A stretch of 64,000 bases of DNA. Origin: Flammeovirgaceae bacterium UBA4465. GTDB lineage: Bacteria; Bacteroidota; Bacteroidia; Cytophagales; Cyclobacteriaceae. The stretch lies in NCBI GenBank assembly GCA_905182375.1, contig CAJJBF010000009.1, positions 417,984-481,983 of the forward strand. Reading direction: 5' to 3'. The stretch's first letter is position 1; each line of letters starts with the position of its first letter. The position numbers and the translations under genes are program-made. The notes beneath the pieces are model-generated. The model made no database searches. It saw nothing but the letters and a program-made list of their open reading frames with translations, and had not been told where the DNA came from. This document shows positions 1 through 64,000 of the stretch, piece after piece.

Positions 1-785
1 CTCAAGAAAACCTATCAGTAATGACCTATAATATTAGATACGATAGTCCAAATGATGGTCTCGATCAATGGGATTATAGAAAAAAAATATTGACTGATCA
101 GATCCGATTTTATCACCCTGATGTCATAGGTATTCAAGAAGGCCTTTTGCACCAAATTGAATATATTAAGGACGCTTTAAAGAATTATGAATATCTAGGC
201 GTGGGCCGAGATGACGGGGGGGGGAAAGGAGAATATTGTGCCCTTTTTTATAAAAAAGAAATTCTAACACCTAAAGAAACGGGTACATTTTGGCTCTCCA
301 AAACACCCAAAATTCCGTCAAAAGATTGGGATGCAGCATTGCCAAGAATCTGTACTTATGCTCATTTTAGTACTGGTAAAAATGAGTTTTGGGTGTTCAA
401 TACCCATTTTGATCATTTGGGAATAACGGCTAGATTGGCCTCTTCGGAATTGATCCTCAACGAAATGGCACGGATCAATAAACAAAACCATCCTTCCATT
501 TTAATGGGTGATTTCAATGCCCTCGAGCAAGAGCCCCCCATTCAATGGATCACTCAACAATATCTTGATAGCCGGTATTCCACTCGCCATTTTTTTGGAG
601 GTACTTCTACTTTTAATGGATTTAATATCGCTCCCGAAGAAAATAGACGAATCGACTTTATTTTCCATAATGAACAACTCATTTCAACCAAAACTGCTAT
701 AATTTCGCAGTTAATTGAACAACATTATCCCTCAGATCATTTCCCCGTGATCTCATACTTTATTTTTGATGAATCAAAAAAATAA
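1..785 (+). CDS. Endonuclease/exonuclease/phosphatase family protein, 5' end cut by window
   Basis: Metal-dependent hydrolase of the DNase I-like (EEP) fold. Visible family motifs are the N-terminal MTYNIRYDS strand, the metal-binding glutamate in GIQEG, NTHFDH, the GDFNA box, RRIDFIF and the C-terminal SDHFPV histidine motif, so the whole catalytic core is present. Bacteroidota relatives of this size usually hydrolyse phosphodiesters or sugar phosphates; the substrate is unknown. The frame stays open upstream of the first ATG at 21 to the window edge, and relatives have residues before TYNIRY, so the true start and probably a signal peptide lie outside the window. A run of nine G (216-224) encodes three glycines. 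The stop lies 3 bases before the next gene, so the two are probably cotranscribed. Confidence 0.85.
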   Translation, partial: QENLSVMTYNIRYDSPNDGLDQWDYRKKILTDQIRFYHPDVIGIQEGLLHQIEYIKDALKNYEYLGVGRDDGGGKGEYCALFYKKEILTPKETGTFWLSKTPKIPSKDWDAALPRICTYAHFSTGKNEFWVFNTHFDHLGITARLASSELILNEMARINKQNHPSILMGDFNALEQEPPIQWITQQYLDSRYSTRHFFGGTSTFNGFNIAPEENRRIDFIFHNEQLISTKTAIISQLIEQHYPSDHFPVISYFIFDESKK

Positions 786-788
786 AAA

Positions 789-3725
789 ATGAATTTCGAA
801 GCGTTGCAAAAACAATTAACTGGGACCCTCCTTACCGATGAGGCAACGCGACGCATTTACGCCACAGATGCCTCCGCTTACAGAGAAATTCCCCAAGGGG
901 TGGCTATTCCCGCTAATGTGAAAGACATTAAATCATTAATCTTATTTGCTCAGCAACAGCAGACCAGTTTAATTCCAAGAACAGCAGGGACTTCTTTGGC
1001 AGGCCAAGTCGTAGGTGGTGGGATCATCGTAGATGTCTCCAAAGAGTTCAATAAAATCATAGAAATAAATGAAGAAGAGGGTTGGGCATGGGTAGAGCCT
1101 GGCATTGTTCGGGATGATCTAAATAAAAAATTAGCAGATCTAGGTTTGTTTTTTGCTCCTGAAACCTCCACGGCCAACAGAGCTATGATTGGAGGCATGA
1201 TTGGAAATAATTCGTGTGGTGCTAATTCCGTAGTTTATGGTAGTGTAAGAGAGCATTTACTTGAAGTCAAAACCCTATTATCTGATGGTACAGAAGCCTG
1301 TTTCGGGGCCCTTGATGAACATGGATTTTTGGCCCATTGCAATGGCTTAGATACCAGTGGAGACCTGCATACTCAAATCTACCTGGGCATCAGGAAAATG
1401 TTATCGGATAAAACAAATCAAGAACACATCTTGGCTGATTATCCTGACCCTAAAATACCAAGAAGAAATACCGGTTATGCGATTGACTTATTGTTGCGAC
1501 AAAAACCGTTTACTAAAGACAGCCAAGAAAAATTCAACTTTGCTAAACTGATCGCGGGTTCGGAAGGCACCTTGGCCTTTATTACGGCGGCAAAAATTAA
1601 GTTAAGTAAAATACCTCCGAATCATAAACGCCTCATTTGTATTCACAACCACACGATTAATGAGTCGCTTCAAGCCAATTTAATTGCCTTAAACTACCAT
1701 CCAATGGCTTGCGAACTGATGGATCACTACATCCTTGAAGCAACCAAACGAAATACCCTGTATTTGCAAAATAGATTTTTTGTACAAGGAGATCCCAAAG
1801 CAATTTTGGTCGTTGAACTCATTGCCGAATCAGAAGAAGAAGTGGAGGCCAATACCCTGGCACTGATCGCTGATTTGAAAGGGGCTCAGCTCGGATATGC
1901 TTTTCCAGTGATCAAAGGCCCTAATATTTCAAAAGTATGGGGACTACGCAAAGCAGGGTTAGGTCTCTTGTCAAATGTGGTAGGTGATGCTAAAGCTGCC
2001 CCTGTCGTTGAGGATACTGCGGTGCAAGTACAACAATTACCACAATACATTTCCGACTTTAACAAAATTTTATCAAAGCATAATTTATACAGCGTACATT
2101 ATGCCCATGCGGGTTCGGGCGAATTACATCTGAGGCCTATTCTGAACCTCAAGACCAAGGAAGGACAAAAACAATTTAGAACCATAGCAGAAGAAATTGC
2201 CACTTTGGTAAAATCCTATAATGGCTCCCTTTCTGGGGAACATGGCGATGGGAGACTTAGAGGTGAATTTATTCCACAGATACTTGGGGAGCATAATTAT
2301 CAACTCTGCAAGGATGTTAAAAACATGTGGGATCCCCATCATATTTTTAATCCCGGAAAAATTGTGAATGCGCCTCCGATGGATACGAATCTTCGTTTTT
2401 TACCTGATCAGCCCACACCCGTCTTTGATACCATGTATGATTTTAGTGAAAATCAAGGGATCGTAAGGGCTACAGAACTTTGTAATGGATCGGGTGACTG
2501 CAGGAAGACCGAACTGTCTGGAGGAACCATGTGTCCGAGCTATCAAGCTACCAAGGACGAAAAAGATACTACGCGGGCCAGAGCGAACATTTTGCGTGAA
2601 ATGTTAAGCAAAACAGATACGGTAAAACCTTTTTCAAGACCCGAAATAAAAGAAGTCTTGGATTTATGCCTCTCTTGTAAAGGCTGCAGTTCCGAGTGCC
2701 CTTCAAATGTAGATATGGCCAAACTAAAAGGTGAATGGCAGTATCAATACTATCAAGACAAAGGCATTCCATTAAGAAATCGACTTATAGGTAATTTTAC
2801 AATGGCCATGTCTTTAGCTTCAAAGATCCCTTGGGCTTATCAGCTGATTTTTTCTAATAAATTTTCTGGCGGGATCGCAAAGGCCATTGCTGGCTTTGCC
2901 TTTGAAAGATCTATGCCTCCATTGGGTAACCTAACTTTTAAAAAATGGCTTAAGATCCATTTCAAACCTCTAAATAATGGATCTAAAAAGATCTTATACT
3001 TGTTTTGCGATGAGTTTACTGAATATAATGATGTAGAAATTGGGCAAAAAGCCATGCTCCTCCTAGATCGATTGGGGTATCAAGTGAGACGCATAGACCA
3101 TCCAGAAAGTGGCCGCAGCTTTATGTCCAAAGGCATGCTCAAGGAAGCCAAGAAGTTAGCTGAAAAAAACGTTGCTTTATTTTCTGAAATCATCACTGAA
3201 GAAGTGCCTCTTGTGGGTATTGAGCCCTCCACTATTTTATCTTTTAGGGATGAATACCTCTCTTTGACCCGCGGTGCACTTCAAGAAAAAGCTAAAAAAT
3301 TAGCCAAGCATGTCATGACCATTGAAGAATTTATCAGTCATGAAATTGATAAAGGGCGTATCAAAGCCTCAAGCTTTAACGGAGATAAAAAATTGATTAA
3401 AGTGCATGGGCATTGTCATCAAAAATCTTTATCTTCTATGACCCCAACCAAAAAAATGCTCAGTCTTCCCTCGGGTCATGAAGTACACATGATTCCTTCG
3501 GGTTGCTGTGGAATGGCAGGATCTTTTGGGTATGAAAAAGAACATTATGCCCTGTCTATGAAAATTGGTGAATTGGTCTTATTTCCTACCGTCAGAGATC
3601 AACCTCAAAAAGTAGAAATCGCGGCGGCTGGTACCAGTTGTCGCCATCAAATCAAAGATGGCACGGGCAGGATTGCCAAACATCCCATAGCTATTCTATA
3701 TGACGCCTTGGTTCCTATGGATTGA
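789..3725 (+). CDS. FAD-binding oxidoreductase with Fe-S and CCG domains (D-lactate dehydrogenase-like, YdiJ type)
   Basis: Large flavin/iron-sulfur 2-hydroxyacid dehydrogenase of 978 residues. Order of domains: FAD-binding PCMH domain (about residues 40-270, with the PRTAGTSL and GNNSCGANS motifs), FAD-oxidase C-terminal domain (about 280-530, with GEHGDGR), a ferredoxin-like part with cysteines in CNGSGDC and CLSCKGCSSECP (about 565-640), and a CCG-type cysteine-rich region with HGHCHQKS, GCCGMAG and GTSCRHQ near the end. This fused layout is that of the YdiJ/Dld-type D-lactate or D-2-hydroxyacid dehydrogenases that pass electrons to the membrane quinone pool. The length is normal for the fused form and all cysteine motifs are intact. 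The exact hydroxyacid is not determined. It starts 3 bases after the upstream gene, and its 3' end overlaps the convergent gene by 11 bases. Confidence 0.9.
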   Translation: MNFEALQKQLTGTLLTDEATRRIYATDASAYREIPQGVAIPANVKDIKSLILFAQQQQTSLIPRTAGTSLAGQVVGGGIIVDVSKEFNKIIEINEEEGWAWVEPGIVRDDLNKKLADLGLFFAPETSTANRAMIGGMIGNNSCGANSVVYGSVREHLLEVKTLLSDGTEACFGALDEHGFLAHCNGLDTSGDLHTQIYLGIRKMLSDKTNQEHILADYPDPKIPRRNTGYAIDLLLRQKPFTKDSQEKFNFAKLIAGSEGTLAFITAAKIKLSKIPPNHKRLICIHNHTINESLQANLIALNYHPMACELMDHYILEATKRNTLYLQNRFFVQGDPKAILVVELIAESEEEVEANTLALIADLKGAQLGYAFPVIKGPNISKVWGLRKAGLGLLSNVVGDAKAAPVVEDTAVQVQQLPQYISDFNKILSKHNLYSVHYAHAGSGELHLRPILNLKTKEGQKQFRTIAEEIATLVKSYNGSLSGEHGDGRLRGEFIPQILGEHNYQLCKDVKNMWDPHHIFNPGKIVNAPPMDTNLRFLPDQPTPVFDTMYDFSENQGIVRATELCNGSGDCRKTELSGGTMCPSYQATKDEKDTTRARANILREMLSKTDTVKPFSRPEIKEVLDLCLSCKGCSSECPSNVDMAKLKGEWQYQYYQDKGIPLRNRLIGNFTMAMSLASKIPWAYQLIFSNKFSGGIAKAIAGFAFERSMPPLGNLTFKKWLKIHFKPLNNGSKKILYLFCDEFTEYNDVEIGQKAMLLLDRLGYQVRRIDHPESGRSFMSKGMLKEAKKLAEKNVALFSEIITEEVPLVGIEPSTILSFRDEYLSLTRGALQEKAKKLAKHVMTIEEFISHEIDKGRIKASSFNGDKKLIKVHGHCHQKSLSSMTPTKKMLSLPSGHEVHMIPSGCCGMAGSFGYEKEHYALSMKIGELVLFPTVRDQPQKVEIAAAGTSCRHQIKDGTGRIAKHPIAILYDALVPMD

Positions 3726-4404
3726 TAGAACTATTGAATTCAAGGAGTTCCTTTAAGTCTTTTTCAGACTTCAAGGAAAGCTTATTGCTTTTGATGAATT
3801 GACTCATCTCTTTGCTTTCTTCAAATAAGCCTGTTACTGATTTTTTATTTAATTTGAACCTGGACAACTTTTTTTCATTGATTAAAGCATAATAAGTGAA
3901 AAAAGATTCAAAACTAGTAAATAATTCAGTTTTACCGGGAGTCTCTACTGCTCTTTCTCTTTTTTCTATTCTAAAGTCTTTAAAAATAGTAAGATCATGG
4001 TCCTCATATATTAATACATAAAATTTATTAGGCACTTCAGGGTTTAATCCATAAATAAAGACCGTAGTATCCGACATCGTATTGGCATAATATCGATCAT
4101 ACTTTTGAGTTATAAATTCAAAACTTTCAAAGTATTTTTCTTCTAGTATGAAAGTTAAATCATCATGGAAGGCTTCAAATTGATGGGTATACCCATTGAA
4201 ATTCAAAGGAATATTATTGATTAATAGATTATTGTTGGTCAGTATTTTAGCTTCAATGAAAGTTTCAAATAGAAAAGGAGAACCTTTCACCTCTCCATAC
4301 CGATTGGCTTCAATAGGTTTTACATTTTCCCAAATAATCTTCTCATTTTGAGTGTATCCCACCAAAGGGAAAAGAAGCAATAAAGACACAAATAATCTCT
4401 GCAT
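3715..4404 (-). CDS. Hypothetical secreted protein
   Basis: A 229-residue protein with a clear N-terminal signal peptide (hydrophobic stretch LFVSLLLLFPLVGYTQ, cleavage probably after YTQ). No family is recognised. The mature part is polar, rich in Phe, Glu and Lys, and contains no visible catalytic motif. It lies alone on the minus strand between two plus-strand genes. Its last 11 bases overlap the end of the FAD oxidoreductase gene, giving a tail-to-tail arrangement with no terminator space. It faces the PQQ dehydrogenase gene across a 121-base divergent promoter region. It is likely periplasmic, or surface-exposed if lipidated elsewhere, but no lipobox cysteine is present. Confidence 0.6.
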   Translation of the reverse strand: MQRLFVSLLLLFPLVGYTQNEKIIWENVKPIEANRYGEVKGSPFLFETFIEAKILTNNNLLINNIPLNFNGYTHQFEAFHDDLTFILEEKYFESFEFITQKYDRYYANTMSDTTVFIYGLNPEVPNKFYVLIYEDHDLTIFKDFRIEKRERAVETPGKTELFTSFESFFTYYALINEKKLSRFKLNKKSVTGLFEESKEMSQFIKSNKLSLKSEKDLKELLEFNSSINP

Positions 4405-4486
4405 ATTATAAAGTTAGCTACCTATGAAGTTGCCATTTATTTGAGGCCCCTTCATGATGAAGTGATGTTTTGAAAAGTTGAAAAGC

Positions 4487-4505
4487 TTATCTTAGCTTAA
4501 GATAA
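4487..4505. promoter_or_regulatory. 19-bp inverted repeat upstream of the PQQ dehydrogenase gene
   Basis: Perfect 8-bp arms TTATCTTA and TAAGATAA separated by GCT, ending 20 bases before the ATG at 4526. It lies within the divergent intergenic region, so it could be an operator or a leader hairpin. Nothing else supports a function. Confidence 0.3.
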
Positions 4506-4525
4506 CAAAACAAAATTAAAATTAA

Positions 4526-5938
4526 ATGGTACACCTTAAATATGGCATGGCCTTTTTTATTTTTTTACTCATAACCAGTTGTTCCAAAAAAGAAGATAGG
4601 GTAGTCCCTAAAACTGATAAAGACAACGGTGGCCTTTTTTTACCAGACGGTTTTGGTGCTGTCGTGGTTATTGACAGCATTGGACCTACTCGACATTTAG
4701 CTGTTAACGATAATGGTGATATTTATGTTAAACTCCGCATACCCAATGGAGATAAAGGGAATATTGCCTTAAGAGATACCGATGGCGATGGCAAAGCTGA
4801 TATCATTCAAAGATTTGGTAAATATCGTAATGACGGTACTTTCGCGACCGAAATGCGAATCCACAATGGGTATTTGTACTTCAGCTCTGAACTTGTCATC
4901 TATCGACAAAAACTGACCCCCTTTAAATTAATTCCAGAAGGTAAGCCCGAAATTATTTTGGTCGATCGAGGTCCCATACGATGGCATAACGCCAAGTCAT
5001 TGGCTTTTGATAAAAAAGGTAATATGTACGTAACATTCAGTGGGATGACCAATGTGTGTGAAAATTGGAATACAGTTCCAGAAAATCAAACTCAAGGAGT
5101 CAAAGGATATTTTCCATGCCCTGAACTCCGAGGACTCGCAGGAATCTGGCGATTCGATGAAAATAAATTAAATCAAATTCAAACGGATGGTGAGCTTTAT
5201 GCGACCGGTATCAGGAGTATGGTCGCTATGTCTTGGAACCATCAGACGAATAGTTTGTTTGGACTCAATCATGGTAGAGATTATTTGCACGGTCATGACT
5301 CCGCAAATTATAGCCCATGGCAAAATGCGGTCCTTCCTGCTGAAGAATTCATGGAAATAGCCCTTCATGACAACTTCGGATGGCCCTATAGTTATTATGA
5401 TCCATTTAAAAATAAGCGTATGCAAGCACCTGAATATGGTGGTGATGGGGTTAAAGAGACCCAAAAATATAAAGATCCGATTTTAGCACTGCCCGCGCAT
5501 TGGGCACCAAACGATTTGCTCTTTTATACAGGAGACCAATTCCCTGAAAGATATAAAAACGGTGCATTTGTTGCATTACACGGATCCACCAACCGCGCAC
5601 CCTATCCACAAGCTGGATACTTAGTCGCTTTTATACCCTTTGAAAATGGTGCCCCAAAAGGTAAATGGGAAGTTTTTGCAGATGGTTTTGCAGGCATTGA
5701 TGTTATCCATCAAATGTCGGATGCGAAATACCGGCCTATGGGCTTATCACAAGGGCCTGATGGCTCACTCTATATCTCTGAATCTAAAAAAGGGAAAATA
5801 TGGCGAGTCATCTACGAAGATGAGCCCAGTCTCTTTGATCCCACCCAACTCTTGAATATGGAAAAAAGAAAACTAAGATCAAATATCAAAATACCCCATG
5901 AACAAGAGGACCTGTTGCCTATAAAAAATAAGAACTAG
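4526..5938 (+). CDS. PQQ-dependent sugar dehydrogenase / sorbosone dehydrogenase family lipoprotein
   Basis: A 470-residue exported lipoprotein (lipobox LLITSC, Cys about residue 19) with a six-bladed beta-propeller of the soluble glucose dehydrogenase / L-sorbosone dehydrogenase type. Supporting stretches are the first blades with DTDGDGKAD, the active-site-like RWHNAKSLAFD, GIRSMVAMSW with HGRDYL, FGWPYSYYD, and the late LPAHWAPN and GSTNRAPYP motifs followed by GLSQGPDGSLYISE. Family members oxidise aldoses or related alcohols in the periplasm using pyrroloquinoline quinone. Whether PQQ is made here cannot be seen. The gene stands alone with a divergent hypothetical gene upstream and a convergent flavoprotein gene downstream. 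Confidence 0.8.
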   Translation: MVHLKYGMAFFIFLLITSCSKKEDRVVPKTDKDNGGLFLPDGFGAVVVIDSIGPTRHLAVNDNGDIYVKLRIPNGDKGNIALRDTDGDGKADIIQRFGKYRNDGTFATEMRIHNGYLYFSSELVIYRQKLTPFKLIPEGKPEIILVDRGPIRWHNAKSLAFDKKGNMYVTFSGMTNVCENWNTVPENQTQGVKGYFPCPELRGLAGIWRFDENKLNQIQTDGELYATGIRSMVAMSWNHQTNSLFGLNHGRDYLHGHDSANYSPWQNAVLPAEEFMEIALHDNFGWPYSYYDPFKNKRMQAPEYGGDGVKETQKYKDPILALPAHWAPNDLLFYTGDQFPERYKNGAFVALHGSTNRAPYPQAGYLVAFIPFENGAPKGKWEVFADGFAGIDVIHQMSDAKYRPMGLSQGPDGSLYISESKKGKIWRVIYEDEPSLFDPTQLLNMEKRKLRSNIKIPHEQEDLLPIKNKN

Positions 5939-6009
5939 TAGTTTTAATTTTTTATAAAGCCCTTTATGGCTCCAAGGTGTCAAAGACCCTGGGCTATTAT
6001 TTAAAAAAG

Positions 6010-7578
6010 TTATTTGGGATAGAGCTGAGCCAAATGATCCATACATCGTTCACCATCCATTGCAGCAGAGACAATACCACCGGCATAACCAGCCCCCTCA
6101 CCACATGGAAATAATCTTTTGACCTCTTGGTGCTCACATGTCATTTTATCTCGAGGAATGCGTACCGGAGAAGAGGTTCTGCTCTCAATCCCAATAATTT
6201 GAGCTTCGTTGGTTAAGTATCCCTGCATTTTGCGCCCAAAGGAACGAAATCCCTGTTTCAGGCGCTCAGTAATAAATTTAGGTAAAATCGTACTCATATC
6301 TACTGATTCCAAACCTGGTTGGTAAGAAGATGCATTTAATAAGGGAGAATGAGTCCCCCGAATGAAATCTTCTAACCTTTGTGCTGGGGCCACTTGGCCC
6401 TTACCTACTGATTGCCAAGCCCTTTTTTCAACACTGGCTTGAAACTCCATCCCCGCCAAAGGCCCCAAAGAATGAAAGTCCTTTAAGTCTTGGTCTTCAA
6501 TAGCCACCACAATACCTGAATTAGCATATTTGCTGTCTCGTCTCGATGGGCTCATCCCATTTACTACAATCTCATCGGGTGATGTTGCAGCCGGAACTAT
6601 GAATCCACCAGGACACATACAAAATGAAAATACGCCTCTTTCTTTACCTGCCAATTTGGACTGATGTACCATTGAATAGCTAGCCGCAGGCAAAAACCCT
6701 CGCTCATTGGAGTGGTATTGAATCTGATCAATTTGTTCCTGTGGATGTTCTACCCGTACGCCCAAAGCAAAAGGTTTAGACTCTATCTTAATGTCTTGAT
6801 CTACACATAGATTAAAAATGTCTCTTGCTGAATGGCCCGTGGCTAAGATCACGCCTACTCCCCGATGTAATTGTCCTTCTTGGGTAACCACACCCACCAT
6901 CGATCCATCTTCGATAATAAACTTGTCCACTCGGGTATTAAAGCGAATCGTTCCTCCCAAGGCTTCAATAGTTTCACGGATTGCGGTAACAATTTTTGGG
7001 AGTTTATTCGTTCCAATATGCGGATGTGCTTCAAACAGAATGTCCTCAGGAGCACCATGTGCTACCAGTATCTCGAATATACGGCGCACGTTACCTCGCT
7101 TGGTGGCTCGGGTATACAGTTTACCATCCGAATACGTTCCTGCTCCTCCTTCACCAAAACAATAATTGCTCTCAGGATTTACAATTCCATTCTTGTTGAC
7201 ATCAGCAAGATCGCGTCGACGTCCTCTCACATCTTTGCCCCGTTCAATGACTATAGGTTGAAATCCTAAGGCAATGGCTTTTAAGGCTGCGAACAGCCCT
7301 GCCGGACCGGCACCCACGATAATGACTTTTGGTGCATTTGAAACGGTTTCTGTGGCTGGTTCGTACTCAACAAATTCATGATGCAATGGCACCGCTGAAA
7401 TCGTTAGGCTGATATTGACTTTTACTTTTAATTTTCGGGCATCAATAGAGCGGCGATCCACCAAGAAATACTGTTCATCACTGAGCCAACCCTTGCCCTT
7501 CAAAAAAGCACGTAAATTTTGATCATCCAGGGCGATCTCAGGACTCAGCACTAACTCAAATTTCCTGGAATCAGTCAA
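6010..7578 (-). CDS. FAD-dependent dehydrogenase (COG2509 family)
   Basis: A 522-residue cytosolic flavoprotein. The N-terminal 80 residues form the small alpha/beta domain typical of COG2509. It is followed by the dinucleotide-binding GAGPAGLFAALKA motif (about residue 90) and ERGKDVRGRRRD. Further marks are FGEGGAGTYSDGKLYTR, LATGHSARDIF, the VNGMSPSRRDSKYANSGIV segment and a C-terminal FAD motif GEGAGYAGGIVSAAMDG. This family is widespread and no specific substrate is established. The best start is TTG at 7578: no ATG occurs nearby, the frame is closed by a stop about 25 bases upstream, and the predicted N-terminus matches the family. It is monocistronic, with 102 bases upstream. Confidence 0.85.
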   Translation of the reverse strand: MTDSRKFELVLSPEIALDDQNLRAFLKGKGWLSDEQYFLVDRRSIDARKLKVKVNISLTISAVPLHHEFVEYEPATETVSNAPKVIIVGAGPAGLFAALKAIALGFQPIVIERGKDVRGRRRDLADVNKNGIVNPESNYCFGEGGAGTYSDGKLYTRATKRGNVRRIFEILVAHGAPEDILFEAHPHIGTNKLPKIVTAIRETIEALGGTIRFNTRVDKFIIEDGSMVGVVTQEGQLHRGVGVILATGHSARDIFNLCVDQDIKIESKPFALGVRVEHPQEQIDQIQYHSNERGFLPAASYSMVHQSKLAGKERGVFSFCMCPGGFIVPAATSPDEIVVNGMSPSRRDSKYANSGIVVAIEDQDLKDFHSLGPLAGMEFQASVEKRAWQSVGKGQVAPAQRLEDFIRGTHSPLLNASSYQPGLESVDMSTILPKFITERLKQGFRSFGRKMQGYLTNEAQIIGIESRTSSPVRIPRDKMTCEHQEVKRLFPCGEGAGYAGGIVSAAMDGERCMDHLAQLYPK

Positions 7579-7680
7579 ACGTAAAAAGTTTAAAGGCTTT
7601 GCTTAAACATAAGTCTAAGCTCTTAAATGTATGTATTTAGATTGGTAAACTTTAAATTCCGTCACCCTATTACGACCTCA

Positions 7681-8265
7681 CTATACGCCTACGGCCTCTA
7701 CCTCTTCTACCTCAGGAACCATCCGCTTCAGCAAATTTTCTATCCCTGATTTTAGTGTTAATGTAGAGCTTGGACAACCCGAACATGATCCTTGTAACAG
7801 TACCTTAACTTTACCCTCAGAAAATGAATCAAAGGTAATCGCACCCCCATCCATCTCGACGGCAGGCCGAATGTACTCATCCAATATTCCTTTAATTTTT
7901 ACTTCCAAATCAGTATCAGATGCTTCTACATGATGGTCCTCTTTGACCTCTTTTTCCGTTAAAATTTGCAACCCTGCTTCTAAATGGGATTTGATGATGG
8001 TAAGCACCTCGCCTTTGATTTCATACCAATCTGCTTCATCATCTTTAGTAACAGTAATGAAATTACTCATATAAAAAACACGCTTCACATAGGATTTTTC
8101 AAAAAGCTTGATCGCCAAAGGGGCTTCTTCTGCACTTTTTATATCTGGAAAATCTCTACTTACGCCCTCAGGCATGAGCATAAAATTGGCCACAAACTTT
8201 AATGAGTTGGGATTAGGGTTCGCCTCAGTATAAATATTTATAGGTGTTTTTACAGCTTCAGACAT
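7681..8265 (-). CDS. NifU-type Fe-S cluster scaffold protein
   Basis: A 194-residue Fe-S carrier with an N-terminal Nfu_N/Scaffold domain (about residues 1-95, beginning TEANPNPNSLKFV) and a C-terminal NifU domain (about 120-194). The cluster-binding CxxC is intact at Cys161 and Cys164 within GSCSGCPSS. Such proteins bind a [4Fe-4S] cluster between two subunits and pass it to apo-enzymes in the cytosol. The two-domain layout and length are standard for Bacteroidota. The gene appears to have its own promoter in the short region toward the symporter gene. Confidence 0.9.
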   Translation of the reverse strand: MSEAVKTPINIYTEANPNPNSLKFVANFMLMPEGVSRDFPDIKSAEEAPLAIKLFEKSYVKRVFYMSNFITVTKDDEADWYEIKGEVLTIIKSHLEAGLQILTEKEVKEDHHVEASDTDLEVKIKGILDEYIRPAVEMDGGAITFDSFSEGKVKVLLQGSCSGCPSSTLTLKSGIENLLKRMVPEVEEVEAVGV

Positions 8266-8285
8266 TTTTTTTTAAATTTAGAATA

Positions 8286-8321
8286 CAAAAATAAACCTCA
8301 TTGACTGAATAATTGGCAAAA
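8286..8321 (-). promoter_or_regulatory. Candidate Bacteroidota-type promoter of the nifU-like gene
   Basis: On the minus strand a TATTTTTG element (8286-8293) fits the Bacteroidota -7 consensus TAnnTTTG. It lies about 20 bases before the ATG at 8265. A TTTTG element (8317-8321) sits 23 bases upstream, slightly farther than the usual spacing of about 19-21. This is pattern matching only. Confidence 0.3.
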
Positions 8322-8349
8322 TGAACAATTCCTTTCAAAAAGATAGGCC

Positions 8350-9759
8350 TCAGCTATATTTTTCTAACTCACCTTCAGACTTTGCTATCAGGGTTGATAC
8401 AACCATGTCACCCGTCACATTCACGACCGTTCTACACATATCTAAAATACGATCTACCGGAAATATGATGGCCACCCATGCCGGATTTAATCCAACAGAT
8501 TGTAATACCATGATCATCATGATCAACCCGGCACTCGGTACCGCAGCTGAACCAATAGATGCTGCAGCCGCAGTAAATACAATGGTGAGTTGCTGAGCTA
8601 TGGTCAGGTCAATAAAATGGAGTTGTGCTAAAAACACAACGGCGACACCCTCAAACATGGAAGTTCCATCCATATTTACCGTTGCCCCAATGGGTAAAAC
8701 AAAGCTTGAAATAGACTTGGGTACACCGACATTTTCTTCGACGCATTCCATCGTTACGGGTAGGGTAGCGGCACTAGAACTCGTAGAAAAGGCTAAGAAT
8801 TGTGCCGGACTGATGTTCTTAAAAAAATCTTTAAAACTCATTTTAGAAACCAATGATTTTACAATCAAGGGATAAACTACAAAGGTTAATAAAAACAATC
8901 CGCTAAATAAAGTAAGCGAATAAGATCCCAGACCTTTAAAAATCTCAAATACTTCTTGGGGTGAATCTGCCATTTTTGCCACAACACCCGCCAACAGGCA
9001 AAAAACAAAAAAAGGTGCCGCCTTCATGACCAAATCCACCATTTTTAAAAAAATCGAATTCATTCCGTTGATCAAATTAATGATAGGTGCAGAAGCTTCC
9101 TCTGGGATAAGGACCAGGGTTATTCCAAAAAAAATGGCAAAGAAAATTACCTGAAGCATCAATCCATTTCCTGACAATGAGGCAAAAATATTATCAGGTA
9201 CCATCTCTACAATGAATTTTAAAGGAGAACTTTCCTTTTGAACCGCTACGGTCTTCATTTTCTTTTCCAAATCTAGCTTTGGTGAAGTGACTTGCTCAGC
9301 CGCTTGCGCCTCTGAAAGATAAGCCACGTATTTAGGATCAGAAAGAAAATTTAAGCCATCCTGGGTAGCACCAATATCATTCTCTTGCAGCCAAACCTCA
9401 TAAGAGAGTCTATTCTTGATGCGTTGCTCGTCATCTATGTGTGTGCCTGGCTTAACGATATTTACCAAGGTCAATCCAATACCCACCGCCAATAAAGTAG
9501 TCGTCATGTAGGCCAACAAGGTTTTCCATCCCAAGCGTCCTAATTTGGATACATCCTTCAGTCCGGAGACACCCCCAATGATCGAAAATAATACCAAAGG
9601 CACCGCTATAAATTTCAAAAGCCGAATAAAGATCATACCAAAAGGATCAATCCAACGAATGGTAAATTCATTCCACCCCATAAAGCTTGATAGAAAGGCC
9701 CACCCAATTCCTAGTACTAAACCTATGACTATTTTAACATGAATGGGTAATTTTTTCAT
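8350..9759 (-). CDS. Dicarboxylate/amino acid:cation symporter (DAACS family)
   Basis: A 469-residue inner-membrane secondary transporter of the GltP/DctA/EAAT fold. Hydrophobic segments run from the N-terminus. The first hairpin contains the serine-rich AFSTSSSAATLPVT motif. The seventh helix carries the ion-binding PIGATVNMDGTS sequence, and the second hairpin contains IGSAAVPSAGLIMM. These are the substrate- and sodium-binding elements of the family. It imports glutamate, aspartate or C4-dicarboxylates with Na+ or H+; the exact substrate is not predictable. A hydrophilic insert of about 70 residues follows the third helix, as in several Bacteroidota homologues. It follows aroC by only 2 bases, so aroC and this gene are probably in one transcript. 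Confidence 0.9.
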   Translation of the reverse strand: MKKLPIHVKIVIGLVLGIGWAFLSSFMGWNEFTIRWIDPFGMIFIRLLKFIAVPLVLFSIIGGVSGLKDVSKLGRLGWKTLLAYMTTTLLAVGIGLTLVNIVKPGTHIDDEQRIKNRLSYEVWLQENDIGATQDGLNFLSDPKYVAYLSEAQAAEQVTSPKLDLEKKMKTVAVQKESSPLKFIVEMVPDNIFASLSGNGLMLQVIFFAIFFGITLVLIPEEASAPIINLINGMNSIFLKMVDLVMKAAPFFVFCLLAGVVAKMADSPQEVFEIFKGLGSYSLTLFSGLFLLTFVVYPLIVKSLVSKMSFKDFFKNISPAQFLAFSTSSSAATLPVTMECVEENVGVPKSISSFVLPIGATVNMDGTSMFEGVAVVFLAQLHFIDLTIAQQLTIVFTAAAASIGSAAVPSAGLIMMIMVLQSVGLNPAWVAIIFPVDRILDMCRTVVNVTGDMVVSTLIAKSEGELEKYS

Positions 9760-9761
9760 AA

Positions 9762-10847
9762 TTAATGAGTTAATTTATTGGTTCTGCTGATGAGATAGAA
9801 ATCTGCTATCACCAATGCCGACATAGCTTCTACAATGGGTACTGCCCGGGGTACTACACAAGGATCATGCCGTCCTTTTCCCGATACGGTTGCAGTATTT
9901 CCATCCTTGTCTACACTTTCTTGGTCCTGCATAATGGTCGCTACCGGCTTAAAGGCCACATTGAAATAAATATCTTCGCCATTGGAGATTCCTCCTTGAA
10001 TGCCCCCAGATTTATTGGTTCTCGTACGCACTCGATCTCCTTCTTTGTAAAAGGCATCATTGTGTGCCGATCCTTTCATTTTAATTCCCTCAAATCCACT
10101 CCCATACTCGAAACCCTTCACGGCATTAATGCTCAACATGGCCTTACCTAAGGAGGCATGTAGCTTATCAAAAACAGGCTCTCCAAGTCCTACCGGGATA
10201 TTTTTTATTACGCCAGTGACTATACCCCCAATGGTATCTTGTTCTTTGCGTACTTGATCGATGAGCTTAAACATCTTATCTGCCATTTCAGGATCAGGGC
10301 AACGCACTGCGTGGTCATCAATCCGATCAAGATCTAAGTCTACATATTCTTTTTCTAATTTTAATGAACCCACTTGAGAAACATAAGCATAAAATTCACC
10401 GCCACAGGCCTGTGCTATAAATTGCTTAGCAACCGCACCAGCAGCCACACGAGCCGCGGTTTCACGCGCTGAACTTCTGCCCCCTCCGCGATAATCGCGT
10501 ACCCCATATTTTTCTTGAAAGGTATAATCTGCATGGCTGGGTCTGAACTGATTGGCGATATGGGTATAATCTTTGCTTTTTTGATCTTTATTCCTGATTA
10601 CCATGGCCATAGGTGTTCCTGTGCTCACGCCTTCAAAAACTCCTGACAAAATCTCAATCTCATCGGCTTCTTTTCTTTGTGTGGTGATCCTAGATTGGCC
10701 AGGTTTTCTTCTACTCAATTCAAATTGAATCTGTTCCACATCAAGATGGATCCCCGCAGGTAGCCCCTCAATATTGACGCCAATAGCCGGTCCATGCGAT
10801 TCGCCAAAAGTGCTGATTTTAAATATTTTTCCGAAAGAACTTCCCAT
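9762..10847 (-). CDS. aroC: Chorismate synthase
   Basis: Catalyses the last step of the shikimate pathway, 5-enolpyruvylshikimate-3-phosphate to chorismate, using reduced FMN in the cytosol. The 361-residue length and all signature regions match: GESHGPAIG near the N-terminus, [42 protein letters not shown] and the C-terminal [15 protein letters not shown]. It starts with ATG at 10847, which overlaps the stop codon of the BatD-like gene by one base. Translation is therefore coupled, although no functional link between the two is known. Confidence 0.97.
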
Positions 10848-12280
10848 TATTTTTTAAAGAATAAAACTATACCCCCTACCAATATAGCGAATATAAATAG
10901 GTTGATAATGATTTGATAGCCCATCCCAGACTTAATTGAAACTAACTCATTGTCTTCAAGTTCGATCCTATCATAAAACGAACCTAAATCATTTGAAGAA
11001 ATGTATTCGTTCTTTCTACTCTCTCCTTGTACTTGTATTTGTATCTCTGACCTTAGCGTATCATATTTTTCTTGAACGGGATCAAAAAAGATCCACTGGA
11101 TAAAATCTCCTAAGTCATAGGTGCCTGGTTCATTAGGGATACCAAAATAATCAAACTTTTTACTCCCTGTTACTCGATTCGAAGATCTTCGAATATTTTG
11201 AACGGTATTGGGCTCATAAAACTCAAACCACTCATTTGGATCTACAATGGGCATATTTAAGGCACTGATATTACCTACTCCTCTTATTTCAAAAGAATAG
11301 TTAAAACTTTGTCCGGTAGTTAATTTTTCGGTACTGATGGCCTCTCTCAATTTGTAGGAGCCGACATTTACGAGGTCTTTTAAAGGATGTGGTGGCAACG
11401 CTTTTATTTTGACAGTCTTAGGTTTACTGTAAAAGGTTTCGTAATCTTCTTGACGATTCCTGCCAAAAAATGAAGGATTTTTGACTTGGTTGTATTTAAT
11501 TAATTTTAGTCCGACACTGGGAAAATTAATAGGCTCTAAATTCAGTGGAAAATAAGTGGCCTGATAGATTTTGTACTGCGTGTATTGAACGCCTTTTATC
11601 TTAATAGGTTCCCCATTGATGTTGTCTATATTGAAATTCTCCTCCCAAGAATTTTCAGGTTTTATTTTCTTGATAATTTCTGTTATTTGGGTACCTAAAT
11701 CATAAAATTTCATGTCTGCACGATTAGAGGCCGCTACGTAAAAAGCCAAGGTAGTGGTAATTCCTTCCCCTAGGTAAATTTCATTTTTGTCCGTAGTTAA
11801 CGCTAGAAAAGCATCCGCCTCAACTTCTATAAATTCAGATGGTGCTTTTTGCTGGAAAAAATCTTGAAATGGGTCTTGAAAATTGGAACGACGCTGTTGG
11901 GCAGGAGCGGTCACTGTTATGCTTTTACCCTTCACTGAAAATGACTGATTGTTAATGGTTATGTCAAAATCAGGAACGACCACGCTCCCCTCACTCGTGG
12001 CTTGATAATTCTGGATGATGCTTTGGGATGAACTCATCTTACCGTTGACATAATTTGTTGAAGAGGAAGAGGAAGTACCCCTTTTTACCAACCCTTGAAT
12101 TTCTGGAAAGTTGCTGTAATTACGTAAGCGTTCGTTTTGCACCGTAATGGTAATGGTCCAAAGTTGATTGATGGCAAATTGATCAGGACCCAACCTTATC
12201 GCTACCTCTTGGCTATAAGCCGTTGATGAAAGCCCCAACAGGCCTATAAAACTTAACAATATAACTTTAACTATATTCAT
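10847..12280 (-). CDS. BatD-like protein
   Basis: A 477-residue envelope protein. It has a signal peptide ([21 protein letters not shown]), a long beta-rich periplasmic part and one C-terminal membrane helix (about residues 452-473) ending in FFKK. The N-terminal region with [17 protein letters not shown] and the NYSNFP, QGLVKRG and NYQATSEG segments are characteristic of BatD, usually encoded with BatA/B/C/E VWA and TPR proteins (Bacteroides aerotolerance). Here no other bat gene is adjacent; the neighbour is aroC, overlapping by one base. Function is likely in envelope stress or membrane complex assembly, but this is inferred from the family only. Confidence 0.75.
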
Positions 12281-12434
12281 ACCGACGGCAAATGTAGCGC
12301 TAGGAAAACAAAAAATATCAAATGAATAGTTTTACGTGTCCCCACTGAAATTCAAATTTAAAATATCGAAGGATACTTTAAAAGAAAACAGGGTCGCAGA
12401 AGGTCAAGTGTCGAGATTTAATTGTTAAAGAAAG

Positions 12435-14133
12435 TTAAGATCTAGGGAATCCCTGATAAAATACCCAGTCTACATCCATAAAAGCTTTGGTACTCTTGCC
12501 ATTCCCTGTAGCATACAAGCCTAAATAAGCACCGGTATATGAGCCCGTTCGATGGCTTAAAATTAAATCTCCCTTTGAACTCATAAATGTAATGTACTCC
12601 CGACCTTGATCAAGAGAATATTGATATTGATATTGATGATCTTTTGAAATCACTCTTAACATAATCTCTCCCTCATAATTGGATAAAATTTCTTGCCTTC
12701 AAGATTCTTGAATCCTCTTTAGGATCTTTTAATATCACCTTAAGCACCATCAGCCCTTGTTCTTTAGTTAAGGTAAAATTGATATAATTATTATCTTTTT
12801 GAAAAAGGCTCATGCCTGCCTCTTCGCCCTCTTTTTTAGGTTGATAGTAGATGCTAGCAGTATATTCAAAATCGCTTTCCCGCTGTCTAAAACCCATCAA
12901 ACTAGCCTGTACCCTATTTTCAATGACCTCTGGCTTGGCATATAACCTTAAATGCCCCGATCGCGCAGCTAATGAAAAGGTATTGGCTTGGGGTACCCTT
13001 CTAAAATTCCACTCTAAATTTAATTTAGATTCATCAAAATTGTCATTGAAGGCATCCTTCTGATATTGGCGGGTTTGCATAAAAGGCATGGGATTAATCC
13101 GCTCCACCTTACCGGTTTCAGGTGCTCCAACTGGAAAATCATACGTGACGGGCGCCCATTCATTGTCACTCACTTGTTGCCATCGGACGGTTGCTTTTTC
13201 CCAAGAGATAGGAATTAAATGGGTCTCTCTGCCCATATTAGATTCTCGTTGCTCATCCCCTCGCTTACCCAATGCAACCATGAACCATCGTCCATCGGGA
13301 ACATTAACCAAATCGGCATGACCCGTGCTGTGTACCCAATTGTCCTTAGACAAATGTCTCGAGGTAAGAATCGGATTTCTGGGATTGGAATCATAAGGCC
13401 CAGTAATTTTATCACTAGCAGCAATCATTACCGCATGATTGAAAGAAGTTCCTCCCTCTGCGGCCATCAGGTAATAAGTCCCCTCTCTTTTGTACATATG
13501 AGGCCCTTCCAAACAACAGCCTCCACACGCCCCTGTCCAAACGGAGGTTCTTTCACCTTTAAGTTGCCATTTGGCAAGATCCAATTCCTGCACCCATAGT
13601 TCACCTATGCCATTGGCATTCTTATCCCCTTTATCATGGGTGCCAACAAACCATACCTTCCCATCATCATCAAAAAATAAATCAGGATCTATACCCGGTG
13701 CTCCCTCAATGATGTGGGGTTCGGACCATGAACCCGCAGGATCTTCAGCGGTAATGATAAAGTTAATGAACTGCGTAGGCCCCTCAACAGGACTATAAAT
13801 ATTAGTCGTAATGATATAAAAAATGCCTTCATGATAACGTATGGTGGGCGCATGAATGCCCCCATTACTTTGTACATCGACCAGATTGTTGGTTCCATTG
13901 CATTGGTTCTCTCTATCTAGCCCGTAACCTATCAACTCCCAATTCACCAAGTCCTTGCTCTTGTGAATGGGCAACCCAGGAAAATACTCAAAGGAAGAGT
14001 TGACCAGATAAAAATCCCCATCTACCACACAAATAGAAGGATCGGGATAGGCCCCAGGTAAAATGGGATTGGTAAAGGTTTGGGCTTGTGCAAGTAATGA
14101 AAATGGTAGTAAGAAAAATAAAATGCTTTTCAT
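12435..14133 (-). pseudogene. GH43 beta-xylosidase/arabinofuranosidase-like enzyme, one frameshift
   Basis: Secreted GH43 five-bladed propeller followed by a beta-sandwich C-terminal domain (XynB type). The signal peptide ends in LLAQAQ. Catalytic residues are visible: base Asp31 in YPDPS, pKa modulator Asp149 in GIDPD and acid Glu209 in LEGPH. The frame 12673-14133 stops prematurely. The last 75 residues of the C-terminal domain continue in another frame (12435-12662, SYTGAYLGLYATGNG). The break is one base in the A/T-rich stretch 12684-12698, where frame 1 ends ILKAR and frame 2 resumes EILSNYEGE. The catalytic domain itself is unbroken. It is the last gene of the SusC/D operon, 58 bases after the DUF4961 gene. 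Family members release xylose or arabinose from side chains. Confidence 0.8.
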
Positions 14134-14191
14134 ATCAATAATAAAATAAATTAATCACAATTGGCTTCAATAAAAAAATCAATTCCTTCGT

Positions 14192-15144
14192 TCAATGGAT
14201 CCCCAACAGCACAAATTGTTCACTATTTTGAAAATTATAATTAATTGAGGTGATCCTTTTACCCGTTGGGAGATCAAAATGTCCTGTTGGCCAAATACTA
14301 AGTTCCCATAGGTCATTACCTAATGATGTCATTTCACTACATACCTCATCTGAACCGCCACTATAATTTGCCGTAGAACACATTAATACATTACTTGCCC
14401 CCAACAACTCTGTTGATAAATTACCCTCCCCTAGCGTTGCGTCAAAAGAAATAGTTAGGATATCATTCCAAGAAAACTCCTCTGGCTCTACAGAAGAAGT
14501 CTCTGGTGGGGCTACTCCACAAAGGTTTTTAACATCACCGATTCCTCCAGTTACCTCTATACATTCTCCAAAAAAGAAGGCGAAATTTTTATTGTAATCT
14601 CTGATTCCCCACTTTGCATCACCTACGAAATAACCTAATTGGGTGATCAAATTTTCCGGTCCAACAGTCAAGGTAATATTCACTGTCCCTGAAAGAGGAA
14701 GGTATTCGGGTTCGGGATTATAGACCTCTGTCGCCTTAAACATCACCCATTCAACAAGACCATAATTTTCTCCCAAACCGACCCTACTTTCAAGTGCTTC
14801 CGTCCATGGAATTTCTCCAAACATCTCTATTTCCCCTTCATCCATAAGTACAAGCTCATTACTAAAAGGAACACTTGAAATAGATACTGTTGCATTTTCT
14901 GATACATTCCATGATTTTGGTGCTAAAAAACCAAATACAAACTGATCGGCATTTAATTATTTTCTAAAAGAAGGTCAGAAAAACCACTTCCTGTGATGGT
15001 AATTTCTTCACCCGCTACCGAAGTTTCTGGCTGTTCCACACTGGTGATATTAAAACACATCGTCAGTGTAAATGCAATAATTACCAGAACAATGCCTGGG
15101 ATAATAGTATGGCGAGTCAATCCGGTACGACTGATTTTATTCAT
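14192..15144 (-). pseudogene. DUF4961-like SusC/D-associated protein, one frameshift
   Basis: The N-terminal piece (14953-15144) has a membrane anchor or signal helix (IIPGIVLVIIAFTLTMCF) followed by SVEQP and the GEEITITG strand typical of DUF4961 proteins. The C-terminal piece (14192-14845) continues the same protein, and the gap between them reads through in the second frame as NADQFVFGFLAPKSWNV. The break is a single missing base close to 14955. DUF4961 proteins are found next to SusD and DUF5004 in PULs and are thought to be surface glycan-binding or accessory lipoproteins. The start overlaps the end of the DUF5004 gene by 8 bases. Family naming is from memory of the N-terminal pattern and operon position. 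Confidence 0.6.
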
Positions 15145-15616
15145 TAGTATTTGAATTTACAAAGTGATAGACATAGGTGATATTATCACAGCCGAGTGAG
15201 AATTCAAGATATAAATTAGAATTATTCACTGGATAAAGGCTTTGGGAAAAATAACTGGTTCGTGTAAAGGCTCCACTAGATAAAAACATTTGACTAGGAT
15301 AAGTAGGATTGTCAAAAGTCCATCTTCCAGTTGCATCGTTCGTCACAAATGGAATGGCTGTTTCTGCCGCAACCGTATAAGTCGCTGGCTCCCCCGCTTC
15401 ATTATAATCTAGGATTAAGGAAAAGCTTGAGAAATCCATTTTTTCAGAGATATCAACCTCATTACGATATACTTTACTGATCGTCCAAATTCCACTAATA
15501 TCTATGTTTTCCGTTTTCAACAAGCCAGGATTAAACGGAGCCTCTTCACAACTTGAACAGATAACTAAAGCTGTTAGAAATAGTACGGGTATAATTTTTT
15601 CCATAATCCGTTTCAT
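15137..15616 (-). CDS. DUF5004-like lipoprotein of the PUL
   Basis: A 159-residue lipoprotein with lipobox ALVICSSC and a lipocalin-like beta domain. It contains ISGIWTISKVYRNEVDIS near the start, FSSFSLILDYNE in the middle and GRWTFDNPTYPSQMF further on, a pattern typical of DUF5004 proteins encoded after SusD. The role is unknown, probably surface glycan binding or stabilising the SusCD complex. It lies 12 bases after susD and overlaps the DUF4961 gene, so the four genes are coexpressed. It is intact, unlike most of its operon neighbours. Confidence 0.65.
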   Translation of the reverse strand: MKRIMEKIIPVLFLTALVICSSCEEAPFNPGLLKTENIDISGIWTISKVYRNEVDISEKMDFSSFSLILDYNEAGEPATYTVAAETAIPFVTNDATGRWTFDNPTYPSQMFLSSGAFTRTSYFSQSLYPVNNSNLYLEFSLGCDNITYVYHFVNSNTNE

Positions 15617-15628
15617 TTAAATTTAATT

Positions 15629-16987
15629 CTATCGAATGCGCGTGAGTCCATGAATATCAACCTCTATTTCTGGGAATGGGAAAACTAATAGCTCGCTATA
15701 TTCCATATATGATTTAGTCCCTCCTCCTTCGTCCGCTGTTTGTATGATCTCCCGTTTTAGTCGCTTCGTATTCAAAAAGTGGTCTCCTAATTCAAAAGCA
15801 AGCTCTTTCGTTCTATCATCATAAAGCTCAGTCAATGCATTATTTACCGTAGGAATATATGCCAAATTAGATGCTGGATTGCCCCCTCTTATTCTGAGTA
15901 AGTTGATGTCATCCACGTCCTGTTGAACCACGGCATCACTCTTCATTATATTGGCCTCTGCTCTTGTAAGATACATTTCTGCTAATCGGATATAACGATA
16001 ATCCATTTGATCTGTGGTGTACTTTCCACTCACATAAATCATAGTAGAATCTTCATTTGCACTATAAAAAGAATTGAATCTATCATCATAGGGATCCATA
16101 ATCATGGATGCTGCACTGCCATCAAGATTCAAACTATAATTCCCCTCCAGCAAGGACGCCTGATAAACCTCCCATATCCTGGCAGAAGGTGATAGCCCCG
16201 ATCCATCTATCGTATTAAATTTTATAGTGAAAATATTTTCTGAAGAATTCCCTTTGGGGACAAATGCATCGGTGACCGATGAGCCAAGACTGAACAATCC
16301 ACTTTCAATGACCTCATTTGCACGTGCATACGATGAGTCGTATTTTTCATGATAAAAATATATTCTTGCCGAGAGTGCGGTGGCAGCCATATAATTGCTT
16401 TCTCCAGAGTTGACCAAAAAATAACTTCTTGCTGATTCGATATCAAATTCTATTTGATCTTGAACCGCCAGAGTAGTCGCAGTTTCCAGCCTATCATCTG
16501 TACCCACAGGTGCGAGTACCAAAGGAATGGTATATCCCGTTAAGGGGAGGTTCCAATAATTATTTAATTCAAAATAGATTAGTGCTCTCAAAAAATGCAT
16601 ATCCCCTAAAATTGCATTTTTTTGTTCCTGTGAACCCTCCATTGAGACTAGATCACTCACAGCTACCTTATTCAAAGAAGCCAATGCTGTGTAACCTGAA
16701 GTATACATCCATGATGTCATGGACGTTGAGATTTCATGATCATAAAACGGGTCATATTCACCCCTATTACGATTCAAAACATCTCTCATCATGCCTGCAG
16801 CGTAGAGGGCAGGTTGCGAAACAAAGGGTCGAATAGCTCCATAAGCTCCATAAATTAACCCTTGCATGGAAGCCAGATCAGTCAACTTATCCGCTGATAA
16901 GCCGGTGGGTGGTGTCTCCTCCAAAAAATCATTCTCACATGAAAATAAAAGTAATGGGAGGATTAGTATGGCAATAATCTTTCTCAT
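15629..16987 (-). CDS. SusD/RagB family outer-membrane nutrient-binding lipoprotein
   Basis: Surface lipoprotein that caps the SusC transporter and binds the glycan. The lipobox is LPLLLFSC, followed by ENDFLEETPPTGLS, the usual SusD beginning. Also present are the TPR-like repeats, LRALIYFELNNYWNLPL, the RYIRLAEMYLTRAEA motif and VDDINLLRIRGG near the C-terminus. Start chosen at ATG 16987 (MRKIIA); ATG 16996 is possible, and the frame upstream of it belongs to the susC end. It follows susC by about 10 bases. The reading frame is intact although the adjacent susC is broken in five places. Confidence 0.9.
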   Translation of the reverse strand: MRKIIAILILPLLLFSCENDFLEETPPTGLSADKLTDLASMQGLIYGAYGAIRPFVSQPALYAAGMMRDVLNRNRGEYDPFYDHEISTSMTSWMYTSGYTALASLNKVAVSDLVSMEGSQEQKNAILGDMHFLRALIYFELNNYWNLPLTGYTIPLVLAPVGTDDRLETATTLAVQDQIEFDIESARSYFLVNSGESNYMAATALSARIYFYHEKYDSSYARANEVIESGLFSLGSSVTDAFVPKGNSSENIFTIKFNTIDGSGLSPSARIWEVYQASLLEGNYSLNLDGSAASMIMDPYDDRFNSFYSANEDSTMIYVSGKYTTDQMDYRYIRLAEMYLTRAEANIMKSDAVVQQDVDDINLLRIRGGNPASNLAYIPTVNNALTELYDDRTKELAFELGDHFLNTKRLKREIIQTADEGGGTKSYMEYSELLVFPFPEIEVDIHGLTRIR

Positions 16988-16997
16988 TGTTATCATA

Positions 16998-19900
16998 TTA
17001 TAAATCAATTGAAACTCCAAATAATATGGTTTTGGCTTGTGGTGATTGTTTAAATGCTGAACCCGCTCCCACGTTATTCGATGACCTACTCTGTACAACT
17101 CCTGTAAATTCTGGATCCCAGAAAAAAACTGGCGCTTTGGTTATAGTAAAAAAGTTAACCAACTTAACATAAACATTAAGTCCCTTTATAAATGAATTAC
17201 CAAGTTTTGTTCTATACCCAAGGGTTACATCCCGAAATCTCATATAATCTGTTTTATAAAGAAACTCATCACTCCATGGCCACACCACATTATTTGTGGT
17301 CAACCTGGATACTGTAGCATCATCCCCTGGCGAATTCCAAGCATCTAGCATATGTGTAGATGGATTTATTTTATTATTACCAAAAGATGCATTAAGTTGT
17401 TTGGTGTATCCATCTGCAAATTCCTGTCCTGTAGCAAAGGTGATAAGCAGGCTGGCATAAAACTTCTTGTAAGTAAAGCTATTGTTTATCCCCCCGGTAA
17501 GCAAAGGCCATGGATTTCCAATAGGTTTTTTTTCTTCATTATTAAAATTATCAAAACTATAACTGTTCAATCACTTCAGAGTATAAGTATAAATTACCTT
17601 CCAAATCGTAGTAGGTATCTTCTCCTGATTCAACATCTACTCCTCCCCAAGCTACCCCTTCTATTACTCCCACAGGATGCCCAGGAAAAATAGAAGTAGA
17701 CCCAAGTCCTGCACTTGAAGATAAGCCATCCTTTATCAGTTCATCCCCAAGTGAAACGACCAAATTTTTATTGTGATTTAAAGTAATGTTTGTCTCCCAA
17801 GTAAAATTGGGTTTGGCAATAATTAAGCCATTCACCATGAAATCAAATCCTTTGTTACTTAGTTCCCCTATGTTTTTAGTTACCGAACTCACTCCAGTCA
17901 TTAGTGATACTGGGAAAGGAAGTAATAAATCGGTCGTAACTTTTTCATAATAATCGAATTCTCCACTGATTCTACCATTAAAAATTTCCCAAGTAATTCC
18001 AAGGTTTAGTTGTGATGTTAATTCCCAACCTAGTCTTGGATCACCAATATTTCCAAGGACGATTCCCGTATTTCCATTATAGATGCTGGTATTGTAAGTG
18101 GAGAAGGAACTGTAATCTCCAATTTCAGAATTTCCAACAACTCCGTAACTGGCTCTAACTTTGAAAAAGTTCAACGTACTGGCCATTGGACCAAAAAATG
18201 ACTCATCACTCACTATCCAGCCCAAAGACACTGCAGGAAAATAGCCCCATCTATTCTCTACACCAAATCGTGAACTTCCATCCGCACGCAAACTCGCAGA
18301 CAGCAAATACTTTTTGTTGAAGTCATAATTAATTCGACTTATTAATGATTGAAAGGAATATCTTGTTTCAGAACCAGATGCATTTATAACGGCGGCATCC
18401 TGCGGTCGAGTTAATGTAGAATTAAGAAAAGTATCCCCAAAAACAAAATTAGTCCTCGATCCAGAAGACTGCGCCTCTGTGGCTGCAAGTATATCCAAAC
18501 TGTGACTTCCAAAAGTCTTTGTATAATTTAGAATATTTTTCCAATTCCAGGATGATCGCTGACCAGAGACGGTAGAGGAAACAGTTCGATTATGATCTGT
18601 AATTCTGCCATCTCGATAATGAAAATCATTGTTAAATAATAAATTAGTGCCTATCTCTGTTCTAAAGGTAAGATCTTTGGTAATCGATGCTTCTCCATAC
18701 CAATTACCAAGAATCTGATTACTCTTCAAATTGATATCCCTGTAGATTATTCCAGCCAATGGATGTTCATTGGTCAAATTGAAGAATGTTCCATCTTCTT
18801 TTCTAACGGGCCATATCGGTAGCATTTCGAAACATTACTCACCCCTCCACTTACACTGGCATAGGGTCATCATTTATATAAGTTAACATGACCTTCCCTC
18901 CCACTTTAAAACGGTCTGATATTTTATGATCAAGGTTTAGGCGCGTACCAATTTTTTGATAATCATTCCCTATCAAAATAGTCTCCTGATTTTTAATGTT
19001 GGCACTCAAGTAAAATGTGGTTTTATTACTTCCACCCACAGTTGGTCTAACTTGAACTTTTCCAATCTGTAGTACTTGATCAATCCAATCCGTATCGGTA
19101 GCCCGTGCTTGCTCCTCTGTCAGGCCATCAACTAATACCCCACTCTTGGACCAAAAATCATTTATGTCATTACCAGAATTAAACCACGCCTTTTGAGCAA
19201 GCGTCAGATATTGTTCTGAATTCAAAAGAGGGATTCTGTGTGTCGCATCTGAAAACCCTACCGAACCCGAAACTGTTATTTTAGTAGCACCCACTTTACC
19301 TTTTTTTGTGGTAATCACAACTACGCCATTGGCTCCGCGTGAACCATAAATAGCCGCTGCACGCTGCATCTTTCAATATTTCTATAGACTCAATATCGGC
19401 GGGATTCAAACTGGCTAATACATTGGTATTTGCACCTTGTTGTAAATTCCATTCTGCAATTGCTCCTCCCGGTTGTGAACTGCTTATTTCCCCACTCTCC
19501 ATGGGGATCCCATCTATCACATACAAGGGCTCACTGTTTGCACTGGCTGAGGAGGTCCCTCTAATTCTTATTCTGACTGCTGATCCTGCAAGGGCACTAC
19601 TGGTCGTTACCTGGACGCCTGCCGCTATGCCTTGCATACCCGCCTCAAATGAATTCGCTATGGCCCCATTGATTTTTTTACTATCAACAGTGGTAATGGC
19701 AGTAGAAATATTTCTTTTGATCTGGTTACCATACCCTATCACTACAATCTCGTCAAGCTGCTCAACATCTTCCTCTAAAACGACATTTACAACCATCTGT
19801 GTGCCCACCAAAATTTCCATAGTTTTATACCCGATGAATGAAAAAATGAGGACCGTTTGATCCCCCGGGATATTCAGTCGGTAATTACCATCAATATCGG

Positions 19901-20379
19901 TAATCACTCCAGTTTTTGATTCCTTGATTAACACATTCACGCCAATAAGCAATTCTCCTTCTTGGTCGACTACTTTTCCGGTAATCGTCTTATTTTCTGT
20001 TATGACAATGGTAACCTCTTCAGCCTGCTCATTGCTGTAGTTGGATTAGGTCAAGTTGGTATTTACTTGTTAAATGAAGCCCATTTTGGTGCGAAATATC
20101 TCGTAAAATTTCATAAACAGAACGCTCTACATAACTCCCTGAAAATTCCTTCCCATTCACATCATTTTCATCAAAAACAAAGCTAAACTGAGTTATTTCT
20201 TCAATTTTACTAAATACTTTGGCGAGATTATTTTGATTAAATTCTACGGTGACCATCACCTCTCTTACACTTTTTGCTTTGTCTTCGGCGATATAAGACA
20301 CACCACTAGCCATTCCACCTAAATTTAACCAAAGCCAAGAAAATAAAAAGACAATAAAGGTTCTAAAATAATATTTCAT
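16998..20379 (-). pseudogene. SusC/RagA TonB-linked outer-membrane transporter, five frame lesions
   Basis: Full-length SusC of about 1,127 codons, no longer readable in one frame. Pieces in order: signal peptide and STN domain (20029-20379); carboxypeptidase-D-like domain, TonB box region and plug start (19296-20010, with LDEIVVIGYG and RIRGTSS); plug end (18851-19369, IYGSRGANGVVVITTKKGK); barrel (17557-18825); and last barrel strands (16998-17570). Lesions lie near 20030, 19370, 18845, 18830 and 17565. The one at 19370 is an extra T outside any homopolymer. No large deletion is seen. The STN domain matches the FecR gene immediately upstream, meaning TonB-dependent signalling to an anti-sigma factor. 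It would import oligosaccharides across the outer membrane together with SusD. Confidence 0.85.
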
Positions 20380-20421
20380 TTCAGTCAAAATTTACAACTT
20401 ACACGGTTTTTGAAGTTAATT

Positions 20422-21455
20422 TCATAACATTTCTATTATTATATTATCGTTCTCAATCTCGTAATTGAATTTTCTAGAATAACTCAAAGACTTGAGAACA
20501 TTTTCAAGGGACTCATTATTGAACCTTGCCGTAAGTTTCCAGTCCTGGCTTGTAAATCCTTTCATTTCAATTTCAACTCCGTACCACATTTCAAGGGTTT
20601 CTATGACTTCACTTCGAGAAGATTTTGAAAAATACAGAATACCTTCTTTCCAAGCCAATACTTCCTCTTCATTAAAATTTCTTAAGCTCCCTCTTTTTTG
20701 ATCCTGATCATATAAATATTGCTGGCCGGGATTTAGAAAATTTTCGCCTCCGGAAATATCCTTTACTTTTACTATTCCCTCAGTCAATGATACAATGACT
20801 TTCCCGTCATTTCCGTAAGAATCAATGTTAAACGCAGTCCCAATTGCTGTCGTGGTAATCGCATTAGATACCACAATAAAAGGTCTACTTTTATCTTTAG
20901 ACACCTCAAAATAAGCTTCTCCTTCAAGTACAATTCGTCGTTCAAAATCGGAAAAATTCTTTTGATAAGAGATTATACTGTTTGCATTTAATTTAACCTT
21001 ACTCCCATCGCTCAAAAAAATAGTCAGCTTCTCTCCTTTTGGATTTACTTTGGTGACGATATTATTTTCTGACGCTATTGAATGGCCTTTTTCAGTGACT
21101 AACGATGAATTAATTTGCCAATAAAAACCCGTTCCCCCCAAAATCAATAAAGCGGTGACTACCGCTATCTGCCAAACTTTTATTCTCTGGTTCTTTTTTG
21201 AATACTGCCGCAGGGGTTTTTTCTAATTCAGAATGGTGGCCGAATCAATTAAATTTGAAAATTCTGAATCAGAATGCAGCGCAGGCGCGACCGCTTGAGG
21301 CATCTTTCAGTCTCCTGATCACTGTCAATCCATTGAGCAACTCTTTCCTTATCTTCAAATGAAGCATTTTCAGTCAAAACATTTAAAAGGGACGCGTAAA
21401 ATCCCGCCTCTTTACTATCCATCATATTCGTTATTTTTATAGGGACGTAAAACAT
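20422..21455 (-). pseudogene. FecR-type anti-sigma factor, two frameshifts
   Basis: Cytoplasmic-membrane anti-sigma regulator. The N-terminal cytosolic part is at 21249-21455 (FEDKERVAQWIDSDQE). A membrane helix reads IAVVTALLILGG (about 21145-21180). The periplasmic FecR domain has KLTIFLSDGSKVKLNANS and EGEAYFEVSKD, followed by the DUF4974/STN-like C-terminal domain. Two breaks near 21300 and 21222 put the sigma-binding part, the membrane helix and the periplasmic domain in different frames. It sits between a sulfatase gene and susC with STN domain, the usual order except that no ECF sigma gene precedes it. Possible starts are ATG 21455, 21425 or 21422. Confidence 0.8.
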
Positions 21456-21482
21456 CTAAGATCCCCCTAAGTAACCTAAATA

Positions 21483-22900
21483 TTATTCATTCAACTCATT
21501 GAAGTATTCATTATAAATAGCTTGATATGCCGGCGCTATTGAGTCAATTAAAGAATGCTTAATCTTCGTTTTTTCAATATGAAGATTCACAATATTCATC
21601 ATTTCATTAACCTTTTGAACATTTTTATCAGCCAAATTAAACTGTTCTGAAGGATCTTGGTCAAGGTTGTACAATAAAGGCATATCAGCATCCGTAAATT
21701 CCTCCATGGATTTGGGTTTTTTATGAAGATTTTCCAAGCACCCGTCCGCAAGGCCATCAGTTCTTGTTGCTGGTAATAGTAAATGGGATGGTCTAGGGCT
21801 CTCCCTTTGGTAAAGCTCTCTGATAAATCCATCCCGTCCAGTTCCTCTTTTTGATACTCAATCCCTGCCATGCCTAAGAACGTGGGTAACAGGTCCAGCG
21901 TACTCCCTACCCCATCAAAAATCTTATTTTCACCGATAGTTCCCGGCATCCAAGCAATGGTTGGCACGCGAAAACCCCCTTCCCAAGGCGAGCCTTTTTT
22001 TCCTCTTAGCAGTCCAGCTGACCCTCCATTAATTCCTACCTAGCGCCAAGGACCATTATCACTGGTAAAAATGATTAATGTGTTTTCATACTTATTAGTT
22101 TCTTTAGTTTGTCTAAAATGGCACCTACACTCTTATCTAATACTTGAACCACATCTCCATAAAGACCCCTTTTACTTTTTCCTGCATCAAGACTGTCCAC
22201 ATACAAAGGTACATGAGGAAAGGTCTGCGGCATGTAGAGAAAAAATGGCTTATTTTTATTTTTATCGATGAATGCCAGCGCTTTGTCGGTGTATCTTTTC
22301 GTCAATTGACTTTGGTCAGGTTCCAACTCAATAATTTCTGTACCTTCCATCAATGGCAATGGAGGAAAGGCCGCTTTGGCGTAATCCCAATTATTGTTAG
22401 GTGGTGACATGTCGTTGGAATAAGGTATACCGAAATAATAATCAAACCCATGTTGAGTAGGTAAAAATTCTTTTTTATGTCCTAAGATGCCATTTCCCAA
22501 TACATGCTGTTGCATAACCAGCTTTATTGAGCATACTTGAGATGGTCGGCTCAGTGGTTGGAAGACCTCCGTATGAATCTGGAAACAAAACCCGACGCGC
22601 ACCAGCCATCCCAATTTTTGCCGGTAACTTCCCTGTAAGCAGACCTGCCCGACTGGGGGTACATATCGAGGCAGCCACGTAGAATTGCGTCAGTTTCATC
22701 CCTTCATGGGCCATTTGATCAAGATTGGGTGTGTGAATGGTGGGATGTCCAAAACTACTCAAATCACCGTAACCCAGATCATCGGCAAAGATGATGATAA
22801 AATTAGGTGGGTTGATCTCTTCTACGGATGGCTTGCAGGCCGAAAAGCAAACGCAAAAAAGGACAAAGATTGTCATCCAGTGATATTGCTTAGTTCTCAT
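21483..22900 (-). pseudogene. S1-type sulfatase, three frameshifts and an in-frame stop
   Basis: Lipoprotein sulfatase (lipobox FSAC) with the formylglycine site Cys80 in CTPSR and metal ligands ADDLGYGD. Pieces: 22475-22900 (to CIGKWHL), 22075-22500 (HKKEFLPTQHGFDYYFG), 21740-22090 (TSDNGPW to the C-terminal strands) and 21483-21737. Lesions are near 22500 (an extra A between CTT and GGACAT), near 22095, a TAG at 22040-22042 inside the conserved GPW-GGSAG segment, and near 21730. It is closely related to the intact sulfatase at 32552-33934. Its ATG overlaps the stop of the GH13 gene (ATGA). Sulfatases remove sulfate esters from glycans in the periplasm. Confidence 0.85.
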
Positions 22901-25516
22901 TCCAATGTGATTATGTTAATATCATCCATTATTTTCGGACTGTTTGAATTCCCTCCCCCATAGGACCAAGTTGTTCTCGTCTTATCTATGGTCCTAGGGT
23001 AGGTGGCGCTTCCGCTCCAGGTATTGATGTATAGATTAGTATTTTTCAATGTAGTCGGGTTCCCCAACATTTTAGCTGGAAGCGTGACACTTATTTTATT
23101 TTGCTCGTAATCAACATTTACAAATGGCGTCATGATAGATTTTCCTAATTTTTCAGGACCCGAAATTAGAGGATGACCTTCAAATGCTTCTATTCCAAAG
23201 CCACCCAAAGCAAATCGATAATCCCACTCACCCTCATTAGGAAAAAAAGCATTTTGAAAAGGTAAAGATTTCACTCCTTCCTGTTTATCGGGCATATCAA
23301 TATAAATATTCAATAACACATGATCAAATCCATTTGGAGGTATCCATATTTGAGTGATTTCTGACATAGTAATTTCTAAGGTTAGATTATTACCGGTAAG
23401 GGAGACGTCCACAGCCTTTATATCTTGTTGGTGACTAAAGCTTCTATGACTAGGATAAGTGTATTCCCCATTGGGACCGTAGTCATCTTGGATTTCATCC
23501 TCAAAATGGAATAAATGTTTAGTGGATAAGGCCAAAGTAAAATATTTAGATGAGGTTATTAAAGATCCCTTATCATCATAGCCAATCGCAGTTATCCTGT
23601 GTTTTCCATTCATCAAATTACTCAAGCTTAAATCGTGGAACCAGCTATTCTGATTCCTATTTGTGATGGGTAATAAATGCTCATAGTCTCCATCTATTAC
23701 CAAACCCATGTTTTCGACTCCCATTGCTTTTCCACTTAATTGAATGGCTGAAGTAGTCAAAATTTCCGAAAAATCATTATTTAATCTCTATGGTTCCATG
23801 CAAATCGAACTTTGTCTGCGAATGGTCAGTATTCACATAAACTTGTGCACTTTTAGCCTCTAAAATCATATCTATAATTCTATCATGGGAAACCGTTAAA
23901 ATTTCATTTTGGGCTCCAATACTGTATTTGGAAACATAATTTCCTGGATTAAATGTGGGTACACTTAATCCATCAACCAATTGAAGTTTTTCTGAAGTAT
24001 TAATCAAAATCAATGCAGAAACATCATCTAATCTCATTTCGTATACGAATAATCCAGGACCATAAGAATTGTCTCTTACTACTTTAAGTTGGCCTCTTCG
24101 AAACACTTCGTTTGTCTTTCTTAGTTTTACTAGGCTCTGAACAAATTTAAAATAGTCACTTTCTGTATCAAAATAATCGCGGTCGGGTGATCCCGTACCC
24201 CCCTTAAACATAGTTTGACGCATTCCGGTTAACTCTTGTTCGGTTCCATAATATATTACAGGAACTCCTGGAATGGTCATGATGAACAACAATGCTTGTC
24301 TCATGGTCTGACGATCAGATTTAGCGAGGAGTCTAGGCGCATCATGATTATCAATGAAATTAAGCAACTGATCAGACCGTTGAAAATTTTCTTGGATACT
24401 CTTGATCCTGAAAGAGAGGGTACTGGTAGGTTTTTTCTCAATAAAAACTCGGTTAATAGCTGTGTTTAATGGAAAATTTAATATCGAATTCATTTCAGGT
24501 TTGTTCTTAGTTCCTAAATATTTTCGTGCTTCTTTCGTTCCCGAATGATCAAAAGGTTTGGGGAAAAAAGCAACCTCTCCAGCAGTTAAAAAATGTTGCT
24601 TGCCCTGCTGCTTTGCCAAAAGATCAATACCGAGATGCTCCCCCTCTTTTTTATGAAGAAAACTATGCCAAAAATCATGTTCGACCATATGAGGTGTATC
24701 AAATCGAAATCCATCAACCCCCACCTCTGTAATCCAGTAGCCAAAATTCTCTCTCAAAGCATCACGAACCAAAGGATTGGACGTATTGAGGTCATCCAAA
24801 TCGGCAAATTGAAATTGCGTTTTTTGAATCGTATCTGAATGGTCAGTGAAATTTGGTGCAAAATGATAAATGCCCAGTTCACGGTCTTCCTCTTCTCTGG
24901 CATCATTATGGTTAAAAGGATATTGCATGGGCTGTTCAACGTCATGCAGCTTAAAGTTTTTTGATACATCTTCTGGGTCATAGGGCCCATCATAAGTATA
25001 AAAATCTCCAAAATGATTTACTACGACGTCTTGAATAAGATACATTCCTTTGGAGTGCAAAGTCGCCGACAGCATCTTATAATCCCCTAAATCTCCTAAG
25101 TGTTTATCTACTTGATCTAATCTACTCGCCCAATATCCATGATTTCCAGTTCCTGTATGTTGTGGATTTCGCCATTGATTGGCTACTGGTGGTGTGATCC
25201 AAACTCCTGTTACACCTAGCTCTTGAATATAATTAATCTTTTGAGTAATCCCTTTAAGATCCCCTCCATTCCAATAAGCTCCATCTCCTTTTTTATACTC
25301 ACCTGCACCTTGATCATTATTGGTTGAATCTCCATCCATAAATCGATCGGTCACGATAAAATAGAGGATTTGATCTTGCCAAGAAGGAGAAGGGACATGA
25401 AGATATTTTTGTAAATTATCTTTATTAATACCAGGACCCTTATCAGAGCCACAGCTGAAAGAAATAATAGTCAGAAGAAAAAAAGATAAATGAAAATATT
25501 TTTTCATATTGTTCAT
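22897..25516 (-). pseudogene. GH13 alpha-amylase-family lipoprotein with DOMON-like C-terminal domain, one frameshift
   Basis: Lipoprotein (lipobox ISFSC) with a complete GH13 barrel in 23777-25516: nucleophile Asp273 in FRFDTPH, acid Glu314 in TAGEV and Asp392 in FIDNHD. It resembles neopullulanase/SusA-type surface amylases acting on alpha-1,4/1,6-glucans. A second frame, 22897-23760, encodes a glucodextranase C-like (DOMON-like) sandwich domain with the marks NIYIDMPDK and LGGFGIEAFEG. The two frames join near 23780, where the first ends HGTIEI and the second reads LNNDFSEILTT, so one fused gene is inferred. It is the head gene of the SusC/D operon, opposite a SGNH hydrolase gene. Confidence 0.75.
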
Positions 25517-25538
25517 TTACATGACGTATCTAAAGTGT

Positions 25539-25601
25539 TTTCCCCCTAAATGATACTGTTTTTAGATATGACTCTAAAATGTCAGATACAATTGGGGGAA
25601 A
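25539..25601. promoter_or_regulatory. Concentric inverted repeats in a divergent promoter region
   Basis: Outer arms TTTCCCCC (25539-25546) and GGGGGAAA (25594-25601), with inner arms TTTTAGA (25560-25566) and TCTAAAA (25573-25579). Both pairs share the same centre near 25570. The site lies between the starts of the GH13 gene (minus) and the SGNH gene (plus), where a regulator or two mirrored promoters would sit. Function is inferred. Confidence 0.45.
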
Positions 25602-25651
25602 GTTTCCCATAATTCGTCATTAAGTTGACAAAAAACAATATATTCTTAATC

Positions 25652-26375
25652 ATGGATAAAAAAGTCTATCCTTTTTTATTTTTTTTAACCCTCATAATAG
25701 ATACTGAATATGCGGTAAGTCAATCCACCTTAGAGCTGCTTTATCCCCCAGAAAATACTGTTGTAGTATACCATACTGAATGGACAGAAAATCATTATAA
25801 AGAGAGAATCAAAGAATTTAAGGAGCATCCCTTATCAATGGGGGATATCGTTTTTATAGGTAATAGTATCACTGAGGGAGGTAAAGATTGGGGAGCTAAA
25901 TTAGGCATTGATAATGCGGAGAATAGAGGTATTTCTGGAGATGTTACTGATGGGGTTCTTTTAAGACTTGGAGAATTAATCAAATATAAACCTACGTCCA
26001 TTTTTGTCATGATTGGCATCAATGACTTATCTCAACCTGCACTATCAAAAGGAAATCCCCTCACCAGATTATGTTGTCGAAAATTTACTTAAAATTACGA
26101 CCTTGCTCCATGAAAAATTACCCAATACACAGATTTACGTTCAAACACTCTTACCAACGGCGAAAGATTTCATCAATAAGAATGTAAATATTGTGAATAG
26201 CGCAATGAGAATACATCAATCAGATGGAATTTATCATTTGATTGATCTTAACCCACATTTTGCTGCCGAAGATGGGTTAATGAGCCCTTTGCTCACTTAT
26301 GATGGCACACATTTGAATGAGAAAGGGTATGCACTTTGGGTCAGCATTGTAAAGCCCTATATCACCCAAAAATAA
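25652..26375 (+). pseudogene. SGNH/GDSL-family hydrolase, one frameshift
   Basis: Secreted esterase-type hydrolase of about 240 residues. A signal peptide is followed by block I FIGNSITEGGKDW (catalytic Ser), block II GISGDVTDG, block III IGINDLS (Asn) and block V DGTHLNEKG (Asp-His). The first frame stops at 26092 after switching near 26045, and the second frame 26013-26375 carries ALSKEIPSPDYVVENLL through block V. The break follows GINDLS and separates the Ser from the catalytic His. The TTG at 25625 is an alternative start; ATG 25652 is preferred. Relatives are platelet-activating-factor acetylhydrolase-like or carbohydrate deacetylases. It is the only plus-strand gene of the PUL and is transcribed away from the GH13 gene. 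Confidence 0.75.
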
Positions 26376-26462
26376 TTACACCTTTCTACCTCAGCTCCAT
26401 TTGATGTACGACCCCAACAGCTCATGCATTTGAGAGATCCCTTTATAAATAGTTTAGTATAT

Positions 26463-26495
26463 CCGTTAATTATTTGATAATAAAAAAATTAACGG
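26463..26495. repeat. 9-bp inverted repeat at the end of the sulfatase-esterase gene
   Basis: Arms CCGTTAATT (26463-26471) and AATTAACGG (26487-26495) enclose an A-rich spacer and span the stop codon, in the convergent junction with the SGNH gene. The U-run would lie in the loop, so it is not a classical terminator, but it may protect the mRNA end. Confidence 0.25.
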
Positions 26496-28760
26496 CTCAT
26501 GAAACCGTCGATGCCAAGCGGCTCCGCTATGATCTGCTCCAGAAACTTTTTTAGTGATCCAATTTATACCCTTTTTGTACCCCTTACGATGCATCGCTTG
26601 GTCTACTTCCTTTTGATAAGGCTCATAACGTGCATCAAGGCCTTTTGTCCCAAAGTCAAAATACAGCTTATGTGTTGTCGGATCTGGAAGGTTTTTTTCA
26701 AAATAATCAACAAATACCCCCTCCAAGGGTAGCCAGTGCGTAGACAAACAGGCAGCGCCACCATATATTTCTGGGTATTTACTGATGGCGTAAGCAGAAA
26801 TCATGCCTCCCATACTAGAGCCCGCAATAAAGGTATGCTCCCGATCGGCTAATGTTTTAAAATGAGTATCGATATAAGGCTTTAACTCCTCTACCATAAA
26901 TCTCAAATAATTATCAGAATGCATAGGAATATTGCTGAAATAATCGTCTTCCATTAAATTCAGCCTTCTCAATACCTCTTCCCGAGGCTCTTCAGGCATG
27001 TATTCAGCTCGACGCCTTATGCCCGTGTTAAAAACGCCTACAATAATGGCCTTTTGGTTAAAGCCTGTCTCATTTAAACTGTCTAAAATAAAATCAACAT
27101 CCCAACCTCTTTCTAATCCCTTCTTACCAAACCCTGCATTATTTGGATGAAATATGTTCTGCCCGTCAAGCATATAAATGACCGGAAGTCGGTCACTATA
27201 AGAAACATTGACTGGAAATAATACCTCAATGGGTCTTGGAATTACCCATTTGGAAGGAAAGCTATCAATTCTTAAGGTCGCATACCGATTGCCTTGTCTG
27301 ACAAAATCTGGGGGAAAAGGAGCGCCACCATCATAATTATTTTGTTCAAAAATTTCTCCATTTGTGATTTGACGTGGATCTTTGGTTTTAATTAATTCAG
27401 CACTCAGTAAGTTTTGAAGTTGTATTTTGATGGCTGAAGATGTAGGGTTATCGAAAATGTTTTCTAACTGATAGGGGTCCTTTTTGATATCATACAACTC
27501 GAAGGCTGGTCTTTTGCCAAAGGCTTTTTCAAACAATCGCTGATGTTCTATATCATCTTGCCGATGATGGATCATGTATGCTCTAGTAGGCCCTCCATCT
27601 ACATCTGAATAGTAAGAAGGGAAAAAAGAAGCTTCTTCATAATTAGGCGTGCCTGCAGGCCATCTATCAGGAGAAAAATTTTTGATCAATAGGTATTCCT
27701 GTGTTCGAATAGCCCGCATGGGATAACCTCCCCAGTCTCCGTTTTCTTGTCCAGGTACATGACGTTCGCGACCAAAAAAAACTGCTTCTCTGAGTTTATA
27801 AGAAGAGTCTTCCAACAATTTAACCAAACTCTTACCTGTCATCTCTTTTGGAATTTCCAATCCGGCCCAATCTAAAAACGTAGGTGCTAAATCGGTCAGG
27901 CTGATGAGTTGATTGTTTCGAGCTACTGCTTGCTTAACATTCTTTCCAGACCATATGATCAAGGGCACACGTGTCCCCAAATCATATAAATTTCCCTTTG
28001 CTCTGGGGAAAGGCATACCGTTGTCACTGGTTACGATGATGATGGTATTATCAAGGAGTCCTTTAGATGTTAAATGGTTGACTAGTTGGGTGACTTCGTC
28101 GTCTAAATCCTGTACCTCCTTTAGGTAGTCTGCCATATCAGATCGAACCACGTCACTTTCTGGATATACCTTGGGTAGCGATATTTTGGAAATATCCACA
28201 CCTACTTGTCTTCCGGAACCTTCCTCATAACCTCTATGCGGATTATAACTTCCAAACCAAAAACAAAAGGGTCGATCGGGGGCTACTTGTCCAGTAAAAT
28301 CCTTGAAGGAGTCGAAATATGCTCCTGCTGGGTTTGTGGGTAAATGATCGTGTGAACCAGGACCCCAACCTTTATCTGCAAACCCTACAGCATAGCCAGC
28401 ATCCTTCATTATGCGAGTGTAAAGCGGAACTTCAGCAGGCAATCTTCCAAATAAATTGGCTCCTTCTCCCAATCTCCAAAAATGTTGACCAGAAAGTACA
28501 GCAGCCCTTGAAGGGGTGCATGAGGGGGCCGAAACAAAGGCCTGTTCAAAAACGACACCTTCCTGGGCTAACCGATCCATGGTTGGCGTCCTCACAGAAC
28601 TATCTCCATAAAATCCCGCATGAGGGTAGCTCCAATCGTCTGCCATAATAAGGATAATATTTGGGGCATTTTCTTTGATTGTATTCTGCGAATTACAAGA
28701 GAATAATACTAGCAAAAACACTAGAAGAAAGAAATACTTTGTCCACTCTTTTAGTTTCAT
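26466..28760 (-). CDS. Sulfatase fused to a C-terminal alpha/beta-fold esterase
   Basis: A 764-residue bifunctional lipoprotein. The start is ATG 28760 (lipobox VLFSC), 2 bases after the upstream stop; upstream in-frame codons belong to the neighbouring gene. The N-terminal S1-type sulfatase (about residues 35-460) has metal ligands ADDWSY, formylglycine Cys81 in CTPSR and TSDNGMP. The C-terminal 270 residues form an esterase-D/CE1-like (PF00756) domain: LPVIYMLDGQN, nucleophile Ser in GSSMGG (about residue 649), and the late GADHSGAAWHRRF with the catalytic His. The combination suggests removal of sulfate and an acyl or acetyl group from the same glycan. Both active sites appear complete. 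Last gene of the second operon. Confidence 0.85.
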   Translation of the reverse strand: MKLKEWTKYFFLLVFLLVLFSCNSQNTIKENAPNIILIMADDWSYPHAGFYGDSSVRTPTMDRLAQEGVVFEQAFVSAPSCTPSRAAVLSGQHFWRLGEGANLFGRLPAEVPLYTRIMKDAGYAVGFADKGWGPGSHDHLPTNPAGAYFDSFKDFTGQVAPDRPFCFWFGSYNPHRGYEEGSGRQVGVDISKISLPKVYPESDVVRSDMADYLKEVQDLDDEVTQLVNHLTSKGLLDNTIIIVTSDNGMPFPRAKGNLYDLGTRVPLIIWSGKNVKQAVARNNQLISLTDLAPTFLDWAGLEIPKEMTGKSLVKLLEDSSYKLREAVFFGRERHVPGQENGDWGGYPMRAIRTQEYLLIKNFSPDRWPAGTPNYEEASFFPSYYSDVDGGPTRAYMIHHRQDDIEHQRLFEKAFGKRPAFELYDIKKDPYQLENIFDNPTSSAIKIQLQNLLSAELIKTKDPRQITNGEIFEQNNYDGGAPFPPDFVRQGNRYATLRIDSFPSKWVIPRPIEVLFPVNVSYSDRLPVIYMLDGQNIFHPNNAGFGKKGLERGWDVDFILDSLNETGFNQKAIIVGVFNTGIRRRAEYMPEEPREEVLRRLNLMEDDYFSNIPMHSDNYLRFMVEELKPYIDTHFKTLADREHTFIAGSSMGGMISAYAISKYPEIYGGAACLSTHWLPLEGVFVDYFEKNLPDPTTHKLYFDFGTKGLDARYEPYQKEVDQAMHRKGYKKGINWITKKVSGADHSGAAWHRRFHEPLIFLLSNN

Positions 28761-28762
28761 TT

Positions 28763-30493
28763 TTAATTCCATTGAAGTGTATCGCTTGGAGCAAATCCAA
28801 TGCGGTGCGCAATGACCAAAATGGGCTCTTCTTGATCTACGCCTATTGGCGCTGTGTAAATCTGCCAACCCAGCCCCTCTTTCAAATCTTGGAGCCGTTT
28901 ATAGCCTATCGAAGCCCCCTCAGTTTGACAAGTTATTTGTAATTCTCCATTTTCAACATTAAGTACCGGATTAGCCGTTAAGGGTTGAATTTTATCAGGC
29001 CAAAAGGTATTGATTAATTCTTGTTCAGGGATATGTCCCATATCTGAAACATCATGCATCCATGTTTCACACTCCCTCCTTAGTTCACTCAATATTCCCG
29101 AAAATTGAGGATCCTCGGCTAAATTATTTAATTCATGGGGATCCGCATGCGTATCAAAAAGTTCCTCATTAGGTTTGGTTTTACGAAACCACAAGGCCTG
29201 TTTTTCGTTTAATGAATCAATCGCATTTAGTCTTAATAACTCCTGCATACTGGCCATGTTTTCACGGTACGACAAGGGTAAGTAATAAGGCTTTTGTGGT
29301 TGGAAATTCTTTAAATATTTGAACCTTTTGTCTCGAACGGCTCGAATCATATCATAAGTTTCATCAAATCGATCCGCTGCTGCATGGATAAATTTTCTTT
29401 CGTCAGCAACTTTGAACTTTCCTTCAAAAGCAAGGCCTTGCATATATTCAGGGGGTTTTATCTCAGTCATGGACAATAAGGTCGGAGCAAAATCCACAAA
29501 ACTGATCAGTCTGTTATCGATTTCACCCGAACGAAATTTGTTGGGATATCGCACAATCATGGGTACCTGTAAGCCTGCATCATACAACAATCTTTTTTGT
29601 CTAGGTAGTGGTCCCCCATGATCGGTAAACCATACGATAATCGTGTTTTCCAATAAGCCATCTTCCTCCAGTTGAGTGAGAATATTTCCGACATGTGCAT
29701 CCATCCTCACAATATTTGAATACATTCTTCTCACGTCATTTACCACTTTGTCTGTATTGGGAAGATAAGGTGGAATGACTACGGAAAGATTCTCGTCAAC
29801 CAAGGGTAAGAATTTATTTTCAAATTGCTTCCACCAACTTTTCATTTCTCTTGCAGGAGGAAAGACCTCCAAATCATGTATTTTCTCAACAGGATTCCAT
29901 AAACTAGATTCGTGAGTAACCATGAAGCTAAACATGGAATAAAACGGTTTACCGATCGGTCGGTTTCGCCAGTGTGCATAATTACTAGATTCATCCCATG
30001 CCATTTTAGAGTGGAAAAACTGATAATCCTCTTTGGCGTTATTGGTGGTGTAATAGCCATTTTCACGTAAAATCTCACTGACCATTTTTACCTCTGCTGG
30101 CAAGACTGCCTCATAATTAATAATTCCCATTTTTTTGGCTGCCGGTTGTTGGTATAAGGTACGCATATGATGTGCTCCGATACTCGAAGGATACATCCCG
30201 GTAGCCAATGCGGCACGGCTTGGAGAACATACCCCAGATACACTAAAAACATTGTTATACCTCACTCCTTCAGCTGCTAAGCGACTCAAATGAGGAGTTT
30301 TAATTGTTGAATCTCCAAAGGGAGGAATATAAGGCCCCAAATCTTCAGCTACCAACCACAAAATATTCATCTTTTCAATTGATTCGATGGATTTATCGGT
30401 TTTTGTTTGACACCCCATCATCAATACCAAAGAAATAATTATTGATACATGAAGTTGCATTTGATTCTTATTTATCACTTTCTTATTCATCAT
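28763..30493 (-). CDS. Sulfatase with C-terminal chitobiase-like domain (heparan N-sulfatase-like)
   Basis: A 576-residue lipoprotein (lipobox LMMGC) of the S1 sulfatase superfamily. Formylglycine site Cys89 lies in CSPSR, with metal ligands AEDLG near residue 50 and FTDHGGP later. The AEDLGPYIPPFGD start, VSGVCSPSRAAL and AHHMRT context resemble heparan N-sulfatase/sulfamidase-type enzymes. The last 75 residues (NPVLNVENGELQITC to the end) look like a chitobiase/beta-hexosaminidase C-terminal sandwich. It overlaps the end of the upstream acetylesterase gene by 11 bases and lies 2 bases before the sulfatase-esterase gene, so these are translationally linked. The true sulfated sugar is unknown. 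Confidence 0.85.
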   Translation of the reverse strand: MMNKKVINKNQMQLHVSIIISLVLMMGCQTKTDKSIESIEKMNILWLVAEDLGPYIPPFGDSTIKTPHLSRLAAEGVRYNNVFSVSGVCSPSRAALATGMYPSSIGAHHMRTLYQQPAAKKMGIINYEAVLPAEVKMVSEILRENGYYTTNNAKEDYQFFHSKMAWDESSNYAHWRNRPIGKPFYSMFSFMVTHESSLWNPVEKIHDLEVFPPAREMKSWWKQFENKFLPLVDENLSVVIPPYLPNTDKVVNDVRRMYSNIVRMDAHVGNILTQLEEDGLLENTIIVWFTDHGGPLPRQKRLLYDAGLQVPMIVRYPNKFRSGEIDNRLISFVDFAPTLLSMTEIKPPEYMQGLAFEGKFKVADERKFIHAAADRFDETYDMIRAVRDKRFKYLKNFQPQKPYYLPLSYRENMASMQELLRLNAIDSLNEKQALWFRKTKPNEELFDTHADPHELNNLAEDPQFSGILSELRRECETWMHDVSDMGHIPEQELINTFWPDKIQPLTANPVLNVENGELQITCQTEGASIGYKRLQDLKEGLGWQIYTAPIGVDQEEPILVIAHRIGFAPSDTLQWN

Positions 30494-32546
30494 TTATATC
30501 GGTTCTAAAAGGAGCGGCAGGTAACCCGTCCAAATTATACAAGTTCGCTTCAACATAGGGAAGCCAAGCATATCTCACAAAAATGGGCGTTTTGACCTCA
30601 TCAGCCCATACGATTACTTGATTATTAATTATTTGGGCCTCTGCTGGATAGAATATTTTGTCTGATCCTGCCATTTCAAAATGCACCAGCTTCTTTGTGG
30701 TATCTAACCCACTGCCCACATGATCAAAAGAAATGATGGCATTAGCACCGTCAAAAGTCACCTCTTTGTACAAGGGACCAGAATATACCAAAGACGTATC
30801 TCCATAGTCTTTAGCACGTGCCCATAATGCCAGTCGTTTGCCCACGTCTTGTTTATTGTGGGTATGTATTTTATCATTATCCCCAATATCAATAGTTACC
30901 GCCATTCCCACATTTTTTTCTTTTAATGTAAAAAGTTGCGCCTCCCTTAATTTGGTAACCTCATGACTAAAACCACCATATGATGACAACTGAGCATAGT
31001 AAAAAGGAAAATCTCCTTGCCCCCAATGAGACCTCCAACTGTTAAAAACGGCTGGGAATATGCTTTTATACAAAAAAGATCGAGAAACATTGGTTTCTCC
31101 TTGGTACCATATAGCCCCTTTAATAGCAAAAGGAATCAATGGGGCAATCATTCCATTGTACATAGATGAGGGTGTAAAAACAGTCATTCTAAGAGATAAT
31201 TCTCTCACTTGTTCGTCATCGCCAATGACATAAAAAGTGCTATTAAAAAGTATGGCGGAACGCTTAAATTTCCAATAATCCTGCAATACGATGAGCTCCT
31301 CATTTTGATCATTTAATATCTTGGGAGTCACTCCTTTTTTAAATCCTGCCGTTCCCCAAACATCGATGACTCGAACAGCTAATATGTTTTTACCTTTTTT
31401 GAGCTCTTTTGAGGATATTTTATAGACTACATCACCTTGATTAGATCCCCAATGCTCTTTTCTTCCAATCAATTTCCCATTCAAAAAAGTGCTATTTAAG
31501 TGTTTTATGGGCCCTAAAAATAGGGCTAAACTATCTGAACGAATATCCTCTGAATATTGAAATTCTTGACGGAACCAAACCACACCATTAATATCATAGC
31601 CCTCAAAATCATAGCCCTCAAAATCATCACCAAAGACTTTTGAGAGATTAGTATGAGAGACCGTATCCCATGCTGAATCGTTATAGTTTAAGTTTGCGTA
31701 GGGTTTTGTTTTATCACTTTCAAAACGGAAGGCTGCTGCTCCAATCAATTCGTCTCTTGGAATTTGCTTCATCTCACCTACCCAATCATTGAAGGGCCCA
31801 AATTCGCGAGCAGTCAGTGTTAATTTATCTTTTGCTTTTTCAAAACCTTGTATTTTCTCCAAATAATCAGGTGCAACCCAAGCTTGGGCCGAAGAACCAT
31901 CCCAACTCGCATCGATCAATCCAATAGGCGTTTCTATATTTTCATGCAGCTCTCGGCCGAAAAAATACAAAACAGCAGAAAAATTTGGCACAGTTTCCGG
32001 TGAACAAATAGCCCAATTTCCATCTAATTGTTCAAGTGACTCATAGGTCTGTACTTTGTTTACGCGGAATAATCTAATTTCGGGATGATTTGCATTCATA
32101 ATTTCATTTTGCGAATCATTCAAGGAATCTCCTCGGTCTGTCCATCCGTTCATTGGCATTTCCATATTGGATTGTCCTGATCCTACCCATACCTCGCCAA
32201 ACAATAGATCGTCGAGAAAAATTATTGAATCTACAGACGAGATTTTTAACCATTGAGGTTGGGCATCTGTTTTTGGTATTTTCATCGTGGTTTCCCATTT
32301 TCCTGAATCATTACTGTAGGTATGGAATTGATCACTCCATGATGTAGCAATGGTCACCTCAGTATTGGGTCTGGCCCAGCCCCAAATAGGCGCATCTACC
32401 TCTTGCTGCAATACCATGTGATCGGTAAATATATCTGCCACTCTTAACTCCCCCTTTTGATGACTGCATCCCAGATTCATCAAACATAGAAGCCCTATGA
32501 GATAAAAAAAACATGTATTGAAATTACTGTTTGAACTATATGCCAT
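30483..32546 (-). CDS. Sialate O-acetylesterase-type (SASA) lipoprotein with jelly-roll insert
   Basis: A 687-residue lipoprotein (lipobox MNLGC) of the SGNH-type carbohydrate acetylesterases annotated as sialate O-acetylesterase. The first domain opens with FTDHMVLQQ and a beta sandwich. The catalytic Ser126 lies in VGSGQSNMEM, and later AIKGAIWYQGETNV is the second conserved block. A beta-galactosidase-like jelly-roll of about 150 residues is inserted between the two. In PULs these enzymes remove O-acetyl groups from polysaccharides such as xylan; sialic acid is not implied. Two perfect 15-base tandem units (31594-31623) encode DFEGYDFEGY within the insert. It lies 5 bases after the sulfatase gene. 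Confidence 0.85.
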   Translation of the reverse strand: MAYSSNSNFNTCFFYLIGLLCLMNLGCSHQKGELRVADIFTDHMVLQQEVDAPIWGWARPNTEVTIATSWSDQFHTYSNDSGKWETTMKIPKTDAQPQWLKISSVDSIIFLDDLLFGEVWVGSGQSNMEMPMNGWTDRGDSLNDSQNEIMNANHPEIRLFRVNKVQTYESLEQLDGNWAICSPETVPNFSAVLYFFGRELHENIETPIGLIDASWDGSSAQAWVAPDYLEKIQGFEKAKDKLTLTAREFGPFNDWVGEMKQIPRDELIGAAAFRFESDKTKPYANLNYNDSAWDTVSHTNLSKVFGDDFEGYDFEGYDINGVVWFRQEFQYSEDIRSDSLALFLGPIKHLNSTFLNGKLIGRKEHWGSNQGDVVYKISSKELKKGKNILAVRVIDVWGTAGFKKGVTPKILNDQNEELIVLQDYWKFKRSAILFNSTFYVIGDDEQVRELSLRMTVFTPSSMYNGMIAPLIPFAIKGAIWYQGETNVSRSFLYKSIFPAVFNSWRSHWGQGDFPFYYAQLSSYGGFSHEVTKLREAQLFTLKEKNVGMAVTIDIGDNDKIHTHNKQDVGKRLALWARAKDYGDTSLVYSGPLYKEVTFDGANAIISFDHVGSGLDTTKKLVHFEMAGSDKIFYPAEAQIINNQVIVWADEVKTPIFVRYAWLPYVEANLYNLDGLPAAPFRTDINDE
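31594..31623. repeat. 15-bp tandem duplication inside the acetylesterase gene
   Basis: Two adjacent identical copies of a 15-base unit (TCATAGCCCTCAAAA on the plus strand) keep the frame and duplicate the pentapeptide DFEGY. It looks like a recent slippage duplication in a loop of the jelly-roll insert. Confidence 0.7.
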
Positions 32547-32551
32547 ATTTA

Positions 32552-33934
32552 CTACTCATCAATACCGATGGGACGGGCCTCGGCTTTTATTTTTAATTCA
32601 AAAGTCTCACCCGCTTTTTTCAAACTAGCTGCCCGCTCAGGAAATTGAGTTATAAGATTATCCTGTTCTGAAATATCACTAATTAAATTATAGAGTGCCT
32701 CCTCGTGATAGACCTCTTTTGTTTTCCCATTAATACCATCTATTCCTCGTTCGATGACGACACCTCCCTTGTGTCCAACTACATACTTCCACTCACCTTT
32801 ACGAACAGCTTTGATCTTACTTCCTCCAAAATAATAAAAAATTCGTTTTTGTAATTCGTTCGTTTTTTTCCCTTGGAGACTTGATAAGACATTTTGCCCA
32901 TCAATTTTATTTTCAGGAAGCCGAGCATCTGTTATCGCAATCAATGTAGGCAAAATATCCATTGTATGGATTAAATCATTATTTACGCTTTCGGGCGGTA
33001 TTACTCCTGGCCAAGACATAATGGCCGGAACTCTAAAGCCGCCTTCCCAAGCATCAAACTTTCCCCCACGCAATACTCCAGCACTGCCCCCATGATTGCC
33101 ATAAGAAAGCCAAGGTCCGTTATCAGAAGTGAAAATGACTAAAGTGTTTTCCAGTAACCCTTGGTCTTTTAACTCTTGGATAATCGCCCCTACTGATCCG
33201 TCTATTTCTTCAATCACATCGCCATAAAGGCCTCCTTTTGAAGTCCCCTCAAAATTGGTTGATGCGGCAATTGGAATATGAGGCATGGTATGAGCTAGGT
33301 AAAGAAAAAAGGGCGCTTTACCTGCCTGACTTTTAATGAAATCAATACCAAACTCCGTATATCGTTGGGTCAACAGCGATTGATCAATATCTACTTCCAC
33401 CACTTTATTATCCTTTACTAAGGGCAGTTCTCCTTTACTCATATCATTAGAATAAGGCACACCAAGATAGCTATCAAAACCGTGTTGAAGGGGTAAGAAT
33501 TTTTGCTTATGACCTAAATGCCATTTGCCTGCCATCGCTGTGGTATATCCCTTTTGTTTTAAGAGTTCCGCTATCGTTTCTTCATCAGGATTTAAGCCAA
33601 CATTAGGATTACTCCCCCACGCTCCATTCGGAAAAAGTACGTTGGGCAAACCCACACGATCAGGGTAACAGCCCGTGAGCAAGGCTGCCCTTGAAGGAGT
33701 GCATACTGAAGAGGCAACGTGGAAGTCTGTGAATAGCATGCCCCTTTTAGCTAATGCATCCAAATGGGGTGTATAAATAGTCTCAGATCCATAACTGCTT
33801 AAGTCTCCATATCCTTGATCGTCTGTGAAAATAAGTACAATATTTGGCTCCGATTGTTTTTTAGGCTTCAAAAAAATATATAAGCTGATAACAACAGCAA
33901 CTAAAATGATGAGAGATAAATTTATTTTTTTCAT
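32552..33934 (-). CDS. S1-type arylsulfatase
   Basis: A 460-residue sulfatase anchored by an N-terminal hydrophobic segment (LSLIILVAVVISLYIFL). Start chosen at ATG 33934 (MKKIN); ATG 33964 adds ten less typical residues. The active site is complete: metal ligands FTDDQGYGD, formylglycine Cys78 in CTPSR, GKWHLGH, PHIP and TSDNGPW with GGSAGVLRGGK. No cysteine lipobox is visible, so it may stay membrane-anchored in the periplasm. It shares long stretches with the broken sulfatase at 21483-22900, for example YSNDMS, GLYGDV and SVGAI. It lies upstream of the acetylesterase gene in the second operon. Confidence 0.88.
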   Translation of the reverse strand: MKKINLSLIILVAVVISLYIFLKPKKQSEPNIVLIFTDDQGYGDLSSYGSETIYTPHLDALAKRGMLFTDFHVASSVCTPSRAALLTGCYPDRVGLPNVLFPNGAWGSNPNVGLNPDEETIAELLKQKGYTTAMAGKWHLGHKQKFLPLQHGFDSYLGVPYSNDMSKGELPLVKDNKVVEVDIDQSLLTQRYTEFGIDFIKSQAGKAPFFLYLAHTMPHIPIAASTNFEGTSKGGLYGDVIEEIDGSVGAIIQELKDQGLLENTLVIFTSDNGPWLSYGNHGGSAGVLRGGKFDAWEGGFRVPAIMSWPGVIPPESVNNDLIHTMDILPTLIAITDARLPENKIDGQNVLSSLQGKKTNELQKRIFYYFGGSKIKAVRKGEWKYVVGHKGGVVIERGIDGINGKTKEVYHEEALYNLISDISEQDNLITQFPERAASLKKAGETFELKIKAEARPIGIDE

Positions 33935-34059
33935 AAAAAATTCATTTAATATTTTTTGCCCCATTCGTGAAAAACGCGGTCATTATTTCTGTCTGCGATA
34001 GCGAAATCAAATCAGTCGATAGCATAAAAATGAAATACTTAAGTCTAAACACATTAAAG

Positions 34060-34986
34060 TCAATCAATTTTTTCTGTTTTGATGAAATATCTGCTTTTGA
34101 AAAAATTTACGGTCTCTGATTTAACATCATATTGCCAACTTGGATAATCATGATTCCCCCCTTGAACAGGAATAAATTTTACTTCGCTCCCATTTGACAT
34201 GAGCTTTTCATAAAGTAATTCACTTTGACAAATAGGAACTACCTTATCAAGGGTACCATGCATGATAAGAAATGGAGGATCCTTTTCATCCACATATTTG
34301 ATTGGATTTGCCAATGCTCCTAAGTCCTTATTTTTTTCAAGACTTCCCCCTAAAAATCTCATTCGATTGGTTGCATCGCCATTCCAATCCTCAGTACAGC
34401 TAACCATAAAATTTGTAGGACCATACCAATCTACCACTGCATCCACATGGCTACTTTCACCTAAGAAATTGCCCAATTGACCTTCAATTGATATTTCTTT
34501 ATCTCCTTCAGCCACCTGATCAAGACCCCCGCTGGTACCCATCAAGGCAGCCAGATGGCCTCCAGAGGAATATCCCATGATCCCAATAAATTTTTTATTG
34601 AGATTGAATCTTTCTGCGTTACCTCTTATAAACCTCACCGCTGCTTTAACATCATGAATTTGAGCAGGAAAATTACTACAATAGGAAGACCTGTGATTCA
34701 TTGAAACTACAGCAAATCCATTTTTTAACAGATCCTCACCCTGTTCACCATATTTATAAGCCCAAAACTTATTATTATTATCTGTCCAAGCGCTCCCTGC
34801 GATCGTTACTACTGTTGGAAAGGGGCCTGCTCCTTGAGAAGGAAGATAAATGTCTAATAGATGACCCAAATCATCATCTCCTACATAATTAATGTTTTCC
34901 CATTTTGGAACTGCTTGTGCTATTGAGTGGCATTGATTGGAAACCAATAATCCGAAAATTGAATATTTAATAAAGAGCTTAATCAT
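34060..34986 (-). CDS. Secreted alpha/beta hydrolase (BD-FAE/CE10-like esterase)
   Basis: A 308-residue esterase with signal peptide (ending HSIAQA). It has an alpha/beta fold with the nucleophile elbow GYSSGG (Ser140), the oxyanion region TIAGSAW, the acid in HGTLDKVVP and the histidine in GGNHDY. Relatives are carbohydrate esterases or feruloyl/acetyl esterases often encoded in PULs. It sits between a serine hydrolase gene and a sulfatase gene with gaps of 19 and about 125 bases, so it is probably part of the same transcript. The removed acyl group is not predictable. Confidence 0.8.
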   Translation of the reverse strand: MIKLFIKYSIFGLLVSNQCHSIAQAVPKWENINYVGDDDLGHLLDIYLPSQGAGPFPTVVTIAGSAWTDNNNKFWAYKYGEQGEDLLKNGFAVVSMNHRSSYCSNFPAQIHDVKAAVRFIRGNAERFNLNKKFIGIMGYSSGGHLAALMGTSGGLDQVAEGDKEISIEGQLGNFLGESSHVDAVVDWYGPTNFMVSCTEDWNGDATNRMRFLGGSLEKNKDLGALANPIKYVDEKDPPFLIMHGTLDKVVPICQSELLYEKLMSNGSEVKFIPVQGGNHDYPSWQYDVKSETVNFFKSRYFIKTEKID

Positions 34987-35005
34987 AATTATATGAAAAT
35001 TAATG

Positions 35006-36583
35006 TTACTCTACTTTTTGTCCAGTGATAGGGAAAACTCCCTTTTTAGAGGTATATCCAATATGGTTAAATTTAGTTTCCCAAAAAAATTCATTGTCCT
35101 CAAAATTAAATATATAGTCCACACTAGCGGTAGACTCATAAAAGTACATTCTTAACAAATATTGCTTTGGACTAATCCAAGCTCCATTTGCTGCAATATT
35201 TAATGCTTGCCCATCAAGATAGTCCAACCCTTCTGTGAAGGGAGGTTTCAAGAGCAGCATATTTTTTAGGTATTTGTCGGAACCTATTCTAATCATTTGC
35301 TTTTTGTCATCATATGTTATCTCAATACTATGATTAACCCCTTTTAAATTCAATTTAATCCTATTGGCTCCTAAAGGATTTTCATTGAGTAGATAAGCAG
35401 AAGACTTTTTGCCATATACTGAACTGCCCTTATTACCTGAAATTTTAGGTAGTTGCAGCGCATCAAGTTTATTATTCAAAATTTGATAGTTTTTGGTATC
35501 ATTTGGCAAGGCAATCTCTTGAAGTCCCGGTAATAAAGTCTCCCAAGCAATATTCATGATTTGTCCCATATTATAGACTCCTGCAGTCGTAGCTATCACT
35601 AGATTATATTGGGGCAACACCAAACAAAATTGACCAAAAGTACCATCTGCACGAAAACTGTCATGCCTAGAACGCCAAAATTGAAATCCATAACCTTGGG
35701 CCCAGTCATTGTTTGGATTACTACCACTGGATGCTTGTTTACTAGTGGCCAGTTCAATCCAATTTTCAGATAAAAGTTGCTTCCCTTCCCATTGCCCCTT
35801 TTGTAAATAAAATTGGCCTAGCTTAGCGATATCCTCAGTGGTAATACTTAAACCCCAACCTCCTATGTTAATCCCCATAGGGCCACTTTTCCATTCTGGT
35901 TTTATAATTTCCAACGGCTGAAAAAAACGGCTATCCAAATAATCTACAAGTTTTTCGCCTGTCACTTTTTGAATGATTGCAGACAGCATATAACTAGCCA
36001 TGGAATTATATAAAAAATGAGTTCCGGGCATAAATTCAACTTCATGAGATAAAAAATACTTAATCCAATCACTCGTTATTTCTTCATAACCACTTTTGAT
36101 TTTCCTAAAAGGCAACGGTTCACTTCGATGTCCCGTATTCATAGTTAACAAATCTCGAATGCGCATCTCTTTCAATTGCCAAGACAACGTATCTGGTACT
36201 CTATCTGGAAAAAAAGAAATGACCAAATCGTCCAATGAAATGCGCTGCTCTTGAACTGCAAATCCAACGGCTGTTGAGACAAAGCTTTTACTCAAAGACA
36301 TCATGTTATGTGATGAAGTAGCTTGATAGGGGTCCCACCAGCCTTGTGAAACTAATTTACCATGCCTGATAATCATAAAGCTATGTGCTGCGTCTATTTC
36401 TGCCTCCAACCGTTCAATAAACTTCAATATATTTAATGAAGACATTCCTTGTGCTTCAGGTGTGGATGTTTCGAAATAACTTGTTTGTGCATGCCCTGAG
36501 GTGGCATAGAATAAAAACAAAATAAACAATAGATTTAATCTCAACTTTTTATTTAAATATTTTCTTTTCTTTTTATTTTTCAT
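35006..36583 (-). CDS. Serine hydrolase of the beta-lactamase/penicillin-binding protein-like family
   Basis: A 525-residue exported protein (signal segment LNLLFILFLFYATSGHAQ) with the class C beta-lactamase/esterase fold. The SxxK motif is Ser96-Leu-Ser-Lys99 in MSLSKSF and the Tyr-Asn-Ser motif lies in FLYNSMAS. A C-terminal extension of about 150 residues forms a beta-rich domain. Such proteins in PULs may act as esterases on glycan substituents rather than on antibiotics. It follows the GH3 gene by 41 bases. The start is ATG 36583; the N-terminus is unusually Lys-rich (MKNKKKRKYLNKK). Confidence 0.75.
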   Translation of the reverse strand: MKNKKKRKYLNKKLRLNLLFILFLFYATSGHAQTSYFETSTPEAQGMSSLNILKFIERLEAEIDAAHSFMIIRHGKLVSQGWWDPYQATSSHNMMSLSKSFVSTAVGFAVQEQRISLDDLVISFFPDRVPDTLSWQLKEMRIRDLLTMNTGHRSEPLPFRKIKSGYEEITSDWIKYFLSHEVEFMPGTHFLYNSMASYMLSAIIQKVTGEKLVDYLDSRFFQPLEIIKPEWKSGPMGINIGGWGLSITTEDIAKLGQFYLQKGQWEGKQLLSENWIELATSKQASSGSNPNNDWAQGYGFQFWRSRHDSFRADGTFGQFCLVLPQYNLVIATTAGVYNMGQIMNIAWETLLPGLQEIALPNDTKNYQILNNKLDALQLPKISGNKGSSVYGKKSSAYLLNENPLGANRIKLNLKGVNHSIEITYDDKKQMIRIGSDKYLKNMLLLKPPFTEGLDYLDGQALNIAANGAWISPKQYLLRMYFYESTASVDYIFNFEDNEFFWETKFNHIGYTSKKGVFPITGQKVE

Positions 36584-36624
36584 ATTTTCCTCCTCTTTTT
36601 GAATATCCCTTTTGACCCAAATTC

Positions 36625-39237
36625 CTATTCAATAATTTCTAGGGTTTTTTTGAAATAAAAATTAGTACTGGAGTTACCGACCATAAAATCATAGCTCCCA
36701 TTAACTACAGTAAATTTATCAAACTCAAGATCATAACGGGCGAGTTCCTTGATAGGGAAACTTAAGGTTATTCTTTGCTTTTCTCCTTCGGCTAAAAAAA
36801 CGCGCTCAAATGCTTTTAGTATTTTTATAGGATTATCTCGTGCTTCATCATTTTTACGGATGTAGAGTTGCACCACTTCGCTGCCTTGCATAGAACCCAT
36901 GTTTTTGAGGTCAAAAGATATCTCGATCACTTCATCTTTGGATAGTTGTTGCTTTAATAATGATTCGTTTGAAACTTCAAAATCTGTATAACTAAGCCCA
37001 AATCCAAAGGGATAGAGGGGTTCGATACGCTGGTACATATAAGTTTTACCTTTGGTGATATCATAATCCTCAAATGCAGGCAAATCACTAGCTGCTTTGG
37101 GAATGGTTATTGGTAATTTTCCGCCTGGATTGTAATCTCCAAATAACACCTCGGCTATGGCCACTCCCTCTGCCTGACCAGGATACCAAGCCTCTACAAT
37201 AGCAGGTATGTTCTCATCTGCCCAATTTACCGATATGGGGCTTCCATTGACTAAAGTCAATACGATGTTGGGGTTGACCTCATAAACTTTCTGGAGTAAC
37301 TTCTCCTGTTCTGGAAGCAAATCAAGCGACTGCCTGTCAAGGTGTTCCCCCTCAGTATCATTTCTGGAACCTAGCACTATAATTACGGCATCAGATTTTT
37401 TGGCTACTTCTATTGCCTCTTGCAATAAATTGTCTTTAAGTGGCTTCCAACCTATGGTTACTGCTGCCCAATCAATATCGTCTATATATTCAACTCTAAA
37501 ATCATACGCTTTCCCAGCCTCTAGTTTTTTGGTTATTCCCGTCTCCCATCCCACATGAGAGGTCCACTGATCCAAAATAATTTCATTGTCCAGATAAATT
37601 CGAATTCCCTTGTCATCGTCACTGCTCATTACGGTATTTCGAGCACTGAACATATATTCAGTAGATTTTGGAGGAACAATAACCCCCTTCCACCTCACAG
37701 AAAACTTATCTACAGGAACAAATTCTGATGGGAATTGGCTCTCATCCCACCATTGATGCACGAGGTTGCTATCAATTCGTGTCAATACAGGTTTTCCCTG
37801 CAATTTCATATTATCAAAAAACTCCGCTTTCAATCCCTTTTCCTTCCGATCCCGTGTCAAGAAAAAGGCCTCATTTTCCACAGGTGGTAGATTGAAATCA
37901 TGAATAGCCGATCCTTGGGCGTAATTAACCTGCGTTTCTTGAGAAACGATCTCTTGGATGCCTTCCAACGGAGTGATCCCTTTGGAAGGCTTGCCACTGT
38001 AATTTCCATAGATACATTCATTGGCATTGGGACCAATTACGGCAATAGAAGTTAAATTTTTGGACAAGGGAAGAAAATTATTTTCGTTTTTTAACAGTAC
38101 CAATGACTGTAAAGCTGCTTCTTTAGCCAATTCTTGATGTGCGTTTTGTTCAATAATATCAGGGGTGATTTGGGCAAAAGGAACCTGCTCTTTGGGATCG
38201 AACATCCCCAATCTCATGGCAGTGGTAATTATCCTTTTAACTGCTTTGTCTACATCTATTTCGGTGAGTAGTCCTAACTCAACTGCCTTAGCTAAATATG
38301 TGGTATACATCCCACCGCAATTGAGATCTGTTCCTGCAAGAACTGCGCTTGCAGCACCTTTCTCAGGAGAATCCACATAAAAATGGTTGGCATGGATATT
38401 ATAAATTGCGCCACAATCCGATACAACATGACCCTCAAATCCCCAATCATCACGTAAAACCTCCTGAAGTAGCCACTCATTACTGCTGCAGGGTACCTCA
38501 TTTAACGCATTGTAAGCCGACATGACAATCTGTACGTTGGACTCCAAAACATTTGCTTTAAAAGCAGGGAAATAATAGTCTCTCAGAAGTTTTTCACTAA
38601 TATTTGAGCTTCCATAATGCCGCTGATAATCTACATTGTTAGCAATAAAATGTTTGATAGAGGCAGCAGTTTTGATATACTTGGGATCCTTACCCTGTAA
38701 GCCTTGAATAAAAGCTTTACTTATTTCACTTACTAACAGTGGATCTTCACCATAGCTTTCTTGTGTTCGACCCCACCTTGGATCTCTGGCCATATTAATC
38801 ATCGGAGACCAAAAACTTAAAAATTTAGTATTGTCAAGTTGGTTGGCAAGGGCTCTTGCTTCATCAGAAATCACCTTGGCCTCTTGACTCACCAGTTCTG
38901 GATTCCAAGTACTGGCAATTCCTATGCTTTGAGGAAATACAGTCGTAGTAAAGCCCTCCCCACTCATCCATGAAGCAACCCCATGAAGTCCCTCGTTGCC
39001 CCAAGAATATTTTGTTATTCCCAGTCTTTCAATCGCAGGAGCTTCTCTTTGCATTTGAGAAATCTTTTCGTCAAGCGTCATTTTACTCACCAAATCAGCG
39101 GTTCTTTTATCAAAAGACAGATCGACATCCTCATAGGGATCTTTGATCCCATTATGGTTTAAATCCATCCATTTTATGGAAGGACCACAAGAAAATAATA
39201 AAGAACCTATAAATAGAAACATGAGTAAATTTTTCAT
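36625..39237 (-). CDS. GH3 beta-glycosidase with PA14 domain
   Basis: An 870-residue lipoprotein (lipobox LLFSC) with the GH3 two-domain catalytic unit. Nucleophile Asp274 lies in VVSDCGAI, and the KHFIANN motif lies near residue 195. A PA14 domain (about residues 448-590) is inserted in the second domain, followed by a fibronectin-like C-terminal domain. This matches beta-glucosidases/beta-xylosidases of Bacteroidota such as those releasing xylose or glucose from oligosaccharides. A calcium-like segment DLNHNGIKDPYED follows the signal. It starts the intact part of the second operon, 138 bases after the GH97 gene, in a gap with dyad repeats and a GATT repeat. Confidence 0.9.
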   Translation of the reverse strand: MKNLLMFLFIGSLLFSCGPSIKWMDLNHNGIKDPYEDVDLSFDKRTADLVSKMTLDEKISQMQREAPAIERLGITKYSWGNEGLHGVASWMSGEGFTTTVFPQSIGIASTWNPELVSQEAKVISDEARALANQLDNTKFLSFWSPMINMARDPRWGRTQESYGEDPLLVSEISKAFIQGLQGKDPKYIKTAASIKHFIANNVDYQRHYGSSNISEKLLRDYYFPAFKANVLESNVQIVMSAYNALNEVPCSSNEWLLQEVLRDDWGFEGHVVSDCGAIYNIHANHFYVDSPEKGAASAVLAGTDLNCGGMYTTYLAKAVELGLLTEIDVDKAVKRIITTAMRLGMFDPKEQVPFAQITPDIIEQNAHQELAKEAALQSLVLLKNENNFLPLSKNLTSIAVIGPNANECIYGNYSGKPSKGITPLEGIQEIVSQETQVNYAQGSAIHDFNLPPVENEAFFLTRDRKEKGLKAEFFDNMKLQGKPVLTRIDSNLVHQWWDESQFPSEFVPVDKFSVRWKGVIVPPKSTEYMFSARNTVMSSDDDKGIRIYLDNEIILDQWTSHVGWETGITKKLEAGKAYDFRVEYIDDIDWAAVTIGWKPLKDNLLQEAIEVAKKSDAVIIVLGSRNDTEGEHLDRQSLDLLPEQEKLLQKVYEVNPNIVLTLVNGSPISVNWADENIPAIVEAWYPGQAEGVAIAEVLFGDYNPGGKLPITIPKAASDLPAFEDYDITKGKTYMYQRIEPLYPFGFGLSYTDFEVSNESLLKQQLSKDEVIEISFDLKNMGSMQGSEVVQLYIRKNDEARDNPIKILKAFERVFLAEGEKQRITLSFPIKELARYDLEFDKFTVVNGSYDFMVGNSSTNFYFKKTLEIIE

Positions 39238-39250
39238 ATCATTTTGTTTT

Positions 39251-39265
39251 GATTGATTGATTGAT
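39251..39265. repeat. (GATT) simple repeat before the GH3 gene
   Basis: Three GATT units plus GAT lie 14-28 bases upstream of the GH3 start codon. Length changes here would alter the leader spacing. Short tetranucleotide runs like this also occur by chance in AT-rich DNA. Confidence 0.5.
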
Positions 39266-39312
39266 ATTTCAGAGATATAAATAGGTGTACCATGAGCAAT
39301 CCAGTCTCCAAT

Positions 39313-39339
39313 GAGCCATTTTGATGGCTCCCATCAAAA
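39313..39339. promoter_or_regulatory. Two overlapping dyads between the GH97 and GH3 genes
   Basis: Dyad 1: GAGCCAT (39313-39319) with ATGGCTC (39324-39330), 4-base loop. Dyad 2: TTTTGATGG (39319-39327) with CCATCAAAA (39331-39339), 3-base spacer. They share bases, so the two hairpins exclude each other in RNA; dyad 2 also looks like an operator. It lies 76-102 bases upstream of the GH3 start on the minus strand. Confidence 0.45.
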
Positions 39340-39375
39340 AAGGATAATAAAAGATGCTTTAAATAAATCATGCTC

Positions 39376-41820
39376 CTACTCTGAATCTTCATGTTTAAAT
39401 CTTACCGCATGACCTCCGCCGCGCGCCAATTTAATTTCATAGGAAGTCCCCACTGACTCATTCCCAATACTCATCTCGTATGGATTTAATTCCCAATCGG
39501 CTTTCGGCCCGTCAGCATAAATTTCAGCTGTATATCCTCCTTTGGCATCTAAAAATGAAAGATCTACATCGAATGTCCTCGCTTCCTCATTGGTAATCGA
39601 TCCCAAATACCAATCTTGGCTGTTTCTATCCCTTCGGGCAATGGTCACGTACTCACCTATTTCCCCATTAATAACTACAGTAGTATCCCAATCGACGGGC
39701 ACATCTTTAATGAATTGAAATGCGGGTACATCCTCATAATTTTCAATGAAATCAGCAGCCATTTGAATGGGGCTATAGATTACCACATAATAGGCCAACT
39801 GTTTTGCTAAGGTAGTATTCACTCTTTGTGTTTTTCCAAACTCATTTGGAAAAACTACTTCCAAATCCTCTTTTGATGCTTTCATTCTATTTTTTGGAGC
39901 AATTCCTTGATCAGCAAGCGTCATAAGTACATCTCCCTTGACCTGACCTTCCTTTGATACCTGAATTTTTTGATTTGGCTTTCCTAAGATATTGAGTAAC
40001 CAAGTATTATTATTATCAGTAGCAATATCATGTACGCTGATTCCCCATTCCCATTCGCCAGGTTTCATCATTTCTGTAAGAGTCCATTGATAGGTTGTAT
40101 CTTTTCCTTCAATAATTAATTCTCGCATCATAGGCTTACTTTGCCAATAGGATTCTGATCCCTTATACCTGATATTCGTGTAGGCATTCCCTTGATCAAG
40201 TAAAGTGATTTTCACCGGAAACTCAACGCCCTTATCAAAATCAAAATTCTCATACATCAAATCAAAAATACCTGGGGTGAAGTCCATGGGAGATTCCAAT
40301 AACCGAGTAAATGAAAGTATGGTAGCATGGTCCACAGGGTTTCCTCCATTGCCCCAGGCATTGTACTCCATTCCTCTAGCTCCTTCTCGGGTCAACATAT
40401 TGGGATAGGTCCTTCTTTCTCCGGTATCTTTAATGGGTTCATGGAAATTGACCGCTACTTGATATTCCGCAGCCTTTGTCAACACATCACGATAATAATT
40501 AACCCCATGCTGGCCGTAATGATATTCACTCTTATCCAACATAGCTCCTACGTGTCCAATTTTGGCCTTTTGTATCCCCAATGATTTCAATTGTGCAAAA
40601 GCTGTATCAACTTGGATTAAATAATTTCGCGTACTAGCACTAGACTCTTGATAGGATTGAAGTGAAACTCCTTTTGACTTGGCATAATGCTGGACGAGTT
40701 CAAGGTCAAAGTCTGAAGTTGTTTCGGTGAAGCTTGTGGTCACCGTGTCTCCAGGAAATAATCCTGTGAAGCCTGCGGATATCCCTTCAATCAATACTTC
40801 ATCGAAGCCATTTTTTGCCGCAAAATCGATGTATTTTTTAGCTCTGTCTACGGTAGCTCCATGTCTTGGACCCTCACCCCAAGTCCACTTACCCACAATC
40901 ATGCCCCACCAAATGCCTATATATTTTGATGGTTTGATCCATGATACCTCACCCAATTTATTGGCAGGATTACAATTCAACGTAAGATGTGAAGCCAACA
41001 AATCAGCTGCTGTATTGGCTATTTTAATGGTTCGCCAAGGTGTCATAAAAGGCACCACTGTTCGTACCTTATCTCCATTGGACCAAGGGGCCAAATCACA
41101 ATTCAAATGCGTTGATTTGTCACTTCCAGCAATTTGCATCGAAGAATAATCAGTCAAGGCGGCCTCATGGATACTCACATGTATCCCATCTTCAAAACGC
41201 ATGGTCAAAGGGGTATGAACTGTATCGAGCAATGATATTTTAGTGGATTGATATAATTGTTCATATCTACTGGGTTGATATGCCTTAATCCACCATGATT
41301 GAGCATCTTCAGCAAGATTGAACTCCGTCAATTCATCCTGAATCACCACTGTCTTTGGTATCTCTCCCAAACTCTCGAACAAAATATCTAAACGCAATCC
41401 CGTCATCATAAGCCCTTACTATCAGATCCATTTGATTCTCTGGATCACTTGACGATGAAAGGGAAATGATCGCTTCCTGATAATGATTTCTAATCGTCTT
41501 TACCGAACCCCAAGGTTGCTGCCAGGTTTCGTCTACTTTTGAGAATTGGTACCCTCGATCTCAAAACTATTTGAAAAGGATAAACCATCTTTAAAAATAA
41601 ACCCCAGTCTCGAGGGAAGAACAATCAGTTTTTTTTCATGATTTATCTGGTAAAGTAACTTACCCTCATCAATCGAAATACTCACTGTATTTATATTATT
41701 GGGTGAGGTAATAATGACTTCATTCAGATTCGAATGACAGGCACTCAATAGAACAACTAGTATTAAGAAAATCAACTGTCCTGTCACAATTCGATGGTTA
41801 TCCATAGGTGATTTACTCAT
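39376..41820 (-). pseudogene. GH97 alpha-glucosidase/alpha-galactosidase-like enzyme, two frameshifts
   Basis: Secreted GH97 of about 815 codons. The N-terminal piece 41533-41820 holds the signal/lipobox (LSAC) and the first sandwich strands. The middle part (about 41395-41536) reads VDETWQQPWG and RAYDDGIAFRY, a GH97 signature, in a second frame. The rest is 39376-41409. Breaks are near 41536 and 41390. The barrel contains NFHEPIKDTG and RRTYPNMLTREGARGMEYNAW. The Glu after NFH resembles the inverting SusB type rather than the retaining alpha-galactosidase type, a tentative assignment. It follows the sulfatase gene by one base. Such enzymes release glucose or galactose from alpha-linked ends in the periplasm. 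Confidence 0.8.
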
Positions 41821-41821
41821 T

Positions 41822-43253
41822 TTATTTAATTAGTTTGTTCATTGATTTATGATCTTGAATGACCCCTCCAAAAGGGAATCTTGCAGTTTCCGTTCTCGCA
41901 GATGCAAAATGTGCATTCATCTCTTCCACAATTTGAGGATACGCTTTGGCTAAGTTTTGAGCCTCTGAAATATCATGGTCTAGGTTATACAATTCTGTTT
42001 CAGTATTGACTCCGTAACGGACTGCTTTCCAATTTTCACGGCGGATAGATTGCCTAAATCCACCCTTTGGTAGAGTTTGAAACCATCCACTCATCTGGTA
42101 TTCCCAATTTAAAAATTCATGCTTTTTTTGTGGCGCCCCTACTAGGAGAGGTAGAAATGACAGACCATCCGTTTGCTCAGGAATGGGGGCCCCTACAATT
42201 TCAGCAAAAGTGGGCATCACGTCTTGAAAACCTAAGATATGTTTGGTCGTTGTAGCAGGGCTTACATTCCCCCTCCATGATACCAACATAGGCACGCGGA
42301 TACCACCCTCATATAAATCACGCTTCCCTCCTCGCAAAGGGCCATTACTGTCAAAAAACTCATGGTCGTGACCCCCAGGTGCAAAATGAGGTCCGTTATC
42401 ACTCGTGAATACGACCAGTGTATTGTCCAATACTCCGATCTTCTTTAACTGCCTCAAGAGCCTCCCAATTTGTCTGTCTAACAAAGTAATTTTAGCGGCA
42501 TGTGCCTTTTCTATATCAGGCCAATCTTGATCTGCGTAAAATAAGGTATCTCTAATCGGGCCTTCAAAACTATGCGGAGAACGGTAAGACATGAAAAGGA
42601 AAAAAGGGTTTTCTTTTTCCCTATTTTCCAGAAAATCGAAGGCTAAATCCGTGCGTAACTCATCTTTACATGAGTATTTTTTATAATCATAAGGAATATA
42701 TTCTTGATCACCATTCACCCAAAGCCTATTTGGAGGAAACGGGCGAATGGGATTGAATCGGGCAGGCCATTGTTCTTGAGCTGCATAATCAAATCCATGT
42801 CCAGAAGCCCAAGTATTTACATCGTCCGGGTGGTCTAAATGCCATTTACCGATAAATGCAGTTTGGTATCCCTGCTCCTTGAGCATTTCACCCAGTGTAA
42901 AAGCATCTTGATCCAGAGCTACACCCTCCCATTTGTCATTTCCAAAATAGCCTGCATTCCCTCTTATGGTCAACGTTAGTGGGGTTCTTTCCTGTTAACA
43001 AAACTGCTCGAGAAGGAGCACAAGCAGCATTTCCAGCATAAAAATTGGTGAACTTCATACTACTTGCAGCCAGCTTATCTAGTTCTGGTGTCTTGATGAT
43101 CTTTTGCCCATAGGCCCCTATTTCATTATAGCCCAAATCATCGGCCAACAGAAACAAAATATTGGGTCTCTTCATTTTGTCTTTCTGAGGATCTTGACAT
43201 CCTAGCAAAAACATAGTCATAGCTATATAAATAAACCTGTTATTATTCTCCAT
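41822..43253 (-). pseudogene. S1-type sulfatase, one frameshift
   Basis: Lipoprotein sulfatase (lipobox FLLGC) of about 476 codons. The first part 42936-43253 contains metal ligands LADDLGYN and formylglycine site Cys78 in CAPSR, then shifts frame after [10 protein letters not shown] near 42960. The remainder 41822-42973 begins [12 protein letters not shown] and holds GKWHLDHP, YRSPH, TSDNGPHFAPGG and NGPLRGGK. Apart from the single break all active-site elements are present. The Ala after the modified Cys (CAPSR) distinguishes it from the other four sulfatases here. It is the first gene of the second operon, with 194 bases upstream before the double-GNAT gene. Confidence 0.85.
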
Positions 43254-43447
43254 AAGACCAATTTATGCCTGAATCCCTGCGCTCATAATGATCAAGCACA
43301 ACTGAATAATATTATTTTGACGACTGTTTGGATCTCTAAAAAGTCTAAAAAATTGATGTGCTTGCTCGTTGAGAACCAAGTCACCTTTGCTTATATGACG
43401 AGAATAAAAGGGCCATCCCTCAAATGATCACCATTTGTAAACTTAAG

Positions 43448-44344
43448 TTATGGTAGTAACTTTTTTTCTGCCTTAAATATGTCGGTAACAACCATCCCAT
43501 TTGAAGGGCCATTACGATCAATGAATTTTAACATCAAACGATTCGTTGCCTTCACAGTAAATAAAAATTTAGGAAATTTGTTTTGGTTTGACTGGCTAAG
43601 AATTCCCTCACCCATCAGTAAATGTCCCATCTTAAAACTTCTGTGCGCTTCATCAATAAAAAGAGACGTATACTCTAATGTTTCTGTACTAATTTGATGA
43701 ATGATCAGCCAACCCACAATTTGACCTTTAAAGCGCAGTGCGAGACTCACTTCTGGTTCGATGATATCTGTAAGAATGAATGGAGATACTTCCTCTGGAT
43801 ACCACCTGTTCTGATCATGTTGCTTTTTTATGTCTTTCTTTTCTTGATCTGAAACCAATTTCCAACTGGTAAAAGTATAATCATTAGGTAGCTGATGCCC
43901 TCTATGGAAAACAGGGAAAGCTTGTTCAACCAAAGATTGACATATTTTCATATTAAATTCAGGTTGCTTCCATTTCGTTTTTTGTAACAACTTCTCGAGT
44001 ACAAATAATGATTTCCAATGTGACCTAAACTGTAATTCTAGCCGCTCAAATCCTTCTTTTTTTAAATTCTCTTCTAGTGCTATTAAGAGTCTGAATCCCA
44101 ATTTATTATTTGAATGGTCAGGTTTCACTCTGAATGACATGATTCTAAAATCTTTTAAATTCATATCAGATAGACCCAAAATCATGCCTACCGGCACATT
44201 ATTTTTTGAAACTATAACACCTTTAAAATTCTTCTGGATACGGTCTCCCTGCTTCGTGATATCAGGGAATACCAATCCCATCATATTATCCTTTATCCAT
44301 TTCAAAGATATAGCAGCACTGTACTGAAATTTATAGTCCATCAT
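43448..44344 (-). CDS. Tandem GNAT N-acetyltransferase-like protein
   Basis: A 298-residue cytosolic protein that seems to hold two GNAT folds. The first (about residues 1-140) contains GVIVSKNNVPVGMILG and the helix KLGFRLLIALEENLKKEG. The second (about 150-298) contains RFKGQIVGWLIIHQ, LEYTSLFIDEAHRS and GHLLMGEGI, where the acetyl-CoA loop would lie. The usual Q/RxxGxG/A motif is weak in both halves, so catalytic activity is uncertain. No substrate can be assigned. It stands between the sulfatase gene and the FG-GAP gene with gaps of 194 and 171 bases, probably as a single-gene unit. Confidence 0.6.
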   Translation of the reverse strand: MMDYKFQYSAAISLKWIKDNMMGLVFPDITKQGDRIQKNFKGVIVSKNNVPVGMILGLSDMNLKDFRIMSFRVKPDHSNNKLGFRLLIALEENLKKEGFERLELQFRSHWKSLFVLEKLLQKTKWKQPEFNMKICQSLVEQAFPVFHRGHQLPNDYTFTSWKLVSDQEKKDIKKQHDQNRWYPEEVSPFILTDIIEPEVSLALRFKGQIVGWLIIHQISTETLEYTSLFIDEAHRSFKMGHLLMGEGILSQSNQNKFPKFLFTVKATNRLMLKFIDRNGPSNGMVVTDIFKAEKKLLP

Positions 44345-44463
44345 TTTTTTAGTAATTATGTTATTTCATTAATTGAAACTTTATTTTAATCCGAAGCATT
44401 CTTAACATATTAAATGCTAAAACAATATAATTTTTTATCAAATAAAAAATTAGAAAAATAAAA

Positions 44464-44491
44464 AAAAGAGATACTCATGAGTATCTCTTTT
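44464..44491 (-). terminator. Intrinsic terminator after the FG-GAP gene
   Basis: A perfect 28-base palindrome centred on CATG (arms AAAAGAGATACTCA and TGAGTATCTCTTTT) lies 25 bases past the stop of the minus-strand FG-GAP gene. On that strand the stem is followed by a T-rich run. The symmetry gives A and T runs on both sides, so it could work in both directions. Confidence 0.8.
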
Positions 44492-44515
44492 AATAACAAT
44501 ACAAATAAAAGAAAA

Positions 44516-47057
44516 CTACTTTTTGATAATCGGATGAATTATTTCACCTTGAACTGAATTTATTTTAATTAAATAAACTCCTTTTGGCATATCAGTCATA
44601 TCTACACTAAAATCTTTAGAGGTCATCTCAAAAGATTTAATATTGACTCCTGATAGCGAATAAACACTCACATTTTTCAACGTTGTTATTTCTGATTTAA
44701 CATTGACTTTATCTACCGTAGGATTTGGATAAAATGAAATATTTACCTTTTGATCCATCGCCGTTAAAGAAGTGATCGTTAATGTAAAGCTAGCCTCCGC
44801 AATATTATTATCTACGTCTACTGCCTCAATTACTACATCTATCGAACCGACATTGGCCGCTGACGGCGTTCCTGTCAGTTGCTGCGTCGTACGCGTAAAA
44901 GTCAACCATGCGGGTAAGGCTGATCCATCAGCTTGCATTGCTCTGTACTGCACAATATCATCATTGGCATCAGTAAATAGACTACTTGCATCAAAACTAT
45001 ACTCAGTTCCAACACCTGCAGTTTGAGCATCAACACTAGCTGCTGTAGGTGCTGTAACCGTACCTGATCCTCCGAAGAACCATGAGCTACCGGAGCGATC
45101 ACCCAAAAGCATGTCTTGAATGCCATCTCCATTGAGATCTTCCGGTGGACATCCACGTTCTAGAAACGGTATCCCTGCAAAAGGATTTAGATCTCCACGA
45201 TTGGTAAAAGTTTGATCTCCATTATTCATGTAGTACTCAACTCTGTCATCTTTACCAATAAACATATCAAGGTCCCCATCTTGATCAAGGTCATATGCAT
45301 CGTGCCATATCTTATCTCCACCGAGATTCTCATTATCAAAAGGCCCCTCAACTTCTGCCAGAGCACCGGCTCCATCATTTTCAAAATACTTGAGCTTTCC
45401 ATCCTTATTACCCACAAAGCTGTCAAGATCCCCATCACCATCTAAATCGATAAAGGTGATGGTTTCATTGTCAACTGTTTTATAAGATAGGAAAGGATTC
45501 TTAGAAGTAAAAGTTTCATCTGTCCAGGTACCGTCTTGAGCATTTTCATAATAATGAATAATGGTATCATTTTCGGTTCCGAAAAACAAATCACCATACA
45601 TATCACCGTTCCAATCAACCCATGTGGGTGAAAAAGCCGATGCTTTGGCTGTGTCCGCACCATCAATGATATCCACACCACCAATACTCGAGCTTACAGC
45701 ATCTAATGGATTACCTTCTCCAACCTTTTCTGAAAACTTTCCAGTACCGTCATTTTCAAAGTATGTCAAAGCATCTCCCTTTGACATTACCACATCTAAA
45801 TCACCATCTTCATCTACATCTGCAATAGCTGTACCTATATTTGAATTGGTAATATCTGCTATCCCTAGCTCATTAGCTGGAATCCATTTAAAAGCACTAT
45901 CTCCTTGATTTTCAAAATATGTCAAGGGACCATTCAAAAATCCCATGGGCATATCCATGTCGCCATCTGCATCCAAATCTACAAATATCGGTGTTGGACT
46001 ATCAAACCCTTCAGAATGATAACTTGATAAATCTGAGAATGGGTTATTTATGGTGGTGTCTTGGGCAAATGATGGCTCAGTTGCTGATCCTGAATTTACA
46101 TACATCACTATTCCTCCATCTTTGTTACCCACATATGCATCTAAATCGCCATCACCATCAAGATCAGCGAAAGCAGGAGCTGCTTCATCACCTACATCCA
46201 AATAACCCCATTCTTCAATTAGGTTTCCAACGCTGTCTGTCTTTTGATAACTAAAAGGGCTACTTCCTTGCCAGGAATACTGCTCGGACAAGACACCAGC
46301 ATCATTCTTCAAATATCTTAATTCCCCATTGCCTTTACCGATGACCACGTCTAAATCTCCATCGCTATCTAGATCTACAAAAGTAGGCTTTGATTTTTCA
46401 GTATCTCCCGTTCCAATTCTTTAATGGATTATTGGCAGTGTCTAATGCAAAAGTCCCTGCTTCATTTTTAAAATAATGAATAATTCCTCTCTGTTCACCC
46501 ACAAAAAGATCATGATCACCATCACCATCAAAGTCGGCAAAAGCTGGAGCAGAATACATACCGTCGTTGCCCCCGTTGGCATCTGCCCCATGAGCAGCAG
46601 AATCATAGAGGTTTCTTACTAATCCCGCTATTGGGTGATCCTTATTCCTTTTAAATTTACCATTATCGTTTTCGTATACAAAAGCTCCCAATCCAGGATA
46701 TCTTTCACCAATCACCAAGTCAAGATCTCCATCACCGTCAATATCACCAAAGGCGGGTTTAGCGTAATTTTCGGCGTGTGCTGTACCCAAAGGCCTGCTG
46801 GTCTCAAGGGCAAAACTCGTCTGGGCATTGGACTCCATTGGAGCTAATACCAAGGCCAGTGAAGCAAAGCTACCGGCAGCTGCGATTTTCAAAGCTCTTC
46901 CCAAATCATTTATGCGATCATACAATTGTCGCATTCTCTTTGCAAAAACATCAATCCTTCTTTTGTGAAAGGATATGCTATTGGCATTATCAATTTTTCT
47001 TCGATACTTATTGTATCGCTTGACAAGTTTATTGTAGTAAAGTATATGTCTTTTCAT
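44516..47057 (-). pseudogene. FG-GAP/VCBS repeat protein with Ig-like and T9SS sorting domain, one frameshift
   Basis: Secreted protein of about 846 codons. A long basic N-terminus (about 55 residues, KRYNKYRRKI and later) precedes a hydrophobic signal segment ending ESNAQ. Ten calcium-loop repeats of the DxDGDGDxD type follow, then a putative Ig-like domain with FDASSLFTDAND, and a Por secretion C-terminal domain (SFYPNPTVDKVNV to PKGVYLIKI). This marks export by the type IX system. The frame breaks at 46411-46422: 46398-47057 ends NPLKNWNGRY, while the second frame reads IGTGDTEKSKPTFVDLD without a gap. The role is probably cell-surface adhesion or polysaccharide binding; unknown. Confidence 0.8.
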
Positions 47058-47067
47058 ATTTTCTTCT

Positions 47068-47538
47068 TTAAATTTTTATGATTTTTATGATTTTTAAGCT
47101 GAACACATAGTCACCAGGGAGTGCATCAATTCGTCCACCCGAGTCAGCATAAGTGAAGGTAACCGTTAGACTTGTTTCACTGACTGATATAGTCATACTC
47201 ACTCCGTCATCTCTTGTAAGTGTATTTATATCTGATCCAAAAGTAAACGATCCTGAAGAGGGCCATACTGGATCATAACTTCCATTTGTTGAATACGTTT
47301 TGTCCGAATTGATGGTAAGCACGAGGCCATCAAAATTCGAAGTCGCATCAGCACCATCTAAGGTAATACTAGACATTTTCCAAGCAGAAGCAGACAGACT
47401 TTCAAGTTGCTTCTCTTCTTCGGTGGACTCAGTTACGGGATCCTCAGTTACGGGGTCATCGCTATCATCGCCACAACTGATCAACATCAGAGCGCCGAGC
47501 GAAAAAGTAAAAAAAATAAAACTTCTTAAGTGTTTCAT
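47068..47538 (-). CDS. Small lipocalin-like lipoprotein
   Basis: A 156-residue lipoprotein; start ATG 47538 with lipobox LMLISC. An acidic linker with the repeat DPVTEDPVTE is followed by a beta-rich domain resembling the lipocalin-like DUFs of Bacteroidota (AWKMSSITLDGAD, LTINSDKTYSTNG, SGSFTFGSD). The end KIIKIIKI is coded by three 9-base near-repeats (47072-47098). In-frame codons upstream of 47538 lack signal features. It lies 10 bases before the FG-GAP gene on the same strand, so the two probably share a transcript. No function is known. Confidence 0.65.
   Translation of the reverse strand: MKHLRSFIFFTFSLGALMLISCGDDSDDPVTEDPVTESTEEEKQLESLSASAWKMSSITLDGADATSNFDGLVLTINSDKTYSTNGSYDPVWPSSGSFTFGSDINTLTRDDGVSMTISVSETSLTVTFTYADSGGRIDALPGDYVFSLKIIKIIKI
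47072..47098. repeat. Three 9-bp tandem units at the end of the lipoprotein gene
   Basis: ATTTTTATG, ATTTTTATG and ATTTTTAAG in a row code the KIIKIIKI tail of the small lipoprotein. This suggests slippage has extended the reading frame. Confidence 0.6.
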
Positions 47539-47721
47539 ACATATTTTGTTTAAGCATAAATAAAACAGACGGGTCTTTACCCTAATACAAAGGATCTTAA
47601 AAAAACTTCCTCTATCTCTTGAACGAAAAAAAGATTCCAATCCCCCAATGAGGTCAAAAAATTAACGTTTAAAACATACTTTCGTACTTTTGCATCTCTT
47701 TTTTTAAGTAGGTATCTTCTT

Positions 47722-48282
47722 CTAACTTACTTTTATTTTCATTTTTTGAAAATACTGTTCAAGATCAATATACATTTTTTTGGCCGCTATTCTAAGTTGA
47801 TTTTCTACTGTCTTGGGGGTCAAATTAAGAATTTTAGCAGCTTCTTTATATGAATAACCCTTATTCCTGACCAATTCAAAAATAGATTTACACCTTGGGG
47901 GCAATTTTTTAACTGATAATTCAATCATTTCCTTGAGTTCATTAAGCTCATAAATTTGATCCGGCCCCATTTCATGTTGATTCAACATTTGCTCATCTAG
48001 GGAAATGAAATGTCTGTTTCCACGCTTTCTAATGTGATCGTAGGATAGGTTTTTGGTGCACACAAACAAAAAAGATTCTAAGTTTTCTAGTGAGGAATAT
48101 TTGCGCCTATTTTGCCAAAGTTTAAAAAAAACATCCTCCACAATTTCCTCTGCAAGACCCTGATCTTTGACAATACTAAAGGCAGTGGCGTAGAGCCATT
48201 TTGAATGCGCATTGAATAATTTCTCTAATGCGCGTTCATCATCGTCCTCATTCATTCTTCGCAACAGCAATTTATTGGTCAT
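47722..48282 (-). CDS. ECF-type RNA polymerase sigma factor (FecI-like)
   Basis: A 186-residue sigma-70 family factor of the Bacteroidota FecI-like ECF group. Region 2 contains LFNAHSKWLYATAFSIVKD, AEEIVEDVFFKLWQNR and FLFVCTKNLSYDHIRKR. Region 4 contains LPPRCKSIFELVRNKGYSYKEAAKILNLTPKTVENQ, with the DNA-binding helix-turn-helix. Such factors are normally encoded directly before a FecR anti-sigma gene. Here none is adjacent, and the only fecR-like gene is 27 kb away on the same strand. Two inverted repeats lie 35-92 bases upstream. The promoter specificity is unknown. Confidence 0.85.
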   Translation of the reverse strand: MTNKLLLRRMNEDDDERALEKLFNAHSKWLYATAFSIVKDQGLAEEIVEDVFFKLWQNRRKYSSLENLESFLFVCTKNLSYDHIRKRGNRHFISLDEQMLNQHEMGPDQIYELNELKEMIELSVKKLPPRCKSIFELVRNKGYSYKEAAKILNLTPKTVENQLRIAAKKMYIDLEQYFQKMKIKVS

Positions 48283-48758
48283 GATTACGTTTGATTCTAG
48301 GTGCTTTTAATTTTAGTCAGTAAATTTTACAACAGAATTTACTGATAAATTATTTTAATGAAAAATAATTTATCGAAGAATTATAAAGTGATTTTACGAA
48401 ATCGATTGCATTATCGAAATTAGTTTGCTGAAATGATATGATTACTTTTTCATTCACAATAATTTAAATTTTATCACAACCCTTTATCTTTTGTCTCGTG
48501 AGCACTCAAAAATCAATCCTGCCCGTGTAACTAATTTCAAAATCAAGGTTAAGTAATCATTTAAAAAAGAGGCTAATTGGGTAAGACTGATGCAAAGAAA
48601 GCACCCCTGAAATCCCTTTTAAAAGCTTCAAAGAAGAAATAGGCCTTAACGCTAAAAAAGGAAACTCGGTTTGGTTCTCTTGAACTCAGAAACTAAACTA
48701 TCCGTCTACTGAACACCAAAAGAAATTTTCATCTTCAGGAATACTTATCTCTCAAACT
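48283..48758. other. Intergenic region upstream of the sigma factor gene, no gene seen
   Basis: 476 bases between the ECF sigma gene and the AlbA_2 gene. The half nearest the sigma gene is very AT-rich with inverted repeats at 48317-48374 and a repeated TTATCGAA (about 48370 and 48411). The other half shows no coding frame or RNA gene that I recognise. Confidence 0.6.
48317..48374. promoter_or_regulatory. Two abutting inverted repeats upstream of the ECF sigma gene
   Basis: First repeat: TCAGTAAATT (48317-48326) with AATTTACTGA (48336-48345), 9-base spacer. Second: GATAAATTATTTT (48344-48356) with AAAATAATTTATC (48362-48374), 5-base loop. They overlap by two bases. Both are perfect. In this AT-rich region they may be operators or leader hairpins of the sigma gene. 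Confidence 0.45.
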
Positions 48759-49403
48759 CTAGGCTACAAAGATAAATCTATCTTCTTTTTCATCTGGGAT
48801 GACCTTCAATACATTATTTACCGTGAGTTTGATCAGGGTTTGAGAGGCTAACTGCTTATCTATATTACCAACGGTACAAAAAGTATTGACGGTGATTTCC
48901 TCGTGGTTCCCTAAATAATTTAAAAGCATCTTTTCATTTTCACCATACTCAAAAGGTGTCGTAGTTTCCTTTAAGGAAAATTTTAAGATTTGCCTCAATT
49001 CTCTACTGGCTTGAATAGACCTGTCTTCAAGCCTTACAAAGGAACGACCTCGTTTATGAAAAGGTTTTAAAAAGGCAAAATAGGGTTTCTTTTTTCCAGA
49101 CTCAAATTGATAATGAACGATCGCGCGTTTACCATCGATAGGTATGACCTGGAATTCATATTCAATTTGAGGCCTACATAACTCCTGCATCGCTTTCTCC
49201 ATGACATAATGGGCTTCTTCAGCATCTTTGAGCCCAATAATACTGCCATCGTCATCAACACCTATAAATAAATGCCCTCCTTTTGAATTTGAAAAAGCAA
49301 CGATTTCTCTGATAATTCTATCGGGATGTTTAGCCTTTAGCTTAAATTCAATTCGAGGACCTTCCCCCTGTGCGATCAGCTGCTGGGCCTCTGTCAATGT
49401 CAT
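48759..49403 (-). CDS. AlbA_2 (Schlafen-type) domain protein
   Basis: A 214-residue cytosolic protein with an N-terminal AlbA_2 domain (about residues 1-125). Family motifs are EGPRIEFKLKA and REIVAFSNSKGGHLFIGVDDDGSIIG. A C-terminal winged-helix-like part follows (about 150-214). Proteins of this group bind nucleic acid or nucleotide; many annotated as putative transcriptional regulators. No catalytic residue beyond the domain core can be named. It starts 12 bases after the MoxR-type ATPase gene and is probably in the same transcript. Confidence 0.8.
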   Translation of the reverse strand: MTLTEAQQLIAQGEGPRIEFKLKAKHPDRIIREIVAFSNSKGGHLFIGVDDDGSIIGLKDAEEAHYVMEKAMQELCRPQIEYEFQVIPIDGKRAIVHYQFESGKKKPYFAFLKPFHKRGRSFVRLEDRSIQASRELRQILKFSLKETTTPFEYGENEKMLLNYLGNHEEITVNTFCTVGNIDKQLASQTLIKLTVNNVLKVIPDEKEDRFIFVA

Positions 49404-49415
49404 GTCTACTTTATT

Positions 49416-50927
49416 TTATATATCTTCTGCAGTATGATCTTCTATGTTAAACATACTACTGATTAAATCTTTGAATTGCAATCCTTCATCAAGGGTATGC
49501 TTACTCAGCACACTGTATTCTGCTAAACCATGCAGCGCCAACTCCATCAAAAATAATCGATAAGCCTCTGATTCCTTTTTATATTTTTTGTTAACCAAAT
49601 CGGCCAATCCCGGTACGCTATTCAAGCAAGAGCTGTAATCGGCATCACTAGCATCTAACATTATATCAACCATATTTCCTTTCCCAAACCATTCCGAAAT
49701 GACTTGATAAGGGTTATCCCTTTTCTTACTTTTTCTGATCTCTTCAGGATCTGGAAAGAAATTCACAAATTGAGTTCTTATGGCCTTACTGATCAAGTTG
49801 GCAGCTACGATGCCTGGGCCTTCTTGTTCTCCTTCATAGACCAGTTCTACTTTCCCAGTTATGGCTGGAACGACCCCAACAAAATCAGCTACTCGGACGG
49901 TTGTTTTTTCCGCTCCATTCTTAAACATTCTTCGTTCGGCTGCACTGATTAAATTTTCATAAGCGGAAATGGTCAGTCTTGCTGAAACACCACTCTTGGC
50001 ATCGACATACTCACTCTCCCGAGCTTCAAAAGCAATCTGTTCAACCAAATCCTTAGCCAACTCAAAAGACTGGACCCGTTGTTGTTCTGGTTCCAATTGG
50101 GCTTCTTGTTGGGTTATTTTCTTTCCTATCTCTATACTTTTTGGATAATGCGTGATGATCTGACTGTCAATCCGATCTTTCAAGGGTGTGACAATACTAC
50201 CCCTATTGGTATAATCCTCTGGGTTTGCCGTAAATACAAATTGAACATCTAGAGGCAATCGCAACTTGAACCCTCTTATTTGAATATCCCCTTCTTGAAG
50301 GATATTAAACAGCGCGACTTGAATACGGGCTTGTAAATCTGGAAGCTCATTGATCACAAAAATAGATCTATTGGATCTAGGGATAAGACCGTAATGAATG
50401 ACCCTTTGATCTGCATAAGAAAGCTTCAAACTCGCGGCCTTGATGGGATCAACATCGCCAATAAGATCGGCAATAGAAACATCAGGCGTGGCTAATTTCT
50501 CCGTGTAACGCTCGTCTCTGTGTAACCAAGAGATGGCCATCTGATCGCCTTCATCTTTTAACATAGCCAAAGCGTAATTAGAAATCGGTCTGAGCGGATC
50601 ATCATTGAGTTCCGAGCCTTGTACCACAGGAATCCATTCATCAAGCAGAAGTACCATCATCCGAGCAATTCGGGTTTTGGCCTGTCCTCGAAGTCCAAGA
50701 AAATTGATATTATGCCTTGCCAAAATAGCCCTTTCAATATCTGGAATTACCGTATGCTCATAGCCCCAAATGCCCTCAAAAACTGATTTACCTTCCTGGA
50801 AAGAACGTAATAAATTTTTTCTTAATTCATCCTTAATACCGATCGGAGCGTATACCCTGACGACCTTCAGCTCTTTTAGTGTTTTGATCGCTAATAAATT
50901 TTTTTCTGGTAAATCGTAATATGTCAT
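49416..50927 (-). CDS. MoxR/Mg-chelatase-type AAA+ ATPase
   Basis: A 503-residue AAA+ ATPase of the MoxR/ChlI group. The Walker A-like loop is in NFLGLRGQAKTRIARMM, where the usual GKT is replaced by AKT. Walker B-like FVINELPDL and sensor region FTANPEDYTNRGSI follow. It is paired with the VWA protein gene just upstream (5 bases), as is usual for MoxR-VWA chaperone pairs that load metals or remodel protein complexes. The target is unknown. The C-terminal half is alpha-helical with no recognised domain. All genes of this cluster are intact. Confidence 0.85.
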   Translation of the reverse strand: MTYYDLPEKNLLAIKTLKELKVVRVYAPIGIKDELRKNLLRSFQEGKSVFEGIWGYEHTVIPDIERAILARHNINFLGLRGQAKTRIARMMVLLLDEWIPVVQGSELNDDPLRPISNYALAMLKDEGDQMAISWLHRDERYTEKLATPDVSIADLIGDVDPIKAASLKLSYADQRVIHYGLIPRSNRSIFVINELPDLQARIQVALFNILQEGDIQIRGFKLRLPLDVQFVFTANPEDYTNRGSIVTPLKDRIDSQIITHYPKSIEIGKKITQQEAQLEPEQQRVQSFELAKDLVEQIAFEARESEYVDAKSGVSARLTISAYENLISAAERRMFKNGAEKTTVRVADFVGVVPAITGKVELVYEGEQEGPGIVAANLISKAIRTQFVNFFPDPEEIRKSKKRDNPYQVISEWFGKGNMVDIMLDASDADYSSCLNSVPGLADLVNKKYKKESEAYRLFLMELALHGLAEYSVLSKHTLDEGLQFKDLISSMFNIEDHTAEDI

Positions 50928-50932
50928 ATGAA

Positions 50933-52030
50933 TTAGAGATTTTTTCTTCGGTTATTTTTATAATCTTCAAAAATAAGATGGCCCAAGCCTTGCAGACTGC
51001 TATAGTAAGCATTGCCGTTATTGATTTGGGTAAACTCTTGCACAAACTGCTTCAAATAGGGGTCTGAGGCAATCATAAAGGTGGTAATGGGTACGTGGCT
51101 TCTTCTGCATTGCGCGGCCAAATTAAAGGTTTTATTCATTATTTTGGGATCTAAGCCAAAACTGTTTTTATAGTATTTGATGCCGACCTTCATACAGGTT
51201 GGTTTGCCATCCGTAATCATGAAAATTTGCTTATTTTTATTTTTTTTGCGTTTCAGAATATCTATCGCTAATTCCAGTCCCGCAATGGTATTGGTATGAT
51301 AGGGGCCTACTTGCAAAAAGGGTAAATCTTTGATCTCAATTTGCCACGCATCGTTACCGAATACAATAATGTCAAGGGTATCTTTGGGGTATTTTTGAGT
51401 AATTAACTCCGCCAAAGCCATGGCTACCTTTTTTGCTGGTGTGATCCGATCCTCTCCATATAAAATCATGGAATGACTAATGTCGATCATTAAAACCGTT
51501 GACGTCTGTGCTTTGAAATCCTTATCTTGAATCTCTAAATCTCTTTCGGTCAATCTAAAGTCTTCGGTACCGTTGTTGATCTGTGCGTTTTTCAAACTTT
51601 CGGTCAAAGCAATTTGATCCAACGAATCTCCAAACTGAAATTCCCTAAAATCCGTAGTGGTCTCATCTCCTTGACCGAAATAAGGTGTTTTATGATCTCC
51701 CTTAGAGCCTTTTTTGAGTTTCCCGAAAATTTCTTCTAGCGCATTTTTTCTAATTTTTTGTTCTGATTTGGCGGTAACCTCAAACGTTCCCTCCTCACTA
51801 CCCTCTTTAATGTAGCCTTGATCTTTTAAATCATCCACAAAATTTCCCATGCCATAATCTTCAGGCATTAAATTATGTTCTTGGTCCAAATTAGTCAACC
51901 AATGGATCGTTTCTGAGACATCCCCTCCGGTAATGACCATCAATTGCAAAAAAATATCCCGCAGGCTTTCAAATGAGCCTTTTTCAGCTACTCTTTCGGG
52001 AATATATTCGGTGAATCGGTATCCAATCAT
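50933..52030 (-). CDS. VWA-domain protein, partner of the MoxR-type ATPase
   Basis: A 365-residue protein with a C-terminal von Willebrand A domain (about residues 175-355). The metal-ion-dependent adhesion site begins DISHSM, with Thr in HTNTIAG and Asp in MITDGKP. The N-terminal 170 residues are helical and charged, with FREFQFGDSLDQIALTES before the VWA domain. No signal peptide is seen, so it acts in the cytosol. With the ATPase gene downstream it forms a MoxR-VWA two-gene module like ChlI/ChlD or YehL/YehP. The substrate complex is unknown. Confidence 0.85.
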   Translation of the reverse strand: MIGYRFTEYIPERVAEKGSFESLRDIFLQLMVITGGDVSETIHWLTNLDQEHNLMPEDYGMGNFVDDLKDQGYIKEGSEEGTFEVTAKSEQKIRKNALEEIFGKLKKGSKGDHKTPYFGQGDETTTDFREFQFGDSLDQIALTESLKNAQINNGTEDFRLTERDLEIQDKDFKAQTSTVLMIDISHSMILYGEDRITPAKKVAMALAELITQKYPKDTLDIIVFGNDAWQIEIKDLPFLQVGPYHTNTIAGLELAIDILKRKKNKNKQIFMITDGKPTCMKVGIKYYKNSFGLDPKIMNKTFNLAAQCRRSHVPITTFMIASDPYLKQFVQEFTQINNGNAYYSSLQGLGHLIFEDYKNNRRKNL

Positions 52031-52102
52031 GATTGACTTGTTTGCATTTAAAAAACATTCTTTTACCTAAAAAGATTTCATTTTACATAAAAGATTAAAA
52101 TT

Positions 52103-53227
52103 TTATTGCGTGATGCAAGCGGCTTCATAGGCCTCCTCGTACATGGGCATGATCTGAGATAATTCAAATGATAATGCTTTTTTATAAGCCTCTGCTTTGA
52201 ATTTTGGCAGGTAATCCTCATGCAGCACATGTAAGGTTTTTTCCACCATATCCTCAATATCCCCCACATCACACGTGTACCCGGTAACTCCATCTTCGTT
52301 CAATTCGGTCAGTCCTCCAACATTCGTGCTGATCAAGGGTACTTGGCAGGCCATCGCTTCGAGGGCAGCCAAACCAAAACTTTCTTTTTCAGAAGTCATG
52401 ATAAATACATCGCAAACAGATAGAATTTCTTCGACGTTGGACATTTTACCGAGAAAACGTACGTCTTGAATACTACACGTCTCACGGGTCATTTTTTCCA
52501 TTTCAGATCTCTCGGGACCGTCACCCACCAACAACAACTTCACCGGTATCTGTTGACTTACCTTACAAAAGACAGTGATCACGTCTTGCACCCGCTTCAC
52601 TTTTCTAAAGTTAGAAACATGTACTATAAGTTTTTCTCCATTGGGACATATCGCCTTTTTAAAATGATCTTTGTGCTGCTTTTTAAACTTATCAATATCC
52701 ACAAAATTAGGTATTACTTTTATCTCTTTTTGAATATCAAAAAGAGAATGAGTATCCCTTTTAAGAGAATTTGAAACTGCCGTAACAACATCTGATTGAT
52801 TAATGGCATAAGTCACCACTGAAGCATAGGTCGCCTCTTTACCCACCAAGGTGATATCTGTCCCATGTAAGGTGGTTATTATGGGAATAGTAATCCCTTT
52901 GGTCGCCAATATTTGCTTTGCTAAAATTGCCGCTGATGCATGAGGGATGGCATAATGGACGTGTAGCAAATCTAATTTTTCATATTCAACCACATCCACC
53001 ATTCTTGCCGCCAAGGCGATCTCATAAGGGGGATAGTCAAATAAAGGATAATCTTTGACAGATACCTCATGATAGAAAAGATTTTCACTCAAAAAGTCCA
53101 ATCTCGTGGGCTGTGCATAGGTGATGAAATGAATCTGATGCCCTTTTTTGGCAAGTCCCATTCCTAACTCCGTAGCCATCACCCCACTCCCGCCGTAAGT
53201 GGGGTAGCAAACAATTCCAATTTTCAT
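52103..53227 (-). CDS. bshA: N-acetyl-alpha-D-glucosaminyl L-malate synthase (bacillithiol biosynthesis)
   Basis: A GT4-family glycosyltransferase of 374 residues that joins UDP-GlcNAc and L-malate, the first step of bacillithiol synthesis. Family marks are GIVCYPTYGGSGVMATELG at the N-terminus, HVHYAIPHA, TTLHGTDITLVG, NFVDID and the C-terminal nucleotide-sugar motif SEKESFGLAALEAMAC. The typical BshA start and length are conserved. Bacillithiol is the main low-molecular thiol in many Bacteroidota. It lies 72 bases upstream of the VWA gene and has a 407-base divergent region toward mutL. Confidence 0.92.
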   Translation of the reverse strand: MKIGIVCYPTYGGSGVMATELGMGLAKKGHQIHFITYAQPTRLDFLSENLFYHEVSVKDYPLFDYPPYEIALAARMVDVVEYEKLDLLHVHYAIPHASAAILAKQILATKGITIPIITTLHGTDITLVGKEATYASVVTYAINQSDVVTAVSNSLKRDTHSLFDIQKEIKVIPNFVDIDKFKKQHKDHFKKAICPNGEKLIVHVSNFRKVKRVQDVITVFCKVSQQIPVKLLLVGDGPERSEMEKMTRETCSIQDVRFLGKMSNVEEILSVCDVFIMTSEKESFGLAALEAMACQVPLISTNVGGLTELNEDGVTGYTCDVGDIEDMVEKTLHVLHEDYLPKFKAEAYKKALSFELSQIMPMYEEAYEAACITQ

Positions 53228-53634
53228 TTCTGTAAATTTATCTTTAGTAATGCTTAAGGTTTTATTTGTTTTGTCCTCATTTCCCTGCTTAGGAGATAGA
53301 GATTAACTAAAATTACCTAAATTATTTTTGGATTTGAAAGATGGATACATCGATCACAAGTGCAAGATAGCATCTAAATATAAACAATCTTAAAAATCTA
53401 TATTTTGTCTCATTATTTTATCTAAATATTTCAATTTTGCAGTAACTTAAAGTTTTTGGAAACGACCTTCAAAATATTTCAATAAATTTATAGAAATAAA
53501 AGGTTAATGGGTAGGTACTTGGAGGATTATTTTATCTTCCTACTTACGAAAGTAAAGTGGCTTTAAAATGTCATTTTTGTCTCCTGCCCAAGTTGAGACC
53601 CAGTTAAAAAACAACCATAAATAGTTAACTCAAA
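53228..53634. other. Divergent intergenic region between bshA and the mutL operon
   Basis: 407 AT-rich bases without a coding frame that I can support. It must hold promoters for both directions. I found no clear TAnnTTTG element on either strand and no RNA gene. Confidence 0.5.
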
Positions 53635-53976
53635 ATGAAGTTACCCTCTTTCGTTAAATTGCCTGGTCATAAAAAGTTTACCATTACTCCGAGATACTAT
53701 GATCCCATCAAAGAGGAAATACTGGAGCGCACCGAAATGATTAAAAGAGAGCTGTCTGGAGAAGAAAATTTTGGGGTAAGGGCTCATAAGATCACCTTCG
53801 ATAGACGGTCCAGTCCTGGGCCGAATACTTCTGGACTACAAATCATCATTGCCGTCGGTTTGGGATTGGCTTTTTTGAGTTGGCTTTATTTTGGAAACCC
53901 TGTTTTACACCTCCTTTGGCTTATTATTCCCATCTACCTATTTTTGAAATTCAAAAAAAAAGCAACTAAACACTAA
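53635..53976 (+). CDS. Small membrane protein upstream of mutL
   Basis: A 113-residue protein of unknown function. The first 70 residues are basic and soluble (GHKKFTITPRYYDPIKEE). Two hydrophobic segments follow: LQIIIAVGLGLAFLSWLYFG and LHLLWLIIPIYLFLKF, with a Lys-rich end. Similar small proteins precede mutL in other Bacteroidota by my recollection. Its TAA shares one base with the mutL ATG (TAATG), so translation is coupled. Confidence 0.65.
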   Translation: MKLPSFVKLPGHKKFTITPRYYDPIKEEILERTEMIKRELSGEENFGVRAHKITFDRRSSPGPNTSGLQIIIAVGLGLAFLSWLYFGNPVLHLLWLIIPIYLFLKFKKKATKH

Positions 53977-55799
53977 TGCCAGACATCGTCCATGTACTGC
54001 CTGATCATATTGCCAATCAAATTGCCGCTGGAGAAGTCGTTCAAAGACCTGCCTCGGCCGTAAAAGAACTGCTCGAAAACAGTATCGATGCTGGTGCTAA
54101 CGAAATTAAGGTATACATACAGGAAGCCGGAAAAACCCTTATTCAAGTGGTGGACGACGGCAGGGGAATGTCTGAAAAAGATGCCATCATGTGCTTTGAG
54201 AGACATGCGACTTCCAAATTGAAAGATGCCAAAGATTTATTTAGACTAAAATCAATGGGTTTTAGAGGCGAGGCACTCGCCTCTATTGCAGCGGTCGCAC
54301 AAGTCGAATTAAAAACAAAAACAGATGATCTTGAGTTAGGTCTTTTGGTCAAGGTTGAAGCCAGTGACCTCCGCAAACAAGAACCCATAGCCATGCAGAA
54401 TGGGACGAGCTTGTCCATTAAAAATCTTTTCTTCAACCTTCCTGCACGTAGAAACTTTTTAAAAAGTAATCCAGTAGAATTTCGACACATTCATGATGAA
54501 TTTCAAAGGATTTCAATCGCTCATGCAGGTATTAAATTCTCATTACACCACAACAATGGGGAAGTTTACAACTTAGAGCCCGGTAAACTCAGCAAACGTA
54601 TTGTCCAAATTTTCGGAAAAAATTATCAGCAGCAACTCATCCCTTGCCAAGAAGAAACGCCTACGGTTAAGATCACGGGCTATGTAGGTAAGCCCGCGTT
54701 TGCAAAAAAAACCAGAGGGGAACAATTCTTTTTTGTAAACCATCGTTTCATCAAAAATCATTATCTCAATCATGCCGTTTTAAAAGCTTTTGAAGGGCTT
54801 TTAAAACCAGAGGCTCATCCCTTTTATGTATTGTTTATCGAAATTGATCCCAAAGACGTCGATGTAAATGTTCACCCTACCAAAACAGAGGTTAAATTCA
54901 CCGATGATCGTTTACTGTATGGCGTAATTGTGGCCGCCGTACGCCAAGCTTTGGCCACTTCAAATGTAGCGCCCTCTATAGACTTCGATATAGACGTTAA
55001 TTTTGCCTTATTTTCTCCACCAAAGGGGGCTGATCAGGTATCTGAATCAGATAAAAAATATACGCAATTCAAAAATATCCCAAACTCCAATAGTTCATCA
55101 AAAAATTGGGAATTATTGTACGAGAATGCACATGATGAAGAACTAATCAGTAGGGAACAAGCGAAACATGAACTTCAACAGCAAGATCGGATGCTACTAA
55201 ACAGTGATCCTCATTCGGGTCATCAAAATAGTTCGCCCAATCCTCAAACCCTGTGTATACATAACCGCTTCCTCTTGCGTCAAGTAAAGAGCGGTATGGT
55301 ACTAATTGATCAAAGAGCGGCACATGAGAGGATTCTTTATGAACGATATCTTGAACATTATCGTCAAAATCAAGGTGTTTCACAGTCCTGCTTATTTCCT
55401 AGTCAACTTTCTCTCAATCCTGCAGATTTTGATTTGGTCCTATCGCTAAAGAATGAAATTCAAATGCTCGGTTTTGAATTTGAACCATTTGGTAAAAACT
55501 GTATCGTCATCAATGGCGTACCTCCAGAAATTGGTAAACTGTCTGAAAAAGACCTTTTTGAAGATTTGATAGAACAATTTAAGATGAATCAAACGGAAAT
55601 TGCGCTCAATAAAACCGAAAATTTAGCACGTTCTATGGCAAAACGTACGGCCATAAAAATCAGTGAAAAATTGGCCGATGAAGAAATTTCAAAAATATTT
55701 GACTTATTATTTGCCTGCAAACAACCCAATTATACGCCGGATGGTCAGGCAACTTTTGTAGTTTTGAGTTTAGATAAAATGATTTCACTTTTCAATTAA
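53976..55799 (+). CDS. mutL: DNA mismatch repair protein MutL
   Basis: Mismatch repair ATPase of 607 residues linking MutS to strand cutting. The GHKL ATPase has ELLENSIDAGA, VVDDGRGM, GFRGEALASI and NLFFNLPARRNFL. The transducer domain has DVDVNVHPTKTEVKF. The C-terminal dimerisation and endonuclease part carries DQRAAHERILYE, close to the DQHA(X)2E(X)4E metal motif but with Arg for His, and a final TPDGQATFV where many homologues have GRPT. It overlaps the upstream gene by one base and lies 5 bases before a rhomboid gene. Confidence 0.96.
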   Translation: MPDIVHVLPDHIANQIAAGEVVQRPASAVKELLENSIDAGANEIKVYIQEAGKTLIQVVDDGRGMSEKDAIMCFERHATSKLKDAKDLFRLKSMGFRGEALASIAAVAQVELKTKTDDLELGLLVKVEASDLRKQEPIAMQNGTSLSIKNLFFNLPARRNFLKSNPVEFRHIHDEFQRISIAHAGIKFSLHHNNGEVYNLEPGKLSKRIVQIFGKNYQQQLIPCQEETPTVKITGYVGKPAFAKKTRGEQFFFVNHRFIKNHYLNHAVLKAFEGLLKPEAHPFYVLFIEIDPKDVDVNVHPTKTEVKFTDDRLLYGVIVAAVRQALATSNVAPSIDFDIDVNFALFSPPKGADQVSESDKKYTQFKNIPNSNSSSKNWELLYENAHDEELISREQAKHELQQQDRMLLNSDPHSGHQNSSPNPQTLCIHNRFLLRQVKSGMVLIDQRAAHERILYERYLEHYRQNQGVSQSCLFPSQLSLNPADFDLVLSLKNEIQMLGFEFEPFGKNCIVINGVPPEIGKLSEKDLFEDLIEQFKMNQTEIALNKTENLARSMAKRTAIKISEKLADEEISKIFDLLFACKQPNYTPDGQATFVVLSLDKMISLFN

Positions 55800-55804
55800 T
55801 AAAT

Positions 55805-56584
55805 ATGTTTGGAAGATTAACCCCTACGGTCAAGTACATTTTAATTGCGAATGTGGGGATCTTTGTTTTGCAATCTTTATTGAATTTGCCCTTATCCTCT
55901 TGGTTGGGATTGCGTGTGGTTTTTTCTGATCAATTCGCGCTACATCAGTTCATCACATATATGTGGATTCATGCCAACTTCAGCCATCTATTGGGAAATA
56001 TGTTTGCCGTCTTTGTTTTTGGGCCCTTGTTAGAGCAAACCTTCGGACAAAAAAAATTCCTCATCTTCTATTTGGCCTGTGGTATTGGAGCGGGTATGCT
56101 TTTTGGCGGTGCTAATTTTATGGAGCAATATCAATTGAAAGCAGATACGGAAACCTATCTCTCTAATCCAAATCCCGATGACTTTAGCTTATTCATTTCT
56201 GAACACAAGTCACGTCGATTCAATTTGCAAGGGTTGGCCGAGCTCTCAGATGGGTATTATGAGAATCCACAAGATCCAGATTACATAAAACAAACGATGA
56301 GTGCCGTCACACAGATATTTAATCTCAAAACGAATATTCCAATGGTCGGTGCCTCAGGGGCAGTTTATGGCATATTGATGGCTTTTGCCATGCTATTCCC
56401 TAACTTGCAGCTCATGCTTTTATTTCCACCTATTCCCATTCGGGCCAAATATTTGGTTTTTATTTACGGGGCTATAGAACTTTACTCCGAATTAAATCGT
56501 TCGGAGGGGGATAATGTGGCGCATCTGGCGCATTTAAGCGGCATGCTGATCGCCTTCATCCTTATTCGGATTTGGACTCAATAA
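55805..56584 (+). CDS. Rhomboid intramembrane serine protease with extended loop
   Basis: A 259-residue six-helix membrane protease. Catalytic Ser184 lies in GASGAVYG and the His in VAHLAHLSG (about residue 239 or 242). The WIHANFSHLLGNM motif lies in the second helix region. Between the GIGAGMLFGG segment and the catalytic Ser is an unusual hydrophilic insert of about 75 residues (105-178). It precedes a second rhomboid gene by 24 bases in the mutL transcript. Substrates are unknown. Confidence 0.88.
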   Translation: MFGRLTPTVKYILIANVGIFVLQSLLNLPLSSWLGLRVVFSDQFALHQFITYMWIHANFSHLLGNMFAVFVFGPLLEQTFGQKKFLIFYLACGIGAGMLFGGANFMEQYQLKADTETYLSNPNPDDFSLFISEHKSRRFNLQGLAELSDGYYENPQDPDYIKQTMSAVTQIFNLKTNIPMVGASGAVYGILMAFAMLFPNLQLMLLFPPIPIRAKYLVFIYGAIELYSELNRSEGDNVAHLAHLSGMLIAFILIRIWTQ

Positions 56585-56608
56585 CAAAACGATTAAACCT
56601 TACTGATT

Positions 56609-57535
56609 ATGAATGCAAGTGAAAATCTGCTTGATGAATTCAAAAATGCTTGGAACAAGCCCAACAACGCCATTGCGCAGATCATAATCATCAATGTTAT
56701 TGTTTTCTTGATAATGCTGACCTTGAGCATCTTTCTTAAAGTGAGTGGTGGAGCAGAAATCTATAGGTCTATAGAGGAGTTATTGATGCTTCCCTCGGAT
56801 CTCAGTTCATTTTTATTTCAGCCATGGTCTATCATCACCTACTTTTTTTTACATGCTGACTTATTTCATATTTTATTTAACATGTTGGTCCTCTATTGGT
56901 TTGGGAAACTCATAGTAGAATATTTAGGCAGCGACAAAGTAATTTCACTTTATGTGCTCGGCGGTCTTGCTGGTGGACTACTTTATCTGATTATTTACAA
57001 CACGCTCCCCTTTTATGAAAGCCAGCAAATTTCCAGAATGCTTGGCGCTTCAGCTGGAGTGTATGCCATCATTACCGCGGCAGCCACTTTACTGCCTAAT
57101 TATACATTCCACTTGCTTTTGATTGGACCCGTAAAGATTAAATATATTGCTTTTTTTTATATCATTCTTTCTTTTTCACAGACCGTAGGTGCGAATGCGG
57201 GAGGCGAATGGGCACATTTAGCGGGGGCTGCTATGGGTTATGTCTACATCAAGCAAATACAAAAAGGCCAGGATCTCGGTGGTTGGATCCTTCAAATTAT
57301 TGATTTTTTCAAAAGCTTTTTTAGACAATCCTCAAAAATTAAGGTCACCCACAGAAGCAAGCCCAGAAAAAAGGCGAAAGCAGCTACTGAAGCAAGCCAC
57401 GCTACATCGCCCCTGTCCACCCATACTTCCGAACAAGATGAAATAGATGCCATTTTGGATAAGATTTCACAAAAAGGATATGAGAGTCTGACCAAAGAAG
57501 AAAAACAGAAACTTTTTAACGCCAGTAAAAAATAA
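56609..57535 (+). CDS. Second rhomboid intramembrane serine protease
   Basis: A 308-residue rhomboid protease with catalytic Ser148 in GASAGVYA and His in WAHLAGAAMG (about residue 204); FLHADLFHILFNM is in the second helix. After the last helix a charged cytosolic tail of about 85 residues follows (KVTHRSKPRKKAK to the end). It ends ILDKISQKGYESLTKEEKQKLFNASKK, a pattern typical of Bacteroidota rhomboids. It is not a copy of the preceding rhomboid: the loop insert is missing and the tail is extra. Its end abuts rlmN on the other strand by 3 bases. Confidence 0.88.
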   Translation: MNASENLLDEFKNAWNKPNNAIAQIIIINVIVFLIMLTLSIFLKVSGGAEIYRSIEELLMLPSDLSSFLFQPWSIITYFFLHADLFHILFNMLVLYWFGKLIVEYLGSDKVISLYVLGGLAGGLLYLIIYNTLPFYESQQISRMLGASAGVYAIITAAATLLPNYTFHLLLIGPVKIKYIAFFYIILSFSQTVGANAGGEWAHLAGAAMGYVYIKQIQKGQDLGGWILQIIDFFKSFFRQSSKIKVTHRSKPRKKAKAATEASHATSPLSTHTSEQDEIDAILDKISQKGYESLTKEEKQKLFNASKK

Positions 57536-57537
57536 AC

Positions 57538-58569
57538 TTAATTTTTATTGGCCAACTGTCCACAGGCCGCATCAATATCTTTACCTCGACTCCTTCGTAT
57601 ATTGACGATGAGTTTCTTGGATTTCAAAAATTCTGCAAATTGCTCCAACTTGTCAGCTGTTGTATTTTGATATTGGGCCTCAGCGATCGGATTGTATTCA
57701 ATAATGTTGATTTTGGAGGGTATTGATTTAGCAAAATGCCATAACTCCTCTGCATCCTCGAGACCGTCATTAAAATTATCAAAAACGATGTATTCAAAAG
57801 TAATTTGATTTCCTGTTTTTTGATAAAAATAAAGCAATGCTTCCTTCAACACTTTCAATGTATTGGTTTCATTGATAGGCATGATTTGATTCCTTTTTAC
57901 GTCATTGGCCGCGTGCAGAGACAAGGCCAAGTTGAATTTGACTTGATCGTCAGCCAGCTTGATGATCATCTTGGCAATACCTGCAGTGGATACCGTGATG
58001 CGCTTGGGCGACATATTGAGTCCATCTGTGGCAGTAATCCGCTCAATGCTCCGTAATACGTTCTTGTAATTGAGTAAAGGCTCTCCCATCCCCATAAAAA
58101 CAATATTGCTTAGGGGTGTATCAAAATGCCTTTTGGCTTGCTTTTCTATTTCAACCACTTGATCATAAATCTCTGCTGGATCTAAATTTCGCTTGCGGTC
58201 CATATAACCCGTGGCGCAAAACTTACAACTCAACGAACACCCTACTTGAGAGGAAACGCAGGCCGTCATTCGATCATCTACTGGAATCAAAACTCCCTCC
58301 ACTAGAGCTTTATCATGAAGTGAAAAAGCCAATTTTATAGTTCCATCATTCGATTTTTGATCGGTCTGCACTGAGATCGGTAAAATATCAAAATCTTTGG
58401 CCAATTGTGCGCGCATCAATAGGGAGAGATTGGACATTTCATCAAAAGTATGTGCCGACTTAACCCATATCCATTCCCAAATTTGTTTTGCACGAAACGG
58501 AGGTAATCCAGTTTCCGATACGTAATCTTTCAATTTATCGAATGTCAACTTACGAACGTCTTGCTTCAT
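57538..58569 (-). CDS. rlmN: 23S rRNA (adenine2503-C2)-methyltransferase / tRNA A37 methyltransferase
   Basis: A radical-SAM methyltransferase of 343 residues. The [4Fe-4S] motif CxxxCxxC is Cys111, Cys115 and Cys118 in VGCSLSCKFCATG. FMGMGEPLLNYKNV and SPKRITVSTAGI follow, and the C-terminal Cys in DIDAACGQLA is the resolving cysteine. These mark RlmN rather than Cfr. It modifies A2503 of 23S rRNA and A37 of some tRNAs. The gene is transcribed toward the rhomboid gene and starts 27 bases from the end of the MG2-like gene on the same strand. Confidence 0.95.
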   Translation of the reverse strand: MKQDVRKLTFDKLKDYVSETGLPPFRAKQIWEWIWVKSAHTFDEMSNLSLLMRAQLAKDFDILPISVQTDQKSNDGTIKLAFSLHDKALVEGVLIPVDDRMTACVSSQVGCSLSCKFCATGYMDRKRNLDPAEIYDQVVEIEKQAKRHFDTPLSNIVFMGMGEPLLNYKNVLRSIERITATDGLNMSPKRITVSTAGIAKMIIKLADDQVKFNLALSLHAANDVKRNQIMPINETNTLKVLKEALLYFYQKTGNQITFEYIVFDNFNDGLEDAEELWHFAKSIPSKINIIEYNPIAEAQYQNTTADKLEQFAEFLKSKKLIVNIRRSRGKDIDAACGQLANKN

Positions 58570-58595
58570 AATGCGAAGTTAGGGGTAATAGCCCA

Positions 58596-60797
58596 TTATT
58601 CTACCACTAAGGTGCGGATCTCCTGAATCAATTCCCCGGAAGCTGAGAGGCCCATTAACATTACATCATATTCACCAGAGATATCTGAAGTAAATAATTC
58701 GTATTTAGTATTCAAATCTGGATGATTTTTTGTCTTAAATAAAAGCATGGTTCTCCGATCGGGTATCCTTATCTCTCGAGGATCATTATGATTAGGAGTA
58801 TAATATTGTTTTTGCCTTTCCATCCCTTTGTAAATATAATTCAATCCATGAGGCTCAAATCCATATAAATCCTCATCCATGGTCGTAAAAAAAATCAACC
58901 CATCAAGCTTGGCTGGGCCTATATAATAGCGTTCTGAAAGAATTTTTATCGTTTTTATATTAAACGGGGAGTAGGACAGTACTTCTTGAGGACTTGCCAC
59001 CACCCCATCAAAGAGTACCAAATAGATCCCTGTAGGTCTGTAGCCTTTTAATGATTCTGGCCAGCGAATTTCAAAATCATAATCATTATCGGATTTACTG
59101 ATTCCAATCTCGGGAATATATTCAATAAAAGAATCTCTGACGGTTGGGAATCGTGTGTAATCATCAACATTAAAGATTCGAAAATTAATTTCTTTCTTTT
59201 CTTTTTTTTTCGAAGTTAATACCCGGTCATTTTTTAAATGATGGTAAGCATTTTCAACTTGTAAGTGTATACTATTGGCCACAATTTCCTTAACCAAGAG
59301 CGAATCATAATACAAAGGCCAACTCTTTAATTTCGGATATTCCTTATAAAACTCATCCTCTATTTTGATCTCAAATAGATTAGCATCATCATTAAGTACG
59401 CTTATATAAGCCTTTCGGTCCCCATCAATATATTCAATATTCAATAAGAATCTCCCTGCACTGTCTGACTTAGCTAAACTTAAGCTTTCTTCTTTACCTG
59501 GCACTGAGAATGTAATAATTTGATTTTCAACTGACTGATCTCCATTCGCTTTAATAAACCCCTGCAGTAAGTCATTTCTATATTCAGGTAGGTAATCAAA
59601 AGACTTTAATGTGGTGATTTTGGGCCAATCGACCTCTGAAAACATTAACCATGCATTAATATCGTTATATTTTGTCCACTTGGCCTGAAGGGGTGGAGAT
59701 ATTAGCTTACTATTAATTTGATTGAGTCGTAATGACCTCGGTTGCTCTGATTTTTTATTCACCATCATCGTACTGACACTCAAATTTGAATCTAAAACAG
59801 AAAATTCAATATAGCCCCTAGGCACCGATACGAGCTGTTGCTCAGAAAGGTCAGAAAGTCCCCCGTTATAAAATAATCTTTCAGCCATTATCGCCCCTTG
59901 GTTATCTAAGATCTCAGCCCTCAATAATTTGTTTGGTAAACTGACTTTTCCTATTTTGATTGGCTCTCGGAGCTTATTACTCTTTTCAATATATATATTG
60001 TGGCGATCACGTACTCTGAACGATGTTATATTTAATTGACTCTTGGCATGGCTATCTATGAGTTGAAAAGTATATGAGTTCGGCATTTCTTGCATCGAAA
60101 TCGTACTACAATTTTCACAAGCCTCGGGGAGGTCTAAAAATTTAAAGACAGCCCCTTCAGTATAAATCATTTGATAACTTCTCCCCTTCTCAGGAGTAAA
60201 AGAAAATTGAGCCAGCCCATCTACTGAATTAATATCGGCTTGTTTCTCACCTAGGTCATCCACTAATTTCCCTTTAAACGAGACTCCTTGTTCCTGATGA
60301 TCTGAATAACGAACAACTACTTTATTACTCACTCCTTTAACTAATTTTCCTCCCTCAGCATAAAATCTCATTTGCCAATTTGTGATAATTGGCGGAGTAT
60401 AAATTTCAAAAGGGTTATAAATGCTAATCGGAACTCGACAAAAGTCTTTCCTATTTTTCATCCATCGTGTATACGCAACTAAATCATAATTTCCAGACTT
60501 AATCAAAGTAGAAATAAATAAATCTCCTACTATCAATCCGCGCTCTAAGGCTATCTTGGTCTGGTATATAGGATTTTGATTCTCATCCAGTAGTTCAATG
60601 TAAAGTAAAGAACTCAAGCTTGATAGCTTTCCTGTTTTAGAACTGGTAATAAACCCTTGAAAATATATATTCTCCCCAGTCAAAAATTGATTTTTATTGG
60701 TTACCAGTAATACTTCTTCATGAATATTCCCTTGACCGAAAGCAAATAATTGAAAAAAAAGTAATGAAAGGACTATATAGTTTCTAAAAGTTCTCAT
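58596..60797 (-). CDS. Secreted MG2-like protein with TonB-plug-like C-terminal segment
   Basis: A 733-residue exported protein (signal LSLLFFQLFAFGQG); start ATG 60797, not the TTG at 60803. The N-terminal domain (GENIYFQGFITSS, SLLYIELLDENQNP, SGNYDLVAYTRWMKN) matches the MG2-like beta domains of Bacteroidota envelope proteins. Near residues 587-660 is a segment resembling a TonB receptor plug: GIYLVLFDGVVASP, FNIKTIKIL and DGLIFFTT. No beta-barrel follows. Its ATG overlaps the stop at the end of the DUF4249 coding region (ATGA), so it is translated with the receptor genes. Function unknown; perhaps a periplasmic partner of the upstream TonB receptor. Confidence 0.6.
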   Translation of the reverse strand: MRTFRNYIVLSLLFFQLFAFGQGNIHEEVLLVTNKNQFLTGENIYFQGFITSSKTGKLSSLSSLLYIELLDENQNPIYQTKIALERGLIVGDLFISTLIKSGNYDLVAYTRWMKNRKDFCRVPISIYNPFEIYTPPIITNWQMRFYAEGGKLVKGVSNKVVVRYSDHQEQGVSFKGKLVDDLGEKQADINSVDGLAQFSFTPEKGRSYQMIYTEGAVFKFLDLPEACENCSTISMQEMPNSYTFQLIDSHAKSQLNITSFRVRDRHNIYIEKSNKLREPIKIGKVSLPNKLLRAEILDNQGAIMAERLFYNGGLSDLSEQQLVSVPRGYIEFSVLDSNLSVSTMMVNKKSEQPRSLRLNQINSKLISPPLQAKWTKYNDINAWLMFSEVDWPKITTLKSFDYLPEYRNDLLQGFIKANGDQSVENQIITFSVPGKEESLSLAKSDSAGRFLLNIEYIDGDRKAYISVLNDDANLFEIKIEDEFYKEYPKLKSWPLYYDSLLVKEIVANSIHLQVENAYHHLKNDRVLTSKKKEKKEINFRIFNVDDYTRFPTVRDSFIEYIPEIGISKSDNDYDFEIRWPESLKGYRPTGIYLVLFDGVVASPQEVLSYSPFNIKTIKILSERYYIGPAKLDGLIFFTTMDEDLYGFEPHGLNYIYKGMERQKQYYTPNHNDPREIRIPDRRTMLLFKTKNHPDLNTKYELFTSDISGEYDVMLMGLSASGELIQEIRTLVVE

Positions 60798-61999
60798 TCC
60801 CAAAAATCTGGTACTCCAATTTTACCTAATATTCTACAGTCAGAACAGTTTTCCGATGTCATAAAATATAGTTGTAAGTCCGGATCATAAGTCCATATTA
60901 TCATTCTTGCATTTCTATCATCAGTGACATAACCTTCAAGCGCTAATGCTGGAATAGAATCTATACCAATAATATCAATACCACAATAGTCTAGTCCATA
61001 ATTAACTTTGAATCCATCAGAGACAAAAGTTTAATCTACAAAAAATGAAACTTTAGAGGATACTCCTGAAACGTCAAAGTTTCCCATCACCAATTCTTTT
61101 GGATCTGTTAACGATTTTATATTTCCAGAAATATTACCTTTTTGTTTGTCAAATAGTGAGCCTCCAGATTCATTGTTTTCCTTCAGTCGTTTATAATATT
61201 GATAAGTAGCATTAGACAACGCATATTGCTTAACCTTCACTGCTGTCTTAAAGGATAAATTCTGATCATTCTCATTAATGAAATGGATAGGGAATTCCGT
61301 GAGTTTGGAGTTATTTAAAGAAAAGGCAGATCCTAATAATAAAGCAGTACTGGTATCTCCTCTAAAGCATACCTCCACACTTTGTAAATCCGTCATTTTT
61401 CTTTGTATGGCTGCTCCTATCTTGGGTACATAAACGTATTCTGAGGGGTAAGGAACTCTCCATTCATAGGTTTCTTCCCAGACATATCTGAACGTACTTA
61501 CTTCATAATCACTCCAATCACTTTCTATAAATAGTTGGACTCCATTTAATAATTCAGCACTCTTCTCTGAGGGTAATTGAACATATCTTCCGTATAAGGT
61601 ATCAATAGGAGGTGCTTCATTTAACACTTCTTCAGAAGATAGATATTCATGGCCATTTTTTATCTTAATTCTCAATCTATAGCTTTGACCCACAATACCT
61701 CGATAAGTCGAAGAAGTTACATAATTTCCAGGATGTCTTTCTGTCAATGTGACCGCATCACCGTCACTGGTCTCAATGATTACAGTGGCCTCATTAATGG
61801 TTGTTAGATTTGTGATTCCTAGTCCAGAGGTATAGGATAACCTCACACTGTGGGTTTTTTCTTCATTGGTTAATAACCCATCTACCACTATCAAAGGTGG
61901 GCCAACTTCATGAATCAGTTCATATTCATAGGGTTCTATGCAAGAAAAGGCAATAACTAAAATTAATAAATGAATTTTATTTTTAATCTCTAACCTCAT
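60794..61999 (-). pseudogene. DUF4249 lipoprotein with in-frame TAA
   Basis: A DUF4249 protein (lipobox IAFSC) of 401 codons if an in-frame TAA at 61031-61033 is ignored. The codons after TAA continue as TFVSDGFKVNYGLDYCG and end CSDCRILGKIGVPDFWE, which fits the usual DUF4249 C-terminus. The next in-frame stop TGA (60794-60796) overlaps the ATG of the following gene, and the start ATG overlaps the receptor stop. The frame is unchanged on both sides, so one base substitution would restore it. DUF4249 proteins are outer-membrane lipoproteins encoded with TonB receptors; the function is unknown. Confidence 0.75.
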
Positions 62000-64000
62000 A
62001 TTTTGAAATTGAAGGTAATTGTAGGAATTGGATTTGAAAATACTGTCATTTTATAGCCCTCAACATCTCCATCAACGGTCTTAAAAAAAATCGAATACAC
62101 ATTATCCCTACCCAAAACATTATAAATCGAAAAGGTCCAGAACGAGTGGCCCAATTTTTTTATTTTATGCGTCCCTTCTACATCAAATCCTATGTCAACT
62201 CTGAAATAATCAGGAATACGAAAAGCATTTCTATTCGAATAGAGCAGGCTTTCAGCATTATTAAATTTCCACTTCCCAATGGGATATGTAACCGGCCTTC
62301 CACTTGAGTAAATCAAGTTTAAGGATAAACTGTACCTTCTTGTAAATTTATAATTAGTTACCAAATTTAAATAATGTGGCTTATCATAATTAGTCTCGAA
62401 AAAAGCCCCTCCATTGACCCGTTCCTCAGAAAAATTTCCATTTAAACGGATAAAACTTCGTGACCATGTATAATTGAACCAGCCTGTAAACCATCCATCA
62501 GACTTTTTTGCGGACAGCTCCAATCCATAAGATTTGCCCTCTCCTTGAAGCAAATCAGTCTCAATATTTTTATTGAATTGCAAATCTGCACCTACTTTGA
62601 AATCCACTAAATTCTTAATTAATTTGTAATAGCCCTCAACTGAAAACTCTAGCACATCATTTCCAAGGATGTTTTTGTAATACCCAATTGAAAATTGATC
62701 CGCTATTTGGGGCACCAAATATTTACCCGACAATCTCCAAATGTCAGTAGGTGCTAATGAAGCAGAATTAATGAGCATGTGAATATATTGTCGAGACCTA
62801 TTATAGCTCATCTTCAAAGAACTTAGATTTGGAAGAGAAAATCTACCCGATAATCGCAATTCAGGACCATGATAGGTAGCCATTGACGCCCCTTTTTCAT
62901 ATGAAAGCGTATCAGTAATAAAATCTTTGTTTAAGGGTTTATTAAGGGCATATTGATATGATTCTGAAGGACCTAACCGGGTATATAAAGAATATCTTAA
63001 CCCTGCGTAAAGTGAAAGACTTTTTGAAGGATCATATTGATTAGAAAAATAAATTGCTGACTCTAGGGCTTGTTCGGGATTAATCTTATCATAACCAATA
63101 TCAGATAGTTCCCCCAAGGGTTCTCGAATCCCCGGATTGATCTGATATTTTTTTGTATTAGTACCAAAGTTTAAATGATTTTTATCATTCATATAATAAT
63201 AATTACAGTCCCTGCCCATTCGGAAATATCATAATTAATTTGAACTAAATAATTTTCCAAAACCAATATCATAGCGATATTGACTACCCGTAAGCCTCAG
63301 GGATCCATCAAAGTCATCGTTGAATTTTCGCATCCAATTTACAGAAAAGTTTGAATTAGTATAACTGAAATCAGAATAGCCAAGCAATGAGTCAGAACTC
63401 AATTGAAAACTATCAAAGCTGTAATAACTTGAAGCCGAAAGTGTATTTTTTTCATCTATTTTATGATCCAATTTAATCATCAAATCATGGAAAACAGCAT
63501 TTTGATTGCCCAGCGGAGAGTTTCTTATTTGTTTGAGTACAAAATCAGAATAAGTTGCTCTTCCCCCCAACATGAGCGATGTTTTATCTTTTATAATAGG
63601 CCCTTCAAATAAAAGACTCGAAGTGATGGGTCCTAGACCGGCTTTGACTGAATACTTTTCTTTATTGGGTTCTTTAGTCGTAATGTCAAATACAGAAGAA
63701 AGACGCCCCCCATATTTAGCTGGAATCCCTCCCTTAAAAAGTTCCATGCCCTCTAAAACCTCTGAATTAAATATAGAAAAAAATCCAAAAAAATGTGATG
63801 TGTTATATACGGTAGCTCCATCGATTGTAAAAAGATTTTGATCTGCTTTGCCCCCTCTTATATTAACCCCTGCGGCACCCTCTCCAACTGCTTGGACTCC
63901 TGAAGTTGTTATCGCTGACTTAACGATGTCCCTTTCACCCAAAAGGGTAGGCAAATTTTTAGTCTCTTCAATCCCTAACCTTGTGACCCCCATTTGGGTC
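61996..64000 (-). pseudogene. TonB-dependent receptor, 5' end outside window, paired indels
   Basis: Outer-membrane receptor; the start is beyond the window. The plug domain has GVNIRGGKADQNLFTIDGA, ELFKGGIPAKYGGR and SSVFDITTKEPN. The barrel follows with alternating aromatic strands and ends VFSNPIPTITFNFKI. The frame has two stops at 63226-63237, but frames on both sides agree in phase. The bridging text INYDISEWAGTV lies in another frame, so two compensating indels within about 45 bases (near 63237 and 63195) are inferred. The plug type is the FecA/CirA-like Bacteroidota class with DUF4249 partner rather than SusC. The ligand is unknown, possibly metal complexes or peptides. Confidence 0.8.

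Follow-up and report, generated by a model that had tools for sequence, protein, structure and literature searches.

Many marine polysaccharides bear both sulfate and ester groups, and enzymes that clear the two together are, to our knowledge, poorly known. A multimodular sulfatase is described in P36 of Formosa agariphila (GH78-S1_25), the domains of which act in consecutive steps (PMC8511951). Within subfamily S1_8, the galactose-2-sulfatase S1_8A is specific for galactose-2-sulfate, and another member displays 2-O activity on xylose-2-sulfate (PMC12549532). The known S1_8 sulfatases and SGSH (N-sulfoglucosamine sulfohydrolase; PDB entry 4mhx) are single-function enzymes.

In the stretch of DNA analyzed here (the window; 64,000 nucleotides), which comes from a marine bacterium, a single gene joins a sulfatase to an esterase. 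The gene lies on the minus strand at positions 26466-28760 (ATG at 28758-28760 and stop at 26466-26468), where the open reading frame extends over 764 residues; the plus strand across the same interval is full of stops. The product begins with a lipoprotein signal (residues 1-22; 28695-28760, minus strand) that ends in the lipobox LFSC. Pfam matches were obtained for Sulfatase (PF00884; residues 33-300; 4.9e-43), SGSH_C (residues 257-362; 1.2e-19), and Esterase (PF00756; residues 510-678; 1.2e-16; 61.7 bits against a cutoff of 22), all well above the Pfam cutoffs. An earlier note on this DNA had proposed one 764-residue lipoprotein, giving no strand, with a complete S1 sulfatase site and an esterase-D/CE1-like domain, and each of these elements could be located: Cys22 in the lipobox, Cys81 in CTPSR, Ser649 in GSSMGG (residues 647-652), and His744 in GADHSG. 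The most likely reading is a periplasmic lipoprotein with two activities, which would strip oligosaccharides of sulfate (probably 2-O) and of acyl groups ahead of glycosidases.

The seam between the two parts was delimited by alignment to relatives in which each part occurs on its own. In the numbering of the fusion, stand-alone sulfatases stop near residue 477 (..FDxYPY, in some cases with GG), and stand-alone esterases, past their own leader sequences, start near residue 496. Two whole enzymes have thus been joined: a sulfatase part (residues 33-477; 27330-28664, minus strand), delimited by Pfam, alignment, and a PDB profile match to S1_8A; a linker of about 18 residues (about residues 478-495; 27276-27329, minus strand); and an esterase part (residues 496-764; 26469-27275, minus strand), delimited by Pfam, alignments, and matches to CE1 feruloyl esterases. 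The linker reads GGAPFPPDFVRQGNRYAT in the window protein and GGTPLPDPFVKENGRYAT and GGFIYAPNFKRHGRKFAT in two distant fusions, and the three are recognizably homologous. The possibility, raised in the earlier note, that the region after residue 470 is a C-terminal subdomain of the sulfatase was rejected, as the stand-alone sulfatases extend no further than about residue 477.

The earlier note had also allowed for a missing stop codon. An artifact in which a missed stop or misassembly fuses two neighboring genes was considered and rejected. Frameshifts in the window are the observation that speaks for such an artifact. Five neighboring genes are frameshifted here and open in relatives: the S1 sulfatase S468 (21504-22900, minus strand; several frames here, 468 amino acids in relatives), a GH13-Glucodextran_C gene (22897-25516, minus strand; split here, intact with 871 to 872 amino acids in relatives), a GDSL-type esterase (25625-26375, plus strand; 240 to 249 amino acids in relatives), SusC (17782-20337), and another sulfatase (41834-43232). 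The cause is either erroneous indels in the assembly or a locus that is decaying in this strain. The fused frame itself reads through without interruption in seven genomes of the genus, as it does in two distant ones that share the homologous linker; these independent genomes refute a missed stop or misassembly, and we assign an artifactual origin a negligible probability.

Seven genomes of the genus, that of the window included, carry the intact fusion, the six others at 84 to 98% identity. Of the 10 genomes of the genus that were searched, 3 lacked a match at that threshold, including one that is 99% complete, and the fusion locus is therefore accessory. A fusion specific to the genus was first suggested by samples of its own family (344 genomes) and order (341 genomes); this view was corrected by two genomes of another family in the same class (G847 and G792; sample of 298 genomes), which encode the fusion at full length with 56% and 54% identity, respectively. 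In total, the fusion is found in nine genomes of three genera. The signal peptide with its lipobox cysteine is also present in G847 and is not clear in G792. Otherwise, only separate sulfatases and esterases were found in these family and order samples, in 395 genomes of the phylum, and in 130 and 16 genomes of two further families; the samples overlap, all lie within the bacterium's own phylum, and for the large ones the best few candidates per genome were scored. Viral contigs yielded no useful relatives of the fusion, and among the 431 plasmid records with matches, none had a match spanning 80% of the query.

In the sulfatase part, the expected active-site residues are D41, D42, C81-T-P-S-R85, K130, H175, D246, N247, and K255, with position 247 being N or H in relatives. 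The CTPSR motif is invariant among the sampled relatives, and the main catalytic residues are likewise invariant in the fused sulfatases and in the stand-alone ones sampled. At residues 130 to 132 (28365-28373), the usual S1 K-x-H reads K-x-W (K130-G-W132) in all sampled relatives, stand-alone ones included. A profile alignment shows that S1_8A likewise lacks the His of K-x-H. With W132 in its place, that chemical step may differ. Two homologues of the formylglycine-generating enzyme (FGE) are encoded in the source genome.

Profile comparison with the PDB returned S1_8A as the best relative (E value, 2e-66), followed by SGSH (1.9e-58), both over the whole sulfatase part. Because the GlcNAc-6-sulfatase 5g2v scores like SGSH in this comparison, membership in S1_8 is not decisive. 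Given that S1_8A, which acts on galactose-2-sulfate, and SGSH are the closest solved relatives, our best guess is that the sulfatase part is a 2-O exo-sulfatase.

For the esterase part, the candidate triad consists of S649, D709 (or D702), and H744. Across the set of fused and stand-alone sequences, S649, H744, and D702 are invariant and D709 is nearly so. Among solved enzymes, CE1 feruloyl esterases come nearest, with weak similarity (best E value, 2e-6). AlphaFold models were unusable, with pLDDT values of 45.6 for the whole protein (15 sequences) and 44.6 for the esterase part (7 sequences). Relatives of this part also occur in other fusions, namely with a ChaN-like region (L047:5997-7994), GH16 (L048:6562-8277), peptidase M28 (L050:1171-2886), and an M48-like region (L051:5392-7263). 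The esterase part might not act on the glycan at all, serving as a binding or scaffolding domain or hydrolyzing another ester: PF00756 is a broad family, its nearest solved enzymes are only weakly similar, and some relatives are joined to peptidase-like domains. However, the invariance of Ser649 and His744 and the near invariance of Asp709 count against this reading, as does the dN/dS of the esterase part, which is as low as that of the sulfatase part. Between the window protein and its relative in L013, dN/dS is 0.104/0.893 (about 0.12) for the sulfatase part and 0.054/0.450 (about 0.12) for the esterase part, which indicates that both parts have been kept by purifying selection. We therefore consider a nonglycan role for the esterase part unlikely.

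The surrounding genes describe a polysaccharide-utilization locus whose order is conserved in the genus: GH3, beta-lactamase-fold hydrolase, BD-FAE, sulfatase, SASA, sulfatase, fusion, GDSL (on the opposite strand), GH13-Glucodextran_C, and sulfatase, with GH97, SusC/D, FecR, and GH43 nearby. The sulfatase gene directly upstream of the fusion (S576; Sulfatase plus SGSH_C; 28763-30493) ends so close to it that the ATG of the fusion gene lies 2 bases past the S576 stop. Further along the same minus strand, Pfam identifies a SASA-type acetylesterase with a sugar-binding-like region (30483-32546), an S1 sulfatase (32552-33964), a BD-FAE esterase that stands alone here (34060-34986), a beta-lactamase-fold serine hydrolase (35006-36583), a Xyl3A-like GH3 with PA14 (36625-39237), and a GH97 (39376-41409). 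A GH43 with GH43_C2 (12673-14133) and the SusD-like lipoprotein of the same locus (15629-17098), both on the minus strand, lie on the other side of the fusion. The flanking esterase genes reported in the earlier note thus correspond to the BD-FAE, SASA, beta-lactamase-fold, and (frameshifted) GDSL-type genes.

With regard to the glycosidases, the GH43 is near arabinofuranosidases and beta-xylosidases, the GH13 resembles amylases, the GH3 is Xyl3A-like, and the GH97 is nearest in the PDB to alpha-glucosidases. Together, these four families point to a heteroglycan that would contain both alpha-glucosyl and pentosyl units. A solved alpha-amylase (PDB entries 43wj and 9x8f; 478 bits) closely resembles the GH13 partner; a literature search found no paper on this amylase.

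The GH13-Glucodextran_C gene lies near the fusion in all three genera, being near or beside it in G847 and G792 (49 to 51% identity). In the sample of 298 genomes from the other family, this gene is found at about 50% identity or above in 4 genomes: G847 and G792, with the fusion, and G784 and G837, without it. The cluster of G784 and G837 comprises a GH43 (66% identical to that of the window), a related sulfatase, a beta-lactamase-fold hydrolase, a sulfatase, and GH13-Glucodextran_C, together with orthologues of S576 (65 to 67%) and S468 (61 to 62%). In G784, the related sulfatase is joined to no esterase. In G837, by contrast with this unfused cluster, a 790-residue protein (L161:3117-5489) carries a BD-FAE esterase (residues 63-228), of the family that stands alone in the window, ahead of the sulfatase (residues 288-578), with GHSAGG at 148, GYGHS at 261, and CTPSR at 336. 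In the tree, its sulfatase part and the G784 sulfatase group together (support, 1.0), apart from the first-fusion clade. The sulfatase of such a cluster has therefore been joined to an esterase twice, to different esterases and in opposite orders, with the second case resting on one genome, G837.

The fused sequences themselves form one clade with respect to stand-alone relatives in both the sulfatase-part tree (support, 0.993) and the esterase-part tree (support, 1.0), as expected if a single old fusion was followed by divergence. After that event, either transfer between families or much loss would account for the present distribution.

Whether the two parts share a substrate is the question on which the readings divide. 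The domains could act on different positions or molecules, in which case no common substrate motif would be involved and the fusion would serve only to secrete the two together, anchor them to lipid, and keep their dosage at one to one. A simple linker joins the parts at their natural ends, and neither part needs its partner elsewhere: stand-alone sulfatase relatives occur near other sulfatases (further sulfatases in 10 of 29 loci) and esterase relatives near GH13. A GH13 gene was present within ∼7 kb in 9 of 50 loci of stand-alone or otherwise joined esterase relatives, mostly directly adjacent, versus 0 of 29 loci of stand-alone sulfatase relatives (Fisher P = 0.023, a guide only, as the loci are not independent draws). 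This pattern suggests that the esterase brings a link to alpha-glucans and the sulfatase a link to sulfated glycans. A second, independent fusion in a matching cluster is nevertheless hard to explain through dosage alone, and we hold separate action to be a doubtful, though real, contender. The G837 protein provides the best evidence that the predicted sulfatase and esterase activities belong together. It also strengthens the earlier note's proposal that sulfate and acyl groups may lie close together on one glycan.

On balance, we think it probable, with some reserve, that the fusion is a lipid-anchored, periplasm-facing bifunctional enzyme of the polysaccharide-utilization locus and that both sites act on the same oligosaccharides. 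In this scheme, Cys81 would be converted to formylglycine by an FGE of the genome, and the N-terminal S1 sulfatase, nearest to S1_8 and probably 2-O specific, would act at the nonreducing end. An acyl group would come off the same oligosaccharides through the CE1-like esterase at the C terminus (Ser649-His744, completed by Asp709 or Asp702). With sulfate and acyl gone, the GH13, GH97, GH3, and GH43 enzymes of the locus could then cut. The activity of both sites, their common substrate, the order of the steps, and the chemical position are all points that we infer.

That such a fusion was made twice in equivalent clusters indicates a specific pairing, one that a single recombinant protein would suffice to test. 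It also flags a cluster that probably targets a glycan bearing sulfate as well as acyl groups, and it suggests that a single kind of glycan loses its sulfate and ester groups together. A broader and more tentative proposal is that fusions of sulfatase and esterase constitute a convergent enzyme type that recurs and is directed at an undescribed marine glycan, with sulfate and acyl groups on the same or neighboring residues of an alpha-glucosyl and pentosyl backbone, so that a doubly capped residue would be cleared in one encounter.

A full-text literature search of partial coverage found no description of a sulfatase-esterase fusion. Compared with P36, the present protein likewise joins a sulfatase to a second glycan-active enzyme; however, the partner in P36 is a glycoside hydrolase rather than an esterase, and its sulfatase belongs to another subfamily. 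A further arrangement was observed in genome G1042, where a single chain of 1,558 residues (L084:174-4850) combines a related sulfatase with GH92 and GH88. With S1_8A, S1_8B, and S1_8C of Pseudoalteromonas distincta U2A (PDB entries 9bb9, 9bbd, and 9bba) and SGSH, the fusion shares the Sulfatase plus SGSH_C composition, and its SDNG-x-PFP motif is like that of SGSH; its identity to these single-function enzymes is low, and the subfamily is not proven. AmCE1/Fae1A (5cxu) and the XynZ feruloyl esterase (1jjf) have in common with the esterase part the Pfam Esterase domain and a GxSxG nucleophile followed by Asp and then His, but the similarity is weak (2e-6 and 5e-5), and the esterase part here sits behind a sulfatase. 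The BD-FAE-sulfatase of G837 likewise places an esterase and a related sulfatase on one polypeptide in a matching gene cluster, but its esterase is of an unrelated family and N-terminal, and its origin is independent according to the tree. On the literature covered, what would be new is the architecture; the component families, S1 sulfatase and PF00756 esterase, are known.

What the first reader, a model, noticed from the sequence alone, without database searches (positions are those of the whole stretch)
58596..64000. Coupled trio: TonB receptor, DUF4249, MG2 protein with orphan plug-like domain
The three genes overlap by ATGA at both joints. The third encodes an MG2-like domain plus a segment with TonB-plug features (LVLFDGVV, IKTIKIL, GLIFFTT) but no barrel. 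A free plug-like module translated in step with a receptor is an unusual design. It could occupy or remodel a receptor, or act as a periplasmic adaptor. The system has no assigned substrate.
Basis: partly seen in the sequence, partly recalled or inferred. Interest (0 to 1): 0.6.

Follow-up and report, generated by a model that had tools for sequence, protein, structure and literature searches.

The report
Macroglobulin-like protein carrying a receptor plug
The third gene of this operon encodes a protein built like the front half of an alpha-2-macroglobulin with a TonB-receptor plug set into it; it belongs to a conserved but almost undescribed outer-membrane uptake system, of which two genes are broken in this particular genome.

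Summary
Largely confirmed, with corrections. Gene 3 (58596-60797, minus, 733 aa) has an MG2 domain and a real barrel-less plug domain. A profile of the plug stretch alone finds only SusC/RagA-type receptors among solved structures (8 of 8 hits), and 26 of 61 relatives match Pfam Plug. The whole protein is predicted to fold like the MG2-MG6 part of alpha-2-macroglobulin/complement. It aligns end to end (E=9e-87) with the front half of ~1,540-aa Bacteroidota macroglobulin-like proteins, two of which carry a Pfam Plug between the bait-region domain and the A2M domain. So the plug sits where bait region or anaphylatoxin normally sits (inferred). The trio is conserved: 76 of 80 related loci, usually with a fourth, unknown gene (62 of 80). 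DUF4249 proteins beside gene 3 carry a C-terminal CxxC tail that unlinked ones lack. A sister genome has four other lesions; two congeners have lost the operon. Likely role: periplasmic accessory subunit of a DUF4249-lidded transporter. Substrate unknown.

The parts
58596..60797 (-). gene 3: 733-aa MG2...plug...MG protein, signal-peptide-like N terminus without lipobox; ATG at 60797
60417..60731 (-). MG2-type domain (residues 23-127)
   Evidence: Pfam PF01835 in 37 of 61 family members; PDB sequence hits at its position are complement C3/A2M; hhalign E=3e-32 to Bacteroidota A2M-like proteins
59358..59597 (-). carboxypeptidase-regulatory-like beta domain (residues 401-480)
   Evidence: hhalign to the same domain of the trio receptor E=1.6e-7; CarboxypepD_reg in 8 of 61 members
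58863..59177 (-). barrel-less TonB-receptor plug-like domain (residues 541-645)
   Evidence: plug-only profile: all 8 PDB hits are SusC/RagA-type receptors; Pfam Plug in 26 of 61 members; hhalign with controls
58599..58748 (-). C-terminal beta domain (residues 684-733), equivalent of the second half of MG6
   Evidence: hhalign to A2M-plug protein columns 882-929 E=3.8e-11; structural alignments end there (MG6 boundary recalled)
60794..60797 (-). ATGA overlap between DUF4249 second piece and gene 3
60794..61999 (-). DUF4249 lipoprotein gene, interrupted
   Evidence: PF14054 E=1.4e-36 on the first piece 61031-61999; no internal stop in G001 and G003
61031..61033 (-). in-frame TAA, codon 323 of 399, absent from both close relatives compared
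60794..61030 (-). severed DUF4249 C-terminal tail with the CxxC...P.FW motif
   Evidence: CxxC in the last 45 aa of 70 of 70 picked DUF4249 proteins of gene-3-linked loci
61996..61999 (-). ATGA overlap between receptor and DUF4249
61996..64000 (-). TonB-dependent receptor, interrupted, continuing past the window (to L004:6763); STN/FecR_C-like, CarboxypepD and Plug domains in the intact orthologue
63201..63248 (-). receptor lesion: net 8-nt and 4-nt deletions flanking a frame-shifted stretch with stops

Best explanation
Gene 3 encodes a secreted, non-lipidated (so probably periplasmic) alpha-2-macroglobulin-like scaffold, truncated after MG6, with a barrel-less TonB-receptor plug domain at the bait-region/anaphylatoxin position. 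It is the dedicated accessory subunit of a DUF4249-lidded TonB-dependent transporter, made from one operon with a receptor bearing an STN-like domain, a lipoprotein DUF4249 with a special CxxC tail, and a fourth small secreted protein. Shown: operon, domain homologies, predicted fold, co-divergence, tail association, and lesions in this genome. Inferred: the periplasmic site; the surface site and lid role of DUF4249; that gene 3 docks on the periplasmic face of its receptor and uses the plug-like domain, together with the carboxypeptidase-regulatory-like domain that it shares with the receptor, as docking surface while the receptor opens. In the window's own genome the system is probably defunct or failing.
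For: Trio in 76 of 80 loci, 71 with all three on one strand. Gene 3 and receptor distances co-vary best: r=0.865 over 55 loci, against 0.767 with DUF4249 and 0.664 with the fourth gene; partial r 0.65-0.75. Plug homology with controls. A2M/complement fold: pLDDT 87, pTM 0.87, best Z 16.0. Colinear with Bacteroidota A2M-like proteins, E=8.7e-87. The plug is among the better conserved regions (mean majority frequency 0.49; MG2 0.53; residues 227-540 0.33-0.37), so it is not simply decaying. No lipobox in 74 of 78 gene 3 proteins, while 78 of 112 DUF4249 proteins have one. DUF4249 as receptor partner is proposed in print for BT2172/BT2173 (passage of PMC11003636).
Against: No interaction, localisation or transport datum. 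The DUF4249 tail association could mean gene 3 acts on the surface side, or just a shared lineage. Co-divergence also follows from co-inheritance in one operon. Most DUF4249 loci lack gene 3 next door (50 of 57 sampled), so it is not generally required. Four of 78 gene 3 proteins match the lipobox script. The window's own plug segment gives no Pfam match.
Confidence: 0.42

Rival explanations
1. The plug-like domain is an inherited structural module of a macroglobulin family and has no plug function; gene 3 works as a peptide or protein catcher (trap or chaperone) in the periplasm downstream of the receptor.
For: The plug also sits in two ~1,548-aa A2M-like proteins with TED domains, so it may have come with the scaffold; the fold is A2M-like.
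Against: The domain is conserved above the middle domains; gene 3 lacks the TED domain, so no covalent trapping; linkage to a receptor is near-constant in the sampled loci.
Confidence: 0.25
2. Gene 3 acts on the cell surface with DUF4249, the CxxC tail of DUF4249 being its binding partner.
For: Tail and gene 3 go together: 70 of 70 gene-3-linked loci with a picked DUF4249; in a DUF4249-led sample of 57 loci, 6 of 7 gene-3-adjacent proteins have the tail and the 7th is the window, whose tail is cut off by a stop; of the 50 others the script flagged two (L161, L190), in both of which it had picked a wrong ORF.
Against: Gene 3 mostly lacks a lipobox (74 of 78) and has no obvious surface-export signal by eye; shared ancestry alone may explain the association.
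Confidence: 0.2
3. The lesions are assembly artefacts of a draft genome and the window's operon is intact.
For: The genome is a draft of 20 contigs; the receptor lesion is a patch of mismatches plus indels, and G001 has ambiguous bases at the same place.
Against: Six flanking genes are open in the same three genomes; G003 has different single-base insertions in the operon genes; G004 and G009 keep only a 3' scar of gene 3.
Confidence: 0.2

Closest known systems
BT2172/BT2173-type TonB transporter with DUF4249 partner (Bacteroides)
   Same: Receptor and DUF4249 in one conserved operon (passage of PMC11003636).
   Different: The system here adds gene 3, a small fourth gene and a CxxC tail on DUF4249; 50 of 57 DUF4249 loci sampled by Pfam lack gene 3 next door.
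Alpha-2-macroglobulin / complement C3-C5 family
   Same: Predicted MG2-MG6 fold; colinear with Bacteroidota A2M-like proteins that have TED domains.
   Different: Ends at MG6: no TED or receptor-binding domain; about one MG domain fewer after MG2 (gap); a plug instead of bait region or anaphylatoxin.
SusC/RagA receptors
   Same: Plug domain: all 8 PDB hits of the plug-only profile.
   Different: No barrel in gene 3; the partner receptor's intact orthologue in L035 had no OMP_RagA_SusC match at E<=0.1.
815-aa paralogue in the same genome (L005:8585-11032)
   Same: MG2 (E=0.011) plus C-terminal Plug (PF07715 E=1.7e-8).
   Different: No receptor/DUF4249 operon around it (by eye); clearer plug.

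Membership tests
TonB-dependent receptor (gene 3) | plug domain | tested here: met
   no Pfam match for the window protein's own segment
TonB-dependent receptor (gene 3) | C-terminal transmembrane beta-barrel | tested here: not met
   only about 90 residues follow the plug; no barrel family match; model ends in an MG-like domain
TonB-dependent receptor (gene 3) | TonB box | not tested
   none seen by eye before the plug; no dedicated test
Alpha-2-macroglobulin family | series of MG domains in A2M order | tested here: met
Alpha-2-macroglobulin family | thioester (TED) domain | tested here: not met
   no PF07678 match; alignment ends before TED
Alpha-2-macroglobulin family | bait region cut by proteases | not testable with these tools
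   position is taken by the plug (inferred)
DUF4249-partnered TonB transporter | receptor followed by PF14054 protein | tested here: met
   both interrupted in the window genome
DUF4249-partnered TonB transporter | DUF4249 acts as lid in transport | not testable with these tools
   proposal known only from the passage and the title of the preprint cited there

The most novel reading that the evidence does not exclude
A macroglobulin whose trigger segment has been swapped for a receptor plug: where A2M is triggered by protease cutting of its bait region, this protein would be triggered when its plug domain engages, or is displaced from, the receptor barrel during TonB-driven opening, so that the MG scaffold changes shape and takes over the incoming substrate. 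That would be a mechanically gated, barrel-sensing relative of complement.
Probability: 0.1. Interest if true: 0.88.

Novelty: new variant of a known kind. Interest (0 to 1): 0.58.

Why it matters
It joins two unrelated protein machines, TonB receptors and the complement/A2M family, in one conserved Bacteroidota operon. It defines a sub-class of DUF4249 transporters (gene 3 plus CxxC tail) that can be recognised from sequence alone and tested by deletion in named species such as Marinoscillum furvescens or Reichenbachiella faecimaris, whose loci carry the operon. My searches of the held library for DUF4249 and for macroglobulin or MG2 with plug, TonB or Bacteroidetes terms found no description of the MG-plug protein in what they listed; bioRxiv and most subscription papers are not held.

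Tried and rejected
Rejected: the idea that DUF4249 is frame-shifted; both pieces are in the same frame, separated by TAA. Rejected: a purely chance resemblance of the plug segment; barrel, DUF4249, fourth-gene and canonical-A2M profiles gave no match, whereas receptor-plug and A2M-plug profiles did. The match to the trio's own receptor plug is modest (E=1.4e-4, probability 53%).

Led nowhere: substrate from neighbours. A TRAP-type transporter and rlmN recur only in 10 of the 80 loci, and no neighbour is general. The fourth protein has a good model (pLDDT 88.5) but no convincing fold match (best Foldseek E=0.1, best Z 3.7), which does not exclude a known fold. A plasmid search gave one weak Parabacteroides hit covering 44%.

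A first co-divergence run gave r=0.288 for gene 3 and receptor because in some loci it picked a neighbouring unrelated receptor; it was repeated with a score filter. Both are told. The 80 loci are the best 80 of 200 tblastn-confirmed relatives and were found with motifs of operon-linked proteins, so 76 of 80 is not an unbiased frequency. The DUF4249-led sample (57 loci of the best-scoring matches) gives the other side: 7 with gene 3 adjacent within 1.5 kb of the match. In one search at least four loci (L157, L161, L170, L190) had the wrong ORF picked as the central one; for L157, L161 and L170 one search shows the DUF4249 ORF or its end without the motif (L161 by its sequence's listing is not there in full, so it rests on the locus table and reading by eye), and L190 was not re-read. 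For one search (61 genomes, gene 3 profile) 11 genomes had a match.

Full report
What is there. On the minus strand the window ends with a TonB-dependent receptor (continuing past 64000), a DUF4249 gene and gene 3 (58596-60797, 733 aa). Fetching the genome beyond the window showed a fourth gene directly upstream of the receptor (L004:6736-7527, 263 aa). ATGA joins receptor to DUF4249 (61996-61999) and DUF4249 to gene 3 (60794-60797).

DUF4249 carries an in-frame TAA at codon 323 of 399 (61031-61033); two close relatives, G001 and G003, have no stop there. The receptor has net deletions of 8 nt (near 63248) and 4 nt (near 63201) relative to them; the stretch between is out of frame and holds stops. 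Six flanking genes are open in all three genomes. G003, a sister, has four other lesions: single-base insertions in the fourth gene, twice in the receptor, and in gene 3. G004 and G009 of the same genus lack the operon between rlmN and the TRAP-type genes and keep only a 3' remnant of gene 3. G001, G006, G007 and G008 carry it intact, and G005 as far as its contig reaches. So the system seems to be failing repeatedly in this genus, although assembly error cannot be excluded without reads. Past selection was purifying: dN/dS 0.13-0.27 between G000 and G001 for the four genes.

The plug. Pfam gives the window protein only a weak MG2 match (E=0.026). But a profile of residues 536-662 from 61 sequences, searched against all PDB sequences with E up to 10, returns 8 sequences, all SusC/RagA-type TonB receptors, matched near their N-terminal plugs (best E=7e-4). 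Of the 61 members, 26 match Pfam Plug at E<=0.1; no other family matches more than 2. Domain-wise hhalign: plug region against receptor plug E=1.4e-4 (probability 53%), against A2M plug E=2e-8 (95%), and nothing against the barrel, DUF4249, the fourth protein or canonical A2M.

The scaffold. AlphaFold2 gives a confident model (pLDDT 87, pTM 0.87, 61 sequences). Foldseek and VIA-align list alpha-2-macroglobulins and complement proteins in all rows shown (best Z 16.0; model 25-733 on C5 122-820, model 25-733 on A2M 125-789), that is, up to the end of MG6 (boundary recalled). Long flexible chains give poor overall superposition (query TM-scores 0.11-0.27), so this is a statement about domain types and order. 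In relatives' genomes I found four ~1,530-1,549-aa A2M-like proteins with MG2, A2M and TED domains. Two of the four (L146, L147) hold a Pfam Plug (E=1e-18, 8e-18) between the bait-region-domain match and the A2M domain; L144 and L145 have no Pfam Plug match. The gene 3 family aligns colinearly with this group (E=8.7e-87 over 719 columns) but with canonical A2M only in MG2 (E=9e-4). Gene 3's last 50 residues match the segment after the plug (E=4e-11). Hence gene 3 is the front half of such a protein, with the plug at the bait/anaphylatoxin position: inferred from domain order, not from measured contacts.

The system. Of 80 named loci fetched with a gene 3 alignment (the best 80 of 200 confirmed relatives), 78 have DUF4249, 76 have DUF4249 and the receptor, 71 with all three on one strand, and 62 have the fourth gene too. 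Of the four without a receptor, L088 is a 4.2-kb contig and L097 is cut by a contig end just upstream; L105 and L122 lack both partners. ATGA coupling of DUF4249 and gene 3 occurs in 18 of 74 joints, 50 more have an ATG within 60 nt, and 6 do not. Named members include Marinoscillum, Reichenbachiella, Roseivirga, Hymenobacter, Mucilaginibacter, Marinifilum and Flavobacteriaceae. From the other side, 57 DUF4249 loci (61 and 119 genomes searched, best-scoring loci kept) show gene 3 next door in 7. Those DUF4249 proteins are long (393-431 aa; the window's first ORF 339) and end in a CxxC tail; other DUF4249 proteins do not (after discounting two wrong ORF picks). The same tail is in 70 of 70 picked DUF4249 proteins of gene-3-linked loci. 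The window's premature stop falls just after the Pfam domain (residues 21-316) and removes this tail.

How it may work. DUF4249 is proposed in print as partner of receptor BT2172 (passages of PMC11003636 read; the cited preprint on 'lids' known by title only). DUF4249 proteins mostly carry a lipobox (78 of 112), gene 3 proteins mostly do not (74 of 78), which puts gene 3 most simply in the periplasm. Gene 3 and receptor co-diverge most strongly (r=0.865, n=55). I therefore favour a periplasmic accessory subunit that docks on the receptor through its plug-like and carboxypeptidase-regulatory-like domains. [quoted passage not shown] Rivals are a plug kept only as scaffold, and a surface role with the DUF4249 tail.

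Novelty. Four searches combining macroglobulin or MG2 with plug, TonB or Bacteroidetes terms, and two for DUF4249, found no description of the MG-plug protein; only the 25 listed of 212 papers were seen, as listing. I rate it a new variant of a known kind: a lidded TonB transporter with a macroglobulin-like partner.

Noticed in passing
L146:642-5291 and L147:574-5220 (unnamed Bacteroidota genomes): Alpha-2-macroglobulin-like proteins with TED domain and a strong TonB plug domain (E=1e-18, 8e-18) at the bait-region position; the four-sequence consensus has a GCxEQ thioester-like motif.
   Followed up: partly
L005:8585-11032 (own genome, contig 19): 815-aa MG2-plus-plug paralogue with a clear Plug match, not in a receptor operon.
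   Followed up: partly
window 58596-64000 and flanks: Synonymous divergence G000-G001 is lower in the operon (dS 0.28-0.50) than in six flanking genes (0.58-0.80), which hints at recombination or exchange of the operon.
   Followed up: no
L004:6736-7527 (just beyond the window): Fourth operon gene, 263 aa, no Pfam or NCBIfam match and no convincing fold match although the orthologue's model is confident.
   Followed up: partly
L123:175-7870: Six DUF4249 genes in tandem before a short (~598-aa) gene 3; several Flavobacteriaceae loci have two to four.
   Followed up: no
L069, L073, L075, L113 (Roseivirga): Order changed to receptor, gene 3, then three DUF4249 genes; an ORF that looks by eye like a C39-peptidase ABC exporter recurs near six loci (L069, L071, L073, L075, L079, L123).
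   Followed up: no
L094, L102, L104, L107 (Marinifilum, Ancylomarina): Receptor and fourth gene are on the opposite strand, divergent from DUF4249 and gene 3.
   Followed up: no
L004:8251-10046: TRAP transporter genes (DctQ/M-like, named by eye) divergent from the operon in the genus and a few relatives; they stay where the operon has been lost (L045, L046).
   Followed up: partly
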